Of a DNA stretch of 64,000 nt, positions 1 to 64,000 are shown one piece after another (the stretch's first letter is position 1; every line of letters begins with the position of its first letter). The DNA is from Halomonas sp. 1513 (GTDB taxonomy: Bacteria > Pseudomonadota > Gammaproteobacteria > Pseudomonadales > Halomonadaceae). Made by a program: the position numbers and the translations under genes. The notes under the pieces are model-generated. The model ran no database searches. It was not told the DNA's origin and was given only the letters and a program-made list of their open reading frames with translations. The stretch covers positions 3,596,001 to 3,660,000 of the forward strand of contig CP019326.1 in the NCBI GenBank assembly GCA_001971685.1, in the 5' to 3' direction.

Positions 1-1008
1 CGCCGGCTGGGACGCAAGGCAGTGCTGATCGGCGCAGCGCTGGGCACGTTGCCGGACCTGGACGTGATGCTCGACTACGGCGACGCCGTGGCCAACTACA
101 CCGAGCACCGCGGTTTCAGTCATTCGCTATTCGTGCTCACCGGCCTGGGCACGCTACTGGCGCTGCTCGCCGCACGCTTTGCCCCGGCGCGGGACATTCC
201 ACTACGCCACTGGTGGCTGTTTTTCGTACTGTGCCTGACCACCCATCCGCTGCTCGATGCGCTGACCACCTACGGCACTCAGCTGTGGTGGCCGCTGGAC
301 GTGCGGCCCAGCGCCTGGCCGATCGTGTTCATCATCGATCCGCTCTACACCCTGCCGCTGCTGGTCGGTATCGTGCTCGCCCTGGTCAGCGGCAATGGCC
401 GCCGGGCACCGGCCTGGGGGCTGGCACTGTCGAGCCTGTATCTGGTGCTCGCCTTCGGCGCCAAGAGCCTGGTGGAGTATCGTCTCGGGCCCGAGCTTGC
501 CGAACGTGGTCTTGCCGACGCCCCGCGGCTGGTGCAGCCGACGCCGTTCAATACCCTGCTGTGGCGAGTCACGGTGATCGACGGCGACGACCAGCACGAA
601 GCGCTGGTCAGCGTCTTCGACGGCCGCACGCCCATCGAGTTCGAGCGCTTCTCGCGGGGTGCCCAGTGGGAGCCGGCGGCGCTGGCCAGTGCCAATGGCG
701 CACGCCTCGACTGGTTTGCCGGCCCCTACCTGCGCTACGACGTGGAGCTGGTCGACGACCTCCCGATCCTCACCGCCACCGACCTGCGGCTGGGCTTTCC
801 GGGCTTTCACCCCTTCACCTTCACGCTGCTCGAGGCCGACCTCGACGCCGGCCAGTGGCATCCGCTGGCCAGCGAGCAGCGCGAAACGCCGCCCCGCGCC
901 AACGGCGAGGCGCTGGCGCTGCTCGGCCAGCGCATCCTCGACCCCGAGGCGCCGCTGTGCCTCGGCGAGCTGGTCGACGAGCGCTGGCATGAAGAGGTCT
1001 CCTGCTGA
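1..1008 (+). CDS. Membrane-bound metal-dependent hydrolase (YbcI/YdjM-like, DUF457 type), 5' end cut off
   Basis: The frame is open from the first base (Arg-Arg-Leu-Gly-Arg-Lys precede the first possible start, a GTG at 22), so the real start lies left of the window. The visible 335 residues begin with a short hydrophobic stretch ending in LPDLDV, followed by EHRGFSHSLF and HPLLDALTTYGTQLWWP. These Asp/His clusters between membrane segments are the putative metal ligands of this inner-membrane family, whose substrate is unknown. About four more hydrophobic segments follow, then a roughly 150-residue C-terminal soluble part typical of the longer family members. Family membership is by motif; the biological role cannot be told from the sequence. 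Confidence 0.85.
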   Translation, partial: RRLGRKAVLIGAALGTLPDLDVMLDYGDAVANYTEHRGFSHSLFVLTGLGTLLALLAARFAPARDIPLRHWWLFFVLCLTTHPLLDALTTYGTQLWWPLDVRPSAWPIVFIIDPLYTLPLLVGIVLALVSGNGRRAPAWGLALSSLYLVLAFGAKSLVEYRLGPELAERGLADAPRLVQPTPFNTLLWRVTVIDGDDQHEALVSVFDGRTPIEFERFSRGAQWEPAALASANGARLDWFAGPYLRYDVELVDDLPILTATDLRLGFPGFHPFTFTLLEADLDAGQWHPLASEQRETPPRANGEALALLGQRILDPEAPLCLGELVDERWHEEVSC

Positions 1009-1014
1009 CTCTCC

Positions 1015-1791
1015 TCAGGGGGCGATGCCCTGCCCACAGCCCCTATACGTCTGCCCGTCGAGGGTCAGCGTGACGCGCACCGGGAAGGGGTCGCCCTTCA
1101 TGTCGTCGAAGCAGGCCCTGGCCTCCAGCTCCAGCAGGAAAGGCTGCTCGGCGGCGCCGCTGACCAGCCGCACCCGGCCGTTGGCATTGTCCATCACGGT
1201 GACCCGGTAGGGCAGCCTCATCTCGCGCTCACCGTAGTCGAGCAGCAGCGACAGGCGCGGCGCGTCGTGGTCGAGGCTGACGATCCAGCCTGGCTCGTTG
1301 CCGCGGCCGTGGAACATCACTCCGGGACGGTCGGCGCGGGTCATGGCGGAGCGCGACAGGTCCTGCTGGCAGTCGAGGCGGCCGTTGTCGCTCTCCACCA
1401 GCGCCTCGTCGCCACGGTTCCAGAAGCTGATGTCGTCGACCGTGAAGCGCGCACCGCTGGCCACCACCGCCGGGGCCAAGCGGTAGGCGCCCTGCCGCGA
1501 CCATAGCCGCAGCTCATCGTCGGCGTACGCCGAGACCAGGTCCTGGGCCGGCTGGCAGTGCCAGCCGACGAACTGCTCGGCGCTGCCGGGGAAGAACAGC
1601 GACGGCAGCAGCGGCGCCGGCTCGCTGGCCGCCACCTCGCCCGCCGGACGCTCGTCGGCCACCGCCGTGGCACCGGTGCTGTCGACCACCGGCGGCGGTT
1701 CGTCGCTGCTCTGGGGGGCAGCGCAACCGGCCAGCCACAGCGCACCGCACGCCACACCGGCGGTGCGCAGAAAGAGGGGGGAAAGGGTCAT
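1015..1791 (-). CDS. Lipoprotein with MliC-like and COG3650-like domains
   Basis: 258 residues from an ATG with AAGGAG seven bases upstream; a longer frame to 1839 lacks a signal and is not preferred. The N-terminus is a lipoprotein signal ending in the lipobox L-A-G-C. The middle part resembles MliC, the membrane-bound inhibitor of C-type lysozyme: ASGARF, a W-N-R-G-D-E-A element, and Cys pairs. The C-terminal half carries GNEPGW, then CFDDMKGDPFP and GCG, the pattern of COG3650 envelope proteins. It is probably periplasm-facing and perhaps protects peptidoglycan, but inhibition of lysozyme is inference. It is tail-to-tail with the hydrolase, six bases apart. Confidence 0.7.
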   Translation of the reverse strand: MTLSPLFLRTAGVACGALWLAGCAAPQSSDEPPPVVDSTGATAVADERPAGEVAASEPAPLLPSLFFPGSAEQFVGWHCQPAQDLVSAYADDELRLWSRQGAYRLAPAVVASGARFTVDDISFWNRGDEALVESDNGRLDCQQDLSRSAMTRADRPGVMFHGRGNEPGWIVSLDHDAPRLSLLLDYGEREMRLPYRVTVMDNANGRVRLVSGAAEQPFLLELEARACFDDMKGDPFPVRVTLTLDGQTYRGCGQGIAP

Positions 1792-1840
1792 CACTGGGCT
1801 CCTTGCAAGACCAACCTCGCCTGGTTGGGCACCCAGCATA

Positions 1841-1873
1841 CCAGGCGCCGGGGCGATTCGCCCCGGCGCCTGG
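1841..1873 (-). terminator. Strong hairpin downstream of metE
   Basis: A perfect 15-bp GC-rich inverted repeat with a 3-base loop (1856-1858) lies 21 bases beyond the metE stop codon, between metE and the lipoprotein gene. The T-tract on the minus strand is poor, so it may act as a weak intrinsic terminator or a 3'-end stabiliser. Confidence 0.6.
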
Positions 1874-1893
1874 CCGTCACCCTCAGCGCAGCA

Positions 1894-4194
1894 TCAACCG
1901 TGCTTGCGGCGCAGCTCGCGGGCCGCCTCGACCATATTGGCTAGCGCCGGCTCTACCTCAGCCCAGCCGCGGGTCTTGAGGCCGCAGTCGGGGTTGACCC
2001 ACAGCCGCTCGGCGGGAATCTTGTCCAGCGCCTTGTCCATCAGCTGCACCATCCAGGCCACCTCGGGAGTGTTCGGCGAGTGGATGTCGTAGACGCCAGG
2101 GCCGATCTCGTTGGGATAGGCGAAGTCCTGAAAGGCGTCGAGCAGCTCCATGTCCGAGCGCGAGGTCTCGATGGTGATCACATCGGCATCCAGCGCGGCG
2201 ATGGAGGCGATGATGTCGTTGAACTCCGAGTAGCACATATGGGTGTGGATCTGGGTGCTGTCCTCGGCCACCGCCGCCGACAGCTTGAAGCAGGCCACCG
2301 CCCAGTCGAGATAGCCCTGCCATTCGGCCTGGCGCAGCGGCAGGCCCTCGCGCAGCGCCGGCTCGTCGATCTGGATGATGCGAATGCCGGCGGCCTCGAG
2401 GTCGGCGACCTCATCGCGCAGCGCCAGGGCGATCTGCCGGCAGGTGGTCTCACGCGGCTGGTCGTCGCGCACGAAGGACCACTGCAGGATGGTCACCGGG
2501 CCGGTGAGCATGCCCTTCATCGGCTTGTCGGTGAGCGACTGGGCGTATTCGCTCCAGGCCACCGTCATCGCCCGGGGGCGCGCCACGTCGCCGACGATCA
2601 CCGGCGGCTTGACGCAGCGCGAGCCGTAGCTCTGCACCCAGCCGAAGCGGGTGAAGGCGAAGCCGTCGAGCTGCTCGCCAAAATACTCGACCATGTCGTT
2701 GCGCTCGGGCTCGCCGTGCACCGGCACGTCGATGCCCAGCGCCTCTTGGCGCGCCACCGCATGGGCGATCTCCTGCTGCATCCGCGCCGTGTAGTCGGCC
2801 TGGCTAAGCTCGCCGGCCTTGAACGCGCGCCGCGCGGCGCGGATCTCGGCGGTCTGCGGGAAGGAGCCGATGGTGGTGGTCGGAAACAGCGGCAGATCGA
2901 AGGCGCGGCGCTGGGCCCGCGCCCGCTCCGGATAGGGGCTGGCGCGCTCGGCGTCGGCGCCGCTGACCGCCGCCAGGCGCTCGGCTACCGCCGGGCGATG
3001 GATACGCGTCGAGGCGCGCCGCGCATCGAGTGCCGCGGTGGCCGACTCGAGGCGGGCGCGGTCGTCCGGCGTGGCGCGGTTGTCCAGCAAGCGTGCCAGG
3101 GTCACCGTCTCATCGAGCTTCTGACGGGCGAAGGCCAGCCAGCTCTTGAGCTCGGTGTCGAGCTCGCTCTCGGCCTCGAGGTCCACCGGCACATGCAGCA
3201 GCGAGCAGCTCGGCGCGATCCACAGCCGTTCGCCGAGGCGCATGCGCGCATCCACCAGCCGTTCGCGCAGTACCGCCAGGTCGGCGCGCCAGATGTTGCG
3301 GCCGTCGATGGCGCCCAGCGACAGCACCTTGTAGCCCGGCAGGTTGTCGATCACCGCGGTGAGCTGCTCGGGGGCGCGTACCGCGTCGATATGCAGGCCG
3401 TCGACGGCCAGGCCGGTGGCCAGCTTGAGGTTGTCGCCCAGAGCGCCGAAGTAGGTCGCCAGCAGCACCTTGACCGGCGCACGGGAGAGCCGGCTATAGG
3501 CCGACTCGAAGGCCTGCTGCCAGTCGCGGGGCAGGTCCTGGACCAGCGCCGGCTCGTCGAGCTGCACCCACTCGACGCCCTGCTCTGCCAGTCGTGCCAG
3601 CACCTCGGCGTAGACCGCCACTACCGCGTCGAGCAGGCTCAGGCGGTCGAGGCCGTCGTCACCCTTGACCTTGCCCAGCCATAGCCAGGTGAGCGGGCCG
3701 AGCAGGCTGACCTTGACCGGGTGACCCGCGGCGAGGGCCTCGTCGACCTCGCCGAACAGCCGCTGGCTGGCCAGACGGAAATCCTGGCCGGCATGCAGCT
3801 CGGGGACCAGGTAGTGGTAGTTGGTGTCGAAGTACTTGGTCATCTCGCAGGCCGCCGCCGGCGCGCCGCTGGGGGCTCGGCCACGGGCCATGCGAAAGGC
3901 GGTGTCGAGATCGATATCGCCAGCGTCCACCTCGTGCTCGGCGCCAAAGCGCGGCGGCACCGCGCCGAGCAGCAGTGAGACGTCGAGCACCTGGTCGTAG
4001 AAGGCGAAATCGCCCACCGTGACCATGTCGAGGCCCGCGGCGCGCTGCGCCTGCCAATGCCGGGCGCGCAGTTCGCGCCCCGCGCGTTCCAGACCATCGC
4101 GGTCCAGTTCGCCTTTCCAGTACGCTTCGGTGGCGCGCTTGAGTTCACGATTCGCGCCGATGCGTGGGTAGCCGAGAATGTGTGCCAGTGCCAT
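1894..4194 (-). CDS. metE: Cobalamin-independent methionine synthase
   Basis: 766 residues, full family length. It transfers the methyl group of 5-methyltetrahydropteroyl-triglutamate to homocysteine, the last step of methionine synthesis. The N-terminal domain begins [16 protein letters not shown], the folate and lysine-rich start of MetE. The C-terminal barrel begins at [13 protein letters not shown]. The zinc site is visible as HTHMCYS (His and Cys) and NPDCGLKTR (second Cys), and EPER is the homocysteine region. It is transcribed away from metR, the classic arrangement in which MetR with homocysteine activates metE. No B12 riboswitch is seen upstream. Confidence 0.97.
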
Positions 4195-4325
4195 GTGCTA
4201 ACCCTTGAGGTGATAAACCGATATGATTTATGGCGGCGTCGCCATACGCAGTGGAAGCAGTCTGGCTGGCACCCAAAGGTGAATCAAACTAAATTAATTA
4301 ATGATCAACTTGAAAGAAACTCACT
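4195..4325. promoter_or_regulatory. Divergent metE-metR promoter region with a candidate MetR half-palindrome
   Basis: This 131-bp AT-rich gap separates divergent metE and metR. TGAAAGAAACTCA at 4311-4323 differs by one base from the MetR consensus TGAA-N5-TTCA and ends two bases before the metR start, where it could serve autorepression. A looser TGAA copy starts at 4280. The site call is tentative. Confidence 0.4.
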
Positions 4326-5240
4326 ATGCTCGAGCTACGCCATCTCCGCACCCTGATCGCCCTGCGCGACGCCGGCTCGCTGGTGGAAGCCGCCGAGCGG
4401 GTTCACCTCACCCAGTCGGCGCTGTCCCATCAACTCAAGGATCTCGAGGAGCGGCTGGGTAGCCCGCTGTTCCTGCGCAAGACCCGGCCGGTGGAGTTCA
4501 CCCGCGCCGGCCAGCGGCTGCTGGCCCTGGCCGAGCAGATCCTGCCCCAGGTGCGCATGGCCGAACGCGACCTGGCCAGGCTGGCCGGCAACGAGCAGGG
4601 TCGCCTGCACATGGCCATCGAGTGCCACAGCTGCTTTCAGTGGCTGATGCCGACCATCGATTACTTCCGCGATCACTGGCCGGAGGTCGAGGTCGACATT
4701 CCCGGCGGTCACCACTTCGATCCGCTGCCGGCACTGGCCCGCGAACAGCTCGACCTGGTGATCACCGCCGACCCCCAGCCGCTGACCGGGGTGCACTACG
4801 AGCCGCTGTTCCGCTATCAGGGCCTGCTGGCGGTGGCCAAGCAGCATCGCCTGGCCGGCCGCGCCTGGATCACCCCAGACGACCTGGCCGACGAGACCCT
4901 GATCACCTACCCGGTTGAGCACGCTCGTCTCGACGTGTTCAGCCAGTTCCTCGACCCCGCCGGCGTCGAGCCCCGCGAAATTCGCACCGCCGAGCTGACG
5001 ATCATGATGATGCAGCTGGTGGCCAGCGGCCGCGGTGTCTGCGCGCTGCCCAACTGGGCGCTCACCGAGTACCTCGAGCGCGACTACGTGCGCGGCGTGG
5101 CGCTCGGCGAGGGGGGCATGTGGAGCACGCTGTTCGCGGCGATCCGCGAGGAGACCCGCGACGCACCGTGGATGGAGGATTTTCTGCGCACCGCGCGGGA
5201 GACGTCGTTTGCGGTACTCGAGGGGATCAAGCCGGCCTGA
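4326..5240 (+). CDS. metR: LysR-family activator of methionine genes, MetR
   Basis: 304 residues, typical for the family. The winged helix-turn-helix occupies about residues 1-60 (GSLVEAAERVHLTQSALSHQLKDLE region), followed by a periplasmic-binding-like effector domain that in MetR senses homocysteine. The sequence start MLELRHLRTLIALRDAGSL and the divergent position next to metE both support MetR rather than a generic LysR protein. Regulation is probably autogenous through the shared intergenic region. Confidence 0.92.
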   Translation: MLELRHLRTLIALRDAGSLVEAAERVHLTQSALSHQLKDLEERLGSPLFLRKTRPVEFTRAGQRLLALAEQILPQVRMAERDLARLAGNEQGRLHMAIECHSCFQWLMPTIDYFRDHWPEVEVDIPGGHHFDPLPALAREQLDLVITADPQPLTGVHYEPLFRYQGLLAVAKQHRLAGRAWITPDDLADETLITYPVEHARLDVFSQFLDPAGVEPREIRTAELTIMMMQLVASGRGVCALPNWALTEYLERDYVRGVALGEGGMWSTLFAAIREETRDAPWMEDFLRTARETSFAVLEGIKPA

Positions 5241-5243
5241 GGC

Positions 5244-6851
5244 TCACTGCCCGCCGGGGAGCAGCAGGCTGAAGCGCGCCCCGCCCAAGCTGGGGCTGTC
5301 GTCGACCATCACGCTACCGCCGTGCCAGGCCATGACCTTGTGGACGATGGACAGGCCCAGGCCATAGCCGCCCGAGCGCCGGGTGCGGCTGTCGTCGAGG
5401 CGCGCGAAGGGTTTGAAGATCTCCTGGCGGTCCTTCTCCGGCACCCCGGGGCCGTCGTCCTCGACGTCGATGCGCACCGCCCGCGCGTCGCTATGCAGCT
5501 GTATCAGCACCCGTCCCTCGGCGTGCCGACAGGCGTTGGCCACCAAGTTCTGCAGGGCCCGCTGCAGGTAGCGCGGCTCGGCCTCGATCTCCAACTCCTC
5601 GCCCGGCGCCAGCTCGAGGGTTAAGTGCCCGTGCAAGCCGGCCAGCGCCTCGATGACGCGCCGCACCATGGCCCGGCACTCCAACGGTTCGGTGGCTAGC
5701 TCGACGCCGTGGGCCTGGTCACTGCCCAGCCGCGCGTAGGTGAGGATCTCGTCGATCAGGCCGTCGAGTTCCTCGATATCGCCGTCGATGCCCGACAGCT
5801 GGCGGCGCACCGCGTCGTCGTCGGTCATGTCCTCGACCATCTGCACCGCGAAGCGAATCCTGGCCACCGGCGTGCGCAGCTCGTGGGACACCGCGCGGAT
5901 CATCTCCTGCTGGGCACGCAGCAGCGCCTGGACCTGGGCGGCCATGCCGTTGAAGGCCATCCCCAGCCGGCCCAGGAAGTCGCTGCTCTCGACCTTGACC
6001 CGGGTGTCGAGGTGGCCGCCGGCGATACGCGTAGCGGCCAGTTCGAGCCGCGCCATGCGCGCCTCGACGCCGCGCACGATCAGGTAGATGATGCCGGCCA
6101 GCACGCCGAGCATCAGGATCAGCAGCAGCAGCGATAGCGACAGCGGCATGGGCTCGAAGGCGTGAATCGGGCCCACCTGCAGCCACTGCAGTGACTGCGG
6201 TGCGTCGCCGCTGTCGAGCTGCAGGAACAGCGTCAGGCTCCAGGCCTCGGGGGTCAGATGCAAGATCGCCTCGCCGGCGCCGAGCCGCGCCAGCTGAGCG
6301 CTATCGAGTCGCCGCGGCGGGGTATCGTTGAGACTGAGCGAAAGTGCCGCACTGGAGAGTTCGGCGACACGCTGATGGCGCTGCAGCGGGTCGGCCAGCC
6401 ACTCGCCGAGCAGGCCCGCCATCCCACGCAGCTGCGCCTCGCTGATGCCATCGAGGCGCGCCTCGAGCACCGCCGCCTCGTCGGGCAGGCGCATGAACAG
6501 TCGCCAATCTGTGTCGCCCCGGGTGTCGATCACCACCCGCTCGGCGTCGAGCCGGGCACGCTGAAAATAGCCGAGACCGCGACTCTCGGCGTCATCGTGC
6601 AGATGCAGTGCGATATCGAGTTGGGTGCCGCGCTGGACCAGCCACTGGCCGCGCTGATCCTGCGCCGTGGCGCTCAGTTGCCGGACCAGCAGGCGCATCG
6701 GCGCTTCGGCGAGCTGCTCGCGATACTGCTCGCGACGCACCTGATCGACCAGCGTGAAGCCGCCCAGCGCCAGCCCGAAGGCGAGCACCAGTGCCAGGGC
6801 CAGCAGCACATAGACGCGTAGGAAGGTGCTGCCCGACAGCGAGCGCAGCAT
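5244..6851 (-). CDS. rstB: Sensor histidine kinase, RstB-like
   Basis: 535 residues from the ATG at 6851; the open frame further upstream only shadows the regulator gene. Order: transmembrane helix near residues 10-35, a roughly 135-residue periplasmic sensor region, a second helix (SLLLLILMLGVLAGIIYLI), HAMP, an H-box AVSHELRTP with the phosphorylated His at residue 323, then an ATPase domain with N-box NLVANACRH, DDGPGVP and GLGLSI. It phosphorylates the RstA-like regulator encoded directly upstream; start and stop codons overlap as ATGA. The 3' end lies three bases from metR, tail to tail. The signal sensed is unknown. Confidence 0.88.
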   Translation of the reverse strand: MLRSLSGSTFLRVYVLLALALVLAFGLALGGFTLVDQVRREQYREQLAEAPMRLLVRQLSATAQDQRGQWLVQRGTQLDIALHLHDDAESRGLGYFQRARLDAERVVIDTRGDTDWRLFMRLPDEAAVLEARLDGISEAQLRGMAGLLGEWLADPLQRHQRVAELSSAALSLSLNDTPPRRLDSAQLARLGAGEAILHLTPEAWSLTLFLQLDSGDAPQSLQWLQVGPIHAFEPMPLSLSLLLLILMLGVLAGIIYLIVRGVEARMARLELAATRIAGGHLDTRVKVESSDFLGRLGMAFNGMAAQVQALLRAQQEMIRAVSHELRTPVARIRFAVQMVEDMTDDDAVRRQLSGIDGDIEELDGLIDEILTYARLGSDQAHGVELATEPLECRAMVRRVIEALAGLHGHLTLELAPGEELEIEAEPRYLQRALQNLVANACRHAEGRVLIQLHSDARAVRIDVEDDGPGVPEKDRQEIFKPFARLDDSRTRRSGGYGLGLSIVHKVMAWHGGSVMVDDSPSLGGARFSLLLPGGQ

Positions 6852-7564
6852 CAGCCGTCCTTGACGAACAGATAGCCCTTGCTGCGCACCGTCTTGATGC
6901 GGTGCGGATGGTTGGGATCGTCGCCGATCTTGGGTCGGATACGCGACACCCGCACGTCGATGGAGCGGTCCTGGCCGTCGTACTTGATGCCGCGCAGCTC
7001 GCTGAAGATTTCCTCTCGGGTCAGCACCCGCCCGGCGTGGCTGGCGAGCAGCCACAGCAGGTCGAACTCAGCGCTGGTCAGGTCGATGCGATCGCCCTCC
7101 AGCCAGGCCTCGCGGGTGGCGCTGTCGACGACCAGGTTATTGAAGGTCAGCCGCGCATCGCCGCTGCTTTCGCCGCTGTCGGTGCGGCGCATCAAGGCGC
7201 GCATCCGCGCCAGCAGCACCCGCGGCTGAACCGGCTTGGGCACGTAGTCATCAGCACCCATCTCCAGCCCCAGCACCTGATCCATGTCGTCGGTGCGCGC
7301 CGTCAGCATCAGGATCGGCCCGGCATAGTCGGTGCGCGCCCGGCGGCAGATCGACAGGCCGTCTTCCCCCGGCAGCATAAGGTCGAGAATCACCAGATCC
7401 GGCTGCAGCGAGACGATGCGCTCGACGGCGCGCGCACCGTCGGCCTCGACCGTAACCTGGAAGCCGTTGGCCTCGAGGTAGTCCCGGGTCAGCTCGGCGA
7501 GCCGTTCATCATCCTCGATGATCAGTACATGATCCTGGTCGTTGCGCTCCACGCGTTGGTCCAT
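6851..7564 (-). CDS. rstA: OmpR/PhoB-family response regulator, RstA-like
   Basis: 237 residues, start chosen at MDQRVERN because the receiver domain begins right after it (VLIIEDDERLAEL). The acidic pocket EDD, phospho-acceptor Asp61 (VILDLMLPGEDG), the Thr of LTAR and Lys110 (VPKPVQP) are all present. The C-terminal winged helix has the RstA signature LRGIKYDGQDRSIDVRVSRIR and ends KTVRSKGYLFV. It is first gene of the rstA-rstB operon. In enteric bacteria RstA/RstB responds to acid and PhoPQ; here the regulon is not visible. Confidence 0.9.
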   Translation of the reverse strand: MDQRVERNDQDHVLIIEDDERLAELTRDYLEANGFQVTVEADGARAVERIVSLQPDLVILDLMLPGEDGLSICRRARTDYAGPILMLTARTDDMDQVLGLEMGADDYVPKPVQPRVLLARMRALMRRTDSGESSGDARLTFNNLVVDSATREAWLEGDRIDLTSAEFDLLWLLASHAGRVLTREEIFSELRGIKYDGQDRSIDVRVSRIRPKIGDDPNHPHRIKTVRSKGYLFVKDG

Positions 7565-7839
7565 CCCGTCATATCCGTCCGTTGTTGGGAGGCGGCCACT
7601 ACAGCCACTACTAAGGCCGCTCGTTGCGACATCCTGCAACGCCGGTTTACCCACGTCACTACAGGGCCACATTGTTATTAGCGAATGATACCCAAGGATA
7701 CCCGAAATAACCGAATTTGCAGCGAGCGTCTATCACAAAACGGCTTTTTTGCCGTTGCCTCAGATCAAGAAACGCTCTGCCATGCGGTCTCCCAGAGGGC
7801 CTCGATTCACACCCAGGAGAGACACAAGATATGCACAGC

Positions 7840-7848
7840 TTATCCACT
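7840..7848 (+). promoter_or_regulatory. Candidate DnaA box upstream of nrdA
   Basis: TTATCCACT matches the DnaA consensus TTATCCACA at eight of nine positions and lies 16 bp upstream of the first NrdR box. DnaA is known to control the nrdAB promoter in E. coli, which makes the position plausible; a single 9-mer is weak evidence. Confidence 0.4.
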
Positions 7849-7864
7849 TGATGAATGCCATACG

Positions 7865-7880
7865 GCACACTATCTTGTGC
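7865..7880 (+). promoter_or_regulatory. NrdR box 1
   Basis: GCACACTATCTTGTGC matches the palindromic NrdR consensus (acaCwAtATaTwGtgt) closely. NrdR is the ATP/dATP-sensing repressor of ribonucleotide reductase genes and normally binds two such boxes. Confidence 0.85.
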
Positions 7881-7895
7881 TCGTGACCTGCAAGA

Positions 7896-7911
7896 ACACA
7901 ATATGGTGTGC
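7896..7911 (+). promoter_or_regulatory. NrdR box 2
   Basis: ACACAATATGGTGTGC is a second NrdR-type palindrome. The two boxes start exactly 31 bp apart with a 15-bp spacer, about three helical turns, the arrangement found for functional NrdR operators. Confidence 0.87.
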
Positions 7912-8047
7912 TCTTACCAAGTCAGCCTAACACTGTCAAATTGCACCGACACTGCGTCAGGTGCCCCGTACCAGCCCGCCTGATCGAGGGCGGCGAGGCG
8001 CGCCACGCGCTGCTTTCCAACCACCACCGCTAGGACGACACGGCGCC

Positions 8048-10951
8048 ATGGATACCACTTTGACTCCCGGCAAGACGCCGGTGAACGTGACCGCCCCCAA
8101 CCAGCTGCGGGTGATCAAGCGAGGCGGCGATGTCGTCTCTTTCGATGCCAGCAAGATCTCGGTGGCGATGACCAAGGCGTTCATCGCCGTGGAAGGCGAC
8201 AACGCCGGCGCCTCGTCGCGGGTCCGCGACTTCGTGGCCCAGGCCTCGGCCGCGATCAGCGAGGCTTTCCTGCGCCGCATGCCCGACGGCGGCACCCTGC
8301 ACATCGAGGACATTCAGGACCAGGTGGAGCTGGCGCTGATGCGTGCCGGCGAGCAGAAGGTCGCCCGCGCCTACGTCCTCTACCGCGAGGAGCACGCCCG
8401 GGCGCGTGCCGCCGCCGGCGGCGACATCGAGAAGCCGCACCCGACCCTCAACGTCACCGCCCTCGACGGCAGCCGCCGCCCGCTCGATCTGGGCCGCGTC
8501 GAGACCCTGGTGTTCGACGCCTGCGAAGGGCTGACCAACGTCGACCCCAACAAGATCGTCGAGGATTCGCTGAAGAACCTCTATGACGGTGTGACCGTCG
8601 ACGGCGTCTCCCAGGCGCTGATGATGACCGCGCGCACCCTGGTCGAGAAGGACCCCAACTACACCTACGTCACCGCGCGGCTGCTGCAGGACAACCTGCG
8701 CCGCGAGGCGCTGTCGTTCCTGGGCGTCGCCGAAGAGGCCACCTACCAGGAGATGGCCGAGCTCTACAAGCCGGCCTTCAAGGCCTATATCGAGCGCGGC
8801 ATCGGCTTCGAGCAGCTCGACGAGCGGCTCGCCGAGTTCGACCTCGAACGCCTCGGCGACGCGCTGGATCACAGCCGCGACATGGCCTTCACCTATCTCG
8901 GCCTGCAGACCCTCTACGACCGCTACTTCATCCACCAGGACGACGTGCGCTACGAGCTGCCCCAGGTGATGTTCATGCGCGTGGCGATGGGCCTGGCGCT
9001 CAACGAGGACGACCGCGAAGCGCGCGCCATCGAGTTCTATGAGCTGCTCTCCAGCTTCGACTACATGGCCTCCACCCCGACCCTGTTCAACTCCGGCACC
9101 CAGCGCAGCCAGCTCTCCAGCTGCTACCTGACCACCGTGCCCGACGATCTGGACAGCATCTACAGCGCGATCCGCGACAACGCCCTGCTCTCCAAGTGGG
9201 CCGGCGGCCTGGGCAACGACTGGACACCGGTGCGCGCGCTGGGCTCCTACATCAAGGGCACCAACGGCAAGAGCCAGGGCGTGGTGCCGTTCCTCAAGGT
9301 GGTCAACGACACCGCCGTGGCGGTCAACCAGGGCGGCAAGCGCAAGGGTGCGGTGTGCGCCTACCTCGAGTCGTGGCACCTCGACATCGAGGAGTTCCTC
9401 GAGCTGCGTAAGAACACCGGCGACGACCGCCGCCGCACCCACGACATGAACACCGCCAACTGGGTGCCGGATCTGTTCATGAAGCGGGTCTTCGACGACA
9501 AGGAGTGGACGCTGTTCTCGCCGGCCACCTGCCCGGACCTCCACGACCTCTACGGCGCCGCCTTCGAACAGCGCTACGAAGAGTACGAGGAGATGACCCG
9601 CACCGGTCAGCTCAAGCTGTTCAAGCGCGTGCGTGCCAAGGACCTGTGGCGCAAGATGCTCTCGATGCTGTTCGAGACCGGCCACCCGTGGATCACCTTC
9701 AAGGATCCCTGCAACCTGCGCAGCCCGCAGCAGCACACCGGGGTGGTGCACTCCTCCAACCTGTGCACCGAGATCACCCTTAACACCAGCCCCGAGGAGA
9801 TCGCGGTGTGCAACCTGGGCTCGGTGAACCTGGCCCAGCACGTGGTCGACGGACAGATCGACGACGCCAAGCTGAAGAGGACTGTACGCACCGCCGTACG
9901 CATGCTCGATAACGTCATCGACATCAACTACTACGCGGTGCCCCAGGCACGCAACTCGAACATGAAGCACCGCCCGGTGGGGCTCGGCATCATGGGCTTC
10001 CAGGACGCCCTCTACGCCCACGGCATCGCCTATGCCAGCCCGGAGGCGGTGGCCTTCGCCGACCGCTCCATGGAGCTGGTCAGCTACCACGCCATCGAGG
10101 CCTCTTCGGATCTGGCCGCCGAGCGCGGCCGCTACCAGAGCTTCGAGGGCTCGCTGTGGAGCCAGGGCATTCTGCCCATCGACTCCATCGACAGGCTCAA
10201 GGTCGAGCGCGGCGAGAAGTACATCGCCGTGGACACCTCCGCCACCCAGGACTGGTCGAGCATCCGTAGCAAGATCGCCACCCAGGGCATGCGCAACTCC
10301 AACGTGATGGCGATCGCCCCCACCGCGACGATCTCCAACATCTGCGGCGTCTCGCAGTCGATCGAGCCCACCTACCAGAACCTCTACGTGAAATCGAACC
10401 TGTCCGGCGAGTTCACCGTGGTCAACGCCTACATGGTCAACGACCTCAAGGCGCGCGGGCTGTGGGACGAGGTGATGATCAACGACCTCAAGTACTACGA
10501 CGGCAGCGTGCAGCCCATCGAGCGGGTGCCCGAGGATCTCAAGGCCAAGTACGCCACCGCCTTCGAGGTCGAGCCCAAGTGGCTGGTGGAAGCCGCCTCG
10601 CGGCGCCAGAAGTGGATCGACCAGGCCCAGTCGCTGAACCTCTATATCAAGGGCGTGTCGGGCAAGAAGCTCGACGTGACCTACCGCATGGCCTGGTACC
10701 TGGGGCTCAAGACCACCTACTACCTGCGTGCCCTCGGCGCCACCTCGGTGGAGAAGTCCACCGTCGAGCGCGGCAACCTCAACGCGGTGGGCAATGGCGC
10801 GCCGTCCGCTGCCCCGACGCCGGCTCCCACGCCGGCAGGCAGCGCCGAGCCGCGCGGGGTCGATGACTTCCTCACCGGCAAGGCCGGCAGCGGCTCACGC
10901 GCCCCCTCGGCCGGGGACATCGACGAACTGGGCTGCGAGGCCTGCCAGTAA
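8048..10951 (+). CDS. nrdA: Class Ia ribonucleoside-diphosphate reductase, alpha subunit
   Basis: 967 residues. Start at the ATG with AGGAC about 12 bases upstream; an in-frame upstream extension to 7961 is unconserved-looking. It reduces ribonucleotides to deoxyribonucleotides using the radical supplied by NrdB. Two tandem ATP-cone domains are visible (about residues 20-115, starting LRVIKRGGDVVSFD, and 120-215, starting NVTALDGSRRPLD), as in the Pseudomonas-type enzymes. The catalytic core has SSCYL, NLCTEI and CNLGSVN, and the C-terminus ends in a redox CxxC (GCEACQ). A low-complexity Ala/Pro linker precedes this tail. Control by NrdR boxes is likely. Confidence 0.97.
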   Translation: MDTTLTPGKTPVNVTAPNQLRVIKRGGDVVSFDASKISVAMTKAFIAVEGDNAGASSRVRDFVAQASAAISEAFLRRMPDGGTLHIEDIQDQVELALMRAGEQKVARAYVLYREEHARARAAAGGDIEKPHPTLNVTALDGSRRPLDLGRVETLVFDACEGLTNVDPNKIVEDSLKNLYDGVTVDGVSQALMMTARTLVEKDPNYTYVTARLLQDNLRREALSFLGVAEEATYQEMAELYKPAFKAYIERGIGFEQLDERLAEFDLERLGDALDHSRDMAFTYLGLQTLYDRYFIHQDDVRYELPQVMFMRVAMGLALNEDDREARAIEFYELLSSFDYMASTPTLFNSGTQRSQLSSCYLTTVPDDLDSIYSAIRDNALLSKWAGGLGNDWTPVRALGSYIKGTNGKSQGVVPFLKVVNDTAVAVNQGGKRKGAVCAYLESWHLDIEEFLELRKNTGDDRRRTHDMNTANWVPDLFMKRVFDDKEWTLFSPATCPDLHDLYGAAFEQRYEEYEEMTRTGQLKLFKRVRAKDLWRKMLSMLFETGHPWITFKDPCNLRSPQQHTGVVHSSNLCTEITLNTSPEEIAVCNLGSVNLAQHVVDGQIDDAKLKRTVRTAVRMLDNVIDINYYAVPQARNSNMKHRPVGLGIMGFQDALYAHGIAYASPEAVAFADRSMELVSYHAIEASSDLAAERGRYQSFEGSLWSQGILPIDSIDRLKVERGEKYIAVDTSATQDWSSIRSKIATQGMRNSNVMAIAPTATISNICGVSQSIEPTYQNLYVKSNLSGEFTVVNAYMVNDLKARGLWDEVMINDLKYYDGSVQPIERVPEDLKAKYATAFEVEPKWLVEAASRRQKWIDQAQSLNLYIKGVSGKKLDVTYRMAWYLGLKTTYYLRALGATSVEKSTVERGNLNAVGNGAPSAAPTPAPTPAGSAEPRGVDDFLTGKAGSGSRAPSAGDIDELGCEACQ

Positions 10952-10961
10952 GCGCCAAGCA

Positions 10962-10986
10962 AGAGGGAGGGCATCGGCCTCCCTCT
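10962..10986 (+). other. nrdA-nrdB intercistronic hairpin
   Basis: AGAGGGAGG and its exact complement flank a 7-base loop in the 79-bp gap between nrdA and nrdB. No T-tract follows, so it is more likely an mRNA stability or partial attenuation element than a terminator. Confidence 0.45.
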
Positions 10987-11030
10987 CGTCAACACCGAAT
11001 CTAGCCGGAACCTGACCGGGAGAGAGACAG

Positions 11031-12287
11031 ATGCTGAACTGGGACGAATTCCACGAAGACGACAGCGCGGTCGCTGAATCCAGCCCGCAGTACGCGGCCC
11101 CCAAGCCCGCACCGGCCAAGCCCGCGCCGGCGCCGAGCGCCGAGGAGGCGCCCGAGGGCGGCACCGGCAACCGCTACCAGACCGCCGACGAGGAGCGCCT
11201 GGCGCGGGCGCGCAAGTCGCTTGAAGAGCTCGACGTGGCCGCCGGCCTCGAGGAGCTCGAGATGGGCGCGGCGCGCATCGAAGTCGACGACAAGCAGATG
11301 ATCAACGCCCGCGCCGACTTGAACCAGCTGGTGCCGTTCAAGTACGAGTGGGCGTGGCAGAAGTACCTGGACGGCAGCGCCAACCACTGGATGCCCCAGG
11401 AAGTGAACATGAACGCCGACATCGCGCTGTGGAAGAGCCAGGACGGCCTCACCGCCGACGAGCGGCGCATCGTCGAGCGCAGCCTCGGCTACTTCTCCAC
11501 CGCCGACTCGCTGGTCGCCAACAACCTGGTGCTGGCCCTGTATCGCCTGATCACCAATCCCGAGTGCCGCCAGTACCTGCTGCGCCAGGCCTTCGAGGAG
11601 GCCATCCACACCCACGCCTACCAGTACTGCGTGGAGTCGCTGAGCATGGATGAGGGCGCGGTCTTCAACATGTACCGCGAGGTGCCCTCGGTGGCCGCCA
11701 AGTCGGCCTGGAGCCTCAAGCACACCCAGTCGCTGTCGCGTCCCGACTTCCAGACCGGCACCCCGGAGACCGACCAGGAGCTGCTGCGCAACCTGGTGGC
11801 CTTCTACTGCGTCACCGAAGGCATCTTCTTCTACTGCGGCTTCAGCCAGATCCTCTCCATGGGCCGGCGCAACAAGATGACCGGCGTCGCCGAGCAGTTC
11901 CAGTACATCCTGCGCGACGAGTCGATGCACCTGAACTTCGGCATCGACATGATCAACCAGATCAAGATCGAGAACCCGCACCTGTGGACCGCCGAGTTCC
12001 AGGACGAGGTGACCCAGATGATCATCGAGGGCACCGAGCTGGAGATCGCCTACGCCCGCGACACCATGCCCCGCGGCGTGCTGGGCATGAACGCGGCGAT
12101 CATGGAGGAGTACCTGCACTTCATCTGCAACCGCCGCCTGGCCCAGATCGGCTTGAAGGAGCAGTACCCCGGCGCCAAGAACCCCTTCCCGTGGATGAGC
12201 GAGATCATCGACCTGCGCAAGGAGAAGAACTTCTTCGAGACCCGCGTCACCGAGTATCAGGTGGGCGGCGCGCTGAGCTGGGACTGA
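11031..12287 (+). CDS. nrdB: Ribonucleoside-diphosphate reductase, beta (radical) subunit
   Basis: 418 residues. The first 50 are a low-complexity Ala/Pro tail not usual in short NrdB proteins. The diiron helix bundle follows, with ligands recognisable in [10 protein letters not shown] (Glu190, His193) and in [10 protein letters not shown] (Glu and His). The sequence is of the type shared by Pseudomonas NrdB and the chlamydial class Ic protein, ending [10 protein letters not shown]. Tyr197 stands where chlamydial NrdB has Phe, so a tyrosyl-radical (class Ia) enzyme is expected. It forms one operon with nrdA and follows the NrdR-controlled promoter. Confidence 0.95.
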
Positions 12288-12295
12288 GCCCGACA

Positions 12296-12331
12296 GCGGA
12301 GGTGCCGTGCCTGCGGGGATGGCACCTCCGC
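12296..12331 (+). terminator. Hairpin after nrdB
   Basis: A perfect 11-bp stem (GCGGAGGTGCC and complement) with a 14-base loop begins eight bases after the nrdB stop. There is no T-run, so termination would be partial. Confidence 0.45.
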
Positions 12332-12442
12332 CCTCATGCCAGCGGCAGGCTGCGCCAACCACTGGCTGACCCACCGTCTGCTGCCCCTACCGCCATGCGA
12401 TAGGCCCAACGGATGCCGACCACCCCAATGGAGGGCACTGCC

Positions 12443-12739
12443 ATGAGCTCACCTCTGGCAATCGAGCAGGACGTTTCCCGACAGTGGCAACACGCGCTGG
12501 ACCGCGCCCTGGCGGCCCACGAGCAGGAAAGCGCCACCGCCTACTACACCTATATCGCGCTGGCCTTCCCCGCCGTCGCGCCCTACACCAGCGCTACCAA
12601 CCCGCTGATCGATTTCCGTGCCCTCAAGCACTGGGCCAGCGAGCGGGGCTGGCGGGTACTGCCGTCACGCCAGGTATCGCCGAGCGACAAGTACCGCCCC
12701 CCGGTACGCTTTCAGCGCCAAGCGACGTCGCTGCACTGA
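12443..12739 (+). CDS. Small protein of unknown function downstream of nrdB
   Basis: 98 residues from an ATG preceded by GGAGGG at a good distance; the frame extends further upstream but without a ribosome site. No signal peptide or membrane segment. The N-terminal half is an amphipathic helix rich in Gln, Ala and Glu (SRQWQHALDRALAAHEQE), the middle has a Tyr-Tyr-Thr-Tyr run. I do not recognise the family. Its position 155 bp behind nrdB suggests possible co-transcription, but the nrdB hairpin lies between. Confidence 0.6.
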   Translation: MSSPLAIEQDVSRQWQHALDRALAAHEQESATAYYTYIALAFPAVAPYTSATNPLIDFRALKHWASERGWRVLPSRQVSPSDKYRPPVRFQRQATSLH

Positions 12740-12855
12740 GCGCGACAGGGGGATTGAAAGACACCGTCCATCCGGCGCAGACTGGAGATGTCTTCCCTAG
12801 CGTGTGGCGCCTTGCGCCACCGCCCCCGTGCTTCGCTACCCAGAGGGTCGTCGCC

Positions 12856-12963
12856 ATGAGCAAGAGCATCATCGAACGCGTCTACGTTCCCACCCACGTT
12901 CGCCAGCTTCCCAACGGCGAGCGGGTCAAGATCCCCGGTCACTACAAGTCACCGTCACGCTGA
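12856..12963 (+). CDS. Very small basic protein (35 residues)
   Basis: ATG at 12856, MSKSIIERVYVPTHVRQLPN onward, stop TGA at 12961-12963, directly followed by an intrinsic terminator. It has VxVPTHVR and VKIPGHYK elements that look like a folded micro-protein rather than noise, and a net positive charge. No clear Shine-Dalgarno (GAGGGTCGTCGCC upstream is weak). Function unknown. Confidence 0.5.
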   Translation: MSKSIIERVYVPTHVRQLPNGERVKIPGHYKSPSR

Positions 12964-12972
12964 CACATACCG

Positions 12973-13001
12973 AAAAGGGCAAGCCATTGGCTTGCCCTTT
13001 T
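12973..13001. terminator. Bidirectional intrinsic terminator
   Basis: A 14-bp perfect stem, AAAAGGGCAAGCCA with its complement around a single base, reads out into TTTT on both strands. It separates the rightward nrd region from the leftward small membrane protein gene. Confidence 0.85.
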
Positions 13002-13031
13002 GCTGTGTCGGCCTTGCGCAACGATGTATCG

Positions 13032-13211
13032 CTAGCCCTTGGGCCCCAGCAATAGCCAGAAGATCAATCCGATCAGCGGGAAGAACAGCAGGATCAGGAT
13101 CCACAGCAGCTTGGCCACCGGCCCCGCCGAGCTCTTGGCCACCTTGACCACGGCCCATATCACGATGATCAGCCAGATCAGGCCCAGCAGACCGCCAACT
13201 TCGATTCCCAT
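13032..13211 (-). CDS. Small membrane protein with PLDc_N-type domain
   Basis: 59 residues from an ATG with AAGGAG eight bases upstream (MGIEVGGLLGLIWLIIVIWA). Two transmembrane helices surround a short Lys-containing loop; the second (LLFFPLIGLIFWLLLGPKG) is the signature of the phospholipase D N-terminal membrane module, here standing alone as in many bacterial small proteins. It has no catalytic domain and its role is unknown. Confidence 0.8.
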   Translation of the reverse strand: MGIEVGGLLGLIWLIIVIWAVVKVAKSSAGPVAKLLWILILLFFPLIGLIFWLLLGPKG

Positions 13212-13362
13212 GGTGCACTCTCCTTTGCAGTTCAACGGGCGTCCCCCCGCATGGTAAGCCTTGTCGACGCAGATTGCACAGCCGCCGCATCTTGACCTGT
13301 GGCAGCGCCCTTGACGCGTTATCATGACGGCCTTACCCGCTGATCGCTGAACGGATGCTCAC

Positions 13363-15186
13363 TTGGCCACCGACCTGCTCTTTAACGCCCTGATCTTCCT
13401 CGCCGCCGCGGTACTGATCGTGCCGCTGTGCAAGCGCCTCGGCCTCGGCGAAGTGCTCGGCTACCTGGCCGCCGGGGTGGTGATCGGTCCCTCGGTGCTG
13501 GCGCTGGTACCCGACGCCGAAGGCGTACTGCAGTTTTCCCAGGTAGGCATCGTGCTGCTGCTGTTCGTGATCGGCCTGGAGCTCAAGCCGGCGCGCCTCA
13601 AGGTGATGCGCCATGCGGTATTCGGTTTCGGCAGCCTGCAGGTCGCGGTGACCAGCCTGGCACTGTCGCTAGGCGCCTGGTGGCTGGGGCTGGCCCCCGT
13701 CGCCGCGCTGGTGGTGGGATTCAGCCTGGGGCTGTGCTCCACGCCGCTGGTGCTGCAGCTGCTCGGCGAGCGCAAGGAGCTGCAGACCCGCCATGGCCGC
13801 AACGCCTTCGCCCTGCTGCTGTTCCAGGATCTGGCGGCGATTCCGGTGCTGGCGGCGATTCCGATTCTCGCCGCGGGGGCGCTGCTGGCCGACGGTGCCG
13901 CCCCGCTGCTGCGCGAAGTGGCATTGGCCATCGCCGCCTTCGCGGTGCTGATCGTCGGCGGTCGCCTGCTGCTGCGGCCGCTGTTCCGCATGGCCGCCGG
14001 CACTGGCAGCCGCGAGGTGTTCGCCGGCACCACCCTGCTGGTGGTGATCGGCGCCGCCCTGCTGATGGAGCTGGCCGGGCTGTCCATGGCGCTGGGCGCC
14101 TTCATCGCCGGCGTGCTGCTCGCCGACTCCGAGTATCGCCACAACATCGAGGCCGATATCGAGCCTTACCGCGGCCTGCTGCTGGGGCTGTTCTTCATGG
14201 CGGTGGGCATGATGGCGCAGATCGGCCTGCTCGCCGCGATGCCGCTGACCATCCTCGGCCTGACGCTGGGCCTGCTGCTGCTCAAGGGCGCCAGCGTGCT
14301 GGTCGCGGCAAGGCTCTACGGCGCGTCCTGGAAGGAGGCCAGCAGCCTCGGCGTGCTGCTCTCCCAGGGCGGTGAGTTCGCCTTCGTGCTGCTGACCGCC
14401 GCGGCCGCCGCGGCAATGCTCGACGCCGAGCTGGTGCAGTTGCTGATCCTGGTGATCTCGCTGTCGATGGCTACCACGCCGCTGCTGTTTCTGCTGCATG
14501 TGCGCTGGATTCGACCGCGCTTCGACGCCCCCAGGCCGCGCCCCGGCTACGATAGCCCGCGCGACGACTCGCCGCGGGTGATCATCGCCGGCTTCGGGCG
14601 CTTCGGCCAGATCATGGGCCGCGTGCTGCAGGGCCTGAAGATTCCCTATACCGTACTCGACATCAACGCCGACCAGGTCGACTTCGTGCGCCGCTACGGC
14701 AACAAGGTGTATTTCGGCGACGCCTCGCGCAGCGACCTGCTGCGTGCCGCCGGGGCCGACAAGGCGCGCATCCTGGTGATCGCGGTGGGTGATATCGAGG
14801 CCTCGCTGCGCATCGCCGAGCGGGTGCGGCGCCAGTTCCCGCACCTGCGGCTCTACGCCCGCGCGCGCAATCGCAATCACGCCCACCGCCTGATGCGCGC
14901 CGGCATCCATCGGCTGATCCGCGAGATGCTGCCGGCCAGCCTGGAGCTGACCCGCGAGCTGCTGATCGAGCTGGGTCTGCCCGCGGATCAGGCCCAGCAC
15001 ACCGTGGATACCTTCCGCGAGCACGATGAGCGCACCCTGCTGCGCCAGCTCGAGGTGTTCGGCAACGAAAAGCTGCAGATCCAGACCGTCCAGGATGCCG
15101 CCCGCGAGCTCGAGGCGCTCTACGAGGCCGACGAGGACATCGCCACGCCCACGCGCGGCGCCCCCTCGCAGCACGACGAGCGTTGA
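13363..15186 (+). CDS. CPA2-family monovalent cation:proton antiporter with TrkA-N domain (KefB/KefC-like)
   Basis: 607 residues from a TTG start; no ATG fits this frame before the first membrane helix. About twelve transmembrane helices fill residues 1-375, including LLLFQDLAAIPVLAAIPIL and GAFIAGVLLADSEYRHNIEADIEPYRGLLLGLFFMAVG, the conserved ion-path region of Kef proteins. A Rossmann TrkA-N domain starts near residue 405 (IIAGFGRFGQ). It probably moves K+ out in exchange for H+ under nucleotide or thiol-adduct control. No KefF/KefG ancillary gene is adjacent, so glutathione gating is not assured. Confidence 0.88.
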   Translation: MATDLLFNALIFLAAAVLIVPLCKRLGLGEVLGYLAAGVVIGPSVLALVPDAEGVLQFSQVGIVLLLFVIGLELKPARLKVMRHAVFGFGSLQVAVTSLALSLGAWWLGLAPVAALVVGFSLGLCSTPLVLQLLGERKELQTRHGRNAFALLLFQDLAAIPVLAAIPILAAGALLADGAAPLLREVALAIAAFAVLIVGGRLLLRPLFRMAAGTGSREVFAGTTLLVVIGAALLMELAGLSMALGAFIAGVLLADSEYRHNIEADIEPYRGLLLGLFFMAVGMMAQIGLLAAMPLTILGLTLGLLLLKGASVLVAARLYGASWKEASSLGVLLSQGGEFAFVLLTAAAAAAMLDAELVQLLILVISLSMATTPLLFLLHVRWIRPRFDAPRPRPGYDSPRDDSPRVIIAGFGRFGQIMGRVLQGLKIPYTVLDINADQVDFVRRYGNKVYFGDASRSDLLRAAGADKARILVIAVGDIEASLRIAERVRRQFPHLRLYARARNRNHAHRLMRAGIHRLIREMLPASLELTRELLIELGLPADQAQHTVDTFREHDERTLLRQLEVFGNEKLQIQTVQDAARELEALYEADEDIATPTRGAPSQHDER

Positions 15187-15189
15187 TCG

Positions 15190-15224
15190 GCCCCGGGCAC
15201 CACGCCGGCGCCGGGGCTCTTCTA
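15190..15224 (+). terminator. Weak intrinsic terminator after the antiporter gene
   Basis: GCCCCGG and CCGGGGC form a 7-bp stem around a GC-rich 14-base loop, followed by TCTTCTAT, just after the antiporter stop. Confidence 0.45.
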
Positions 15225-15261
15225 TACTGAAGCTCTGCCCGATCTGACTGGCGGAGTCGTC

Positions 15262-16590
15262 ATGCAACGTCACGCCCATCGCTTCTGGCCATCGCTCATC
15301 ACTGCCGTCGGCCTCGCCGGGGCCTCGGCCTGGACCTGGGCGCAAGCGCCTTCCCTCGCTGGCGAGACAGCGCCGCCTCGCCAAGCCGTCGAGCGGGTGG
15401 CCTTCGACTGGGACCAGAGCGTCGACAGCCTGAGGGTGCTGGATCTCGACGGTCGCGATATCGACGCCGAGATAGCGCCGCAACGGGAGCCGGGGCGCAT
15501 CAGCCTGAGCGTACCCACCCGCGAGCCCTTCGTGGTCAAGAGCGACACGGTAGAGACCCGCCGGCTGGCCACGGAAGAGCGGCAGATGCTGCCGGGCGGG
15601 CTCTTCCTGCCCGACACGGCCGAGACCGACGAGGTCGTGCTGCCCCCGGGGTTGGGTATCGCGCCGCTGCCATCCACGGCGTCCACCTGGCTTCGTCTCA
15701 GCGTCGTGGCCAGTCCGGTACCTGCCATCTGGAACCCGCTGAGCAGCACCTACCACACCCGGCTGAGCTTCGGCGTCTACCCCTCGGATGCCGAGCATTT
15801 CGCGCCTGGACAGGCGCTTGAAGCGCCTGTCGAGATCAGGCTGCGACTACGCGGCCTGACCACCCGCGAGGAACCCCCTGCCCTGCTGATCGAGGCCCCA
15901 GGGCTGGCCAACGAGCAGTCCCTGGTGCTCGACTTCATGCCCTCGACGGCGACCCCCATTCTGGAGGTCAACTCCACTCTCTCCGACGTCAATCTGCAGC
16001 TCGAGGCGCTGCCGCGGCTGGACGTACGTCCGGAATCGACCAGCATGGTTGGACTCGGGCTGGCCCGGATGGCCGTCAATATCGAGCAGGTGGCGCCCCA
16101 CGGTGAACCGCTGCACGCCACGCGCCCTACCCCGATCGCCCTGACCGTCGACGGCCCCGCTACCGCTGACCCGAGCGAGCTGCACATCGCGCCGGATCAG
16201 TCCACGGCGACGTTCGAGCTACGCTCTTCCGGCCTCTCGCCGATTACCGTCAGCGCCGTCGCCGGTAGCCTCAGGGGTGAGGCAAGCGTCGAGCAGCGCG
16301 TGCCCTGGGGGCCAATCGTCACTGCCTTGCTGGGTGGCGCGCTGGGAGGGTTCGGCCGGCGCTTCGTAAAGGGCGCGCACCGGGTGTCGACGCCGCTACG
16401 TATGCTAGAGGGCGTTCTCGTTGCCCTGATTGCCTACGTTGCCGGCGTGCTTGGCGTCGGTTATCTCGCCTTGCCAATGGCCGTGGTCGCCACCGAGGCT
16501 GGCGCCTTCCTGACCGGCGCCCTGGGTGGATTCATCGGGGTGAACGTACTCGAACGCCTCCACGCCAGGGCAGCGCCACACGCCGGCTAG
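15262..16590 (+). CDS. Exported/membrane-anchored protein of unknown function
   Basis: 442 residues. The N-terminus is a signal peptide (SLITAVGLAGASAWTWAQA). Residues about 30-350 form a beta-rich extracytoplasmic region with no motif I can assign; one stretch (HIAPDQSTATFELRSSGLSPITVSAVAGS) looks like an Ig-like strand set. The C-terminal 90 residues hold two or three Gly/Ala-rich membrane helices, the last ending in GALGGFIGVNVLERL. The topology, a large periplasmic part held by C-terminal helices, suggests an envelope function. The 3' end overlaps the convergent helicase gene by four bases. Confidence 0.6.
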   Translation: MQRHAHRFWPSLITAVGLAGASAWTWAQAPSLAGETAPPRQAVERVAFDWDQSVDSLRVLDLDGRDIDAEIAPQREPGRISLSVPTREPFVVKSDTVETRRLATEERQMLPGGLFLPDTAETDEVVLPPGLGIAPLPSTASTWLRLSVVASPVPAIWNPLSSTYHTRLSFGVYPSDAEHFAPGQALEAPVEIRLRLRGLTTREEPPALLIEAPGLANEQSLVLDFMPSTATPILEVNSTLSDVNLQLEALPRLDVRPESTSMVGLGLARMAVNIEQVAPHGEPLHATRPTPIALTVDGPATADPSELHIAPDQSTATFELRSSGLSPITVSAVAGSLRGEASVEQRVPWGPIVTALLGGALGGFGRRFVKGAHRVSTPLRMLEGVLVALIAYVAGVLGVGYLALPMAVVATEAGAFLTGALGGFIGVNVLERLHARAAPHAG

Positions 16591-18926
16591 TCACCCGGCA
16601 CCCCTGACGACCGCCACCAGGCCGGCAGCAGCGCCAGGTTGTCGGCCTCGCCGAAGCGGTCGTCGAGCAGCACCACCACGCCGCGATCCTCGGGGCTACG
16701 GATCACCCGGCCGGCGGCCTGCACCACCTTGGTCAGGCCGGGGTAGCGGTAGGCGTAGTCGAAGCCGCGTCCGAAGCGCGCCTCCAGGCGCGCCTTGAGT
16801 ATCTCGTTGTCGGCGCTTAGCGGCGGCATCCCCAGGGTGGCGATAAAGGCGCCCACCAGGCGCTCCCCGGGCAGGTCGATGCCCTCGGCGAAGGCCCCGC
16901 CCAGCACCGCGAAACCGATCCCCCGTCCACCGGCCACGAAGTCGTCGACGAAGGCCTGGCGCGCCGTCTCATCCATGCCGCGCCGCTGGCAGCGGGTGGC
17001 TATATCGGGGTGATCGCGGGCCAGACGCGCCTGCGCCGCGTCGAGGTAGGCGAAGCTGCTGAAGAACGCCAGGTAGTTGCCCGGCGCGCGGCGGTACTGG
17101 TCGGCGATCACCGCCACCAGGCCATCCAGCGAATGCTCGCGATCGCGCCAGCGGGTCGAGAGATGCCGCGCCAGGCGCACCTCCAGCTGTGTGCTGTCGA
17201 ACGGCGAGGCGACCTCCCACCACACCGCATCGTCGGCCAGCCCCAGCAGGTCGCGGTAGTAGTCGGCGGGGCTCAGGGTGGCCGAAAACAGCACCGTGGT
17301 GTGGCTGGCGGCCAGCCGCGGGGCCAGGAAGTCGGCGGGAATCAGGTTGCGCAGCGTCAGGGTCGCACGCCCGCGACCGCGGCGGGTCAGCAGGCAGATC
17401 GAGTGGTCGGCGAACGACTCCGCCAGCCGGCACAGCGCCAGCGCCTCGAACAGGAACGCCTGCAGCTCGTCGACCTCGCCGCTGGGGTGCTCGGCAAGGT
17501 AGTCACCCACCGCCGAGACCGCCTGCTGCAGGGCCAGGACCAGGCCCGCCGGCAGCGCCTCCAGCAGCCGCGGCGCCTCATCGTCGGCGGGCGACTCGGC
17601 GGCCAGCAGCTCACGCCACTGCCGCACCACGCGCCCCAGCGGTTTGGCCAGAGCCGGCGGTGCGCGTCGCTGCACGGCGTTGCAGCGCTGCTGGTCGAGG
17701 CTGGCGCTGTACATGCCGCGGGCCCGCTCGACCAGGTTGTGGGCCTCGTCGACCAGCACCGCGACCCGCCACTCCTGGGCCTGGGTGGCGGCGAACAGCA
17801 GCGCGCTGGTATCGAAGTAGTGGTTGACGTCGCCCACCGTCAGGTCGCACCAGCGCACCAGCTCCTGGCCCAGGTAGTAGGGGCAGATGTCGTGGGCCAG
17901 CGCCAGCTCGCGCAGGGTCGGCCGGTCGAGCACGCGGCCACACTCCACCGCCCCCTGACGCGCCGCCGGCAGGCGATCGTAGAAGCCCCGCGCCAGCGGG
18001 CAGGCGTCACCGTGGCAGGCCTTGCCGGGATGCTCGCAGGCGGTGTCGCGGGCGACCAGCTCCAATACCCTCAGCGGCATCCGCGGCGGCGCCTCGCCAG
18101 CCCCCGCCTCGGGGGCATTGGCAACGCCCAGCGTCCGCAGCGCCTCGAGCGCCAGGCGCCGCCCCGGGGTCTTCATGGTCAGGAAGAAGGTGCGGTCGAG
18201 CCCCTGGCGGGGCATGGCGGCGAGCATCGGAAACAGCGTGCCCAGGGTCTTGCCGATCCCGGTGGGGGCCTGCAGCAGCAGCTGGCGACCGGTGCCGGCG
18301 GCCTTGTAGACCGCCTCGGCCAGCTCGCGCTGCCCGCGGCGAAAGTCAGCATGGGGGAAGCGCAGCGTGGACAGGGCGGCATCGCGGCGGCGGCGATGGG
18401 CGGCCTCCTGCTCGGCCCAGGCCAGGAAGCGCTGGCACTGGTCGACGAAGAAGGCCTCCAGCTCGCTGGCCGTGGCCGGCTCGGTGAGACGGGTCTCCTG
18501 CCCCGAGCCGATCTCCAGGTAGACCAGCGCCAGCTCGACCCGCTCGAGCTCGCGGGCGCGGCACAGCAGGGCGCCGTAGACCTTGGCCTGAGCCCAGTGC
18601 AGGGCGCGCTGATTGGCCCCCATCCGCGCCAGGCTGCCGCGGTGGGTCTTGACCTCCTCGAGGCGCCGGGCGGCGGGATCGAAGCCGTCGGCGCGGCCGC
18701 TCACCACCAGCCGTGCCCCGCCTACCACCACCTCGCCGCGCAGGCTCAGCTCGCTCTCGTAGCCCGCCCCGCGCCGCTCGGCGATCAGCTGATGCCCTGC
18801 GATGCCCTGCTGGGCGGTGGGCGACGGCGTGAAGCGGTGGTCCAGGTCGCCGGCCCGGGCGGTGAAATCGCACAGCGCCCTGACCGCCACCCGGTAGCAG
18901 GGTTGCGCTTCCGGCAGCGGGTTCAC
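16587..18926 (-). CDS. DinG/XPD-type DNA helicase with N-terminal PD-(D/E)XK nuclease-like domain
   Basis: 779 residues, starting at a GTG that overlaps the stop of the upstream nuclease gene (GTGA). The N-terminal 150 residues contain GRADGFD and LEEVKTH, the acidic-plus-E-x-K core of a RecB/Cas4-like nuclease fold. The helicase has Walker A (APTGIGKT, near residue 220), four Cys (TACE, KACH, DACP, DICP) in the place of the XPD iron-sulfur cluster, and a DEAH box (LVDEAHN, near 395). These features define an iron-sulfur 5'-3' superfamily 2 helicase. Coupling with a FAN1-like nuclease suggests interstrand cross-link or branched-DNA repair. Confidence 0.88.
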   Translation of the reverse strand: MNPLPEAQPCYRVAVRALCDFTARAGDLDHRFTPSPTAQQGIAGHQLIAERRGAGYESELSLRGEVVVGGARLVVSGRADGFDPAARRLEEVKTHRGSLARMGANQRALHWAQAKVYGALLCRARELERVELALVYLEIGSGQETRLTEPATASELEAFFVDQCQRFLAWAEQEAAHRRRRDAALSTLRFPHADFRRGQRELAEAVYKAAGTGRQLLLQAPTGIGKTLGTLFPMLAAMPRQGLDRTFFLTMKTPGRRLALEALRTLGVANAPEAGAGEAPPRMPLRVLELVARDTACEHPGKACHGDACPLARGFYDRLPAARQGAVECGRVLDRPTLRELALAHDICPYYLGQELVRWCDLTVGDVNHYFDTSALLFAATQAQEWRVAVLVDEAHNLVERARGMYSASLDQQRCNAVQRRAPPALAKPLGRVVRQWRELLAAESPADDEAPRLLEALPAGLVLALQQAVSAVGDYLAEHPSGEVDELQAFLFEALALCRLAESFADHSICLLTRRGRGRATLTLRNLIPADFLAPRLAASHTTVLFSATLSPADYYRDLLGLADDAVWWEVASPFDSTQLEVRLARHLSTRWRDREHSLDGLVAVIADQYRRAPGNYLAFFSSFAYLDAAQARLARDHPDIATRCQRRGMDETARQAFVDDFVAGGRGIGFAVLGGAFAEGIDLPGERLVGAFIATLGMPPLSADNEILKARLEARFGRGFDYAYRYPGLTKVVQAAGRVIRSPEDRGVVVLLDDRFGEADNLALLPAWWRSSGVPGD

Positions 18927-20632
18927 GACGCATCCCGCCAGCGCACCTGGCACACCACCGCGGGGATGTCGTGGGCATGAAAGTAGGCCAGCCAGCGACG
19001 CTGGTTGTCCTGCAGGCGGTCGCCGGGCCCCTTGACCTCGATCAGCCGGTAGCGCGGGCCCTGGGGCGCCTCGGGCAGGAACTGGATCAGGTCAGGCAGG
19101 CCGGCGCGGTTGGCGCCGATATCCTGCAACAGGCGCTCGAACAGCCGCGCCAGGTGCGCCGCCGGCAGCCACGCCAGGGCGCGCTCCAGCAGCGTCTCGT
19201 CGAGCGCTTGCCAGTCGACGAAGGGTGACGCCAGGCCGTGCTTGGCGTGCCAGTGGCGGCGAATGGTGGCGCGATAGCGACCATCGTGCAGCTGTGCCAG
19301 GCAGGCCGCGAAACGCTCGCGGCGACGCCTGACGAAGTCCTCGCGGCGCAGGTCGGCCGGCCCGCGCTGGAAGGGGTGGAAGAAGGCGCCGGGCAACGGG
19401 GCGAAGATCGCCTCCCAGCACAGCAGCCCGAAGAGCCCGCCGATCAGCGTATTCTCGACGTAGTGGACCGGCGCATTCGGGTCCTGCAGGTGGTCGCGCA
19501 CGGCGCCCTCCACGCTCGCGGCGGGCCCCGGCAGCGTCAGCGTCCACTGCTCGATGGCAGGCGCCGGCGGCGCTGGCTCACAGGCCAGCCCCAGCCGCCG
19601 GCGCAGGCGCGGCTGCAGTCGTGCCAGGGCCTGGCCCTCAGCCTCGCTGAGCGGCGGCTGAGCCTCGGCCAGGGTCAGCGCCTCGCGCCAGGCGCCGCGC
19701 CGCTCCAGCAGCCGCAGGCGACGGATGCGCGCCTCACCGCCGCCGCCTGGGTCGCCGCTCGCCGCAGCGTAGGCCTCGAGGGCCAGCTCAGGGTTGGCGT
19801 GTCGCTCCGCCTCGCGGCCCAGCTGGAACAGCAGCCGGGCGCGCCGCGTGGCCAGCCAGTGGCTGTCCCAGACGTCATCCGCAGCGTTCGAGACCACCTC
19901 AGGCCACAGCGCTGCGGCGGCCTCGCCGGCCTCGAGGCGCTCGCGCAGGCGGTGCAACTGTAGATAGGCGTCGACCTCGGCACGCCGCTGAAAGGCGCGT
20001 GAGGCAGGATCCAGCGGCACCTGCTCGTAGCGCTGCATGCCGAGTTCGGCAAGCACGAAGTCGGCCCAGTCCTGGCGCAGGTTGCCGAAGAACATCAGCC
20101 GCAGTCGCTCGCAGTGGGCCATGCAGGTGATGCGCACGATGCGGTCCGGCGCCGCGGGCCACCACTCGCCGAGCCGGCGCGGCTCGCTCAGCCGCACGGC
20201 CAGCGCCTCGCGCAATCGCGCCTTGCCGGTTGCGGCGGGCAGGCCTGCGGCGCGCATCTCGTCGGCCAGCGCCGCGCGCAGCTCGGCAAGGCGCCAGTGG
20301 CGAAACAGCTCGTCGAGGGACAGCAGCGGCTCCTCCTCCACCCAGCCGGCGGCGATCAGCGGCGCCAGGGCGGCAGCGGTGTCACCGATCTCGGCATAGG
20401 CCAGCCGCGCGACGCGAAAGTGCTCGCCGCGGCGCATCACCATGCGCGCCAGCAGTGCCTGGGAGGGCGTCGGCAGGTCGCCGACGCCGCGGATAAAGGC
20501 GCGCTCGGCATCGCTCAGCAGGTCAGCGTAGCGCGCCGCCACCCATTCCAGCACGCAGCGGAAATTGGCCAGGTAGTAGCGCGGGTCATCGAGGGGAGCC
20601 GCCGCCGGTGGCGCGGGCCATGTACTGTTCAT
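18923..20632 (-). CDS. FAN1-like VRR-NUC structure-specific nuclease
   Basis: 569 residues, close to characterised bacterial FAN1 proteins. A SAP-like DNA-binding helix pair is seen around residues 115-150 (LRAALADEMRAAGLPA, KARLREAL), a helical/TPR-like middle part follows, and the C-terminal VRR-NUC domain has LPDLIQF and LIEVKGPGDRLQDNQRRW, the PD-(D/E)XK catalytic set. FAN1 cuts 5' flaps and processes DNA interstrand cross-links. Its stop codon overlaps the start of the helicase gene, so the two are translationally coupled and likely act together. Confidence 0.9.
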   Translation of the reverse strand: MNSTWPAPPAAAPLDDPRYYLANFRCVLEWVAARYADLLSDAERAFIRGVGDLPTPSQALLARMVMRRGEHFRVARLAYAEIGDTAAALAPLIAAGWVEEEPLLSLDELFRHWRLAELRAALADEMRAAGLPAATGKARLREALAVRLSEPRRLGEWWPAAPDRIVRITCMAHCERLRLMFFGNLRQDWADFVLAELGMQRYEQVPLDPASRAFQRRAEVDAYLQLHRLRERLEAGEAAAALWPEVVSNAADDVWDSHWLATRRARLLFQLGREAERHANPELALEAYAAASGDPGGGGEARIRRLRLLERRGAWREALTLAEAQPPLSEAEGQALARLQPRLRRRLGLACEPAPPAPAIEQWTLTLPGPAASVEGAVRDHLQDPNAPVHYVENTLIGGLFGLLCWEAIFAPLPGAFFHPFQRGPADLRREDFVRRRRERFAACLAQLHDGRYRATIRRHWHAKHGLASPFVDWQALDETLLERALAWLPAAHLARLFERLLQDIGANRAGLPDLIQFLPEAPQGPRYRLIEVKGPGDRLQDNQRRWLAYFHAHDIPAVVCQVRWRDAS

Positions 20633-20708
20633 TTATCCATGGTAGCAGGCCCGCCAGGCTAGCGGCCAGCGTAACGTCATCGTCTCCAGATGCGCCGCAC
20701 GGCGGGGG

Positions 20709-21695
20709 TCAGCGCTTACGCCATGAATGCGACTTGCCCAGGGTGTCGGCGGCATGGGCGCCGCGCTCGCCCATCGGCCGCGGCTCTCCAACGGTAGTGT
20801 CGTGGCGGGTCTGGCGCTCCATCTCACCGTTGAGCTCGGCGCCCACCAGCACCGTGAAGGCCGACAGCCAGAACCACATCAGCAGCACCACCACGGCGCC
20901 CAGCGACCCGTAGAGCTCGCTGAAATTGGCGAAATGGCTCACATAGAACGAGAGGGCCAACGACCCCAGCAGCCACAGCAGCGTCGCCGTCACCGTGCCA
21001 ACACTGAGCCACTCCCAGCGCGGCGAGCGCCGATAGGGGCCGAAGCGGTACAGCACCGCGATCACCAGCATCATCATCAGCACCAGCACCGGCCAGCGCA
21101 GCAGGCTGATCAGGGTCACCAGGGTGCTATCGAGGCCCAGCATGCCGATTACCAGCGGCAGCCCGGCGATGAAGGCAATCGTCACCAGGGTCAGTACGAT
21201 CAGCCCCACGGTCAGCGCCGAGACCACCGTGACCTTGTGCGCGAGGCGGCGCCGCTCCTGCTCACCGTAGACGATATTGAGGCCGAGGATCAGTCCGCGC
21301 ACGCCCTTGGAGGCGACGAACATCGCCACCACCAGGCTGACCACGGCCGCCACGCTGAGACCGGCATCGGTGTTCTCGCTGATCTCATTGGCCTGCTGCT
21401 CGATGACCGACGCCGCACCGGGGGGAATGAAGCGTCCCAGCTCAGAAATCTGGCGTGCGATGTCGTAGGGGTCGAGCACCAGCGCCCAGATCGAGATGAT
21501 CGCTGCCAGCGCCGGAAACACCGCCAGCAGCGCATAGAAGGCCACCCCGGCGGCAAGCATGGTGATGTTGTCATCGCTCATCTCGCGCTTGACGCGCCAG
21601 GCGATGTCCAGCCAGCCGAGACCGCTGATCTGGCCCGGCTTATCGGCGCGGCGCCCTCGGGGCGAATCGTTTGACCTATCCTCGGTCACATCCAA
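20709..21695 (-). CDS. YihY/BrkB-family inner-membrane protein
   Basis: 328 residues with six hydrophobic segments. The N-terminal cytoplasmic part is followed by NITMLAAGVAFYALLAVFPALAA, the hallmark of the family once called ribonuclease BN/BrkB, and later GLILGLNIVYGEQERR and VVVLLMWFWLSAFTVLVGAELNGEMER. An AAGGAG sits four bases before the ATG. It is a polytopic inner-membrane protein, proposed to be a transporter; nuclease activity is not supported for this family. A 23-bp gap separates it from the protease gene upstream, so they may form one operon. Confidence 0.9.
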   Translation of the reverse strand: MDVTEDRSNDSPRGRRADKPGQISGLGWLDIAWRVKREMSDDNITMLAAGVAFYALLAVFPALAAIISIWALVLDPYDIARQISELGRFIPPGAASVIEQQANEISENTDAGLSVAAVVSLVVAMFVASKGVRGLILGLNIVYGEQERRRLAHKVTVVSALTVGLIVLTLVTIAFIAGLPLVIGMLGLDSTLVTLISLLRWPVLVLMMMLVIAVLYRFGPYRRSPRWEWLSVGTVTATLLWLLGSLALSFYVSHFANFSELYGSLGAVVVLLMWFWLSAFTVLVGAELNGEMERQTRHDTTVGEPRPMGERGAHAADTLGKSHSWRKR

Positions 21696-21718
21696 CTCCT
21701 TGAGATTGATCGCCAGGA

Positions 21719-22240
21719 TCAGGGCTCGGGACGGCTGAGCACCATCTGATCGCCGCTGATCTGGATATCGAAGCGGTTGAGAAAGCTCATGCCCAGCAGA
21801 GCCCTGTCACCCTCCATGCCGGGATTGATCGAACCGCGCACCTGGCGGGCGGTGAGGCCGCCCAGGCTGACACGGTCGAGTTCGGTGATAAAGCCGTCGA
21901 CGCGGCCGTTGGCGGTCTGGAAGCTGGCGGTGCGGCCGGCCTCGAGATCCAGCTGCTCGGCCAGCTCGCTGGACACTGCAATGTAGGTCGCCCCGGTGTC
22001 GAGCAGGAACTCCACCGGCTCGCCGTTGATGCGCCCGGTGGCGACGAAGTGCCCCGAGGCATTGCGGGTCAGCGCCACCGGCTCATCACCCTCGGTCATG
22101 TGCACCAGGCCGGCATTGGGATTACGGCGTTCATCGAGCACGCCCTGGAACCACCAGCTGCCCATCGCCAGCACCAGCAGCCAGAACAGCAGCATCATGC
22201 CGAGCCCGGTGCGTCGCACGCCTCTGCCCTGATCATCCAT
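21719..22240 (-). CDS. Membrane-anchored retropepsin-like aspartic protease
   Basis: 173 residues from MDDQGRGVRR; one membrane helix (GMMLLFWLLVLAMGSWWF) anchors a periplasmic domain with the single catalytic motif FLLDTGATYIAVS and LLGMSFLNRFDI near the end. One D-T-G per chain means the enzyme must dimerise, as in retroviral-type bacterial clan AA proteases (TIGR02281-like). The substrate is unknown. It is probably co-transcribed with the YihY gene. Confidence 0.88.
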   Translation of the reverse strand: MDDQGRGVRRTGLGMMLLFWLLVLAMGSWWFQGVLDERRNPNAGLVHMTEGDEPVALTRNASGHFVATGRINGEPVEFLLDTGATYIAVSSELAEQLDLEAGRTASFQTANGRVDGFITELDRVSLGGLTARQVRGSINPGMEGDRALLGMSFLNRFDIQISGDQMVLSRPEP

Positions 22241-22410
22241 TGACTCACCTCCGCCGGCAACCGCCACTCCTACACATAGTCGCCGCGAACGGCGATCGGT
22301 TCCCTGCAGACTACCAATAACCCCGGGTAGGCGCGTCGCATGATGGCCTTTACCGCACGCCGATTCGATGGTGGGATAGCCTCTTTCGACCTAGCCTGGA
22401 GACCTCCACC

Positions 22411-23025
22411 GTGACCGATACCGCCCTGCCCGCCGATGCCTGGGATGCCGCCACGCTCTATCGCCTGTTTACCGGCAGCATCGCACCGCGCCCGATCGCC
22501 TGGGTCTCCAGCGTGGACGCCGCTGGCACCGCTAACCTGGCGCCCTTCTCGTTCTTCAACGTGGCCAGCGTCGCGCCGCCGGTGCTGGTGTTCTCGCCGC
22601 TGCTCGACGGTCAGGGCGAGGCCAAGGACACCCTCAACAACCTCGAGGCAGTGCCCGAGTGCGTGATCCATATCGGCGGCGAGGCGCTCGCCGAGGCCCT
22701 CAACGCCACCAGCGCCAGCCTGGCACCGGAGCAGGACGAATTCGAGCATGCCGGGCTGACCAAGACCGCCATGCCGTCCCTGCAGGTACCGCGCATCGCC
22801 AGCGCGCCGGTCGCCTTCGGCTGTCGGGTACGCGACGTCATGCATTTCGGCGAAGGCCCCCTGGCCGGCAACCTGGTGATCGCCGAGGTGGTGGCGATCC
22901 ACGCCGACCCGGCGGTGTGGAACGGCCGCCACGTCGATCTCGACGCCCTCAAGCCGATCGGCCGCCTGGCGGGCAGCGACTACCTGCGCGCCAGCGACCG
23001 CTTCGCGCTCAAGCGTCCGGCCTGA
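22411..23025 (+). CDS. Flavin reductase-family FMN-binding split-barrel protein
   Basis: 204 residues from a GTG start. The sequence has the family's N-terminal core (GSIAPRPIAWVSSVDAAG, NLAPFSFFNVAS, PPVLVFSP), which binds FMN, and an HFGEGPLAGNLVIAEVV element. Members reduce flavin for partner monooxygenases or act as standalone oxidoreductases. No partner is adjacent; a luciferase-like monooxygenase lies 33 kb away. The last 17 bases overlap the convergent EAL gene. Confidence 0.85.
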   Translation: MTDTALPADAWDAATLYRLFTGSIAPRPIAWVSSVDAAGTANLAPFSFFNVASVAPPVLVFSPLLDGQGEAKDTLNNLEAVPECVIHIGGEALAEALNATSASLAPEQDEFEHAGLTKTAMPSLQVPRIASAPVAFGCRVRDVMHFGEGPLAGNLVIAEVVAIHADPAVWNGRHVDLDALKPIGRLAGSDYLRASDRFALKRPA

Positions 23026-24865
23026 TTCCCCCAAGGGTGGCATTGGCTCGTGTAAGTATCTCACCCAACGCTTCGCAAGCTATTGGACGATGCCAGAGAT
23101 ACCCTTGCATGTGTTCAATGCCAATATCACTGAGTACCGCCTGTTGAGCCTCTGTTTCGACACCTTCTGCCACGACATTGATTTTCAAAGCATCACCAAT
23201 ATTGACGATACCACGCGTCACTTCCCGAGCGGTGCAGTCGGATGCTAGGTCGACGATAAAGCTACGGTCAATCTTGAGGGTGTCTAGTGGAAGTTGACGA
23301 AGATAGCTAAGCGAAGAGTAGCCAGTGCCGAAATCGTCCAATGCGGTCATGACTCCCCGCGACCTCAGCATTTCAAGCATCTTGACCGCTCGATCAATAT
23401 TCTGGATAAGAGCTTGCTCGGTTACCTCGATAACGAGCAATTCAGGTGCGAGCCCTGCCGACATCAAGGCAGCATCAATATCTTCCATGAGGCCCGCGCG
23501 ATAAAGCTCAGTGGCGGAGATATTGACATTGACTTTCACAGGTTCATCCAGCATATCGTTCCATACGCGGGCCGCCTGGCAAGCACGTAGCAACACCCAG
23601 CGTGTGAATTCTTGACACAGCATGGGGTTATCTTCGACGATTGGAATGAACTCTCCGGGACTCACCGTCCCAAGCTCGGTGTCTTCCCAGCGCGTCAAGG
23701 CCTCACAGGCGATGACCCGGCCTGTGCTATAGCTCACAATAGGTTGAAAAACCAAGTTCAATCGGCTCTGGGCCAGTGACTCGATAAATGCCCGAGTCAT
23801 CTGATCACGACGCAGCACCCGTGATTCATCGCCCTCGTCATAAAAACTGAACCCACCCTGACTGGGCTTAGCAATATTCGCACGGCGGGACAGCTCCTCG
23901 GCCCCGTCGGATTGATCGGGATATAGACAAGCACCCACCGCCACTTGAGCACTACGCTTGCCATTGGCAATATCGTAAGGGCGAATCGCCTCATTGTAGA
24001 TGCGTTCAGCCCATTGATGAGCTGAGGATACCGAAGCAATATCACCACTTGCTATCAGCATTCGATCAGGTAGGGGGCGGGACACCATGCCATGCTGTCC
24101 GCTGATCGCTTTCAGCCTCTTGCTAAAAAGTTGCATTGCCTCATCGCGCGCCTGCTCTCCATAAGCACTCGCCATTTCGTCATATTGGATAAAATGCACA
24201 ACCGCCAGCGCGACCTTGGCGTGACGCTGATTTGCAGATTCGATTACCGATAGAAGACAATCGTGACCGATGAGCTGACGAGGCAGCGACGTTGCAGGGT
24301 CAATTAGTGCTTGCTCAACAAGATCGGCTTGGGTGAGTTTCAATCTATCAGTAAGCAGGATTTCATTTTCAACCAGTTCTCCCAAGCGTGCAAACCGATG
24401 CCTTTCTACGTCATTCAACCTTCGCTACTGTTGATCAAGTATACACAAGGTTCCCACCGTTTTTCCTTGCGAATCTCTTATTGCTAAGCCTGCATAAAAT
24501 GCTAACCCATCTTGACAGAGCATTTGCGACACCTTGTCGAAGAAAGGCTCATTTCCCTGTCTACTCACTTCATGGAAGCCGTTCTCCAACGTGGGCTGAC
24601 AGATCCAGGCCTCGTGGGGGCGATCACAGCCAAGCTGAGTACCGACGGCGGACTTGATCCAGGCACGCTGGGTATCGAACAGCGTGACCAGGCAAATCGA
24701 AGTGCCGAGAATATCGGCTACCAAGCCCGTCAAACGGTCGAAGCGTCTTTCTGCCCCAGTATCAATGAGCTCGAAGAATGATTGATCCTGCCACGGCACC
24801 GATGAGCCGGATGCTCTTGACGAGGCGTCACCAAGTAATGAATGAGGGGGGGAGGAAGGCGTCAA
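23009..24865 (-). pseudogene. GAF-degenerate GGDEF-EAL protein interrupted by an in-frame amber codon
   Basis: The upper part (TTG start at 24865 with GGAGA upstream, 146 residues) is a GAF domain ending GTLCILDQQ. A TAG at 24425-24427 then stops the frame, but the same frame continues without shift as RRLNDVERHRFARLGELVE, the normal link from GAF to the next domain. A degenerate GGDEF domain (no GGDEF motif) and a complete EAL domain follow: CEALTRW, NVNISATELY, EVTEQ, DDFGTGYS, KIDRSF, VAEGVET, so c-di-GMP phosphodiesterase residues are intact. A TTG at 24418 could allow re-initiation but its GAAGG is too close. The segment is much AT-richer than its neighbours, suggesting transfer. Confidence 0.8.
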
Positions 24866-25007
24866 ATTGGTATCTCCACAGCAAACGGAATACTAGGGAC
24901 CCGCTTTTCCGTCTTTGTGGAGACGGGCAATCCTTCGCGGCTGGCCTGATCGCGACTGTCAGACGTCAGGTCGCTTATAACGCATATCGGCCAGACCTAC
25001 GGCTTCT

Positions 25008-25739
25008 TTAGCCGAGGATCAGATAGCCGCCCAGCAGCAGCAGCCCGAAAAAGAAGCAGCGCCGAAAGGCCTGCTCGGAGAGCCGCGGCCGCAGTCGGCG
25101 GCCGAGCCGCATGCCCAGCAGTGCCGGCAGCACGGCCAGGGCAGAGAGCCCCAGCAGCTCGGCGTCGAGCAGGCGCTGGCCGCCCATCGACGCCGCCAGC
25201 ACCAGGGTCGAGAAGGTGAACAGCACGCCCATGGCCTGGATCAAGACATCCCGCGGCAGCCCCAGCGCCTGCAGATAGGGCACGCCGGGGAACACCGAGG
25301 AGCCGGTCATGCCGGTCAGCAGGCCGTTAAACACGCCGCAGACGAGGCCAGCGCGACGTTCACGCTGCACGCGCCACCCCTGGCGACGCCACAGGTTGAG
25401 CAGCGCATAGGTAACGATCAAGCCCCCCAGCAGCGTCGCCAGCCAGCCCGGGTCGAGCCGTGCCAGCAGCGTGACGCCGGGCCAGATGGCCACCAGTGCC
25501 GCGACCAGGAACGGCCACAGCCGGGTGATGATCAGCCGTAGCTGGCCGCCGACCAGGGCCTGCCAGACGTTGGTGACGAAGGTCGGCACCAGCATTAGCG
25601 CCACCGCCGCCGGCAGGCCGACGCTGGCGGTAAGCAGCGCCAGGGCGATGGTCGGCATGCCCATGCCGATCACGCCCTTGACCGCGCCGCCGAGCAGGAA
25701 GGTCAGGCCGATGGCCAGCAGCGTCAGCGGCTCGCTCAC
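25008..25739 (-). CDS. TSUP (TauE/SafE)-family anion exporter
   Basis: 243 residues from a GTG overlapping the stop of the upstream transporter gene (GTGA). About eight helices; the family's two repeated signatures are seen as FLLGGAVKGVIGMGMPTIALALL and GVFNGLLTGMTGSSVFPGVPYLQALGL. TSUP proteins move sulfite, sulfoacetate or other organosulfur and organic anions across the inner membrane; the substrate here is unknown. It is translationally coupled to the UMF1-type transporter. Confidence 0.87.
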   Translation of the reverse strand: MSEPLTLLAIGLTFLLGGAVKGVIGMGMPTIALALLTASVGLPAAVALMLVPTFVTNVWQALVGGQLRLIITRLWPFLVAALVAIWPGVTLLARLDPGWLATLLGGLIVTYALLNLWRRQGWRVQRERRAGLVCGVFNGLLTGMTGSSVFPGVPYLQALGLPRDVLIQAMGVLFTFSTLVLAASMGGQRLLDAELLGLSALAVLPALLGMRLGRRLRPRLSEQAFRRCFFFGLLLLGGYLILG

Positions 25740-27088
25740 CCGGCTGACGCCTGCCACTGCTCGGCGACCCGCTGCCCGCGAGCCTGGTTGACCATCAGGC
25801 AGATCAGGATGGCGACGATGAACAGCCCCGCGCAGAGCAGGATCGAGGCCTGCAGGCCGACCACCGACTGCAGCAGCCCCAGGCAGATGATGCCGAAGAC
25901 TCCGGCCAGCTTGTTGGCCAGCCCCCAGAAGCCGAAGAACTCCGCCGACTTCTCCAGCGGCGAGAACAGCCCCACCAGGGCGCGGCTGGCCGACTGGCTC
26001 GACCCCAGGCTGAGCCCCGCCAGGCAGCCGACCACCAGGAACAGATGCTGCGCCTCCCAGTCGAGCCCCCACTGGGCGTTGAGCCAGGCGGTCAACTCCG
26101 GGGTCGCCCAGATGGCAAAGATCGCCGCCACCCACAGCAGCAGGGTGCCGATGTAGGTCACCTTGGCGCCGATCCGATCCTGGATCATGCCGAAGCCCAG
26201 CGCCCCGGCGGCAGCGGTGATCTGCACGATGATGAACATGATATTGCGGATCGACTCGTCCCAGCCGATCACCTGGGCGCCGTAGATGAAGGCGAAGGCG
26301 ATGATGATATAGACCCCGGCCATCGAGAACAGCAGCGACACCAGGAACACGCCCAGGTCGCGAAAGCGGCGCAGGTCATGCAGCGTCTCGGCAACGCGTT
26401 CGCGGGCAATGCGGTAGTAGGTCATGCCGGCGGGCAGCGCCTGGGGCGAGCCGCGCTCCTTGAGCCACAGGAAGGTGGGAATCGCCGTGACCAGGAAGAA
26501 ACCCGCGGCGAAAGGCCCCACCCAGCGGATACGCTCGAAGTTCTCGGCAGTGGCCTCGCCCAGCACCACCAGCGTGAAACCGGCGGCGAACAGGCCGCCG
26601 ACGTAGCCCAGCGCCCAGCCGAAGCCGGAGATCTTGCCCAGATCCCGCGGCGGGCCGAGGTCGGGCAGGAAGGCGGCGATGAATGACTCGCCCATCGAGT
26701 AGGCGTAGTTGGATAGGGTGATCAGCAAGAAGCCCAGCAGCACATAGCCGGGTGCCACGAAGTAGAGCATCGCGGTGGTGGCGATGGTGGCCAGATAGCT
26801 GGCGAACAGGAAGCGCTTCTTGCTCGCCGAGTAGTCCATCGCCGCGCCGCACAGCGGCCCGCTGATCACCACCATCAGATAGCTCAGCGCCAGCGCCAGG
26901 CTCCACAGCAGGTTGGCCAGGCGATAGTCGTCACCGCGGTCGCCGACGATCACCGTGGTGAACAGCTCGCCGAACACCACGGTGATGATCAGCAGGGTGT
27001 AGGCCTGGTTGGCGAAGTCGAACATCGCCCAGCCCAGTATCTCCTTGCGCGAGGCCCGCGTGCGGGGCACGACGCCGGTATGGCTCAT
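25736..27088 (-). CDS. MFS transporter of the UMF1/Atg22 type
   Basis: 450 residues with about twelve helices. N-terminal WAMFDFANQAYTLLIITVVFGE and later SNYAYSMGESFIAAFLPDLGPPRDLGKISGFGWALGYVGGL are characteristic of the UMF1 (Atg22-like) branch. Family members in fungi export vacuolar amino acids; bacterial substrates are unassigned. It heads a two-gene operon with the TSUP gene and is divergent from the solute-binding protein/diguanylate cyclase operon, with a 234-bp intergenic region that contains no other gene. Confidence 0.86.
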   Translation of the reverse strand: MSHTGVVPRTRASRKEILGWAMFDFANQAYTLLIITVVFGELFTTVIVGDRGDDYRLANLLWSLALALSYLMVVISGPLCGAAMDYSASKKRFLFASYLATIATTAMLYFVAPGYVLLGFLLITLSNYAYSMGESFIAAFLPDLGPPRDLGKISGFGWALGYVGGLFAAGFTLVVLGEATAENFERIRWVGPFAAGFFLVTAIPTFLWLKERGSPQALPAGMTYYRIARERVAETLHDLRRFRDLGVFLVSLLFSMAGVYIIIAFAFIYGAQVIGWDESIRNIMFIIVQITAAAGALGFGMIQDRIGAKVTYIGTLLLWVAAIFAIWATPELTAWLNAQWGLDWEAQHLFLVVGCLAGLSLGSSQSASRALVGLFSPLEKSAEFFGFWGLANKLAGVFGIICLGLLQSVVGLQASILLCAGLFIVAILICLMVNQARGQRVAEQWQASAG

Positions 27089-27322
27089 GGAACATTCCTT
27101 TGAGAGCGTGGCTCGACAAGACTACCAGCAGCGCCACGTTCACCACCACGGGGTAGCGTACCCGACGCGGCCGCGTTGAATGACATGCTGGCCATTTTCC
27201 TCTAGCTTTTAGTCGAGCTGCCGATAATCTAAATAAGTGGTCGGCTTTGCTTGTCGGCCCGACGATAACAGACGAGCGCGCGCATCCTCCGCCATGCGTC
27301 TCGGTCACGGAACACTGCGCCC

Positions 27323-28726
27323 ATGATAGCAAGGCTGGTACTGGCGTTATGTCTGATACTGCCGCTTCCCTCGGCCCTGGCCCTGGAGCGGCTGACCTTC
27401 ATTACCGAAGAGTATCCGCCCTACAACTATCGCCACGATGGGCGCCTGGAAGGCGTCGCCATCGAGGTGCTCGAGGCAATCTTCGAGGTCACCGTCACCC
27501 CGCTCGACCGCAACGCCGTGCGCTACTACCCCTGGGCACGCGGCTACGATCTCGCCCTCAGCGAGCCCGGCACGGTGCTGTTTTCCACCACGCGCACCGA
27601 GCAGCGCGAGCCACTCTTCCACTGGGTCGGCCCCATCGCCCGCGACAGCGTCACCCTGCTGGCCCGGCGCGACAGCGGGATCCGCCTCGACAGCCTCGAC
27701 GACCTGGCCAGCCACGACTACCGCATCGCGGTGATTCGCGAGGATATTGGCGCCCAGCGGCTCACCGAGAGCGGCGTCAGCGACGACCTGCTGCGCCCGG
27801 CGATCTCCAACCTCAGCGCGCTGAAGATGCTCGAGCACGGCCGCGTCGACCTGTGGGCCTACAGCCAGAACGTCGCCTTCTGGCTGATGGAACAGCACGG
27901 CATCGACACTCGCCAGTTCGAGCCTGTCTATACGCTGAGCGAGTCCGACCTCTACTTCGCCATCCATCGCGACACCGACCCGACCTTGGTCGCGACCATG
28001 GATAAGGCACTCGACACTCTCGAGGTGGTGGGCCGCCTGGCGCGGCTCGCCGGCAGCGGCGTCGTCTTCACCACCGAAGAGTATCCGCCGTTCAACTATC
28101 TCAATGACCAGCGTCAGGTCGACGGCCTGGCCACCCGCATGCTGCAGCGCGCCCTCGATGACAGCGGGCATAGCGCCAGCTTTCGGCTGATGCCCTGGGC
28201 CCGCACCATCACCGAGGCGCGCCTGCGCGAACAGCACTGCGCCTACTCGACCAGCCGCACCGCCGAGCGCGAGGACCAGTTCCGCTGGGTCGGGCCGCTG
28301 GTCAGTAACCGCTGGGCGGCCTTCGTGGCCATCGACAGCCCACTGATAGCCGACAGTCTCGATGACCTGACGGGCCTGACGGTGGGCAGTTTTCGAGAAG
28401 ATGCGGTCGGCCAGCACGTCGAGGCCCACGGCATTCCCATCACCATGGCCAGCCAGGAGCGTGACAACGTGCAGCGCCTCGCTGCCGGCCTGATCGACGT
28501 GTGGGTCACCGGCGAGCTGCCGGCTCAGGTACTCGCCGCCGAGGCCGGGGTCGAGCTGCGCAAGCTGTTCGCCTTCCACGACGTCGACCTCTACCTGGCC
28601 TGCCATCCATCGGTCTCCGAGACCTTTCTCGCCGAGCTGCAGCAAGCGCTTGACGAACAGCGCCGCGACGGGGTCGACGCCAGCATCATGGCCGAGGTGC
28701 TGGATGCCGTGGGTATCACTCCGTGA
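27323..28726 (+). CDS. Periplasmic protein with two tandem family-3 solute-binding domains
   Basis: 467 residues with a signal peptide (LVLALCLILPLPSALA). Two copies of an amino-acid-type binding domain (SBP_bac_3) follow, beginning FITEEYPPYNYRHDGR near residue 30 and FTTEEYPPFNYLNDQR near 250; both contain the matching PWAR and FSTTRT/YSTSRT blocks, so the protein arose by internal duplication. No ABC permease is nearby. Its stop overlaps the start of the diguanylate cyclase gene, so it probably serves as the ligand sensor for that membrane enzyme rather than for transport. Confidence 0.87.
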   Translation: MIARLVLALCLILPLPSALALERLTFITEEYPPYNYRHDGRLEGVAIEVLEAIFEVTVTPLDRNAVRYYPWARGYDLALSEPGTVLFSTTRTEQREPLFHWVGPIARDSVTLLARRDSGIRLDSLDDLASHDYRIAVIREDIGAQRLTESGVSDDLLRPAISNLSALKMLEHGRVDLWAYSQNVAFWLMEQHGIDTRQFEPVYTLSESDLYFAIHRDTDPTLVATMDKALDTLEVVGRLARLAGSGVVFTTEEYPPFNYLNDQRQVDGLATRMLQRALDDSGHSASFRLMPWARTITEARLREQHCAYSTSRTAEREDQFRWVGPLVSNRWAAFVAIDSPLIADSLDDLTGLTVGSFREDAVGQHVEAHGIPITMASQERDNVQRLAAGLIDVWVTGELPAQVLAAEAGVELRKLFAFHDVDLYLACHPSVSETFLAELQQALDEQRRDGVDASIMAEVLDAVGITP

Positions 28727-29961
28727 TGCGCCGCAGCCTCACCGCCAAGCAGGCCGGCCTGACGCTACTGATCGCCTTCCTGCTGAGCATCGTCGCCGGC
28801 GCCCTGGAGCTTGCCTCCGACGTGCGCACCCTACGCCACGAGGTCCGCGAACAGACCGAATACAGCCTGCAGCTGGTCAACGGCACCGCGTCCGAGGCCG
28901 CCTTCCAACTCAATCCCGATCTGGCCGCACAGGTCATCGACGGGCTGTTCGCCGCCGGCAACGTCCAGCAGGTGGTGATCCGCGATGACTTCGAGCGGGT
29001 CATGGCCAGTCGCGAGCTGAGCCGCGACAGCCGAGCCGGCTGGCTGATCGAGCGACTGTTCGGCGATATCCTGCACTATCGGACCAGCCTCGACTACGAC
29101 CTCGGCCAGGGCGGCCCGACCAGCAGCGTGGGAGATATCGAGTTGCGCCTGGCGCTGGACAGCGTGGGCAGCGCCTTCGTCGAACGCAGCCGGGTGGTGT
29201 TCCTGCTCAGCGTGCTCAAGGCGTTCGCCATCGCTGCGCTGGTGGTCGCGGTGTTCCATGCCTTTATCACCCGGCCGCTGCTCAAGGTGCATACGGCGAT
29301 TGCCGCCACCGACCCACGGCGCCCCGGCGAGTGGCCGAAACCGGCGCTTGGCCATCATCACAACGACGAACTGGGCGAGCTGGTGGAGAGTCTCGACGAG
29401 CTGTTGAACGCCTTTCAACGCGGGCTCGAACAGCGTGACCAGCTGCACCAGATCTCGACCCTCGACGGGCTCACCGGCATCGCCAACCGGCGCTGCTTCG
29501 ATGACGTCTACGCGGCCAGATGGGAAAGGAGCCGCCTCGAGGGTACGCCGCTGGCGGTGATCTTCCTCGATATCGATCACTTCAAGGCCTACAACGACCA
29601 CTTCGGCCACGCCATGGGCGACGACACCCTGCGTGCCCTGGCCAAGGCCCTTGCCGGGGTCGTCACACGCCCCGGGGACCTGGTGGCGCGCTACGGCGGC
29701 GAAGAGTTCGTCTGCGTACTGGCCAATACCGATCTCGACGCCGCACGACAGGTCGCCGAGCGCATTCGCCAGGCGATCCATGCCCTCGCCCTGCCCCACG
29801 CCGAGGCCGAGTGCGTCACCGCCAGCATCGGCATCGCCAGCGCCGTGCCGGCCGACGGCAGCCTGACCCGCGACCAGCTGCTGGAGATCGCCGACCGACG
29901 GCTATATCGCGCCAAGCACGCCGGCCGCGACCGCATCGTCACCGCTGAACCGCAGGCATGA
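28726..29961 (+). CDS. Membrane diguanylate cyclase (GGEEF)
   Basis: 411 residues from the ATG overlapping the previous stop by one base (a GTG at 28723 is the alternative). Order: helix at residues 10-28, roughly 130-residue periplasmic domain, second helix (FLLSVLKAFAIAALVVAVFHAF), HAMP-like linker and GGDEF domain. The active motif GGEEF is at 324-328, with the product-inhibition site RPGD five residues ahead, so the enzyme should make c-di-GMP and be feedback-inhibited. The partner solute-binding protein directly upstream probably controls it through the periplasmic domain. Confidence 0.9.
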   Translation: MRRSLTAKQAGLTLLIAFLLSIVAGALELASDVRTLRHEVREQTEYSLQLVNGTASEAAFQLNPDLAAQVIDGLFAAGNVQQVVIRDDFERVMASRELSRDSRAGWLIERLFGDILHYRTSLDYDLGQGGPTSSVGDIELRLALDSVGSAFVERSRVVFLLSVLKAFAIAALVVAVFHAFITRPLLKVHTAIAATDPRRPGEWPKPALGHHHNDELGELVESLDELLNAFQRGLEQRDQLHQISTLDGLTGIANRRCFDDVYAARWERSRLEGTPLAVIFLDIDHFKAYNDHFGHAMGDDTLRALAKALAGVVTRPGDLVARYGGEEFVCVLANTDLDAARQVAERIRQAIHALALPHAEAECVTASIGIASAVPADGSLTRDQLLEIADRRLYRAKHAGRDRIVTAEPQA

Positions 29962-29963
29962 GC

Positions 29964-30374
29964 CTAGGCCGTGTCGGGCGGCCCCTTGAGCTCGACGGTA
30001 TTGCCTTCGGGATCGTCGATATACAGTGACGGGCCATCGCCGCGGGCGCCGAAGCGGGTCTTGACCTCGCCCGGCTCGACGCCGTTAGCGGCCAGATAAG
30101 CGCTCAGTTCGGCGGCATCGAAGCGCGACAGGCGCAGGCAGAAGTGCGCCAGGTTACGACCCTCGCGGCCTGGGGCAGCCCCACCCTCGCGGCCCAGCGG
30201 CCCGTCCACCGGCACCAGGTCGATCAGCGCATCGCCGGCGCGCAGCTGCAGCAGCCCGATCGCCGGCTTGTCGCGGGCCACCTCGCAGCCCAGCACCTCG
30301 CAGTAGAAGCGGCGCATGGCGTCGAGGTCGACGACCCGCAGCACCAGATGATCGAGCCCTTCAATGGCAAGCAT
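29964..30374 (-). CDS. VOC-family (glyoxalase/dioxygenase-fold) protein
   Basis: 136 residues. The second of two nearby ATGs (30374) is chosen because AGGAGG is seven bases upstream of it but only one base from the first (30380). Paired beta-alpha-beta-beta-beta modules are evident: GLDHLVLRVVDLDAMRRFYCEVLG at the start and SLYIDDPEGNTVELKG at the end, carrying His and Glu metal ligands typical of vicinal oxygen chelate proteins. Exact reaction (glyoxalase, isomerase, antibiotic binding) is not deducible. Confidence 0.85.
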   Translation of the reverse strand: MLAIEGLDHLVLRVVDLDAMRRFYCEVLGCEVARDKPAIGLLQLRAGDALIDLVPVDGPLGREGGAAPGREGRNLAHFCLRLSRFDAAELSAYLAANGVEPGEVKTRFGARGDGPSLYIDDPEGNTVELKGPPDTA

Positions 30375-30488
30375 GGTCATGCCTCCTGTATCGGTCTGGG
30401 TGAAACGCCCTGTGCCGCGGCGATGGCCGGCAGGCCGCATGACAGGCTAGACTCAAGGGTAACGGCAGCCACCCGGAGGAGCGCCATC

Positions 30489-30782
30489 ATGCAACCGGAA
30501 GATGATCTCTTCGCCCGCCTGAAGGCGGCGCTGAAGCGACTCGATGCCGAGATCGATGCCCTGGCCGGCAAGGCGCGCCAGGCCGGCGACGAGGCGCGCA
30601 GCCGCTACGCCGACGACCTCGAGCGGCTCAAGCGCCGCCGGGTCGAGCTGGAAGTGCGCCTGGATGCCCTGCGCTGGGCCAGCGAGGCGGCATTCAGCTC
30701 CCTGGCCCGCGGCCTGGAAGACGGCGCTGGCCTGGCGCGCAAGGCCTTCCACGACGCCAGCGCGCGCTTCCGCCAGGGCTGA
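30489..30782 (+). CDS. Small coiled-coil protein
   Basis: 97 residues with GGAGG upstream. The whole chain is charged helix (LFARLKAALKRLDAEIDALAGKARQAGDE, ERLKRRRVELEVRLDAL), with no signal or membrane segment, predicted to form a coiled coil. It runs tail-to-tail with the TelA-like gene, three bases apart. The family is not recognised; function unknown. Confidence 0.65.
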   Translation: MQPEDDLFARLKAALKRLDAEIDALAGKARQAGDEARSRYADDLERLKRRRVELEVRLDALRWASEAAFSSLARGLEDGAGLARKAFHDASARFRQG

Positions 30783-30785
30783 CGC

Positions 30786-31994
30786 TCAGCGGCCGTCCGG
30801 GCTGGCGTCGTCGCCGGGCTGGGCACGGTTACCGCGCTGATAGCGCGATACCGCCGCCCCGCCCTGCTCGGCCAGTTGCGCCAGGCGGTCGATCTGGGCG
30901 TCGAGGGCGGGCAGCGCCTCGCGCCGGTAGCGCGACAGGTCGTCGATGGCGCCCATCACCTCACCGAACGACTCTTCCAGCGTCTGCATGTCGAGCATCG
31001 CCGACGACGCACGGGTCTGGATGTCGACGCCCTGCTGACGCAGCGCCTTGGCGGTACCGCCGATCATCTGCGAGGTGGTGGTATTGAGCGCCTCGACGCG
31101 GTCCAGCACCAGCCGCTGGTTGGCCATCGCCAGCGCCACCGTGACCGCCACCGTCAGCGCCGAGACGGTGACGTTGATGGCCCGGTCGACGCCGCGCATC
31201 AGCTCGCGGTTGTTGCGGATGATAACTTCCAGCGCCAGCACACCCTGCTGGCTCACCGCCTGCTGCTGCTGCAGGTCGACGATGCGCTGGCGCAGCGGAA
31301 ACAGCAGCTCCTCCTCGACGAAGCGCCGCTGCTCGTCGCTCTCGTCGCGGCGGGCGATGGCCCGCTGCAACCGCGTATCGATCAGCCGCCCCAGTTCGAC
31401 CTGGCGATTGAGCTGGCTCAACGAGGCGCGCAGCGCCTCCTGGTCGTCGCCCAGCGTGATGTTGTCGCGGTTCAGCATGTCGCGACCGCTCTCGAGGTCG
31501 GCGATGATCGCGTCCAGCGCCTGCTGGGCGTTCTCGAACTTGCGGAAGTAGCGCTGCAGGCGGCTGCCGGCCCCCGGCACCAGCGCCAGCACGCGGTCCA
31601 GCGGACTCGCCGCCAGCCGGTGCTGTGAGGGGTCGAGGCTCTGCATACGCCCGCGCAGGTCGACCAGCGCCTGGGCCACCGGGCCGCCATCATCGCCCTG
31701 GTGGGCCAGCTTGCGCAGCGGGGTCTGCAGCATGGCGCTCTGGTGGGCGGCCTGCTGCTGCAGCTCGCGTCCCATCTCGTCCACCGCGCGGCGCTTGCGC
31801 GCCAGGTCGGCATCGGCGTCGTCGGCCAGCACGTCGTCGACGAAGGCCGCGGCCATGGATTCGAGCTCGGGGTCGGCGGAGGCCTGCTCGACACCGGAGT
31901 CGGTCTCGAGGGCGTCCGCTTCGTCGAGCTCCCGCTCGATCTCGGCCAGCGGCGGTAGCGAAAGCGGTGAACGCTGCGGGTCTTGCTCGCTCAT
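30786..31994 (-). CDS. TelA-family (toxic anion resistance) protein
   Basis: 402 residues from the ATG nine bases behind AAGGA; an ATG three codons earlier is too close to it. The acidic N-terminal 80 residues are followed by a long helical domain with NRDNITLGDDQEALRASLSQLNRQVELG and LEVIIRNNRELMRGVDRAINVTVSALTVAVTVALA, the core of TelA/KlaA proteins linked to tellurite and envelope-stress resistance. It follows a membrane protein gene by 41 bp, the common TelA-XpaC-like pairing. The molecular activity is unknown. Confidence 0.87.
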   Translation of the reverse strand: MSEQDPQRSPLSLPPLAEIERELDEADALETDSGVEQASADPELESMAAAFVDDVLADDADADLARKRRAVDEMGRELQQQAAHQSAMLQTPLRKLAHQGDDGGPVAQALVDLRGRMQSLDPSQHRLAASPLDRVLALVPGAGSRLQRYFRKFENAQQALDAIIADLESGRDMLNRDNITLGDDQEALRASLSQLNRQVELGRLIDTRLQRAIARRDESDEQRRFVEEELLFPLRQRIVDLQQQQAVSQQGVLALEVIIRNNRELMRGVDRAINVTVSALTVAVTVALAMANQRLVLDRVEALNTTTSQMIGGTAKALRQQGVDIQTRASSAMLDMQTLEESFGEVMGAIDDLSRYRREALPALDAQIDRLAQLAEQGGAAVSRYQRGNRAQPGDDASPDGR

Positions 31995-32035
31995 GGCGGT
32001 CATTCCTTGCGTCTCGGCTATCAGCCTAGCTTACC

Positions 32036-32977
32036 TCAGTCACCGCTACGCCCGTAACGCTCGGCACGTTCGACGAAGCGGCGCAGCTCCTCTAGCGCCA
32101 GGTCGGTGCCGCGCGAGGCCTGGGGGCGCTGGGTTTCGATACGCGCCATGGCCACCGCGGTATCGTCGAGTACGGTCAGCGCCGATTCGTTGCGCGCCGC
32201 CAGCTGCTTGAGGCGCCGCTCGGTGCTCTCGAGCAGCTCCAGGCGCCGCTTGAGCGCCACCCGCTCCTCGACGCTGAGCTGGGCCTGCTTGGCCAGCCGG
32301 CGACGCACGAAGGCCTCATCCACCCCCACCACGCCGCTGGCCTGGGAGGCCATCGAGGTCAGGTTGTCCACCGCCCCCAGGCACACCTCGCTGACCAGCT
32401 CGCGGGAGCGCTCGAAGGCCAGCTCGCCGCGCTCGAAGCGCCCGCCGAGCACGCCCATCACGTGGCGGTAGCGGCTATACAGGCGGTCGGCCTGGATCGC
32501 CAGGTCGGGGCGATGCACGTCGAGCAGCCGCTGTTTGGCGGCACACAGCGAGCGCACCAGGTCATCGGCGTCCGCCGGCGGCCGAGCCGGATCGAGCACC
32601 GCCACGCCGGCCTCGTAGGCGCTGCGCTCCTGCTCGGCCCGCTGGCGCTCCGCCTCACGCGCCAGTTGGGCCTGGCGGCGCCGCTCGCCGCGCCGTGCCC
32701 ACCAGCCGCGCAGCCGCCGCTCCAGCGGCAGCGATACGGCGATCGCCCCCAGCCCCGCCAGCCAGCCCAGCAGGCTCGGCGAAAAGCCGCCCCATAGCGA
32801 GGTCAGCCACAGCAGCACGCTCACGAACGGGAACAGCAGGCAGTAGCGGGCGATGACCTGCCAGCGGTTGGGCGAGGCCAGCGGCACCGCCAGACGCGGA
32901 TTGGCCAGCCCCACCAGCAGCCACGGCAGGCAGGTCATGAACAGTCCATAGGAAAACCCCTGCAGAAATCCCAGCAT
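32036..32977 (-). CDS. Membrane protein paired with TelA (XpaC-like position)
   Basis: 313 residues from ATG at 32977. Two membrane hairpins fill the first 90 residues (GFLQGFSYGLFMTCLPWLLVGLA; YCLLFPFVSVLLWLTSLWGGFSPSLLGWLAGLGAIAVSL), then a basic region and a long cytoplasmic helical domain with coiled-coil character. In related genomes such proteins sit immediately upstream of telA; the pairing and shared strand indicate one complex. I cannot confirm direct XpaC homology from sequence alone. Confidence 0.65.
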   Translation of the reverse strand: MLGFLQGFSYGLFMTCLPWLLVGLANPRLAVPLASPNRWQVIARYCLLFPFVSVLLWLTSLWGGFSPSLLGWLAGLGAIAVSLPLERRLRGWWARRGERRRQAQLAREAERQRAEQERSAYEAGVAVLDPARPPADADDLVRSLCAAKQRLLDVHRPDLAIQADRLYSRYRHVMGVLGGRFERGELAFERSRELVSEVCLGAVDNLTSMASQASGVVGVDEAFVRRRLAKQAQLSVEERVALKRRLELLESTERRLKQLAARNESALTVLDDTAVAMARIETQRPQASRGTDLALEELRRFVERAERYGRSGD

Positions 32978-33103
32978 CGACTCGTGGTCCTTATCCCTCG
33001 GGCAAGCAGTCTCGAGTGTAGAGTAAGCGTGTCGCCAGGATAAGAGGCGAGCACTGCCGTGGTAAGCTTCAGGCTCACCAATGTGTGCTCGCGCGGACCC
33101 GAC

Positions 33104-33928
33104 ATGCCCTTTACCGACCTGCTCGCTCGCCCCGAATGCCTTGCCTGGCACCAGCAGCTGGCGCGCCTGCTGCGCGGCGCCGCCGCGGCCGACTTCCCAC
33201 GCCAGCTGGATCACTGCCTGCGCGAGCTGGTGGCCTACGACACCATCCTGATCAACGCCTATCGCGGCCGCCGCCGGCCGCTGCTGATCCACGACGACTA
33301 CCCCGAGGCCCAGCGCGAACAGGGCATCGAACGCTACCTGAGCGAGGCCTACCTGCTCGACCCCTTCTTCACCGCGGTCAGCGACGGCCTCGACCACGGC
33401 GCCCAGCGCCTGCGCGAGCTGGCGCCGGACCGCTTCGAGTCGAGCGACTACTACCACCGCTACTACCGCGACCTGGGGCTGCACGACGAAGTGGGGCTGT
33501 TCGCGCGGGTCGACGAGCAGGTGGTGATCGCGGTATCGCTGGGCTTCGGCGGCAACTCACCGCCGCTGACGCGCCGCGCGCTGCAGGCGCTGCGTCACCT
33601 GGCGCCGCTGGTCGAGGCGCTGCTCGAGGAGTACTGGAAGTGGCAGGGCGGGCAGTTTCAGCAGCGTCTCGACGAGCGCGAGCCGGTGGAGGCGGCCTTC
33701 GCCAGCTTCGGCCGCGAGGCGCTCACCGCCCGCGAACAGGAGATCGTACGGCTACTGCTGGCCGGCCACTCGACCAAGTCGGCGGCCCGCGCGCTGGAGA
33801 TCAGCGACGGCACCGTCAAGGTGCACCGCAAGCACATCTACCAGCGCCTGGCGGTCTCCAGCCAGACGCAGCTGTTCCGGCTGTTCCTCGATCACGTGGC
33901 GCTGGTCTCGCGCCAGCGCAGCGTTTAG
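33104..33928 (+). CDS. LuxR-type transcriptional regulator, polyamine module 1
   Basis: 274 residues from MPFTDLL; an upstream GTG at 33059 is possible. A sensor domain of about 190 residues contains LLDPFF, ELAPDRF and SSDYYHRYYRDLGLHDEVG, blocks that recur almost exactly in the regulator of module 2. The C-terminal HTH is LuxR-type: LTAREQEIVRLLLAGHSTKSAARALEI, GTVKVHRKHIYQRL. No quorum-sensing autoinducer motif or receiver domain is seen. It likely binds a polyamine-derived ligand and controls the divergent carbamoylase/aminotransferase promoter. It is tail-to-tail with the carbamoylase gene. Confidence 0.8.
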   Translation: MPFTDLLARPECLAWHQQLARLLRGAAAADFPRQLDHCLRELVAYDTILINAYRGRRRPLLIHDDYPEAQREQGIERYLSEAYLLDPFFTAVSDGLDHGAQRLRELAPDRFESSDYYHRYYRDLGLHDEVGLFARVDEQVVIAVSLGFGGNSPPLTRRALQALRHLAPLVEALLEEYWKWQGGQFQQRLDEREPVEAAFASFGREALTAREQEIVRLLLAGHSTKSAARALEISDGTVKVHRKHIYQRLAVSSQTQLFRLFLDHVALVSRQRSV

Positions 33929-33937
33929 CAGAGTCGT

Positions 33938-35170
33938 CTAGCGGTTCGCCAGTTCCACTAGCGCATCGCACAGCACCTGGGCGCCCAGGGCGCACTGCTC
34001 GGGGCTCGAGTACTCCGCCTCGTTGTGGCTGATGCCGTCGTGGCAGGGGATGAAGACCATCGCGGTGGGCGCGACCCGCGACACATAGACGGCGTCGTGG
34101 CCGGCGCCGCTCAGCATGCGCCGGTAGGCAATGCCGCGCGCCTTGGCGGCGCCCTCCACGGCGTCGACGCAGCCGGCATCGAAGCTCACCACCGGCGAGG
34201 CCCAGATGCGCTCGCTCTTCGCCTCCACGCCGAAGGCCTCGCCGGCGGCGGCCAGTTCTTTCTCGAAGCGCGCTTCCAGGGCATCCAGCTCGCCCTCGTC
34301 GATGTGTCGCAGGTCGACGCTGAGCCGCACCTCGCCGGGCACCACGTTACGCGAGGCCGCGTCGATCTCCAGGGTGCCGCAGGTGACCTTGGTGTCGCCG
34401 CTGGGATCCGCCAGGGCGTGGGCCTGGAGGCGATCGATAAAGCGCGCCGCGGCGGCCAGGGCGTCGCGACGGTAGCGCATCGGCGTGGGGCCGGCATGCG
34501 AGGACTGGCCGCGCAGGGTGACGTCGAACCAGCGCATGCCCTGCACGCCGGTCACCACGCCGATCGCCTCGTGGTTCTCCTCCAGCACCGGCCCCTGCTC
34601 GATATGCAGCTCGAGGAAGCCTGCCAGGCGCGGCTCGCCCACCGCCATCTCGCCGTTGAAGCCGGTCGCAGTGAGCGCCTCGCCGAGGCTCACGCCGTCG
34701 CGGTCGCGTCGCGCCAGGGTCGAGTCGACGCTGAACACGCCGGCATAGGTGCCGGAGGCGACCATGGCCGGGGCGAAGCGGCTGCCCTCCTCGTTGGTCC
34801 ACACCACCAGCTCCAGCGGTCGCTGGGTGACCACGCCGTGATCGTCGAGGGTACGCAGCGCCTCGAGGCCGGCCAGTACCCCCAGCACGCCGTCGAAGCG
34901 CCCGCCCTTGGGCTGGGTATCCAGGTGGCTGCCAACGCCGATCGGATCGAGATCGTCACGCTTGCCGGCGCGGCGCAGGAACATGTTGCCGACGCGGTCG
35001 ACGCGCAGCGCAAGACCCAGCGCCTGGCCCCATTCGATCAGCAGGTGCCGGCCGGCGGCGTCCTCGTCGGTAAGCGCCAGCCGGTGGCTGCCGCCGTTGG
35101 GGCTGGGGCCGATCTCGGCCATCGCCATCAGCGAATCCCACAGTCGTTGCCCATCGATGGAGTGCGTCAT
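33938..35170 (-). CDS. M20-family Zn/Mn amidohydrolase (N-carbamoyl amino-acid/ureido-acid hydrolase type)
   Basis: 410 residues, standard for the HyuC/AmaB/allantoate amidohydrolase group. Metal ligands and base are visible: GVGSHLDTQ, WTNEEGSRF (Glu-Glu), LELHIEQGP and, near the end, PCHDGISHNEAE. The dimerisation domain holds GQSSHAGPTPM and RNVVPGEVRLSVDLR, whose Asn and Arg bind the substrate carboxylate in relatives. Next to agmatine deiminase it may hydrolyse N-carbamoylputrescine in place of AguB, or 4-ureidobutyrate if oxidation comes first. It is divergent from the aminotransferase and shares its candidate operator. Confidence 0.85.
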   Translation of the reverse strand: MTHSIDGQRLWDSLMAMAEIGPSPNGGSHRLALTDEDAAGRHLLIEWGQALGLALRVDRVGNMFLRRAGKRDDLDPIGVGSHLDTQPKGGRFDGVLGVLAGLEALRTLDDHGVVTQRPLELVVWTNEEGSRFAPAMVASGTYAGVFSVDSTLARRDRDGVSLGEALTATGFNGEMAVGEPRLAGFLELHIEQGPVLEENHEAIGVVTGVQGMRWFDVTLRGQSSHAGPTPMRYRRDALAAAARFIDRLQAHALADPSGDTKVTCGTLEIDAASRNVVPGEVRLSVDLRHIDEGELDALEARFEKELAAAGEAFGVEAKSERIWASPVVSFDAGCVDAVEGAAKARGIAYRRMLSGAGHDAVYVSRVAPTAMVFIPCHDGISHNEAEYSSPEQCALGAQVLCDALVELANR

Positions 35171-35234
35171 GGCTGCCTCGTTGCGTTGTGGTTATAGGGT
35201 GTTGCCAGCTTAGAAAGCGGCCCTGCCTGCCACC

Positions 35235-35252
35235 ATACCCCAATCGGGATAT
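35235..35252. promoter_or_regulatory. Candidate LuxR-type operator, module 1
   Basis: An 18-bp near-palindrome ATACCCCAATCGGGATAT with a CCC-N4-GGG core. It lies 64 bp upstream of the carbamoylase ATG and 63 bp upstream of the aminotransferase ATG, exactly in the middle of the divergent gap. A sister site precedes module 2. Confidence 0.6.
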
Positions 35253-35315
35253 GTTCCCGCCAAGTCGCCCCTGGCTAGTCTGGCGCTACCGATAACAACA
35301 GACGAGGCCACGACC

Positions 35316-36758
35316 ATGCCCCCGACATCGACCATCAAGCGTTCCGCAGCGAGGCCCCCCAACGCCGGCACCCGCCAGGACCTCGACGCCCAGGCGCTGT
35401 GGCAGAAGGACAAGGATCACTTCATCCACCCCTTCACCGACTACAGCCGCTTCCACGACGAGGGCTGCGATCTGATCACCGACAGCGACGGCATCTACGT
35501 GGAAGACGTCCATGGCAATCGCTTTATCGACGGCATCGCCGGACTTTGGTGCGTCAACGTCGGTCACGGTCGCGCCGAGATCGGCCAGGCCATGGCCGAC
35601 CAGGCCACCCGCATGGCCTACTTCTCCACCTTCAACAACCTCTCCAACGCCCCGGCGGCGGAGCTGGCCGCCAAGCTCGCCGAGCTGGCCCCGGCCCACC
35701 TCAACCACGTGTTCTTCAGCTGCGGCGGCTCGACGGCCAACGACGCCACCGTTCGCCTGGTGCACTACTACTTCAATCGCCTGGGCAAGCCCAGCAAGAA
35801 GCGCATCCTGTCGCGCCACAACGCCTACCACGGCACCACCTACCTGGCGGCGAGCCTGACCGGCATCGAAAGCAACAACTGGGACTTCGATACTCTGGAT
35901 CACCTGGTCACCCACCTCAGCGAGGCCAACCTCTACCGGCGCCCCGCGGGCATGAGCGAGGCGGCCTACTGCGACCACCTGGTGGCCGAGCTGGAGGAGC
36001 GCATCGCCGAGATCGGCGCCGATAACATCGCCGCCTTTATCGCCGAGCCGATCATGGGCGCCGGTGGCGTGCTGATGGCCCCCCAGGGCTATCACGCGCG
36101 CATCCAGGCGGTGTGCCGCGCCCACGACATCCTGTTCATCGCCGATGAGGTGGTCACCGGCTTCGGCCGCCTGGGCCACTTCTTCGCCTCGGAGGCGGTC
36201 TTCGATACCCAGCCGGATATCATCAACTGCGCCAAGGGCCTCTCCTCGGGCTATGCGCCGCTGGGCGCCACCCTGATCTCCGACGAGCTCTTCGAGGTGC
36301 TGGGCACCCCCCAGGGCAAGGGCGGCGTACTGAGCACCGGCTTCACCTACTCCGGCCATCCGGTGAGCTGTGCGGCGGCGCTCAAGAACATCGAGATCAT
36401 CGAGCGCGAGGCCATCTGCGCCAACGTCCGCGAGGTAGGGCCCTACCTGACGCAGCAGCTCAAGACGCTTTCGGATCACGCGACGGTGGGCGACGTGCGC
36501 GGCAGCCACTTCATGCTGGCCATCGAGAACGTCGCCGACAAGGCCACCAAGGAGCTGCTGCCGGTGGAGGCGCGGGTCGGCGACCGGGTCGCCGCCGAGG
36601 CCCAGAGCCGCGGCCTGATCATTCGCCCGGTGGGCCACCTCAACATCATCTCGCCGCCGCTGATCTGGGACCGCGACACCGTCGACCGGGCGGTGGCGAT
36701 CCTTGACGAGGCCTTCACCGCCGTCACGGCGTCCCTCAAGGCCGACGGCTTCCTCTGA
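35316..36758 (+). CDS. Class III omega-aminotransferase, probably putrescine/polyamine-specific (SpuC-like)
   Basis: 480 residues of fold-type I PLP enzyme. FHDEGCDLITDSDGIYVEDVHGNRFIDGIAGLWCVNVGHGR is the family N-terminus; AYHGTTYLA, FIAEPIMGAGG, FIADEVVTGFGRLGHFFA and the PLP lysine in NCAKGLSSGYAPLGA follow. This subfamily uses pyruvate to deaminate putrescine or other terminal amines to aminoaldehydes. The neighbours (agmatine deiminase, carbamoylase, transporter) fit putrescine or N-carbamoylputrescine as substrate. No aldehyde dehydrogenase is in the window. Confidence 0.88.
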   Translation: MPPTSTIKRSAARPPNAGTRQDLDAQALWQKDKDHFIHPFTDYSRFHDEGCDLITDSDGIYVEDVHGNRFIDGIAGLWCVNVGHGRAEIGQAMADQATRMAYFSTFNNLSNAPAAELAAKLAELAPAHLNHVFFSCGGSTANDATVRLVHYYFNRLGKPSKKRILSRHNAYHGTTYLAASLTGIESNNWDFDTLDHLVTHLSEANLYRRPAGMSEAAYCDHLVAELEERIAEIGADNIAAFIAEPIMGAGGVLMAPQGYHARIQAVCRAHDILFIADEVVTGFGRLGHFFASEAVFDTQPDIINCAKGLSSGYAPLGATLISDELFEVLGTPQGKGGVLSTGFTYSGHPVSCAAALKNIEIIEREAICANVREVGPYLTQQLKTLSDHATVGDVRGSHFMLAIENVADKATKELLPVEARVGDRVAAEAQSRGLIIRPVGHLNIISPPLIWDRDTVDRAVAILDEAFTAVTASLKADGFL

Positions 36759-36900
36759 GAAGGGCCGATTTATTGCTGCGCTCGACATCCTGACCGCCGG
36801 CGGTGCTCGCAATCCTCATTGAGCAAACTGTCAACTCCGGTTGCTGTGCTCCGGCGGCGGCCAGCCTGTCTTCGCTCGCGACATAAATCGGCACCTTCTC
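36757..36900. repeat. 144-bp near-palindromic, MITE-like element
   Basis: The outer ends are inverted copies: GAGAAGG-GCCGATTTAT on the left and GAGAAGGTGCCGATTTAT in reverse complement on the right (one inserted base). The pairing continues, imperfectly, through GCG, ACA and the CCGCCGSCGG blocks to within a few bases of the centre near 36828, so the whole unit could fold into one long hairpin. The left end overlaps the aminotransferase stop codon. It encodes nothing. A miniature inverted-repeat transposable element or decayed transposon ends are the likeliest origins. Confidence 0.6.
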
Positions 36901-36946
36901 GATTAAGAATCGAATAGCTACCACAACGATAAATAGAGAGTGTTGC

Positions 36947-38293
36947 ATGGAAAGTTTTGGCGCCTGGAGCCTGCTCCCCACCGCCGTGGTGCTGGGCATG
37001 GCCGTTATCACCCGTCGCACCATCGAGTCGCTGCTGGCCGGGGCCCTGGTGGGCCTGCTGATGATCGACCCCACCACGGTGGTCACCCAGGGCTCGGATA
37101 TCCTGCTCAGCGTGCTGGGCAACGACACCGTGACCTGGATCATCCTGGTCTGCGGCCTGTTCGGCAGCCTGATCGCCCTGCTGGTCAAGACCGGCGGCGT
37201 GCTCAGCTTCGGCGACGCCGTCACCAAGCGCATCCATAGCCGTCGCCAGAGCCTGCTGGCCACCTGGGTGCTGGGGCTGGTGATCTTCGTCGACGACTAC
37301 CTCAATGCGCTGACCATCAGCGCCTCGATGAAGAAGATCACCGACCGATTCCAGGTCTCGCGGGAGAAGCTCGCCTATATCGTCGACTCCACCGCGGCGC
37401 CGATCTGCATCCTGGTGCCCTTCTCCACCTGGGCGGTGTTCTTCGCCGGCCTGCTGGAGGAGAACGACGTGGCCGGCAACGGCATGGGCCTGTATATCGA
37501 GTCCATTCCGTATATGTTCTATGCCTGGGTGGCCGCCGCCGTGGTGCCCCTGGTGGCCATGGGCTGGATTCCCAACCTCGGCCCCATGAAGGCCGCCGAG
37601 GCCCGCGCCGCCACCGGCCAGCTGATGCCGGACGGCGTCGACGACAGCGCTCTGGAGGTGGAAGACACCGGCAAGAAACGCCCGCACCTGCTCAACTTCC
37701 TGCTGCCCATCGCCACCCTGATCTTCTTCACCTGGTACTTCGAGATCGACATCCTGCGCGGCGTGATCGTGGCGCTGGCCGTGACCCTGGTGCTGATCGC
37801 CGCCCAGCGGCTGCTGAGCTTCCACGACACCTTCGATACCGCCCTGGATGGCTTCAAGGCGATGATCATGCCGCTGGGCACCCTGGTGGCCGGCTTCACC
37901 CTCAAGGAAGTCAACGACGTGCTGGGGCTCACCGACTACGTGATCGCCACCGTCCAGCCGCTGATGAGCCCGGGAATGCTGCCGGCGGTGGTGTTCGTCA
38001 CCATGGCCTTCCTGGCCTTCGCCACCGGCTCCTTCTGGGGCATCTTCGCCGTGGCCATGCCCATCGTGCTGCCGCTGGCCGCCAGCATGGACAGCCATAT
38101 GCCGCTGGTGATCGGCGCGCTGATCTCGGCCAGCGCCTTCGGCAGCCACGCCTGCTTCTACGGCGACTCGACGGTGCTCTCCGCCCAGGGCAGCGGCTGT
38201 ACGCCCATGGCCCATGCCCTGACCCAGTTGCCCTACGTGCTGATCGCCGCCGTTATCGCCGCCGGTATCTTCCTGATGGTAGGCCACCTGTGA
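36947..38293 (+). CDS. NhaC-family transporter, polyamine module 1
   Basis: 448 residues with about eleven helices. Family signatures are GLVIFVDDYLNALTIS, YIVDSTAAPICILVPFSTWAVF and FATGSFWGIFAVAMPIVLPLA. The family is usually annotated Na+/H+ antiporter, yet this gene lies between the aminotransferase and agmatine deiminase, and a paralogue accompanies the acetylpolyamine amidohydrolase. A cationic amine (agmatine or putrescine) as substrate is therefore a reasonable inference. The 3' end overlaps a GTG that is the alternative start of aguA. Confidence 0.82.
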   Translation: MESFGAWSLLPTAVVLGMAVITRRTIESLLAGALVGLLMIDPTTVVTQGSDILLSVLGNDTVTWIILVCGLFGSLIALLVKTGGVLSFGDAVTKRIHSRRQSLLATWVLGLVIFVDDYLNALTISASMKKITDRFQVSREKLAYIVDSTAAPICILVPFSTWAVFFAGLLEENDVAGNGMGLYIESIPYMFYAWVAAAVVPLVAMGWIPNLGPMKAAEARAATGQLMPDGVDDSALEVEDTGKKRPHLLNFLLPIATLIFFTWYFEIDILRGVIVALAVTLVLIAAQRLLSFHDTFDTALDGFKAMIMPLGTLVAGFTLKEVNDVLGLTDYVIATVQPLMSPGMLPAVVFVTMAFLAFATGSFWGIFAVAMPIVLPLAASMDSHMPLVIGALISASAFGSHACFYGDSTVLSAQGSGCTPMAHALTQLPYVLIAAVIAAGIFLMVGHL

Positions 38294-38301
38294 GACCAAT
38301 C

Positions 38302-39414
38302 ATGAACGAGCCAATGATCGACATCCCGACCGCCGAACCGACGCCCCGGGCCCAGGGCTTCGCCATGCCCGCCGAGTTCGCCCCCCACGACGCCTGCTGG
38401 ATGCTCTGGCCGCAGCGGCCGGATACCTGGCGCTACGGGGCCAAGCCGGCCCAGCAGGCCTTCGTCGCGGTGGCCTGCGCCATCGCCGAGAGCGAGACGG
38501 TGTTCGTCGGCGTCAACGACGATCAGTACGAGAACGCCCGCCACCAGCTGCCCACGCATATCCGCGTGGTGGAACTCTCCAGCAACGACGCCTGGATGCG
38601 CGACATGGGTCCCACCTTCCTGACCCACCCGGACGGCCGCCTGGCCATGGTCGACTGGGTGTTCAACGCCTGGGGCGGCCTCAAGGGGGGGCTCTACTTC
38701 CCCTGGGACAAGGACAAGCGCATCCGCACCAAGATCGCCGAGATGCTCGGCATCCCCCGTTTCGAGGCGCCGGTGGTGCTGGAGGGCGGCGCCATCCACG
38801 TGGATGGCGAGGGCACCCTGATCACCACCGAGGAGTGCCTGCTCAACGCCAACCGCAACCCCGAGATGGGCCGCGAGGGGATGGAGACGGTGCTCAGGGA
38901 GTACCTGGGCATCGACAAGGTGATCTGGCTGCCGCGCGGCTGCCACCTGGACGAGACCAACGGCCACGTCGACAACCTGTGCTGCTTCGTCGCCCCCGGC
39001 CAGGTGGCACTGAGCTGGTGCGACGACGCCGCCGACCCCCAGGCCGCCATCTGCCGCGAGGCGCTGGCGGTGCTGGAGAGCGCCGGCGACGCCAAGGGCC
39101 GGCCGCTGAGCGTCCACAAGCTGCCCCAGCCGGGGCCGCTGACTATCGCCGAGGACGAGGCCAGCGGCCTGGATCGCCTCGACAGCTCCCACCCGCGCCA
39201 GCCCGGCGACCGCATGGCCGGCTCCTATGTCAACTTCTACATCGGCAACTCGGTGGTGGTGATGCCCTTCCTCGACCCCGCCCACGACGAGGAGGCCAAG
39301 GCGATCCTCCAGGGCCTCTTCCCCGACAAGCGGGTGATCGGCATCCCGGCCCGGGAGATCCTGCTCGGCGGCGGCAATATCCACTGCATCACCCAGCAGC
39401 AGCCGCGCGTGTGA
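38302..39414 (+). CDS. aguA: Agmatine deiminase
   Basis: 370 residues, usual length for AguA. It converts agmatine to N-carbamoylputrescine and ammonia. The guanidine-modifying enzyme fold is seen through MPAEFAPHDACWMLWPQRPDTWRYGAKPAQ, NDAWMRDMGPTF, VLEGGAIHVDGEGTLITTEECLLN, GCHLDETNGHVDN and the catalytic cysteine in GGGNIHCITQQ. The start is at ATG 38302; a GTG at 38290 overlapping the transporter stop is also possible. No AguB follows it, which is unusual. Confidence 0.95.
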   Translation: MNEPMIDIPTAEPTPRAQGFAMPAEFAPHDACWMLWPQRPDTWRYGAKPAQQAFVAVACAIAESETVFVGVNDDQYENARHQLPTHIRVVELSSNDAWMRDMGPTFLTHPDGRLAMVDWVFNAWGGLKGGLYFPWDKDKRIRTKIAEMLGIPRFEAPVVLEGGAIHVDGEGTLITTEECLLNANRNPEMGREGMETVLREYLGIDKVIWLPRGCHLDETNGHVDNLCCFVAPGQVALSWCDDAADPQAAICREALAVLESAGDAKGRPLSVHKLPQPGPLTIAEDEASGLDRLDSSHPRQPGDRMAGSYVNFYIGNSVVVMPFLDPAHDEEAKAILQGLFPDKRVIGIPAREILLGGGNIHCITQQQPRV

Positions 39415-39421
39415 ACACGCG

Positions 39422-39439
39422 TTATCCCCTTGGGGACAA
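39422..39439. promoter_or_regulatory. Candidate LuxR-type operator, module 2
   Basis: TTATCCCCTTGGGGACAA, again CCC-N4-GGG with A/T-rich flanks, 62 bp before the NhaC-2 start codon. It aligns without gaps to the site at 35235-35252, and both promoters also share GGYGCTACCRATARCA downstream of the site. Confidence 0.6.
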
Positions 39440-39501
39440 TGCGGGCGACGCCCCAGCGGTGCTACCAATAGCAGACCGCATAACAACAAAGGTCATCTAC
39501 C

Positions 39502-40959
39502 ATGTCGCACAACGCTTCGGGCCTGACGGGCCGTTCTCAGCGCTTCGGCAGTGCCACCAAGGGCGGCCTGCTGTTTCTCGCTGTCGTGTTGGTCGCCAGC
39601 CTGAGCGGCTTCGCGCTGATCGATAGTGACTATTACGGGCTCTACAGCCTGCTCCCTACCACCGTGGTCATCAGCATGGCGCTGCTCACTCGGCGTACGC
39701 TGGAAGCCCTGCTGGCCGGAGCACTGAGCGGCTTCATCATGCTCTCGCCCAGCACCGCCGTACAGGACATGGCGGCCAGCGGCCTGGGGGTGATGCAGGA
39801 CCCCACCATGGGCTGGATCATCCTGGTCTGCGGCCTGCTCGGCAGCCTGATTGGCCTGCTGCAGTTCGCGCGCGGCACGGAAGCGTTCAGTCGTGCCGCC
39901 GGACGCTACTTCACCACGCGCCGCAGTGCGCTGCTGGGCAGTGTCGGGCTCGGCGTGCTGATCTTCATCGATGACTACCTCAACGCCATGACCGTCTCGG
40001 CGGCGATGAAACGGCTGGCCGACAAGCTCAAGATATCGCGCTCGATGCTGGCCTATATCGTCGACTCGACCGCGGCGCCCATCTGCCTGATCATTCCCTT
40101 CTCCACCTGGGCCATCTACCTCTCGGGACTGCTGGAGAGCCATGACGTTGCCGACACCGGCCAGGGCTTCAGCTACTACCTGACGCTCATCCCCTATCTG
40201 TTCTACCCCTGGGTGGCGCTGATCGTGGTGCTGCTGGTCGCTGGCGGACTGATCCCGGCGCTGGGCAAGATGAAGCGTGCCGAACAGGGCGACGAAGAGC
40301 GGTTGCCAGAGAACAACGAAGAGGAAAATCCCGAGCAGTTCACGCATCGTCCCGCTAGGTTGATCAATTTCCTGCTGCCGATGGCAACGCTGATCTTCGC
40401 CACCTGGTGGTTCGAGATTGATGCACTGATCGGTGTGGCGTTCGCCCTGCTGGTGACCCTCGGACTGTACGTGGCCCAGGACATGGCACCGCTCAACCGC
40501 CTGTTCGACGAGATCATCAAGGGACTGCAGTTCATGCTGGTGCCGCTGGGTATCGTCTTCGCCGCCTTCATCCTGCAGGACGTCAACGAGCAATTGAGCC
40601 TGGCCGAGACACTGATCGACTGGGTCATGCCGGTCATGGCGGGTCAGTGGCTGCCAGCAGTGACCTTCGTGATACTCGCCGGCCTCGCCTTTGCCACCGG
40701 CTCCTTCTGGGGCGTCTATGCCATTGCCTTTCCCATCGTGGTTCCGCTGGCGCTCGCCACCGGCGCCTCGCTGCCACTGACCCTAGGCGCCATGATCTCG
40801 GCGGGAGCCTTCGGTTCGCACGCCTGCTTCTTCGGCGACTCCACGGTATTGAGCGCCCGTGGCTGCAGTGTGACGCCGCTGCAGCACGCCCTGACCCAGC
40901 TTCCCTATGTCTTGATCGCCGCGGCCTTTAGTGTGCTGCTATTCATCGTCCTGGCCTGA
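39502..40959 (+). CDS. NhaC-family transporter, polyamine module 2
   Basis: 485 residues, paralogous to the transporter at 36947-38293: GWIILVCGLLGSLIGLL, GVLIFIDDYLNAMTVS, YIVDSTAAPICLIIPFSTWAIY and FATGSFWGVYAIAFPIV match it almost position by position. It differs by a longer N-terminal extension and a Glu-rich cytoplasmic loop (GDEERLPENNEEENPE). It starts the second module and is followed after ten bases by the amidohydrolase, so uptake of acetylated polyamines or antiport of the products is plausible. AAAGG precedes the ATG. Confidence 0.82.
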   Translation: MSHNASGLTGRSQRFGSATKGGLLFLAVVLVASLSGFALIDSDYYGLYSLLPTTVVISMALLTRRTLEALLAGALSGFIMLSPSTAVQDMAASGLGVMQDPTMGWIILVCGLLGSLIGLLQFARGTEAFSRAAGRYFTTRRSALLGSVGLGVLIFIDDYLNAMTVSAAMKRLADKLKISRSMLAYIVDSTAAPICLIIPFSTWAIYLSGLLESHDVADTGQGFSYYLTLIPYLFYPWVALIVVLLVAGGLIPALGKMKRAEQGDEERLPENNEEENPEQFTHRPARLINFLLPMATLIFATWWFEIDALIGVAFALLVTLGLYVAQDMAPLNRLFDEIIKGLQFMLVPLGIVFAAFILQDVNEQLSLAETLIDWVMPVMAGQWLPAVTFVILAGLAFATGSFWGVYAIAFPIVVPLALATGASLPLTLGAMISAGAFGSHACFFGDSTVLSARGCSVTPLQHALTQLPYVLIAAAFSVLLFIVLA

Positions 40960-40969
40960 GGAGTCGACC

Positions 40970-42073
40970 ATGCCACGCACCGGGTTTGCCTTTCATGAAC
41001 ACTGCATGTGGCACGATGCCGGCCCGTGTTCGATCTTCGACGCCCCGGGAGAGTTCGTGCAACCTGCCGCCGCGGCAGAGCATCCAGAGACCAAGCGGCG
41101 CCTGCGTAACCTGCTGGAGATGAGTGGCCTGATCGATGAGCTGGTCCTGCTTAAGGGTGAACCGGCGAGCGAGGAGGACCTGCTGCGCTTTCACACCTCC
41201 GCCTACCTCGACCGGCTGGCGGAGATGAGCGAACGCGGTTTCGGTGATGCTGGTGAGTGTGCGCCAATGCGCAAGGACAGCTACACCATCGCCCGTCGCT
41301 CCACTGGGCAGGCGATGATCGCCATGCAAGCGGTGCTTAGCGGCCGCTGCGACAACGCCTATGCGCTGTGCCGACCACCTGGCCACCACGCCGAGCGTGA
41401 CCGGGGCCGGGGCTTCTGCCTGCTGGGCAATATCCCGGTGGCGATCATGGCGATGATGGCGCGCCATCCGCTGAAGCGCGTCGCGGTCATCGACTGGGAT
41501 GTGCATCACGGCAATGGCACCCAGCAAGCGTTCTGGGAGCGTGATGATGTATTGGCCATCTCGCTCCACCATGACAACAACTATCCTCAGGATAGCGGCC
41601 ACCTCAGCGAGCGCGGCGAGGGTGCCGGATTCGGCTATACCCTCAACGTGCCGCTACCTGCCGGGAGCGGGATCGGTGCCTATCTGGCGGCCCTCGACGA
41701 GGTGGTCATACCCGCCCTCGCTCGCTATCGGCCCGAGCTGATCGTGGTAGCCTGCGGCTTCGACGCCAGCGCCATGGACCCCCTCGGCTGCATGCTGCTC
41801 AACAGCGGCACCTATGCGACCATGACCCAGAAGCTGTTGAACGCCGCTGAACGGCTCTGCTCCGGGCGATTGGTCATGGTCCACGAAGGCGGTTACTCGG
41901 AAGGCTATGTGCCGTTTTGCGGCCACGCAGTGATTCAGACACTGGCCGCGAGTCAGACCGAGGCCTGCGATCCGATGAACGCTGAAATCGCCCGCTGGGG
42001 GCAACAAACGCTACAGGAATACCAGCAGCCTTGGATCGACCGGGCCGCCGCGCTAGTGGAGGATATTCGCTAA
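40970..42073 (+). CDS. HDAC-like acetylpolyamine amidohydrolase
   Basis: 367 residues from an ATG with GAGGAG six bases upstream. It belongs to the histone deacetylase/APAH superfamily, which removes acetyl groups from acetylputrescine, acetylcadaverine and similar amines using a zinc ion. Conserved parts are RPPGHHAERDRGRGFCLLGN, VIDWDVHHGNGTQ (Asp and His zinc ligands), SLHHDNNYP, ACGFDASAMDPLG (second Asp) and HEGGYSEGY. Its place between an NhaC-type transporter and a LuxR regulator related to that of the agmatine cluster points to polyamine use rather than protein deacetylation. Confidence 0.87.
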   Translation: MPRTGFAFHEHCMWHDAGPCSIFDAPGEFVQPAAAAEHPETKRRLRNLLEMSGLIDELVLLKGEPASEEDLLRFHTSAYLDRLAEMSERGFGDAGECAPMRKDSYTIARRSTGQAMIAMQAVLSGRCDNAYALCRPPGHHAERDRGRGFCLLGNIPVAIMAMMARHPLKRVAVIDWDVHHGNGTQQAFWERDDVLAISLHHDNNYPQDSGHLSERGEGAGFGYTLNVPLPAGSGIGAYLAALDEVVIPALARYRPELIVVACGFDASAMDPLGCMLLNSGTYATMTQKLLNAAERLCSGRLVMVHEGGYSEGYVPFCGHAVIQTLAASQTEACDPMNAEIARWGQQTLQEYQQPWIDRAAALVEDIR

Positions 42074-42095
42074 GCGTCTAACAGGCTGATATGCC

Positions 42096-42893
42096 ATGCA
42101 CGAGTCTCGTCACGCTGCCACACCTCCCGCCAGCCTGGCGCCTGTCGCCAAGCTGGCGGGGCTGGTGCGCTCGCCGGATTTTCTCGATGGGCTGGGGGAG
42201 GTACTTGCGGCTTACTTTCCCGGCATCAGCTATGCGGCCTTCCACTTTTCCGCCCAGGGTCGTCCCACCATCCTGGCACACAATCTCGATGCCACGCGCC
42301 ATCAACGCGTTCTCATACCGTACGTAGAACGCATGTACTTGCTCGATCCGATATTCCAGCACTGGGAGCGACACCGGGCCCGCGGCGTGTGGTCATTGGA
42401 TGAACTGGCGCCAGCCGGGTTTCGAGACAGCGACTATTTCGCCACCTATTACCGCGAGCTGGGACTGCATGACGAAGCCGGGGCCTTCTTTCCCCTGACC
42501 GAGCACGACTGCCTGTCGCTCTCCTTCGGTTTCTATCGACCCTTGGCCACGCCGGCACCCGACGACGTGCTCGCCGTGCTGACCTATCTATTCCCCTTGC
42601 TGGAATCGCTGATAGGCCAGTTCTGGCTGGCCAGCAGCCTGCACCTTCCCAGCATCGACGACCAGGCTCCCAGCCAATTGCACGACTTCGGTCGCGATGT
42701 ACTCAGCGACCGTGAGCGCGACGTGGCTTGGCTAATCCTGCGCGGCTACAGCTCGCCGGAGATTGCCCGACAGCTGGGCATCACCCAAGGGACGGTCAAG
42801 AACCACCGCAAGCGCCTCTACAGTCGGCTCAACATCAGTAGTCAGGGCGAGCTTTTCCGCCAGTTCATGCTATTCCAGCAGCCCCACTCCTGA
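42096..42893 (+). CDS. LuxR-type transcriptional regulator, polyamine module 2
   Basis: 265 residues. The sensor half has YLLDPIF, DELAPAGF and SDYFATYYRELGLHDEAGAFF, nearly the same blocks as in the module 1 regulator, and the C-terminal HTH reads LSDRERDVAWLILRGYSSPEIARQLGI, GTVKNHRKRLYSRL. The two proteins are clear paralogues of an uncharacterised LuxR subfamily. It follows the amidohydrolase by 22 bp and is probably co-transcribed with it, giving autoregulation through the operator before NhaC-2. Confidence 0.82.
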   Translation: MHESRHAATPPASLAPVAKLAGLVRSPDFLDGLGEVLAAYFPGISYAAFHFSAQGRPTILAHNLDATRHQRVLIPYVERMYLLDPIFQHWERHRARGVWSLDELAPAGFRDSDYFATYYRELGLHDEAGAFFPLTEHDCLSLSFGFYRPLATPAPDDVLAVLTYLFPLLESLIGQFWLASSLHLPSIDDQAPSQLHDFGRDVLSDRERDVAWLILRGYSSPEIARQLGITQGTVKNHRKRLYSRLNISSQGELFRQFMLFQQPHS

Positions 42894-42961
42894 CCCCACA
42901 TTGCCCCCACGCCCATCTGCTTCTAGGGTGAAAAGGCACACCATGGAAAAGGAGAGCTGAT

Positions 42962-43228
42962 ATGCATGTGCACGGAGCAAAGATGCGTCACAAGACCCGC
43001 GGCCTGCTGAGCCTGGCGGCCATCGCCTTGACTGCGCTGGTGTTGGCCGGCTGCGGCGCCACCACCGGCGAACGCGCCGCCAGCGGTGCCGGCGTCGGGG
43101 CCGCGGCGGGTGCCGGGGCAGGCGCCGCCACCGGCGGCAGTGCCACCCGCGGTGCCGTGATTGGCGCCGGCGTGGGTGCCGCCGCCGGGGCGCTGACCGA
43201 CGAGGAGGATATCGATCTCAGCCAGTGA
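42962..43228 (+). CDS. Glycine-zipper lipoprotein
   Basis: 88 residues with AAGGAG seven bases before the ATG. A lipoprotein signal ends in LAGC (Cys31); two Gly/Ala repeats (SGAGVGAAAGAGAGAATGG and RGAVIGAGVGAAAGAL) form glycine-zipper membrane-interacting helices as in small OmpA-associated or SlyB-like outer-membrane lipoproteins. The mature tail is acidic (TDEEDIDLSQ). Likely an outer-membrane structural or stress lipoprotein. Confidence 0.8.
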   Translation: MHVHGAKMRHKTRGLLSLAAIALTALVLAGCGATTGERAASGAGVGAAAGAGAGAATGGSATRGAVIGAGVGAAAGALTDEEDIDLSQ

Positions 43229-43246
43229 CCTCAGCCGGAGGATCCC

Positions 43247-43945
43247 CTAGCGGCACAGCCGGAAGCCGCGCATGCCGAAGTGGAAGTGATCGGCATGCGC
43301 GGCGTTGTAGTCCGGTCCCAGCACGTTGCCGAAGATATCGCAGGCGCCGTCCCGCGCCTCGCGCAGAAACGCCCCTGCCTCGCCGTCATTGTCCCAGTCG
43401 CCTAGCAGCGTAATGCGCCGCCCGTCGGCGAAGCCGAACCCCGCCACGTCGAACGCTTCGGCAGTGGCGTGTTCGCTCAGGCGCCCGGTTTCGCGGCCGT
43501 AGACGTTGCGGCAGCTGTAGCTGCCATAGTGCTCGACGCTGGTCACGCGGCTGCCGAACACCTCCTCGGCGGCGGGCTGCAGGCGCTGGCGCTCGTAGAT
43601 GACCCAGGCCAGTGCCAGCGGGCAGCTGGCGACGAAGCTGGCGTTGAAGTCGACCCCGCTGCCCTGGACCCGCACCACGTTCGCAAGCGGGCACCCCGCC
43701 ACCGGCTCATGGTCGTCCAGCGCGGCATAGGCCAATTCACCGTCCGGCACCGTATCCAGCGCCGCCAGGCAGCCCTGGCGGTCGTCGGCCAGCTGGCGCA
43801 GCTTCCACTTGCTGACCGGCGTCAGCGGGTCATCCACCGCCCGCGGCTCCCAGGGCGCCCAGTGCCGGGGCACCGCCTCCCAGACGCGCTGGTGCGCCGC
43901 GGTCACCGCCACGGCGATGATCAACAACACCATGAACTTGCCCAT
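43247..43945 (-). CDS. Extensin-family (extensin-like C-terminal) protein
   Basis: 232 residues with an N-terminal signal/anchor (FMVLLIIAVAVTAAH). The domain shows GCPLANVVRVQGSGVDFNASF, SVEHYGSYSCRNVYGRETGRLSEHATAEAFDVAGF and ADHFHFGMRGFRLCR; the His/Asp/His pattern is that of the extensin_2 domain, related to D-Ala-D-Ala carboxypeptidase-like metal proteins. Probably a periplasmic envelope enzyme; activity unproven. It is tail-to-tail with the glycine-zipper gene. Confidence 0.87.
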   Translation of the reverse strand: MGKFMVLLIIAVAVTAAHQRVWEAVPRHWAPWEPRAVDDPLTPVSKWKLRQLADDRQGCLAALDTVPDGELAYAALDDHEPVAGCPLANVVRVQGSGVDFNASFVASCPLALAWVIYERQRLQPAAEEVFGSRVTSVEHYGSYSCRNVYGRETGRLSEHATAEAFDVAGFGFADGRRITLLGDWDNDGEAGAFLREARDGACDIFGNVLGPDYNAAHADHFHFGMRGFRLCR

Positions 43946-44019
43946 TCACTACCACCGGCGAAAGATTCGCCTCCAGCCTAAGCGCTGTGGCTCGCCGATG
44001 CGATAACCCCGGATAGCAG

Positions 44020-44041
44020 CAGGCCGCCCGAGGGCGGCCTG
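44020..44041 (-). terminator. Hairpin at the end of the TAXI-TRAP operon
   Basis: A 10-bp inverted repeat (CAGGCCGCCC and its complement) with a two-base centre lies 28 bases past the stop of the last operon gene. The following T content is low, so efficiency is uncertain. Confidence 0.5.
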
Positions 44042-44068
44042 TCAATACGGTGGGATTAGATACAAGAC

Positions 44069-45049
44069 CTACTGCGACTCGGGCGGCATGGCCGCCTCGG
44101 GAATCTCCAGGCCGGCCTCCTGGTAGTAGCGCAGCGCGCCTGGATGCAGCGGCGTGGTGGTGTTGTCGAGGGCGATCTGCGCGGTCATGCCCTCCACCGG
44201 GGCGAAGCTCTCGGCGATGGCCTCGACGTTCTCCCAGTAGGCGCGGGTCAGGTCGTAGGCGGTCTCCTCGTCCATGCTGCTGTTGGCCACGATGCCGATG
44301 AAGGTGCCCAGGGTGGTGGCCTCGGGCATGTCGCGGTAGGTCTCGGCGGGAATGGTCGCCGGTGACAGGAACGGCAGCGCTTCGGTCACTGCCTCGAGCT
44401 GCTCGTCGCTGAACGACAGGATATGCAGCGGCCGCGACGAGTGCACCTCGGTGAAGGCCGGAATCGGCGGCACGCCGTTGTAGCTGAAGCCGACGATGCG
44501 CCCGTCGACCACCGCCTCGGCGGCATCGTCCATGCGCATGCGCTGGAAGTCGGGCTGGATGCCGAGCACCTCGAACACCATGTCGGTGATGTACTCGCCG
44601 CCGCCGCCAATGCTGCTGGGGTTGAAGCGCTCGCCCTCGAGGTCCTCGAAGGTCTCGATATCGCGGTCCTGGCGCACCGCCCAGTGCATGGTCGAGGGCG
44701 CGACCCAGGTGATCACCCGCATGTCGGGGTTGTGGTGGTCGGTCTGCTGGCCTTCACCATGGTAGCCCTCGTAGGCGCCGATGGCGTCGATCAGCGCCAG
44801 GTCGATCTCACCGCCGCGCAGGCGAATGGCGTTCTCCCGCGAACCACCGGTCTCGCGTACCGATATCTCGTGGTCGGTGGCGCCGCTGACGATGCGCGAC
44901 ACCTCGGAGTAGCCGAAGTACCAACCGCTGGCGCTGGGCGCCACGCCGATGCTCAGCGACTCGCCGGCCAGCGCCGGGGTAGCGGCAACCAGGGCCGCGG
45001 ACATCAGCGCCGTGCCTAGGTGGCGGCGCAGGGATAGGGTGGCGTGCAT
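44069..45049 (-). CDS. TAXI-type TRAP solute-binding protein (copy 1)
   Basis: 326 residues with a signal peptide ending TPALAGE. The TAXI-family body begins SLSIGVAPSASGWYFGYSEVSRIV and contains SVRETGGSRENAIRLRGGEIDLALID, FNPSSIGGGGEYITDMVFEVLG and GFSYNGVPPIPAFTEVHSSRP. It captures an organic anion in the periplasm for the TRAP permease. It is the last gene of the operon and is closely similar to the first gene (copy 2), a duplication within one transport operon. Confidence 0.9.
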   Translation of the reverse strand: MHATLSLRRHLGTALMSAALVAATPALAGESLSIGVAPSASGWYFGYSEVSRIVSGATDHEISVRETGGSRENAIRLRGGEIDLALIDAIGAYEGYHGEGQQTDHHNPDMRVITWVAPSTMHWAVRQDRDIETFEDLEGERFNPSSIGGGGEYITDMVFEVLGIQPDFQRMRMDDAAEAVVDGRIVGFSYNGVPPIPAFTEVHSSRPLHILSFSDEQLEAVTEALPFLSPATIPAETYRDMPEATTLGTFIGIVANSSMDEETAYDLTRAYWENVEAIAESFAPVEGMTAQIALDNTTTPLHPGALRYYQEAGLEIPEAAMPPESQ

Positions 45050-45082
45050 GATCCTGTCTCCTGTCTGGTTGTTATTGCTGCC

Positions 45083-45487
45083 TCACTCGCCGTCGCGGAA
45101 CGCGATGCCCTCTTCGGCGAGTACCTCACGGGCCACGCGGAAGCCGTCGATAGCCGCCGGGAAGCCGCAGTAGGCGGCGCTCTGCAGCAGCACCTCGCGG
45201 ATTTCCGCCGGCGTGCAGCCGTTGTTGAGCGCGCCCTTGAGGTGAATCTTGAGCTCATGGGGGCGATTGAGAGCCACCATCATGCCCAGGTTGACCAGGC
45301 TGCGAGTCTGTCGAGACAGGCCCTCGCGGGTCCAGATATCGCCCCAGCAGTTGCGGGTCACCAACTCCTGCAGCGGCCAGCTGAAGTCGTCGGCGCCGTC
45401 CAGCGAGCGGTCGACGTAGGCATCCCCCAGCACCTCGCGGCGCGCGGCGATTCCCTGTGGATCGAGACGGTCGTTACGATGGCTCAT
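45083..45487 (-). CDS. Carboxymuconolactone decarboxylase-family (AhpD-like fold) protein
   Basis: 134 residues from an ATG with GAGGAG eight bases upstream. Family features: ELVTRNCWGDIWTREGLSRQTRSLVNLGMMVALNRPHELKIHLKGALNNGCTPAEIREVLLQSAAYCGFPAA, with His and Cys at the active-site region as in 4-carboxymuconolactone decarboxylase. In this context the substrate is more likely a lactone or keto acid derived from the transported compound than protocatechuate products, since no other beta-ketoadipate gene is present. Confidence 0.82.
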   Translation of the reverse strand: MSHRNDRLDPQGIAARREVLGDAYVDRSLDGADDFSWPLQELVTRNCWGDIWTREGLSRQTRSLVNLGMMVALNRPHELKIHLKGALNNGCTPAEIREVLLQSAAYCGFPAAIDGFRVAREVLAEEGIAFRDGE

Positions 45488-45498
45488 GGCGCATCTCC

Positions 45499-46422
45499 TC
45501 ACTCGCTGGCGGCGGCCAGCAGGTTGTCGAAGGCATCGCCGAAGTAGAGCTCGTAGCTGTCCTTCTCGACGTAGCCGAGGTGCGGCGTGGCCACCAGCCC
45601 CGGCAGGGCCAGCATGGGGTGCTCGAACAGCGGCTCCTGCTCGAAGACATCGATGCCGGCACGCCCCGGCCGACCGGCACGCAGCGCCGCCTCCAGCGCG
45701 CCGGACTCGATCAGCTCGGCGCGGCTGGTGTTGATCAACACCGCCTCGGGTTGCATCAACGCCAGATCCTCGGCCCTGACCATACCGCGGGTGTCGTCGT
45801 TGAGGCGCAGGTGCAGGCTGAGCACGTCGCTGCGGGCGAACAGGTCATCCTGGCTGGCGGCGACCTCGAGCCCCGCCTCGGCGGCGCGCTGGCGAGTGCC
45901 CTCACGCCCCCACACCAGCAGCTGCATGCCGAATGCCTGACCGTAGCCGGCCACCAGCTGGCCGATCTTGCCGTAGCCGAAGATGCCCAGGGTGCGGCCC
46001 TTGAGCCCGGTACCCAGGGTGCGCTGCCAGCGCCCCGCCTTGAGGTTCTCGACCTCTTGCGGAATGTGCCGGGTCGCCGCCATGACCAGGCCCCAGGTCA
46101 GCTCGGCGGCGGCCACCGGCGAGCCGGTACCGGTTACCACCTTGACCCCGTGGCGGGCGCAGGCGTCCTGGTCGATATGCGCCGCACCGCCGCCGGTCTG
46201 GCTGATGTAGCGCAGCTTGGGCAGCCTGGCCAGCAGCGCCTCGCTGATCCGGGTCCGCTCACGAATCAGCACCAGCGCCTCGGCGTCCTGGAAGCGCTCG
46301 GCCAGGGCATCGAGATCGCTCAGGGTGTCGTGATGAATCGTCACATCGTGACCCTCGAGCTTGCCGAAGGCGTCCAGGGTGCGTACTGCGTCTTGGTAGT
46401 CGTCGGAGATCACGATCTTCAT
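45499..46422 (-). CDS. D-2-hydroxyacid dehydrogenase, NAD(P)-dependent
   Basis: 307 residues. The nucleotide-binding core has LKGRTLGIFGYGKIGQLVAGYGQAFGMQLLVWGRE, and the catalytic triad is represented by NTSRAELIE (Arg), the following IDVFEQEPLFEHPML (Glu) and TPHLGYVEKDS (His). It interconverts a 2-hydroxy acid and 2-keto acid. The start overlaps the permease stop as ATGA, so the enzyme acts on the imported compound or its first product. Confidence 0.87.
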   Translation of the reverse strand: MKIVISDDYQDAVRTLDAFGKLEGHDVTIHHDTLSDLDALAERFQDAEALVLIRERTRISEALLARLPKLRYISQTGGGAAHIDQDACARHGVKVVTGTGSPVAAAELTWGLVMAATRHIPQEVENLKAGRWQRTLGTGLKGRTLGIFGYGKIGQLVAGYGQAFGMQLLVWGREGTRQRAAEAGLEVAASQDDLFARSDVLSLHLRLNDDTRGMVRAEDLALMQPEAVLINTSRAELIESGALEAALRAGRPGRAGIDVFEQEPLFEHPMLALPGLVATPHLGYVEKDSYELYFGDAFDNLLAAASE

Positions 46423-48377
46423 TGCGCGGGTTCCTTGCCTGCTGCGGGTGAGGAGGAGCGGGATAGCGTCGCCCGATTATGACGATATTGCCAGATGAAC
46501 AAGCCAACGATCAGCACGATGCCGATGACGTCGGTGAGCAGCTGGCCGGTGATCAGCATCAGCGCCGCGATCAGCAGCAGCCCGCGCTCCAGCCAACTGC
46601 AGGGTCGCAGGAAGTAGCCGATGGTCGAGCCGGCAAGCGCGATGATCCCCAACACCCCGGAACCGACCGCCAGCGCGATCTCCAACGGCGTACCGTTGCC
46701 CAGCAGCGGCGGGTGGTAGATGAACATGTAGGGGATCAGGAAGCCGCCCAGCGAGATCTTGGTCGCGGTCAGGGCGGTCTTGAACCAGTGCGAGCCGGCG
46801 ATCGCCCCGCCGATATAGGCTGCCAGGGCCACCGGCGGCGTGACCCCGGAGAGGATCGCGAAGTAGAGGATGAACAGGTGGGCCGAGAGGCTCGGCAGCC
46901 CGGCTTCGATGAAGGCCGCGGCCACCACCGAGGCGGCGAGCATGTAGGCCGCCACCGTGGGCAGGCCCATGCCGAGGATGATCGCCACCACCATCGCCAG
47001 GATCAGAGTGATCAGCACGTCGCCACCGCTGACCACCAGGATCACCGAGGAGACCTTGAGGCCCAGCCCGGTGAGGCTGATCACCGACGCAATGATCGCC
47101 ACGCTGCCGATGATCACCGCGATCATCGCCGCGGTCATCGCTCCGGCCTCGAGCGCCGCCGGCAGCGACTTGATGCGCTCCCACAGGGTGCCCGGGCTGC
47201 GCCACGAGAACAGGTAGATGAACACCGCGGTGAAGTAGGCGGCCACCGCCGCGGTGGTCGGGGTGTAGCGCAGCACCAGCATGGTCACCAGCACCGCGAT
47301 CGGCACCACCAGCGTCTCGATGTTGAACAGCCCCTCGCGCAGCGTCGGGCGCTGCGACTTGGGCACCGGATTGAGGCCCAGCCGCTTGGCCTCGAAGTGC
47401 ACGCTCATCCAAATGGCGAGATAGAACAGCAGCGCCGGGATCAGCGCCGCGCCGATGATCTCCAGATAGCTGGTCGAGATCACGTCGGCCATCACGAAGG
47501 CCGCCGCGCCCATGATCGGCGGCAGGATCTGCCCGCCGGTGGACGCCGAGGCCTCGGTGGCCGCGGCGAAGCGTGGGCTGTAGCCGTTCTTCTTCATCAG
47601 CGGGATGGTGAACACCCCGGTGGTGGCGACGTTGGCCGCGGTACTGCCGCTGATGCTGCCGAACAGCGCGCTGCACAGGGTCGCGGCCTTGGCCGGCCCG
47701 CCGGACATGCGCCCGGTGGCGGCGTTGGAGAGGCGCATGAAGGTATCGCCGCCGCCGGTGGTGACCAGCAGCGCGCCGAACATGATGAAGATCACGATCA
47801 CCGTCGACGAGGTGCGCATCAGGCTGCCGTAGATACCGGTGGGGCTCATGTAGAAGGTCGCCACCAGGTCCGCCCAGCCGTAGCCGCCGTGGCCCCAGAC
47901 GCCGGGCAGATAGCGCCCGAAGTAGGCGTAGGCCAGCGCCACCAGCACCAGCACCGGAAACGCCAGGCCGATGGCGCGGCGGCACGCTTCCAGCAGTAGC
48001 AGGATGGCGGCGATACCGAAGAATAGATCGGTGGTGGTCGGCATCAGATAGCCGAGGTCGTAGAGAATCCGATCGAAGTGATAGATGTAGTAGGCGCTGA
48101 TCGCTACCCCCAGCAGAACCGGAATCACGTCGTACCAGGGCAGCCGCTCGCTATCCCGCACCCGACAGGTATAGGCAAGGAAAATCAGCGGAAGGGCGAA
48201 CATCAGGTGGATCGCGTTCTGGGTATTGACTGCGCCGGTGACCGCCGCATAAAGGTGAAACAGTGCCATGGACACCGCGGTGATGCGCATGACCAGGAAC
48301 CAGAGACCGGTCAGCTTGCGTTTGCCGGCATCCTCGGCATATTTCTCGACAACCTGCTGCTCGCGAGGCGTATCCAT
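46419..48377 (-). CDS. TRAP transporter fused permease (TAXI type)
   Basis: 652 residues with about 17 hydrophobic segments, the small (DctQ-like) and large (DctM-like) permease parts in a single chain as in TAXI systems. Recognisable stretches are ALFGSISGSTAANVATTGVFTIPLMKKNGYSPRFAAATEASASTGGQILPPIMGAAAFVMAD and GMGLPTVAAYMLAASVVAAAFI. It imports an organic anion with Na+ or H+ using the two TAXI binding proteins of the operon. Substrate unassigned. Confidence 0.92.
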   Translation of the reverse strand: MDTPREQQVVEKYAEDAGKRKLTGLWFLVMRITAVSMALFHLYAAVTGAVNTQNAIHLMFALPLIFLAYTCRVRDSERLPWYDVIPVLLGVAISAYYIYHFDRILYDLGYLMPTTTDLFFGIAAILLLLEACRRAIGLAFPVLVLVALAYAYFGRYLPGVWGHGGYGWADLVATFYMSPTGIYGSLMRTSSTVIVIFIMFGALLVTTGGGDTFMRLSNAATGRMSGGPAKAATLCSALFGSISGSTAANVATTGVFTIPLMKKNGYSPRFAAATEASASTGGQILPPIMGAAAFVMADVISTSYLEIIGAALIPALLFYLAIWMSVHFEAKRLGLNPVPKSQRPTLREGLFNIETLVVPIAVLVTMLVLRYTPTTAAVAAYFTAVFIYLFSWRSPGTLWERIKSLPAALEAGAMTAAMIAVIIGSVAIIASVISLTGLGLKVSSVILVVSGGDVLITLILAMVVAIILGMGLPTVAAYMLAASVVAAAFIEAGLPSLSAHLFILYFAILSGVTPPVALAAYIGGAIAGSHWFKTALTATKISLGGFLIPYMFIYHPPLLGNGTPLEIALAVGSGVLGIIALAGSTIGYFLRPCSWLERGLLLIAALMLITGQLLTDVIGIVLIVGLFIWQYRHNRATLSRSSSPAAGKEPAQ

Positions 48378-48440
48378 TACCAGACTCCTGCGTCGCCGAC
48401 CCGCTGGGCCGGCGACGACGAATGGATGTAATCGAACGAT

Positions 48441-48471
48441 GCCCCATCGGCGGCAAGGCCGCCGATGGGGC
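48441..48471 (-). other. Strong intercistronic hairpin between binding protein and permease
   Basis: A perfect 14-bp stem (GCCCCATCGGCGGC and complement) with a 3-base loop lies in the 105-bp gap between copy 2 and the permease. Such hairpins usually protect the binding-protein mRNA or partly terminate, giving much more binding protein than permease. Confidence 0.75.
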
Positions 48472-48482
48472 AGTGACGGCGC

Positions 48483-49475
48483 TTACTGCGCCTCGGGGGG
48501 AATGATGTCGTCGGGAATCTCCAGCTCGAGCTCCTGATAGTAGCGCAGGGCGCCGGCGTGGAGCGGGAAGGTCGCATTGTCGATCACGTCCTGGGGCGTT
48601 ACGCCGTCGGCTGGCGCAAAGGAGGCCGCGACCTGCTCGTGGTTCTCCCAGTAGGCCTTGGTGATCTCGTAGACGATGTCGTCGTCGAGGCTGGCATTGG
48701 CAGCCACGCCCATGTAGATGCCCAGCGAGGTGGCTTCCTCCATGTCGCGGTAGGTGCCGGCCGGAATCACCGACGGTGCCAGGAACGGCAGCTCCTCGGT
48801 GACCATGTCGAGCTGCTCCTGGGACAGCGACAGCAGCTGCAGCGGCCGCGACGAGTGCACCTCGGTGAAGGCCGGGATCGGCGGCACACCGTTGTAGCTG
48901 AAGCCCACCAGACGCCCGTCGGTCACGCCCTCGGCGGCATCGTCGATGCGCATGCGCTGGAAGTCGGGCTCGACGCCAAGGATGTCGAACACCAGCTCGG
49001 TGATGTACTCACCGCCACCGCCGATGCTGCTGGGGTTGAAGCGCTGACCGTTGAGGTCCTCGAAGGTCTCGATGTCAGAGTCCTGGCGCACCGCCCAGTG
49101 CATGGTCGAGGGCGCGATCCAGTAGATCAGGCGGGCATTCTCGTTGGGGGTGTCTTCGAAACGGCCAATGCCGTTGTACATCTCGTAGCCGACCAGCGCC
49201 TCGGTGAAGGCCAGGTCCAGCTCATCACGCCCTAGGCGGATGGCATTCTCGCGAGTACCGCCGGTCTCGCGTACCGAGATCTCGTAGGGGGTATTGGCGC
49301 TGATGACGCGGGCGCCTTCGGAGATGCCGAAGAACCAGCCGGTGCCGGTGGGCACGGCGCCGATGTTCAGCGACTCCTGAGCCTGGGCGACACCGGCGGC
49401 GATGCTGCCGACCGCCAGCAGCGAGATGGGCAGCAGCTGGCGGGCCTTGCGGAACGTCTTGAGCGTAGCGTTCAT
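48483..49475 (-). CDS. TAXI-type TRAP solute-binding protein (copy 2)
   Basis: 330 residues; start at MNATLK with GAGG eight bases before it. Signal peptide ends GVAQAQE. The body is nearly the same as copy 1 (GTGWFFGISEGARVI, SVRETGGTRENAIRLGRDELDLAF, FNPSSIGGGGEYITELVFDILG, GFSYNGVPPIPAFTEVHSSRP). It is first in the operon and is followed by the strong hairpin, so it is probably the main binding protein. Confidence 0.91.
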   Translation of the reverse strand: MNATLKTFRKARQLLPISLLAVGSIAAGVAQAQESLNIGAVPTGTGWFFGISEGARVISANTPYEISVRETGGTRENAIRLGRDELDLAFTEALVGYEMYNGIGRFEDTPNENARLIYWIAPSTMHWAVRQDSDIETFEDLNGQRFNPSSIGGGGEYITELVFDILGVEPDFQRMRIDDAAEGVTDGRLVGFSYNGVPPIPAFTEVHSSRPLQLLSLSQEQLDMVTEELPFLAPSVIPAGTYRDMEEATSLGIYMGVAANASLDDDIVYEITKAYWENHEQVAASFAPADGVTPQDVIDNATFPLHAGALRYYQELELEIPDDIIPPEAQ

Positions 49476-49699
49476 TCGGTTTACCTCGATTGTATTGTTG
49501 TAAGGCATCTAGCAATAACGGAATCTATGTCGTGGTAGTGTCTCGGCGTCCGTTCGATTCGGCGTCAATCGCCTCCATGGGCAACGATCGGCCCTTGACC
49601 AGAATATAGTGGACTCTCCCGTGAGGTTGTAGGTGCATATCAGCACCAGACAATAGCCATTCATGATCCCGCCATCGTGAAATACGATGGCAAGAATAT
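49476..49699. promoter_or_regulatory. Promoter region of the TAXI-TRAP operon
   Basis: A 224-bp gap, AT-richer than average. It contains a perfect 8-bp inverted repeat GCCATCGT-N5-ACGATGGC at 49671-49691, immediately past the LysR stop codon; it may terminate the LysR gene or bind a regulator. No coding frame is convincing. Confidence 0.5.
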
Positions 49700-50620
49700 T
49701 CACACACTTCCCAACTTATGCAAGGGCATTTTTTCTGAAGACTCCACCAAGTGTTCGACAAATAGCCTGGCTGCCATGGGCAGGGATTCGAACGAATTTA
49801 CAAAGATCGCAAGCTTGCGCCTGGCCCACTCATCGCGCAGCGCGATGACCTTGATATCGATGCCACCAGCATAGGGGCGCAGCGCGCCGCGTGGCACAAC
49901 ACCGATCCCCAAGCCCGCCTCGACCATCAGGCAAAGGGCATCATAGCTCGTTACTTGAATGCGGATATTGAGAGGGCGATTGGCCTGACTCGACGCCTTG
50001 ATCAGCTCGAGATTGATGGCACTCGCCGACTGCAATCCGACATAGGCATGGCCCAGGGTTTCGTCGAAATAGATACTGTCGTTGACGGCTAGCGGATGGT
50101 CGCGGGGCGCCACCACCACCAGTTCATCGGTATGATAGGGAAATGTTTCCAGCCTCTGACCGTGGGGAAGCAGCGCACAGACACCGACATCCGCACCGTT
50201 ACTGGCCACCTCACGGGTGATGATCGGGCTGACCTTTTCCTCGAGATGTATGTTGATTTCCGGGTGTTTGAGGAAAAAGGACTGTATCTCTCCTGGCAAG
50301 TATTGCGTAATGGCCGACATGTTGGCATAGACGCGAACATTGCCGCGCAAACCGCTGGAGTACTCGCGCATCTGAACGAAAATATCGTCAAGATTATGCA
50401 GTACTCCGCGCGCCATATTGAGCAGTGCGATGCCCGCTGCCGTCAGCTCGACGCCCTTGTTGGTACGCAGCAAAAGCGGTGTATTGAACACCTCTTCCAG
50501 CTCGCTTATCCGTTTGCTGACCGCCGAGGTGGCAATGAACTCCGCTTCGGCAGCGCCGGCAATGGTGCCCTTCTCGGCCACCCTGACGAACAGCTTGAGC
50601 GACGTGGTATCAAGCTTCAT
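49700..50620 (-). CDS. LysR-family transcriptional regulator
   Basis: 306 residues: N-terminal winged HTH (GTIAGAAEAEFIATSAVSKRISELEEVFNTPLLLRTNKG) and a LysR substrate-binding domain ending LFVEHLVES. It lies upstream of, and on the same strand as, the TAXI-TRAP operon, and divergent from the GntR-aconitase pair, so it likely controls uptake or catabolism of the same acid. Base composition is lower in GC than neighbouring genes, hinting at separate origin. Effector unknown. Confidence 0.88.
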   Translation of the reverse strand: MKLDTTSLKLFVRVAEKGTIAGAAEAEFIATSAVSKRISELEEVFNTPLLLRTNKGVELTAAGIALLNMARGVLHNLDDIFVQMREYSSGLRGNVRVYANMSAITQYLPGEIQSFFLKHPEINIHLEEKVSPIITREVASNGADVGVCALLPHGQRLETFPYHTDELVVVAPRDHPLAVNDSIYFDETLGHAYVGLQSASAINLELIKASSQANRPLNIRIQVTSYDALCLMVEAGLGIGVVPRGALRPYAGGIDIKVIALRDEWARRKLAIFVNSFESLPMAARLFVEHLVESSEKMPLHKLGSV

Positions 50621-50732
50621 GGCAGCGTCTCACCTCGCTTCCTCATCAGCGGGTCGCCGGGGCCGTCATGCACCGCTGGTGGTTGCGGTCTCGGCGCTGT
50701 CGTTATGTGAAGAGGTGGGGCTTAACCTAAAA

Positions 50733-50805
50733 TGGTATACAACTCTTCTCGATTTGATGCCAATATAGGCCTATGTTGTGCGAGATTACAAATAATCGTA
50801 CACAA
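50733..50805. promoter_or_regulatory. Candidate GntR/LysR operators between the divergent regulators
   Basis: TGGTATACAA at 50733-50742 has the GTATAC core seen in operators of FCD-type GntR proteins. A second dyad, TTGTGCGAGATT (50776-50787) facing AATCGTACACAA (50794-50805), matches in 9 of 12 positions. The gap (50621-50862) is AT-rich and otherwise empty. Confidence 0.45.
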
Positions 50806-50862
50806 TAATCGCTACGACCTTAGTCCTGCCTCGTCGCGCCATGCCCGACACGGAGTTCGCCC

Positions 50863-51534
50863 ATGACCGCCGCCGACCGCGTCTACGCCATCATCAAGCA
50901 GCGTATCCTCGACGGGCAGTATCCGGCCGACTGCTATATTCGTGAGGCGACCATCGGCCAGGAACTCGAGCTCAGCCGTACGCCGATCCGTGAAGCCCTG
51001 CGCCGCCTGGTGTCCGACGGCTGGGTCGAGGTGATTCCCCATCACGGCGCGCGGGTGGTCGCCTGGACCCAGCGCGACGTGGAGGAAGTCTTCGAGCTGC
51101 GCGTGCTGCTCGAGCCTCAGGTGGTGAGACGTGCGGCCTCGCGCATCGACGCCTCTCAGCTCGACTCTCTGGGCGAGCTGGCCTGCCACATGGAACAGCT
51201 CTGCGAGCGCGGCGGCGACCAGGCCATCGACGAGATCGCCGGGCTCAACAACCGTTTTCACGCGGAATTGATCACCGCCGCCGATAGCCCGCGGCTGCAG
51301 CGCCTGCTCGAGGCGATCGTGCAGGTACCGGTATCGCGGCGCAGCTTTCATCACTACAGCGACGAAGAACTCCACGGCAGCATGCGCCACCACCGCGAAA
51401 TCATCCGCGCGCTGGCGGCCGGCGACGGTGAATGGGCGGCATCGGTGATGCGTGCGCATATCCTGGCCGCCCGTGCCGCCCAGTTACATCCACCCGCGCG
51501 TCAGACTCACGAGCCACGACAACAACACGCCTGA
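50863..51534 (+). CDS. GntR-family regulator, FCD type
   Basis: 223 residues. Winged HTH near the N-terminus (YIREATIGQELELSRTPIREALRRLVSDGWVEVIPHHGARVV), then a helical FCD domain with the metal/ligand residues spread over FELRVLLEPQVV, LNNRFHAELI and HHREIIRAL. FCD regulators typically sense carboxylates and repress the adjacent catabolic gene. The aconitase gene follows after ten bases, so they form an operon. Confidence 0.9.
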   Translation: MTAADRVYAIIKQRILDGQYPADCYIREATIGQELELSRTPIREALRRLVSDGWVEVIPHHGARVVAWTQRDVEEVFELRVLLEPQVVRRAASRIDASQLDSLGELACHMEQLCERGGDQAIDEIAGLNNRFHAELITAADSPRLQRLLEAIVQVPVSRRSFHHYSDEELHGSMRHHREIIRALAAGDGEWAASVMRAHILAARAAQLHPPARQTHEPRQQHA

Positions 51535-51544
51535 GGCACAGCCC

Positions 51545-53518
51545 ATGACACCCCCCAGCCCCCCACTCAATCTTGCCCAGCAGCTGGTCCGCGACCACCT
51601 TATCGAGGGTGACCTGACCCCCGGCAGCGAAATTGCCCTGCGCATCGATCAGGCCCTGCTGCAGGACGTGCTCGGCACCCTGGTAATGCTCGAGCTCGAG
51701 GCCATGGGCCTCGACCGCGTGAAGACCCAGCCCAGCGTGCAGTACATCGATCACGGCCTGGTCCAGGCCGATCAGCTCAACGCCGAGACCTACCTGTTCC
51801 TGAAGAGTGCCTGCGAGCGCTTTGGGGTCTGGTACTCCGGTCCCGGCAACGGCATCAGCCATCCGGTGCACATGGAGCACTTCGGGGTACCGGGCCAGTC
51901 CATCGTCGGTTGCGACAGCCACACCACCGCGGCCGGCTCACTGGGCATGCTGGCGATCGGCGCCGGCGGCATCGAGGTGGCCATGGCCATGGCCGGTGAG
52001 CCGCTCTACCTGAGCATGCCGGAAATCTGGGGCATCCGCCTCGAGGGGCGCCTGCCCGACTGGGTCTCGGCCAAGGATGCGGTACTCGAGCTGCTGCGCC
52101 GCCACGGCGTGGCCGGCGGCAAGAACACCATCATCGAGTACTACGGTCCGGGCCTGGCGAACCTCTCCGCCATGGACCGCCACGTGCTGGCCAATATGGG
52201 CACCGAGATGGGCGCCACCGCCACGGTCTTCCCCAGCGACGAGGAGACCCGCCGCTTCCTGGCGGCCCGCGGCCGCGAGGCGGACTGGCAGCCGCTGGCC
52301 GCCGAGCCGGGCTGCACCTATGACCGCGAGGAGACGCTGGATCTTTCACGCCTGGAGCCGCTGATCGCGCTGCCGTCGAGCCCTGACAAGGTGGTCCCGG
52401 TGCGCGAGGTGGCCGGTGAGCCGCTGCACCAGGCCTATATCGGCTCCTCGGGCAACCCCGGCTACCGCGACTTTGCGGTGGTGGCAGAAATGGTGCGCGG
52501 ACGCCGCGTCGCCGAGGGGGTCTCGCTGGACATCAACCCGTCATCGCGCCAGGTGCTGACCACGCTGATCGACGAGGGCTACCTGGCCGACCTGGTGGCC
52601 TGCGGTGCGCGACTGCACCAGACCGGCTGCAACGGCTGCATCGGCATGGGCCAGGCGCCGGCGGCGGGCCTCAACAGCCTGCGCACCGTGCCGCGCAACT
52701 TCCCCGGCCGCTCCGGCACCCGCGAGGACAGCGTCTACCTGTGCAGTCCCGAGACCGCTACCGCCTCGGCGCTGGCCGGCGTGATCAGCGACCCGCGCAG
52801 CCTCGACATGGACTACCCGCGGATCGCCGAACCGGCGCGGATGGTGATCAATCGCGACCTCTTCACGGCGCCGCTGCCGCCGGCCGAGGCGCGCTTGAAG
52901 CCACTGCAGAAGACCGACAATACTCCAGCGCTGCCGACGCTCGACCCACTGCCCGACACCCTGGAGGTGCCGGTGCTGCTGGTCACCGGGGACAACATCT
53001 CCACCGACGACATCATGCCGGCGGGCCAGCGGGTGATGCCCTACTGGAGCAGCGTCTACGCCTCGGCGCCGTTCACCTTCGAGGCGGTCGACCCGGACTA
53101 CGCAGCACGCGCCGAGGCGACCCGAACCCGTGGCGGCCACGCCATCGTCGGCGGCCACAACTACGGCCAGGGCTCGAGTCGCGAAAATGCCGCCCTGGTG
53201 CCGCGCTACCTCGGGCTGCAGGCGGTGCTGGCGCGGAGCTTCGCGCGTATCCACTGGCAGAACCTGATCTGCTTCGGAGCGCTGCCGCTGACCTTCGTGG
53301 ACGATGCCGACGCCGAGCGCCTGGCGCAGGACGACCGCCTCATCATTCGCGACCTGCATGCTCAGTTGGCCGCCGGCCCCACCCTCGTCGCCGAGATCGT
53401 CGGCAAGGGCGACATACGCCTCCACCACGGCCTCAGCCAGCGCCAGCGCACGCTGCTGGCCGCCGGCGGCGTGATCAATCACCTCAAGGCAAGGCCTGCA
53501 GATCAACGCAGCGGGTGA
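51545..53518 (+). CDS. Aconitase-family hydratase (Aquifex-type, single chain)
   Basis: 657 residues from MTPPSPPL. Iron-sulfur ligands are GCDSHTTAAG (Cys) and GCNGCIGMG (two Cys). The N-terminal part has SVQYIDHG and VHMEHFGVPG, the C-terminal swivel domain GDNISTDDIMPAG and GGHNYGQGSSRENAALVPRYLG. The chain is shorter than housekeeping AcnA/AcnB and fits the putative Aquifex-type aconitases, which may act on aconitate or a related hydroxy-polycarboxylate. Regulator, transporter and dehydrogenase context suggests a specific catabolic role rather than the TCA cycle. Confidence 0.87.
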   Translation: MTPPSPPLNLAQQLVRDHLIEGDLTPGSEIALRIDQALLQDVLGTLVMLELEAMGLDRVKTQPSVQYIDHGLVQADQLNAETYLFLKSACERFGVWYSGPGNGISHPVHMEHFGVPGQSIVGCDSHTTAAGSLGMLAIGAGGIEVAMAMAGEPLYLSMPEIWGIRLEGRLPDWVSAKDAVLELLRRHGVAGGKNTIIEYYGPGLANLSAMDRHVLANMGTEMGATATVFPSDEETRRFLAARGREADWQPLAAEPGCTYDREETLDLSRLEPLIALPSSPDKVVPVREVAGEPLHQAYIGSSGNPGYRDFAVVAEMVRGRRVAEGVSLDINPSSRQVLTTLIDEGYLADLVACGARLHQTGCNGCIGMGQAPAAGLNSLRTVPRNFPGRSGTREDSVYLCSPETATASALAGVISDPRSLDMDYPRIAEPARMVINRDLFTAPLPPAEARLKPLQKTDNTPALPTLDPLPDTLEVPVLLVTGDNISTDDIMPAGQRVMPYWSSVYASAPFTFEAVDPDYAARAEATRTRGGHAIVGGHNYGQGSSRENAALVPRYLGLQAVLARSFARIHWQNLICFGALPLTFVDDADAERLAQDDRLIIRDLHAQLAAGPTLVAEIVGKGDIRLHHGLSQRQRTLLAAGGVINHLKARPADQRSG

Positions 53519-53520
53519 CG

Positions 53521-53700
53521 CTACAGCAGCAGGTGTACCGCCAGCGCGACGCTCCCCACTACCAGCGCCAGGGTAACGGCGATGTCGACGCAGCGGTTCA
53601 GCCAGTCGTCGAAGCGTGAGTGGCGCCGCATCGGCATCAGCCGCGGCGTCGCCCCGTGTGAGCGACGCGAGCCGAAGCGGCGCTTCCTGAACAGCGGCAT
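53521..53700 (-). CDS. Small tail-anchored membrane protein (59 residues)
   Basis: The frame starts with ATG at 53700 and ends at a TAG at 53521-53523, two bases from the end of the aconitase gene. The first 24 residues are very basic (MPLFRKRRFGSRR), the middle holds RFDDWLNRCVDIA, and the last 20 residues are a hydrophobic helix (VTLALVVGSVALAVHLLL). A cytoplasmic basic head with a C-terminal anchor is clear. A GGGAG lies about 13 bases upstream, rather far. I do not recognise the family. Confidence 0.55.
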   Translation of the reverse strand: MPLFRKRRFGSRRSHGATPRLMPMRRHSRFDDWLNRCVDIAVTLALVVGSVALAVHLLL

Positions 53701-53746
53701 GGTCAGCGCGATGCTCCCGTTATTGTCGTAATCATGCCGCCATCAT

Positions 53747-53787
53747 AAAACGCCGCGCCCGCGTCTGCCATGGCAGGCGCTGGCGCG
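53747..53787 (-). terminator. Intrinsic terminator of the BCCT gene
   Basis: Arms 53754-53769 and 53772-53787 pair in 14 of 16 positions around a two-base centre; on the minus strand the stem is followed by GGCGTTTTAT. It lies 34 bases after the BCCT stop. Confidence 0.75.
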
Positions 53788-53820
53788 CGATGCATCGCCT
53801 CCTCCGCTAGCGGGAAGGCG

Positions 53821-55461
53821 TTAGTTGTCGCGGGTGTTGATGCGACGATTGATCACGTTGGGCGCACGCCGCACGCGCTCCTCCTCGCTGAGCAGCTCGG
53901 CCTCGAAGGCGTCGGCGCCCACCGGGGTCTCGCCGTGACGGCGGTAGAGCTGGGTCAGCATCGCCTTGCGGTCGGCGCGCAGCTCCTTGATCAGCACATA
54001 GGCCATGCCGTAGAGGATGAAGGTGAACGGCAGCGCCGAGAGCACCGACGCCGACTGCAGGCCGGTCAACCCGCCGGCGGCGATCAGCGTCAGGCAGATG
54101 GCGGCAATCAGCACGCCCCAGGTGATGCGCTTGTAGAGCGGCGGGTTGATCGAGCCGTTGTCGGTCATCTGGGCGACGATATAGGACGCCGAGTCCGCCG
54201 AGGTCACCAGGAAGATGAAGATCAGGCACATGGCAATGATCGACAGCACCGGGGTGAAGGGCATCAGCGCAAACATCTCGAACAGCGCCACGGTGATATT
54301 CGACTGGGTCACGGCGGCCAGGCCGACGTCGCCCCCCAGCTCCATATTGAGCGCCGCGCCGCCGAATACGCCGATCCACAGGCAGGCCAGCAGCGGCGGC
54401 ACCACCAGCACGCCGAACACGTACTCCTTGATGGTACGGCCCCGCGACACCCGCGCCACGAAGGTGCCGACGAACGGCGACCAGGCGATCACCCAGGCCC
54501 AGTAGAAGATCGTCCAGGAACTGGCCCAGGTGTTATCGGTATACGGCGAGATGCGCAGGCTCATGCCGATGAAGTTCTGCAGATAGTCGCCGATGCCCAG
54601 GGTGATGGTCTCGAGGATCGCCAGGGTCGGGCCGGTGACCAGCACGTACAGCATCAGCCCGATGCACAGGATCATGTTGAGATTGGAGAGCCGCTTGATG
54701 CCCTTGTCGAGGCCCGACCAGGTCGACGCCATATAGGCCAGGAACATCACGAACAGGATGATGAACTGCCACAGTACGCCTTCGGGCACCCCGAACACCG
54801 CATTCAAGCCGCCGTTCATCTGCAGCACGCCGAGCCCCAGCGACGTGGCCACGCCCATCACCGTGGCCACCACCGCGAACACGTCCAGTGCCGGCGCATA
54901 GGGGCGCGCCTTGGGGTACTTGGCGGTCACCGAAGAGAGCACCGACGAGACCAGCCCGGCCTGGCCCTTACGGAACTGGAAGTAGGCAATGATCAGCCCC
55001 ACCAGGGAAAAGGCCGCCCACTGGTGGATGCCCCAGTTGAAGTAGCTGTACTGGATGGCATAGCGCGCGGCATCGGTGGTTTCGGCCTCGACGTCGCCGT
55101 AGGGCGGGTCGATATAGTGGAACATCGGCTCGGCCATGCCGTAGAACACCAGGCCGACGCCGAAGCCGGCGGCCAGCAGCATGCTGACCCATGAGAAGAA
55201 GCTGTAGCTCGGCGAGCTGTCCTGTGGGCCCAGGCGGATCTTGCCGTACTTGCTGAACGCCAGCCCCAGCAGGAATATCACGAAGCCGAACATCGAGACC
55301 AGGTAGAACCAGCCGAACAGCTGGGTAACACTGGTCAGCGCCGCTTCCGCCCCGGCGCCGAAGCGCTCAGGAAAGATCGCGCCCACCGCGACCAGCGCGA
55401 GGATGATTACCGCAGACACCGAGAAGACCCGCTGCCCTCCGGGGTTGGCCATATCCGACAC
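53821..55461 (-). CDS. BCCT-family betaine/choline/carnitine transporter
   Basis: 546 residues with twelve helices, the usual BCCT layout. FFSWVSMLLAAGFGVGLVFYGMAEPMFHY, then the signature WTIFYWAWVIAWSPFVGTFVARVSRGRT and VTSADSASYIVAQM mark the Na+-coupled betaine transporter family. In halophiles BCCT carriers import glycine betaine or related osmolytes; the C-terminal charged tail (RADRKAMLTQLYRR, EEERVRRAPN) could sense osmotic state. An alternative start is the Met at residue 4. Confidence 0.93.
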   Translation of the reverse strand: MSDMANPGGQRVFSVSAVIILALVAVGAIFPERFGAGAEAALTSVTQLFGWFYLVSMFGFVIFLLGLAFSKYGKIRLGPQDSSPSYSFFSWVSMLLAAGFGVGLVFYGMAEPMFHYIDPPYGDVEAETTDAARYAIQYSYFNWGIHQWAAFSLVGLIIAYFQFRKGQAGLVSSVLSSVTAKYPKARPYAPALDVFAVVATVMGVATSLGLGVLQMNGGLNAVFGVPEGVLWQFIILFVMFLAYMASTWSGLDKGIKRLSNLNMILCIGLMLYVLVTGPTLAILETITLGIGDYLQNFIGMSLRISPYTDNTWASSWTIFYWAWVIAWSPFVGTFVARVSRGRTIKEYVFGVLVVPPLLACLWIGVFGGAALNMELGGDVGLAAVTQSNITVALFEMFALMPFTPVLSIIAMCLIFIFLVTSADSASYIVAQMTDNGSINPPLYKRITWGVLIAAICLTLIAAGGLTGLQSASVLSALPFTFILYGMAYVLIKELRADRKAMLTQLYRRHGETPVGADAFEAELLSEEERVRRAPNVINRRINTRDN

Positions 55462-55885
55462 TCCCTATCGATTTGTCACATTTTTGTACAACATAACATG
55501 CCCCACTAGCAGTAACACCCGCCGCTGGGGTCCCGCAAGAAGCCCCAATCGAGGGACGACGGGGGCAGGCCGAAGAGGAGGTTCTGCGCCATGGGTGAGG
55601 AGGATTACTCCGAACGGGCTGGCCATGGATGGCCAGCCCCGGCCCTGCAAGCGGAGCAGGATGCGAGAGCGCAGCAGGGCGCAGGTCGCTCCCAGGGATG
55701 GGGTTACAACGCCTCCTTGTCGGTCCGGCGCTCCGGGGCCTGCCGACGGATCAGTCCCGAGAGTTGCCGCTACCCGCACCATCCTAGAGCTCGCACCTTG
55801 AGCAGAAAGCATTTGCAAAATATCGCGGTCACCCCCATAAGAAGACGAGAGATAGCAAGCACGCTAATGACTTCCCGGGGGACCC
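55462..55885. other. 424-bp non-coding gap with a CATGGATG-type hairpin
   Basis: The left part should hold the BCCT promoter. At 55616-55639 GGGCTGGCCA and its exact complement surround TGGA, so the stem carries CCATGGATGG; about 50 bases further CCAGGGATGG occurs at 55692-55701. The frame at 55591-55974 that covers it has shadow-like composition. Nothing else is recognisable in the gap. Confidence 0.5.
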
Positions 55886-56881
55886 ATGAGCCAACTCGCC
55901 ACCACCCGCCTTTCGGTGCTCGACCTGGCGGCGATCCGTCAGGACGGCAGCATCGCCGACAGTTTCGCGGATAGCGTGGCCACCGCTCGCCACGCCGAGG
56001 CGCTGGGCTTCACCCGCTACTGGCTCGCCGAGCACCACAGCATCGACGGTATCGCCAGCGCCGCGACCTCGGTACTGATCGGGCATATCGCCGGGGCGAC
56101 CCAGCGCATTCGCGTGGGCAGTGGCGGCATCATGCTGCCCAACCACCCGCCGCTGGTGATCGCCGAGCAGTTCGGCACCCTGGAGACGCTCTACCCCGGG
56201 CGCATCGACCTGGGGCTGGGGCGCGCTCCGGGCTCCGACGGCGCCACCATGGCCGCGCTGCGCCGCCACCCCCAGGCCGGCGTCGACGACTTCCCCCAGC
56301 GCCTCGAAGAGCTCGCGGGCTACCTCGATGACGCCCAGCCCGGCCAGCGGGTGCGGGCGATTCCCGGCCAGGGCACCCGGGTACCGCTGTGGCTGCTCGG
56401 CTCCAGCGGCTACAGCGCCCAGCTGGCGGCCAGGCTCGGCCTGCCGTTCGCCTTCGCCGCGCAGTTCGCCCCCGGCTACCTGCACCAGGCGCTGCGCCTG
56501 TATCGCGACAATTTCCGGCCCTCGGCGGTGCTCGATGCCCCCTATGCCATGGTCGGCCTGCCGGTGATCGCCGCCGACAGCGACGCCTACGCCCACTACC
56601 TGGCCAGCACCGCCCAGCAGAAGTTCCTCAACCTGATCCGCGGGCGCAGCACCCGCGCCCAGCCGCCCCAGGAACAGCTCGACTGGTCGCCCATGGAGCA
56701 GGCCCAGGTGAACCAGTTCCTGGGGGCTGCGGTGATCGGCGGACCCGAGACGCTGCGCGAACAGCTCGAGGCGTTCATCGCGAGCACCGGCGCCGACGAG
56801 CTGATCATGACCACCGATGTCTACGCCCAGGAGGACCGCCTGCACAGTCTGTCACTGGTGGCCGAGGCGTGGCAGGCATGA
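55886..56881 (+). CDS. LLM-class (luciferase-like) flavin-dependent oxidoreductase, MsnO8-like
   Basis: 331 residues, single TIM-barrel luciferase-like domain. [75 protein letters not shown] and [13 protein letters not shown] are diagnostic of the MsnO8 subgroup. It needs reduced FMN from a reductase. Stop overlaps the azlC start as ATGA, an unexpected coupling to an amino-acid exporter. Confidence 0.9.
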
Positions 56882-57588
56882 GCGCCCGGCTCGACTGGCC
56901 GGGCACCCTCAAGGGCCTCAAGCGCATGGCCCCACTATCGCTGTTCGTGATCGCCTTCGGCCTGGCGTTCGGCGTGGCGGCGATCCAGCGCGGCCTGTCG
57001 GGGCTCGAGACGCTGCTGATGAGCGGCCTGGTGTTTGCCGGCGCCTCGCAGTTCGCCGCCCTCGAGCTGTGGGGGCCGCAGATTCCGCTGATCGCGCTGA
57101 TCGCCTCGACCTTCGCCATCAACGCCCGCCATCTGCTGATGGGCGCCGCCCTCTACCCCTGGCTGCGCCACCTGCCACGCCGCCAGCGCTACGCCAGCCT
57201 GGCACTGATGAGCGACTCCAACTGGGCCATGGCCGCCGCCGACTACCGCCGCGGTGAGACCAACGTCGGCATGCTGGTGGGCGGCGGTATCGCGCTGTGG
57301 CTGGCGTGGATGCTCGGCACCCTGCTCGGGGTGGTGTTCGGCAGCGGTATCAGCGAACCCGAGCGCTTCGGCCTCGACGTGATCATGGGCTGCTTCCTGC
57401 TGTCGATGCTGGTCGGCGGCAAGCTCGACCTCGGCGTGCTGGTGCCCTGGGTAGCGGCGGCGCTGGCCGCCCTGGCCGCCCTCGCGTGGCTGCCGGAGAA
57501 CTCACACGTCATCGTCGGCGCCCTGGCCGGCGGTATCGCCGGGCTGCTGATGCCACCGCGCAGCAAGCCCAAGGAGGCCTCGCCATGA
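56878..57588 (+). CDS. azlC: AzlC-family branched-chain amino acid permease subunit
   Basis: 236 residues with about seven helices. [45 protein letters not shown] and [22 protein letters not shown] are the family blocks. AzlC with AzlD exports branched-chain amino acids and analogues. It overlaps both the monooxygenase upstream and azlD downstream by four bases. Confidence 0.92.
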
Positions 57589-57899
57589 GCCTGCCACTGA
57601 CGCCCCTGGGCGCGCTAGTCGCGATCCTGATCATGGCGCTGGTCACCTACCTGACCCGTAGCGGCGGCGTGCTGGTGATGTCGCGGATCCCCATCGGCCC
57701 GCGGGTCGAGCGCTTCATCAACGCCATGGCCGGCTCGGTACTGGTGGCGGTGATCACGCCGATGGCGCTCTACGGCGACTGGGGCGCCCGCCTGGCGCTG
57801 GTGGCCACCTTCGGCGTGATGCTGGCCAGCCGCAAGCCGCTGCTGGCGATCGGCGCCGGGATCGCCACCGCTGCCGGCTGGCGGCTCATCCAGCCGTAA
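57585..57899 (+). CDS. azlD: AzlD-family small permease subunit
   Basis: 104 residues with three or four helices: ALVAILIMALVTYLTRSGGVLVMSRIPIGPRVERFINAMAGSVLVAVITPMAL is the AzlD core with the conserved TYLTR. It forms the small subunit of the AzlCD exporter and starts within the azlC stop (ATGA) with AAGGAGG upstream. Confidence 0.92.
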   Translation: MSLPLTPLGALVAILIMALVTYLTRSGGVLVMSRIPIGPRVERFINAMAGSVLVAVITPMALYGDWGARLALVATFGVMLASRKPLLAIGAGIATAAGWRLIQP

Positions 57900-57965
57900 C
57901 GGAACGATCCGCGGCGCGGAACTTCCAACAGCCACACGCTCAACGTAATGCTCCCGGAGCCCCCG

Positions 57966-58310
57966 ATGCCCAACTCTCGTGACCCGCGCGACAACCGCGC
58001 CTGGCAGGCCGCCCAGCAGTGGCGGGAGCGCGCCCGTCAGGGCCGCCCCAGCGGCCTACGGCTGTTCTTCACCTGGCTGCTGTTCGGCACCCTGATGATC
58101 GTGGGTACCGTGATCGGCCTGTTCTTCCTGCTGATCGGCTGGGCCATGCTGCCTTTTCTGCGCCACCGCATGAAGAAGCGCATGGCGCGCATGCGTGCCG
58201 AACAGGCCGAGGATATCGGCGGCGGCCAAGGCACTCGCCACCACCATCAACAGGTGCTGGAGGGCGACTATGTGGTCAAGGATGAGCCCGCTTCGCGGCG
58301 CCCGGACTAG
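57966..58310 (+). CDS. Small single- or double-span membrane protein
   Basis: 114 residues from MPNSRDPRD, with GGAG eight bases upstream. A basic N-terminal 35 residues precede one long hydrophobic hairpin (LFFTWLLFGTLMIVGTVIGLFFLLIGWAMLPFL) and a charged, Met/Arg-rich tail (RMKKRMARMRAEQAEDI) ending in a His-rich stretch. It resembles small hypothetical proteins of Halomonas-type genomes; function unknown. It may be co-transcribed with azlCD (66-bp gap). Confidence 0.7.
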   Translation: MPNSRDPRDNRAWQAAQQWRERARQGRPSGLRLFFTWLLFGTLMIVGTVIGLFFLLIGWAMLPFLRHRMKKRMARMRAEQAEDIGGGQGTRHHHQQVLEGDYVVKDEPASRRPD

Positions 58311-58422
58311 TCCGCAAGGCGCGTCAATACCAGCGCTGCCATAGGGCCAGATGAAGGTGGCGAAAGCGCCGCGCCTGGCATAACGTTAAGGAGTCACCAC
58401 GCCGACTCCACAGAGGTATTGC

Positions 58423-58791
58423 ATGCGCCATAACAACAAGATGCGCCACGTCATCCCACGCTCTGCAGCGATCGCCCTGGCGGGCGGATTGATGTTCGCT
58501 GCCCCCCTGGCCCTGGCCAACGACTACCCTACCTCGACCCGCGTCGACTACGTGCTCGGCTGCATGGCCGCCAACGGCCAGAACCACCTGGTGATGCAGC
58601 AGTGCTCGTGCAGCATCGACGTGATCGCCGAGCTGATCCCCTATGAAGAGTACGAGTCCGTCGAGACGGTGATGCGCATGAACGACCAGCGCGGCGAACT
58701 GGGGGTGCTGTTCCGCACTGAGCGCGGCCTGCAGGATCAGGTGCGCCAATTCCGCAGCGCCCAGGCCGAGGCCGACCTGCGCTGCTTCTGA
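58423..58791 (+). CDS. Periplasmic conserved protein of PQQ-dependent oxidation clusters
   Basis: 122 residues with a signal peptide (AIALAGGLMFAAPLALA). The mature chain has YPTSTRVDYVLGCMAANGQNHLVMQQCSCSIDVIAELIPYEEY and a terminal DLRCF: four conserved cysteines including C-S-C. Proteins of this pattern accompany cytochromes c and quinoprotein alcohol dehydrogenase genes. It is followed by a cytochrome c gene 35 bases later on the same strand and faces the PQQ-linked ABC operon. Precise role unknown. Confidence 0.75.
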   Translation: MRHNNKMRHVIPRSAAIALAGGLMFAAPLALANDYPTSTRVDYVLGCMAANGQNHLVMQQCSCSIDVIAELIPYEEYESVETVMRMNDQRGELGVLFRTERGLQDQVRQFRSAQAEADLRCF

Positions 58792-58826
58792 GCGTGTCGC
58801 TGACCATCACGAGGAACACTGCCCTG

Positions 58827-59207
58827 ATGACACCTAGCTTCCTGCCGTGTGCCCTGCTGGCGGGCACGCTCCTGGTGAGTGCGGCCGCGCTGGCCAGCGA
58901 TACCCGCGAAGGCGAGCGCGTCTTCCGCAACCACTGCTACGGCTGCCATGCGCTGCAGGAAGGCGTGCACCGCGCCGGGCCCAGCCTGTTCGAGGTGATC
59001 GGCCGCCCGGTCGGCGGCCTCGCCGACTTCGACTACTCCACGGTGCTGGACGCGGCGGACTTCCGCTGGGATGCCGAAACGCTGGATGCGTTTCTGGCCG
59101 ACCCCGAAGGGCTGCTGCCGGGCAATCGCATGGTGCTGTGGGGGCTGGATGACACGCCGCGCCAGGCGCTGATCCGCTATCTCGAAGCCCAGCAGGAGGC
59201 GCAGTAG
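58827..59207 (+). CDS. Class I cytochrome c
   Basis: 126 residues; the ATG at 58827 begins directly at a signal peptide (FLPCALLAGTLLVSAAALA), a GTG at 58794 would extend it. Heme attachment CYGCH is followed by GPSLFEVIGRPVGGLADF and the axial Met in LPGNRMVLWGL, the layout of soluble c550/c552-like cytochromes. It probably accepts electrons from a PQQ alcohol dehydrogenase encoded beyond the window. It runs tail-to-tail with the ABC permease gene, six bases apart. Confidence 0.9.
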   Translation: MTPSFLPCALLAGTLLVSAAALASDTREGERVFRNHCYGCHALQEGVHRAGPSLFEVIGRPVGGLADFDYSTVLDAADFRWDAETLDAFLADPEGLLPGNRMVLWGLDDTPRQALIRYLEAQQEAQ

Positions 59208-59213
59208 TCGCCG

Positions 59214-60017
59214 TTAGTCGCCGCCACCGCCCTTGCGCGCCATCATCCCGCGCGCCGGGTTGTAGCCGAGGATCGCCAGCGCCAGCAGTACCGCCGTGGT
59301 CACCGCCACGATCAGCACCGCCTCGAGATTGAGCTGCTCGTAGAGCGCGAAGCGGATCATTTCCACGGCGTAGGTGAAGGGATTGAGCGACGCGATCTGA
59401 TAGACCAGATAGCTGCCCTCGCGGATCCGCCACAGCGGGTAGAGCGCCGAGGAGAGGAAAAACATCGGGAAGATCACGAAGTTCATCACCCCGGCGAAGT
59501 TCTCCAACTGCTTGACGAAGGTCGACAGCAGCATGCCCAGCGCACCGACCATGAAGCCGGTGACGATCAGCGCCGGCAGGATCCACACATAGCCCATCGG
59601 CGGCGCTTGGATGCCGTAGAACCAGGCGATGGTCAGAAACACATAGACCTGCACGATCGACACCATGGTGCCCGCCAGCAGCTTGCACAGCAGCAGGTAC
59701 CAGCGCGGGAAGGGGCTGACCAGCAGCACCCGCATGCTGCCCATCTCGCGGTCGTAGACCATCGACAGCGAACTCTGCATGCCGTTGAACAGCTGAATCA
59801 TCCCCACCAGGCCGGGGATGATATAGACCTCATACAGGATGTAGGTCTTGTAGGGGTCGGTCATCGCCACCCCCAGCGCCATGCGAAAGCCCGCGGCGAA
59901 CACGAACAGCCAGATCAGCGGCCTCACCAGCGCCGCCACGAAGCGCGTGCGCTGGTGCAGGAAGCGCAGCAGTTCGCGCCCCACCACGCCGCGCAGGCAG
60001 TGCAGGTAGCGGTTCAT
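59214..60017 (-). CDS. ABC-2 type permease of PQQ-linked alcohol catabolism (PedC-like)
   Basis: 267 residues, six helices: RPLIWLFVFAAGFRMALG, GMIQLFNGMQSSLSMVYDREMGSMRVLLVSPFPRWYLLLCKLLAG and PMFFLSSALYPLW are typical of ABC-2 permeases of the alcohol-associated type. Start overlaps the ATPase stop (ATGA). It is the last gene of the operon. Such systems accompany quinoprotein ethanol/phenylethanol dehydrogenases; the transported molecule is unknown. Confidence 0.88.
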   Translation of the reverse strand: MNRYLHCLRGVVGRELLRFLHQRTRFVAALVRPLIWLFVFAAGFRMALGVAMTDPYKTYILYEVYIIPGLVGMIQLFNGMQSSLSMVYDREMGSMRVLLVSPFPRWYLLLCKLLAGTMVSIVQVYVFLTIAWFYGIQAPPMGYVWILPALIVTGFMVGALGMLLSTFVKQLENFAGVMNFVIFPMFFLSSALYPLWRIREGSYLVYQIASLNPFTYAVEMIRFALYEQLNLEAVLIVAVTTAVLLALAILGYNPARGMMARKGGGGD

Positions 60018-60778
60018 GTGGCCACCTCGACGGGACCGCGGGTCAGGGTGTCGAAGGCCTCGCCGATGCTGGTGGCACCGCTGGCGGCGAGTACCTCGCT
60101 GACGCTGCCGCTGGCGCGCACCCGCCCGGCGTCGAGCACCACCACGCGATCCTCGGGGTAGACCTCGTCGATCAGGTGGGTGGCCCACAGCACCGCCACG
60201 CCCTCCTCCACGCACAGCCGGTGGACCCGTTCGACCAGGTCGCGGCGCGCGGCGATATCGAGCCCCACGGTGGGCTCGTCGAGCAGCAGCAGCCGCGGCC
60301 GGTGCAGCAGGCCGCGGGCGATCTCCACCCGGCGCCGCTGGCCACCGGAGAGCTGGCGCACCCGCGTCTTGAGCGCCTCGCCGAGCCCTACCCGGTCTAG
60401 CTGCTCTTCGGCACGGCGACGCGCCTCGCGCGGCCCCATGCCGTGCAGGGCAGCGTGGTAGGTGAGGTTCTGACGCACGCTGAGATCGAGATCCAGGGTC
60501 GGCTGCTGGAACACCACGCCCATCCGCGCGTGGGCCGCCACGGCGTCCCGCCGCAGCTCGTAGCCACCCACCCGAATGCTGCCCACGCGGCGGTCGTAGA
60601 GCCGCGTGATCAGCGAGAACAGGGTGGTCTTGCCGGCCCCGTTGGGGCCCAGCAAGACCGTGAACTGCCCCGCCTCGAGGCGCAGGCCTACCTCCTGCAA
60701 CACCGGCTTGCCGCTGTAGCTGAAGCTCAGGCCTTCCACCTCGAGCGCGGGGACCTCTGTGCTCTCGCCCACCGTCAT
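60014..60778 (-). CDS. ABC transporter ATPase of PQQ-linked catabolism cluster
   Basis: 254 residues. Walker A GPNGAGKTT, Q-loop VFQQPTLD, signature LSGGQRRR, Walker B LLLLDEP and the H-loop in WATHLID are all intact. It starts at ATG 60778, which overlaps the stop of the beta-propeller gene, and its own stop overlaps the permease start, so the three are translationally coupled. It energises the PedC-like permease. Confidence 0.92.
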   Translation of the reverse strand: MTVGESTEVPALEVEGLSFSYSGKPVLQEVGLRLEAGQFTVLLGPNGAGKTTLFSLITRLYDRRVGSIRVGGYELRRDAVAAHARMGVVFQQPTLDLDLSVRQNLTYHAALHGMGPREARRRAEEQLDRVGLGEALKTRVRQLSGGQRRRVEIARGLLHRPRLLLLDEPTVGLDIAARRDLVERVHRLCVEEGVAVLWATHLIDEVYPEDRVVVLDAGRVRASGSVSEVLAASGATSIGEAFDTLTRGPVEVAT

Positions 60779-61779
60779 GGCTGGACGATCACCCCCCACG
60801 GGAAGCGCCCTACTGGGATCGACTGCAGCGCGGTGAGGTTCTCGACGTCGATCACCGTGACGTCGCCGCTGACGCCGTTGGTGGTGTAGAGCCGCGTCTC
60901 GTCCTCGTTGAGCGCCAGGTGCCAGACCCGCTGGCCGACCAGAATGTAGTCGAGCACCTCGTAGGTCTGCTGGTCGACTACCGCCACCCGGTTGGACGGC
61001 CCCAGCGCCACGAAGCCGTAGCGGCCGTCGGAGGTGAGCTGAATGCCCACCGCCTGCACCGTCTCCCGCGGCACCCCGGGCACGTCGAAGCGAATGGTGT
61101 GCTCGACGTCGAAGCTGTCGACCATGTCGATGATCGAGACCGTGGCGGCGATCTCCGCCGAGACCCAGGCCTCGCTACCGTCGTGGGTGAACTCGGCGTG
61201 GCGCGGACGCGCCCCCACCAGCCGGTGATGCACGGTCTCCATGAGCTCGGTATCGATGATATGCGCCATGTTGGAGGTCTCGGTGGTGGAGACCAGCCAG
61301 CGCCCGTCGGGACTGATGCCCAGCCCCTCCGGCTCGACCCCCACCGGAATCTCGGTGACCAGGGTGCGCCGCTCGTAGTCGAGTACCGAGACGATGTTGT
61401 CATCCTCGTTGGAGACGTAGATATAGGGCCGGTTGGGGTCGACGCGGATCACCTCCGGGTCCTCGCCGGAGGCCTGGCTGCGCACTACCTGCAGCGTCTC
61501 CAGATCGATCATGTCGATCGCCTCGTCGTCGCCCACGGCGACGAACAGCTCGCTGCCGTCGCTGCTGAAGGCCATCGAGCGCGGCCGGCGGCCGACGTCG
61601 ATGGTCTCGATCACCTCGAGGCTCGCGCCGTCGATCACCGAGATGGTGTTGTCCTTCTCGTTGGAGACGAAGATGCGCTCGGCGCTGGCGGCCAGCGGGG
61701 TCAGGGCCAGGGCGCCCAGCGCCAGCCCGAGTAGCGTCGGCTTGAACATGGCAGCGGTCTCGCGGCTTAGAATTGGCAT
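60775..61779 (-). CDS. Periplasmic YVTN-type beta-propeller protein of PQQ-linked cluster
   Basis: 334 residues. The start at 61779 has GAGGGGGA seven bases upstream and overlaps the preceding gene by 13 bases; a Met at 61749 is the alternative. Signal peptide ends LAASA. Seven-fold repeats such as RIFVSNEKDNTISVID, YIYVSNEDDNIVSVLD and RLYTTNGVSGDVTVID form a propeller. This is the PQQ_ABC_repeats family found between the binding protein and the ATPase in these operons; function unknown. Confidence 0.9.
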   Translation of the reverse strand: MPILSRETAAMFKPTLLGLALGALALTPLAASAERIFVSNEKDNTISVIDGASLEVIETIDVGRRPRSMAFSSDGSELFVAVGDDEAIDMIDLETLQVVRSQASGEDPEVIRVDPNRPYIYVSNEDDNIVSVLDYERRTLVTEIPVGVEPEGLGISPDGRWLVSTTETSNMAHIIDTELMETVHHRLVGARPRHAEFTHDGSEAWVSAEIAATVSIIDMVDSFDVEHTIRFDVPGVPRETVQAVGIQLTSDGRYGFVALGPSNRVAVVDQQTYEVLDYILVGQRVWHLALNEDETRLYTTNGVSGDVTVIDVENLTALQSIPVGRFPWGVIVQP

Positions 61780-63002
61780 TGTGATTCCCCCTCGTCGGCA
61801 CCCATGGCATCCAGCGGCGTGCGCGGATGCAGATAGCCCTCCTGGGGCGACACCGAGGCCACCATGCGCGGGCCGCTGATCAGGATCGGCTGGCGCAGCT
61901 GATGGTTCCAGGTGCGATAGCTGACCGGGAAGCCCAGGTAGCCGGCGAGCTCGAACTCGTCGCTGAGCATGTACTCGACCACGTCGCTGCGGTCCACCGA
62001 GCCGGTGCGGGCGGCGGCCTCGCCCAGCGAGCGCACCGCCAGCCAGGCACCGAAGTCCTGGGGCGTCATCCAGCGGTCGGCGATCCGCTCGAAGCGCCGC
62101 TGCAGCTGCACCGCCCCCCAGGATTCGTGGGAGCGATGCCAGGCGGTGGCCATCAGCCCCTGGGTGCCGGCCACCGGCCGCGGCAGCCAGGTCTGGTTGG
62201 GGAAGAACTCACCGAAGTAGTCGGTCTCGTCGGAAATCACCAGCACGTCGTGCTCGGCAAACTCCTGCAGGAACACCGGAATCTCGCGCTGGATATCGTG
62301 GAAGCCGCCCTCGGAGCGCCGCGCCATGGCCTCGTAGGGCCACATCTCCTCGCTGACCACCCGATGGCCGTAGCGCTCGGCGGACTCGCGCAGGGCCTCG
62401 GCGAACAGCCGATCCTGGTCGGTGTTGCCGTAGACCAGCCCCCAGCGATCCCACTGCTTGTAGCCGAGGAACTGCGACAGGGCATCGGCCAGCATGCGCC
62501 GGCTGGGGACGCTGTGGAACAGCTGGGCGTGGCACGCCTCGCCGCGCAGATGGTCATCGCGGGCCGCGGCGTTGAACACTACCCGCTCGCCGAGGGCCTG
62601 ATGCTCGAGCACCGCGCTCAGATCATCGGCACTCAGCCCGCTGATGATCCAGTCGGCGCCCTGCTCGATCAGCTGCTCGAGGCCTGCAGCTACGTCACCG
62701 CCGGGCTCGACCATGGCTTCGACCAACACGAACTCCTGGCCGAGAAACTGGCCGGTGGCGTTGTTGTCGTTGACCGCCAGGCGCGCCCCCTGCAAGCCAT
62801 CGTCGTCAATCACCGGGTCGAGCACCGAGAGTGGCTCGAGATCGTCGGGTCGCTCCATGCCCAGGTAGCCCAGAGTGATGGTGGCGACCTCTTCATCCTG
62901 CGCCAGCGCGGGACTCGCCAGCGCCACTCCAGTCGCCAGCGTGCCCGCCAGCAGCCAGCCCGTCAGCGGACGGACACCCACGTTACCAGCCCACATATGC
63001 AC
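61767..63002 (-). CDS. ABC-type substrate-binding protein of PQQ-linked cluster
   Basis: 411 residues with a signal peptide (WLLAGTLATGVALASPALA). The mature chain is a branched-chain-amino-acid-type (periplasmic binding protein family 6) fold: ITLGYLGMERPDDLEPLSVLDP, GQGARLAVNDNN-like GARLAVNDNNATGQFLGQ and GADWIISGLSADDLSAVL. It matches the binding proteins encoded with the PQQ-associated ABC transporter. The ATG at 62996 is an alternative start. A 54-bp gap separates it from the upstream gene. Confidence 0.88.
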   Translation of the reverse strand: MHMWAGNVGVRPLTGWLLAGTLATGVALASPALAQDEEVATITLGYLGMERPDDLEPLSVLDPVIDDDGLQGARLAVNDNNATGQFLGQEFVLVEAMVEPGGDVAAGLEQLIEQGADWIISGLSADDLSAVLEHQALGERVVFNAAARDDHLRGEACHAQLFHSVPSRRMLADALSQFLGYKQWDRWGLVYGNTDQDRLFAEALRESAERYGHRVVSEEMWPYEAMARRSEGGFHDIQREIPVFLQEFAEHDVLVISDETDYFGEFFPNQTWLPRPVAGTQGLMATAWHRSHESWGAVQLQRRFERIADRWMTPQDFGAWLAVRSLGEAAARTGSVDRSDVVEYMLSDEFELAGYLGFPVSYRTWNHQLRQPILISGPRMVASVSPQEGYLHPRTPLDAMGADEGESQCQF

Positions 63003-63056
63003 TCCCTAGCGGGGATCACCCGCGCCTATTATCGTTGTTTGCACGCCTTGGCGGCC

Positions 63057-63707
63057 TTACATCCCGGCATCGATGATGCGCACCATCTGGCCGAGCCGTT
63101 CCTCGAGCAGATATGGCTGCTCGCACAGCGCCGGCAGCGACTGCTGGCGCGTCTGAAAGGTGCGCTGCTCCCAGAACAGCGCCTTGGAAAGCTCCTCCTC
63201 CTGGTGTGGGTCCACCTGCTCCTCGCTACGCAGCGCCTCGAGTTCGTCGACCATCTCGGCGACCTTCTCGAGTCGCGCGACCTGGGCCCGGGAGGCACCG
63301 CGAATACGCTCGATGGTGCGGCTGCGTTCACGCTGGGTGAGTTCGAAGAGGCCCGAGAACAGCAGCGTCAGGCGCTCCTCGCGCTCGGCGGGGTCGTCGT
63401 CGGCGAGGCTGTCGACGAACTCGCGTACCCGCTGCATGGCGTCGTCGCTGCGGGTTTCGCGGGCCATCGCATAGCGCACTACGCGACCCACTTCCTCGTC
63501 GTCCCACCACGCCTCCTCGACCTCATCCAGCGACGGGCCGGTCCAGATGGTGCCCCAGGCCAGTTCCGGTACCAGCCGCTGCACGCAGGGCCAGTCGGGG
63601 GGCCCGGTGGCGGCACGCTGGGCCTCGGCGCTGGGCGGCGACGCCAGTGCCAGCAGCAGGCCAAGGGGCAGGCCGAGTATCAGGGCGGAAGTGCGGGAAG
63701 CAGTCAT
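63057..63707 (-). CDS. Exported helical protein in PQQ-linked operon
   Basis: 216 residues, start ATG 63707 overlapping the preceding stop (ATGA). A signal peptide (ALILGLPLGLLLALASPPSAEA) is followed by WPCVQRLVPELAWGTIWTGP and a long acidic helical domain with DVEEAWWDDEEVG-like and ELTQRERSRTIERIRG segments. Proteins starting P-x-W-P-C-x-Q with W-x-G-P recur in quinoprotein gene clusters. The role is unknown; periplasmic location is likely. Confidence 0.78.
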   Translation of the reverse strand: MTASRTSALILGLPLGLLLALASPPSAEAQRAATGPPDWPCVQRLVPELAWGTIWTGPSLDEVEEAWWDDEEVGRVVRYAMARETRSDDAMQRVREFVDSLADDDPAEREERLTLLFSGLFELTQRERSRTIERIRGASRAQVARLEKVAEMVDELEALRSEEQVDPHQEEELSKALFWEQRTFQTRQQSLPALCEQPYLLEERLGQMVRIIDAGM

Positions 63708-64000
63708 GATCTCTCCTCCGCGTCGAGCGTGGCCGGATCGATCAGCACGCCGCGCCGGTCGAGCAGCGGCACCTGGTACTCGACCAGGATGGCGTTGATC
63801 TGCGCCTGATGACGGTCGATGAAGTCGTTGATCCAGTCCTTCCACTGCGGCTCGCCGCGGCGGATACCCATGGTGATGCGGAAGTCCAGGCGCACGTCGC
63901 CGCCGTTCTCGTGCAGCGGCAGTACCTTGAGGGGGGGATCGTGACGCGCAGCGAAGTAGCCGGCCATCGGCCCCCAGATCACCGCGCCGTCCAGGGTGCC
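63704..64000 (-). CDS. MoxJ-like quinoprotein-associated solute-binding protein, 5' part beyond the window
   Basis: Only the C-terminal 98 residues are present; the frame runs open to the right edge (G-T-L-D-G-A precede the GTG at 63982). IWGPMAGYFAARHDPPLKVLPL, FRITMGIRRGEPQWKDWINDFI and ILVEYQVPLLDRRGVLIDP are the end of the family-3-type binding proteins associated with quinoprotein dehydrogenases (MoxJ relatives), thought to help assemble or activate the dehydrogenase. The gene predicts a PQQ dehydrogenase just right of the window. Confidence 0.85.
   Translation of the reverse strand, partial: GTLDGAVIWGPMAGYFAARHDPPLKVLPLHENGGDVRLDFRITMGIRRGEPQWKDWINDFIDRHQAQINAILVEYQVPLLDRRGVLIDPATLDAEERS

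Follow-up and report, generated by a model that had tools for sequence, protein, structure and literature searches.

In the AgDI cluster of Enterococcus faecalis (aguBDAC with AguR), a LuxR-like regulator lies divergent from an agmatine-deiminase operon that is induced by agmatine, and AguR acts as an agmatine-responsive activator (PMC3796520, in the part consulted); the pairing of a LuxR-type regulator with agmatine deiminase, which an earlier note on the DNA described here had counted as part of an uncharacterised combination, is thus not new as such. There AguA is followed by a putrescine transcarbamylase, whereas here it is accompanied by a class-III aminotransferase (AT3), an M20 hydrolase, an NhaC-family transporter and a two-way dyad; Pfam and equivalog profiles find no member of the putrescine transcarbamylase family among the eight genes of the locus. 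In the aguBA system of Pseudomonas aeruginosa, AguA makes N-carbamoylputrescine (PMC9397018, in the excerpt consulted), as proposed here, but AguB is a nitrilase-type hydrolase, in contrast to the M20 metallohydrolase of the present cluster, whose genome carries an aguAB-like pair elsewhere. A non-canonical partner of AguA, and in this respect a likeness to M20, is AguY, an alternative N-carbamoylputrescine amidohydrolase; its product is putrescine, however, and it is related to Tse8 (PMC12283126, in part), whereas M20 belongs to a metallopeptidase family. A literature search, with subscription papers and bioRxiv largely outside its scope, returned no paper joining agmatine deiminase, LuxR and NhaC, nor one joining agmatine, LuxR and Halomonas; within the portion of the ureidobutyrate-type literature covered, no title on agmatine use was found.

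The window, a stretch of 64,000 nucleotides from the 4.13-Mb genome of Halomonas sp. 1513, carries between positions 33104 and 42893 all eight genes that the earlier note had listed as the parts of two units (Table 1): module 1, consisting of LuxR1, M20, AT3, NhaC1 and AguA, and module 2, consisting of NhaC2, an HdaH-type hydrolase and LuxR2. M20 lies on the minus strand, which corrects that note. We read module 1 as a self-contained regulon for the catabolism of external agmatine and module 2 as a separate unit for an acylated compound, with a probability of roughly 0.57.

Table 1. Features of the two modules, in window coordinates.
Feature	Position	Strand	Description
LuxR1	33104..33928	+	VqsR-like sensor, residues about 14-151; GerE HTH, 206-260
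M20 hydrolase	33938..35170	-	M20-family N-carbamoyl-amino-acid hydrolase; predicted 4-ureidobutyrate (N-carbamoyl-GABA) hydrolase
-10-like element TAAGCT, M20 promoter	35207..35212	-	32 nt from dyad centre; less regular side
Operator 1, ATACCCCAATCGGGATAT	35235..35252	.	dyad common to the divergent M20 and AT3 promoters; putative LuxR1 site
-10-like element TAGTCT, AT3 promoter	35276..35281	+	33 nt from dyad centre
AT3	35316..36758	+	class-III omega-aminotransferase; predicted N-carbamoylputrescine aminotransferase
NhaC1	36947..38293	+	Na_H_antiporter-family transporter; predicted agmatine importer
AguA, agmatine deiminase	38290..39414	+	alternative start possible at 38302
Operator 2, TTATCCCCTTGGGGACAAT	39422..39440, core 39423-39438	.	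5' of NhaC2; sister dyad, same layout
-10-like element TACCAA with upstream TGC, NhaC2 promoter	39463..39468	+	33 nt from dyad centre
NhaC2	39502..40959	+	second Na_H_antiporter-family transporter
HDAC-like enzyme	40970..42073	+	HdaH-type (class-II HDAC-like) zinc amidohydrolase
LuxR2	42096..42893	+	paralogous regulator, module 2

Across a sample of 121 Halomonadaceae genomes, scored from tblastn maps as gene calling had overlooked many ORFs in several of them, a LuxR1 orthologue (at least 57% identity) occurs in 32; AT3 (E<=1e-200, best 13 candidates scored) occurs in exactly these 32, M20 (at least 61% identity, best 15 candidates scored) in all 32 and in 3 of the 89 others, NhaC1 (at least 75%) in 29 of the 32 and in none of the others, and AguA (at least 72%) in 31 of the 32 and in 17 of the others. 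The order AT3-NhaC1-AguA is kept in 41 of 46 assessable loci, and this conservation of gene order across the family exceeds chance; all six module genes are present in the sampled strain of Halomonas elongata. Against our reading of module 1, one LuxR1-positive genome (G063) has no AguA match and three have no NhaC1, and in four of the 32 LuxR1 lies more than 12 kb from AT3 or, in two of the four, on a separate contig. Fifteen of the 17 genomes with AguA and without LuxR1 were represented by one stretch each (L102-L116), none of which matches M20, AT3 or NhaC1 (of the remaining two, G025 was covered by L065/L222 and G117 was left out), and the M20 orthologues of G016, G037 and G009 stand without AT3, AguA or LuxR1 alongside. 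Among 390 genomes of the order, AT3 finds seven matches at E<=1e-160, four of which come from outside the family (55-56% identity) and show neither M20 nor AguA in their 20-kb stretches; only the best four candidates were scored in most genomes, so that weaker relatives could be missed. The neighbourhood, on whose conservation in related genomes the earlier note had staked its proposal of a compact amine-use system, is clearly conserved in order and co-occurrence, which supports that proposal.

The same distribution is seen in the dyad between M20 and AT3. It is found in 46 of 46 non-identical M20-AT3 intergenic regions (leaving aside loci without either gene, loci identical in sequence, and L119 and L133, in which the two genes are kilobases apart), and in the home genome it occurs a single time, even with up to 3 mismatches allowed. 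In the 121 family genomes it yields 36 sites in 33 genomes, namely all 32 with LuxR1 and G025, where it is a remnant; 34 of the sites lie between M20 and AT3, and reversed-pattern controls give none. In the seven genera where presence is mixed, operator and LuxR1 are both present or both absent in 62 of 63 genomes, a level never reached in 20000 within-genus shuffles. By simple scripts for scoring -10 elements and dyads, with no trained promoter model, the -10-like element on the AT3 side is nearly invariant (T33 in 45, A34 in 46 and T38 in 46 of 46 regions) and finds its best match at 33 nt in 37 of 46; on the M20 side it is irregular, with the best match at 32-33 nt in 22 and elsewhere in 24. 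Operator 2, for which shuffles predict 0 occurrences, has a related dyad in all 11 module-2 genomes that have NhaC2, and the -10-like element of NhaC2 lies 32-33 nt from the dyad centre in 6 of 6 tested. Both window operators conform to TAYCCC-N4-GGGRYA. A relaxed dyad picks out a third site in the home genome (G000:C1:3403221); the genes on either side, for an MFS transporter and a member of the ABM family, have no visible link to the modules, and the site is probably a chance match.

LuxR1 and LuxR2 are 35% identical over 257 residues, and the sensor motif noted earlier as common to them is exact in both (SDYYHRYYRDLGLHDE in LuxR1, SDYFATYYRELGLHDE in LuxR2). VqsR is a quorum-sensing-related regulator of Pseudomonas aeruginosa. 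Both proteins carry a GerE domain (59.1 and 52.7 bits in Pfam), and the sensors of both qualify them as VqsR-like by their similarity to structure 5xhx (E 3e-9 for LuxR1, 6.5e-7 for LuxR2), which is VqsR (PMC9144697, in part); the structure of LuxR1 is predicted with a pLDDT of 92. Eight matches to LuxR1 are found in the home genome (E<=0.001), its sensor half being matched only by LuxR1 and LuxR2; the other six begin at residue 136 (one) or at 192 and later (five). The two regulators form separate, well-supported clades (100/99 for that of LuxR2), each with its own metabolic partners. As operator 1 tracks the LuxR1 genomes and a sister dyad occurs at module 2, we predict that each acts as a local activator equipped with a VqsR-like sensor. 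Their likeness to VqsR could also mean that their role is in quorum sensing or stress and their position here incidental; this is most improbable, given that neither matches Autoind_bind (only HTH-type Pfam families at E<=0.001), that LuxR1 co-occurs with AT3 and the operator, and that the clades follow their metabolic neighbours.

AguA scores 564.4 bits against the cut-off of 381.8 for the agmatine deiminase equivalog TIGR03380, and Cys366 and the nine other residues checked are conserved in 41 of 41 rows, the window included; AT3 matches PF00202 and scores 714.5 against 618 for NF005447, its solved relatives including putrescine and polyamine aminotransferases; M20 matches PF01546 and scores 565.8 against 452 for NF006769 and 427.9 against 204 for TIGR01879, the M20 N-carbamoyl-amino-acid hydrolases. 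The cluster hydrolase is thus a Peptidase_M20 and lacks the CN_hydrolase fold of the AguB nitrilases (TIGR03381). All 13 checked metal-, carbamoyl- and carboxylate-binding positions of M20 are invariant in 27 rows, among them the carboxylate-binding Arg288 (27 of 27, the window included), which corresponds to Arg291 of RrCbetaAA (8c46; mapped by hand on the alignment), a bacterial N-carbamoyl-beta-alanine amidohydrolase of the same family with a different genomic role; in RrCbetaAA this residue forms a salt bridge with the carboxylate group of modelled ligands (PMC10952681, in part). As the arginine is found throughout the family, it indicates no more than a pocket that has not been remodelled. 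Just downstream of M20, and in one transcription direction with it, lies a PuuC-family aldehyde dehydrogenase in 37 of 52 assessable copies. It is missing from the locus in the other 15, home genus included; this counts against our reading of module 1, as do the 17 of 89 genomes with AguA and without LuxR1.

As M20 keeps the carboxylate-binding arginine and is adjoined by a PuuC-type dehydrogenase, we favor a route via 4-ureidobutyrate rather than putrescine. NhaC1 would import agmatine, which AguA would deiminate to N-carbamoylputrescine; AT3 would transaminate the free amine end to give 4-ureidobutyraldehyde, the PuuC-type dehydrogenase (beside M20 in most relatives, absent from the home locus) would oxidize this to 4-ureidobutyrate, and M20 would strip the carbamoyl group to release GABA. 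LuxR1 would sense a pathway compound through its VqsR-like domain, bind the dyad between the divergent promoters and activate both. In the Puu pathway, the intermediate is capped with a gamma-glutamyl group and a PuuC-family dehydrogenase likewise acts on the capped form; the carbamoyl group would be the counterpart of this cap, differing in that the gamma-glutamyl is added, whereas the carbamoyl would be left over from agmatine. Such a carbamoyl-capped route, without putrescine or 1-pyrroline and with no ATP spent on capping, driven in both directions by a VqsR-type LuxR from a single dyad that occurs once in the genome, stands in our judgement at even odds.

With the same gene set, M20 could instead take the role of AguB and release putrescine from N-carbamoylputrescine, which AT3 and an aldehyde dehydrogenase would convert to GABA. 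The conversion of agmatine to putrescine via N-carbamoylputrescine is established, with unrelated enzymes known for its last step (PMC12283126, in part), and the solved relatives of AT3 would suit it; in addition, of the separate aguA-like/aguB-like pair elsewhere in the home genome, both below their equivalog cut-offs, the nitrilase reaches only 266.6 bits against 410 for TIGR03381 and may not be a true AguB. The carboxylate-binding arginine of M20 would then face an ammonium group, however, M20 is paired with a dehydrogenase, and an aguB-like nitrilase is already present; we thus consider this possible but rather unlikely, and a ureido acid a more likely substrate of M20 than N-carbamoylputrescine. 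A ureido-acid substrate would also reach M20 if AT3 and the dehydrogenase acted first, turning agmatine into 4-guanidinobutyrate, and the AguA-like enzyme then formed 4-ureidobutyrate, from which M20 would yield GABA; the score of AguA, far above the agmatine deiminase cut-off, and its invariant checked residues make this order quite improbable.

NhaC1 and NhaC2 are 52% identical over 446 residues and belong to PF03553 (89.6 and 82.2 bits, gathering cut-off 23), while falling far below the cut-off of 370 for the NhaC equivalog TIGR00931 (27.2 and 20.8 bits). Agmatine as the substrate of NhaC1 is a guess from context. Two home-genus genomes without NhaC1 keep NhaC2, and in G063 NhaC2 occupies the place of NhaC1, so that the two may overlap in substrate.

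The HDAC-like enzyme of module 2 (PF00850, 281 bits) had been taken for an acetylpolyamine amidohydrolase, an identity that the evidence does not support. Its best PDB match is 9gkw (402 bits), and the best HdaH-type structures score 402-379 bits, whereas APAHs reach about 140 (3men 141, 9gkz 138). RPP and XGGY are HdaH-type motifs, whereas PIS (in bacteria) or PEG (in HDAC10) marks the gatekeeper of polyamine deacetylases (PMC11532494, in part); in 11 of 11 rows, the window included, we find RPP (RPPGHH) and EGGY, and DPLG where cluster 4 ApaH enzymes have PIS or PEG (position equated by eye). Its closest solved relatives are the HdaH-type deacylases, including DmhA and PrpH, which have RPA in place of RPP. 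LuxR2 would act at the sister dyad on NhaC2 and this deacylase, for an acylated compound.

The modules are independent units, found side by side in one genus: they are adjacent in 5 of 5 sampled home-genus genomes, while the seven other sampled genomes with an HdaH orthologue either lack module 1 or carry the module-2 genes at a different place from it (module 2 stands without module 1 beside it in L075, L076, L079, L081, L082 and L083). Duplication of one whole unit is rejected, given the separate LuxR clades with their own partners and the occurrence of module 2 without module 1, and the same observations do not support the earlier picture of a matched pair of polyamine modules. In G072, genes for a dehydrogenase and an aminotransferase and a GS-like gene are found 2 kb away from module 2. 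That location, the paralogous regulators and transporters, the common operator pattern and the possible overlap of the transporters in substrate speak for two matched polyamine modules, the second for acetylpolyamines; this is nevertheless unlikely, as the hydrolase is an HdaH-type enzyme that has neither PEG nor PIS, cluster 4 is the only one for which bacterial polyamine deacetylases are reported, and the 60%-identical paralogue of the enzyme adjoins a D-amino-acid dehydrogenase and a pyrroline/piperideine-2-carboxylate reductase.

If our reading of the two modules is true, the label 'acetylpolyamine' of the HDAC-like enzyme would be corrected, and these bacteria would use a further agmatine route, different from the three leading from agmatine to putrescine that the consulted part of PMC12283126 names; the unnamed aminotransferase family NF005447 and a subgroup of M20 would gain a function, and VqsR-like regulators a predicted operator and testable inducers. 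The clean co-occurrence of regulator, operator and genes makes this reading directly testable in Halomonas elongata.

Pfam and NCBIfam assign the eight genes of the two modules to a GerE-type regulator (LuxR1), an M20 amidohydrolase (M20), a class-III aminotransferase (AT3), a Na_H_antiporter-family transporter (NhaC1) and an agmatine deiminase (AguA; 564 bits against the NCBIfam TIGR03380 cut-off of 382), which form module 1, and to a second transporter (NhaC2), a histone-deacetylase-domain hydrolase (HdaH) and a second regulator (LuxR2), which form module 2; M20 alone lies on the minus strand, the other seven on the plus strand. The transporters are 52% identical and the regulators 35%, and in the complete 4.13-Mb home genome only LuxR1 and LuxR2 match their sensor half, which itself matches structure 5xhx, named as VqsR in a docking paper (PMC9144697). 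The AlphaFold2 model of LuxR1 is confident (pLDDT 92). In a regulator tree, for which the program warns of long branches, module-1 and module-2 regulators fall into separate clades (100/99 each), and the moderately supported sister of the former (97/76) adjoins polyamine transport and glutamine-synthetase (GS)-like genes.

A scan of named genomes, which detects only loci with one of six exact peptide patterns, returned 72 loci, the first 50 of them at 57-98% identity to LuxR1 and in Halomonas, Billgrantia, Franzmannia, Litchfieldella, Chromohalobacter, Vreelandella, Aidingimonas, Onishia and Cobetia, all of which we take to be Halomonadaceae; the next match, in Bermanella, reaches only 39%. 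Among 121 sampled Halomonadaceae genomes, LuxR1 (at least 57% identity) occurs in 32, in one of these (G053) as two fragments only, and AT3 (E<=1e-200) has precisely this distribution. M20 (at least 61%) is found in 32/32 carriers and 3/89 others, NhaC1 (at least 75%) in 29/32 and 0/89, and AguA (at least 72%) in 31/32 and 17/89. Within 12 kb of AT3 lie M20 in 32/32, NhaC1 in 29/29, AguA in 31/31 and LuxR1 in 28/32. Since seven genera mix carriers and non-carriers, the block seems to be gained and lost as one unit.

The commonest arrangement is LuxR1> <ALDH <M20 AT3> NhaC1> AguA>, where ALDH is a PuuC-family aldehyde dehydrogenase (661 bits, under the PuuC equivalog cut-off of 850). Of 54 distinct M20 copies, 37 are followed by ALDH, with 12-64 bases between the matches in 34 of the 37; it is absent from 15, including the home genus, and two lie on contigs that are too short. 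Where the order after AT3 could be assessed, NhaC1 and AguA come next at 41 of 46 loci (the other five differ, and five further loci are too short to score). In Chromohalobacter, the module adjoins a polyamine ABC transporter and glutamine-synthetase-like genes. At six loci (L047, L049, L055, L142, L144, L145), another AguA (53-54%), an MFS transporter and a LysR regulator adjoin LuxR1, between it and M20 wherever the stretch includes both, forming an alternative agmatine cassette.

The word ATACCCC is present in 46/46 non-identical M20/AT3 intergenic regions (1.4 expected from mononucleotide shuffles) as part of a longer conserved dyad, operator 1, with the consensus GATATACCCCAATCGGGATATATT. 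A search of the 121 genomes with the degenerate 18-mer yields 36 sites in 33 of them, namely all 32 carriers and G025; 34 sites lie between M20 and AT3, one adjoins LuxR1 (G012), and the one in G025 is flanked by the remaining AguA and dehydrogenase of a locus without M20, AT3 and NhaC1. Where M20 and AT3 are several kb apart (G005, G008), each half has its own copy. Operator 1 and LuxR1 agree in 62/63 genomes of the mixed genera, exceeding all 20000 within-genus shuffles. On the AT3 side, a -10-like element begins 33 nt from the dyad centre (best match there in 37/46; T33 in 45/46, A34 and T38 in 46/46); the M20 side is less regular (A34 in 41/46; best match at 32-33 nt in 22/46). As a dyad centred near -44 suits an activator beside RNA polymerase, the LuxR-type regulators are predicted to activate, at module 1 in both directions from one dyad. 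Module 1 is a real, well-delimited predicted regulon.

Table. Coordinates of features in the window, the home genome (G000) and one relative's stretch (L085)
Feature	Location	Remarks
Operator 1	window 35235-35252	only home-genome site of the 18-mer with <=3 mismatches; control 0
Extensin-like C-terminal domain protein	window 43247-43945	adjoins LuxR2; present in relatives of the home genus too
Two NMT1-like (TAXI-type) binding proteins (62% identical), CMD-family protein, D-2-hydroxyacid dehydrogenase, DctM-type TRAP permease	window 44069-49508	parts adjoin module 2 in 5/5 home-genus genomes
Two further HDAC-like genes	G000:C1:2416000-2434000 (L194)	neighbours also include branched-chain aminotransferase
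AguA-like and AguB-like nitrilase genes	G000:C1:2672.5-2674.4 kb (L098:425-2382)	overlap by 4 bases
Near-perfect dyad AATCTATCCCTATAGGGATATCGG	L085:10697	a distant LuxR relative lies 37 bases away

The operator of module 2 shares the layout of operator 1. HdaH orthologues (at least 68%, one partial) occur in 12/121 genomes, with LuxR2 near in 12/12 and NhaC2 before HdaH in 11/12, and several genera have the three genes without an adjoining module 1 (L075, L076, L079, L081-L083). A dyad, T(A/G)TCCCCTT(G/A)GGGA(T/C)A, stands upstream of NhaC2 in 11/11 (operator 2), and the best -10-like match lies at 32-33 nt in all six promoters tested of the 11, some of them weak. The pattern TAYCCC-N4-GGGRYA fits both window operators, with TG replacing TA in three of the 11 relatives; it occurs twice in the window, where shuffling predicts no site, and a third time elsewhere in the home genome. 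Two home-genus genomes without NhaC1 retain NhaC2, which hints that the transporters overlap in transport.

More distant LuxR1 relatives (30-35%; L084, L086, L089-L091, L177-L190), in Halomonadaceae and Pseudomonas, adjoin an APC-family permease and a nitrilase-type amidase at most loci, with GGGTTA/GGGGTA words enriched upstream of LuxR, and constitute another transporter-amidase-LuxR unit. A further LuxR clade accompanies a different CN_hydrolase and an APC permease (L070, L071, L073, L074, L078, L080), with GGGGTATATAACCCC upstream of LuxR in three (L071, L073, L074).

The HDAC-like enzyme of module 2 was read in the earlier note as an acetylpolyamine amidohydrolase, an assignment that its scores and motifs do not bear out: among solved structures it comes closest to HdaH-type enzymes such as dimethoate hydrolase and propanil hydrolase (402-379 bits, versus ~140 bits for acetylpolyamine enzymes), and it carries DPLG in place of PEG/PIS, together with RPP and EGGY, in 11/11 rows. 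Graf et al. suggest that bacterial polyamine deacetylation is limited to cluster 4 (PMC11532494). An acetylated diamine might nonetheless be the substrate of module 2. The HdaH-type enzyme has a 60% identical home-genome paralogue beside a TRAP transporter, a second HDAC-like gene, a D-amino-acid dehydrogenase and a pyrroline/piperideine-2-carboxylate reductase, a setting that is amino-acid related. Arrangements like L194 stand near groEL in L195, L196, L197 and L202; this type of cluster possibly serves acylated amino-acid catabolism.

For the chemistry of module 1, the guide is RrCbetaAA, a solved M20 relative that favours linear carbamoyl substrates and whose Arg291 holds the substrate carboxylate in modelling (PMC10952681). 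In a hand-mapped alignment, its Glu131, Gln196, Arg291 and His385 correspond, with an offset in chain numbering throughout, to Glu127, Gln192, Arg288 and His382 of M20, all invariant (27/27 rows). N-carbamoylputrescine has an ammonium group at the position where this arginine expects a carboxylate, a mismatch for the putrescine route of established pathways, by which M20 would free the amine from N-carbamoylputrescine, as had originally been supposed. Relatives, moreover, pair M20 with a PuuC-type dehydrogenase, namesake of an enzyme of the gamma-glutamyl (capped) pathway (PMC9397018), which also points away from the putrescine route; we consider that route unlikely. Conserved Arg288 and this pairing suggest instead that the amine end is treated first and the carbamoyl group last, and we give a probability of about 0.57 to a ureido route, from agmatine through N-carbamoylputrescine, 4-ureidobutyraldehyde and 4-ureidobutyrate to GABA. 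AT3 and ALDH would transaminate and oxidise the amine end before decarbamoylation, and M20 would take the carbamoyl group off last. The separate AguA-like/AguB-like pair of the home genome best matches the AguA and AguB models, and its role is not certain because both scores are under the equivalog cut-offs (216 vs 382 for TIGR03380; 267 vs 410 for AguB-like).

Joining a LuxR-type regulator to agmatine deiminase is not in itself new, because AguR of Enterococcus faecalis, whose system has the same two parts, is described as an agmatine-responsive LuxR-like activator (PMC3796520). Three routes from agmatine to putrescine are named in a further source (PMC12283126), and searches of one open library, some of them covering a portion of their matches, gave no description of the module 1/2 cluster or of a 4-ureidobutyrate route of agmatine use. 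That Halomonadaceae would use agmatine by the ureido route is a bold claim, and a readily testable one.
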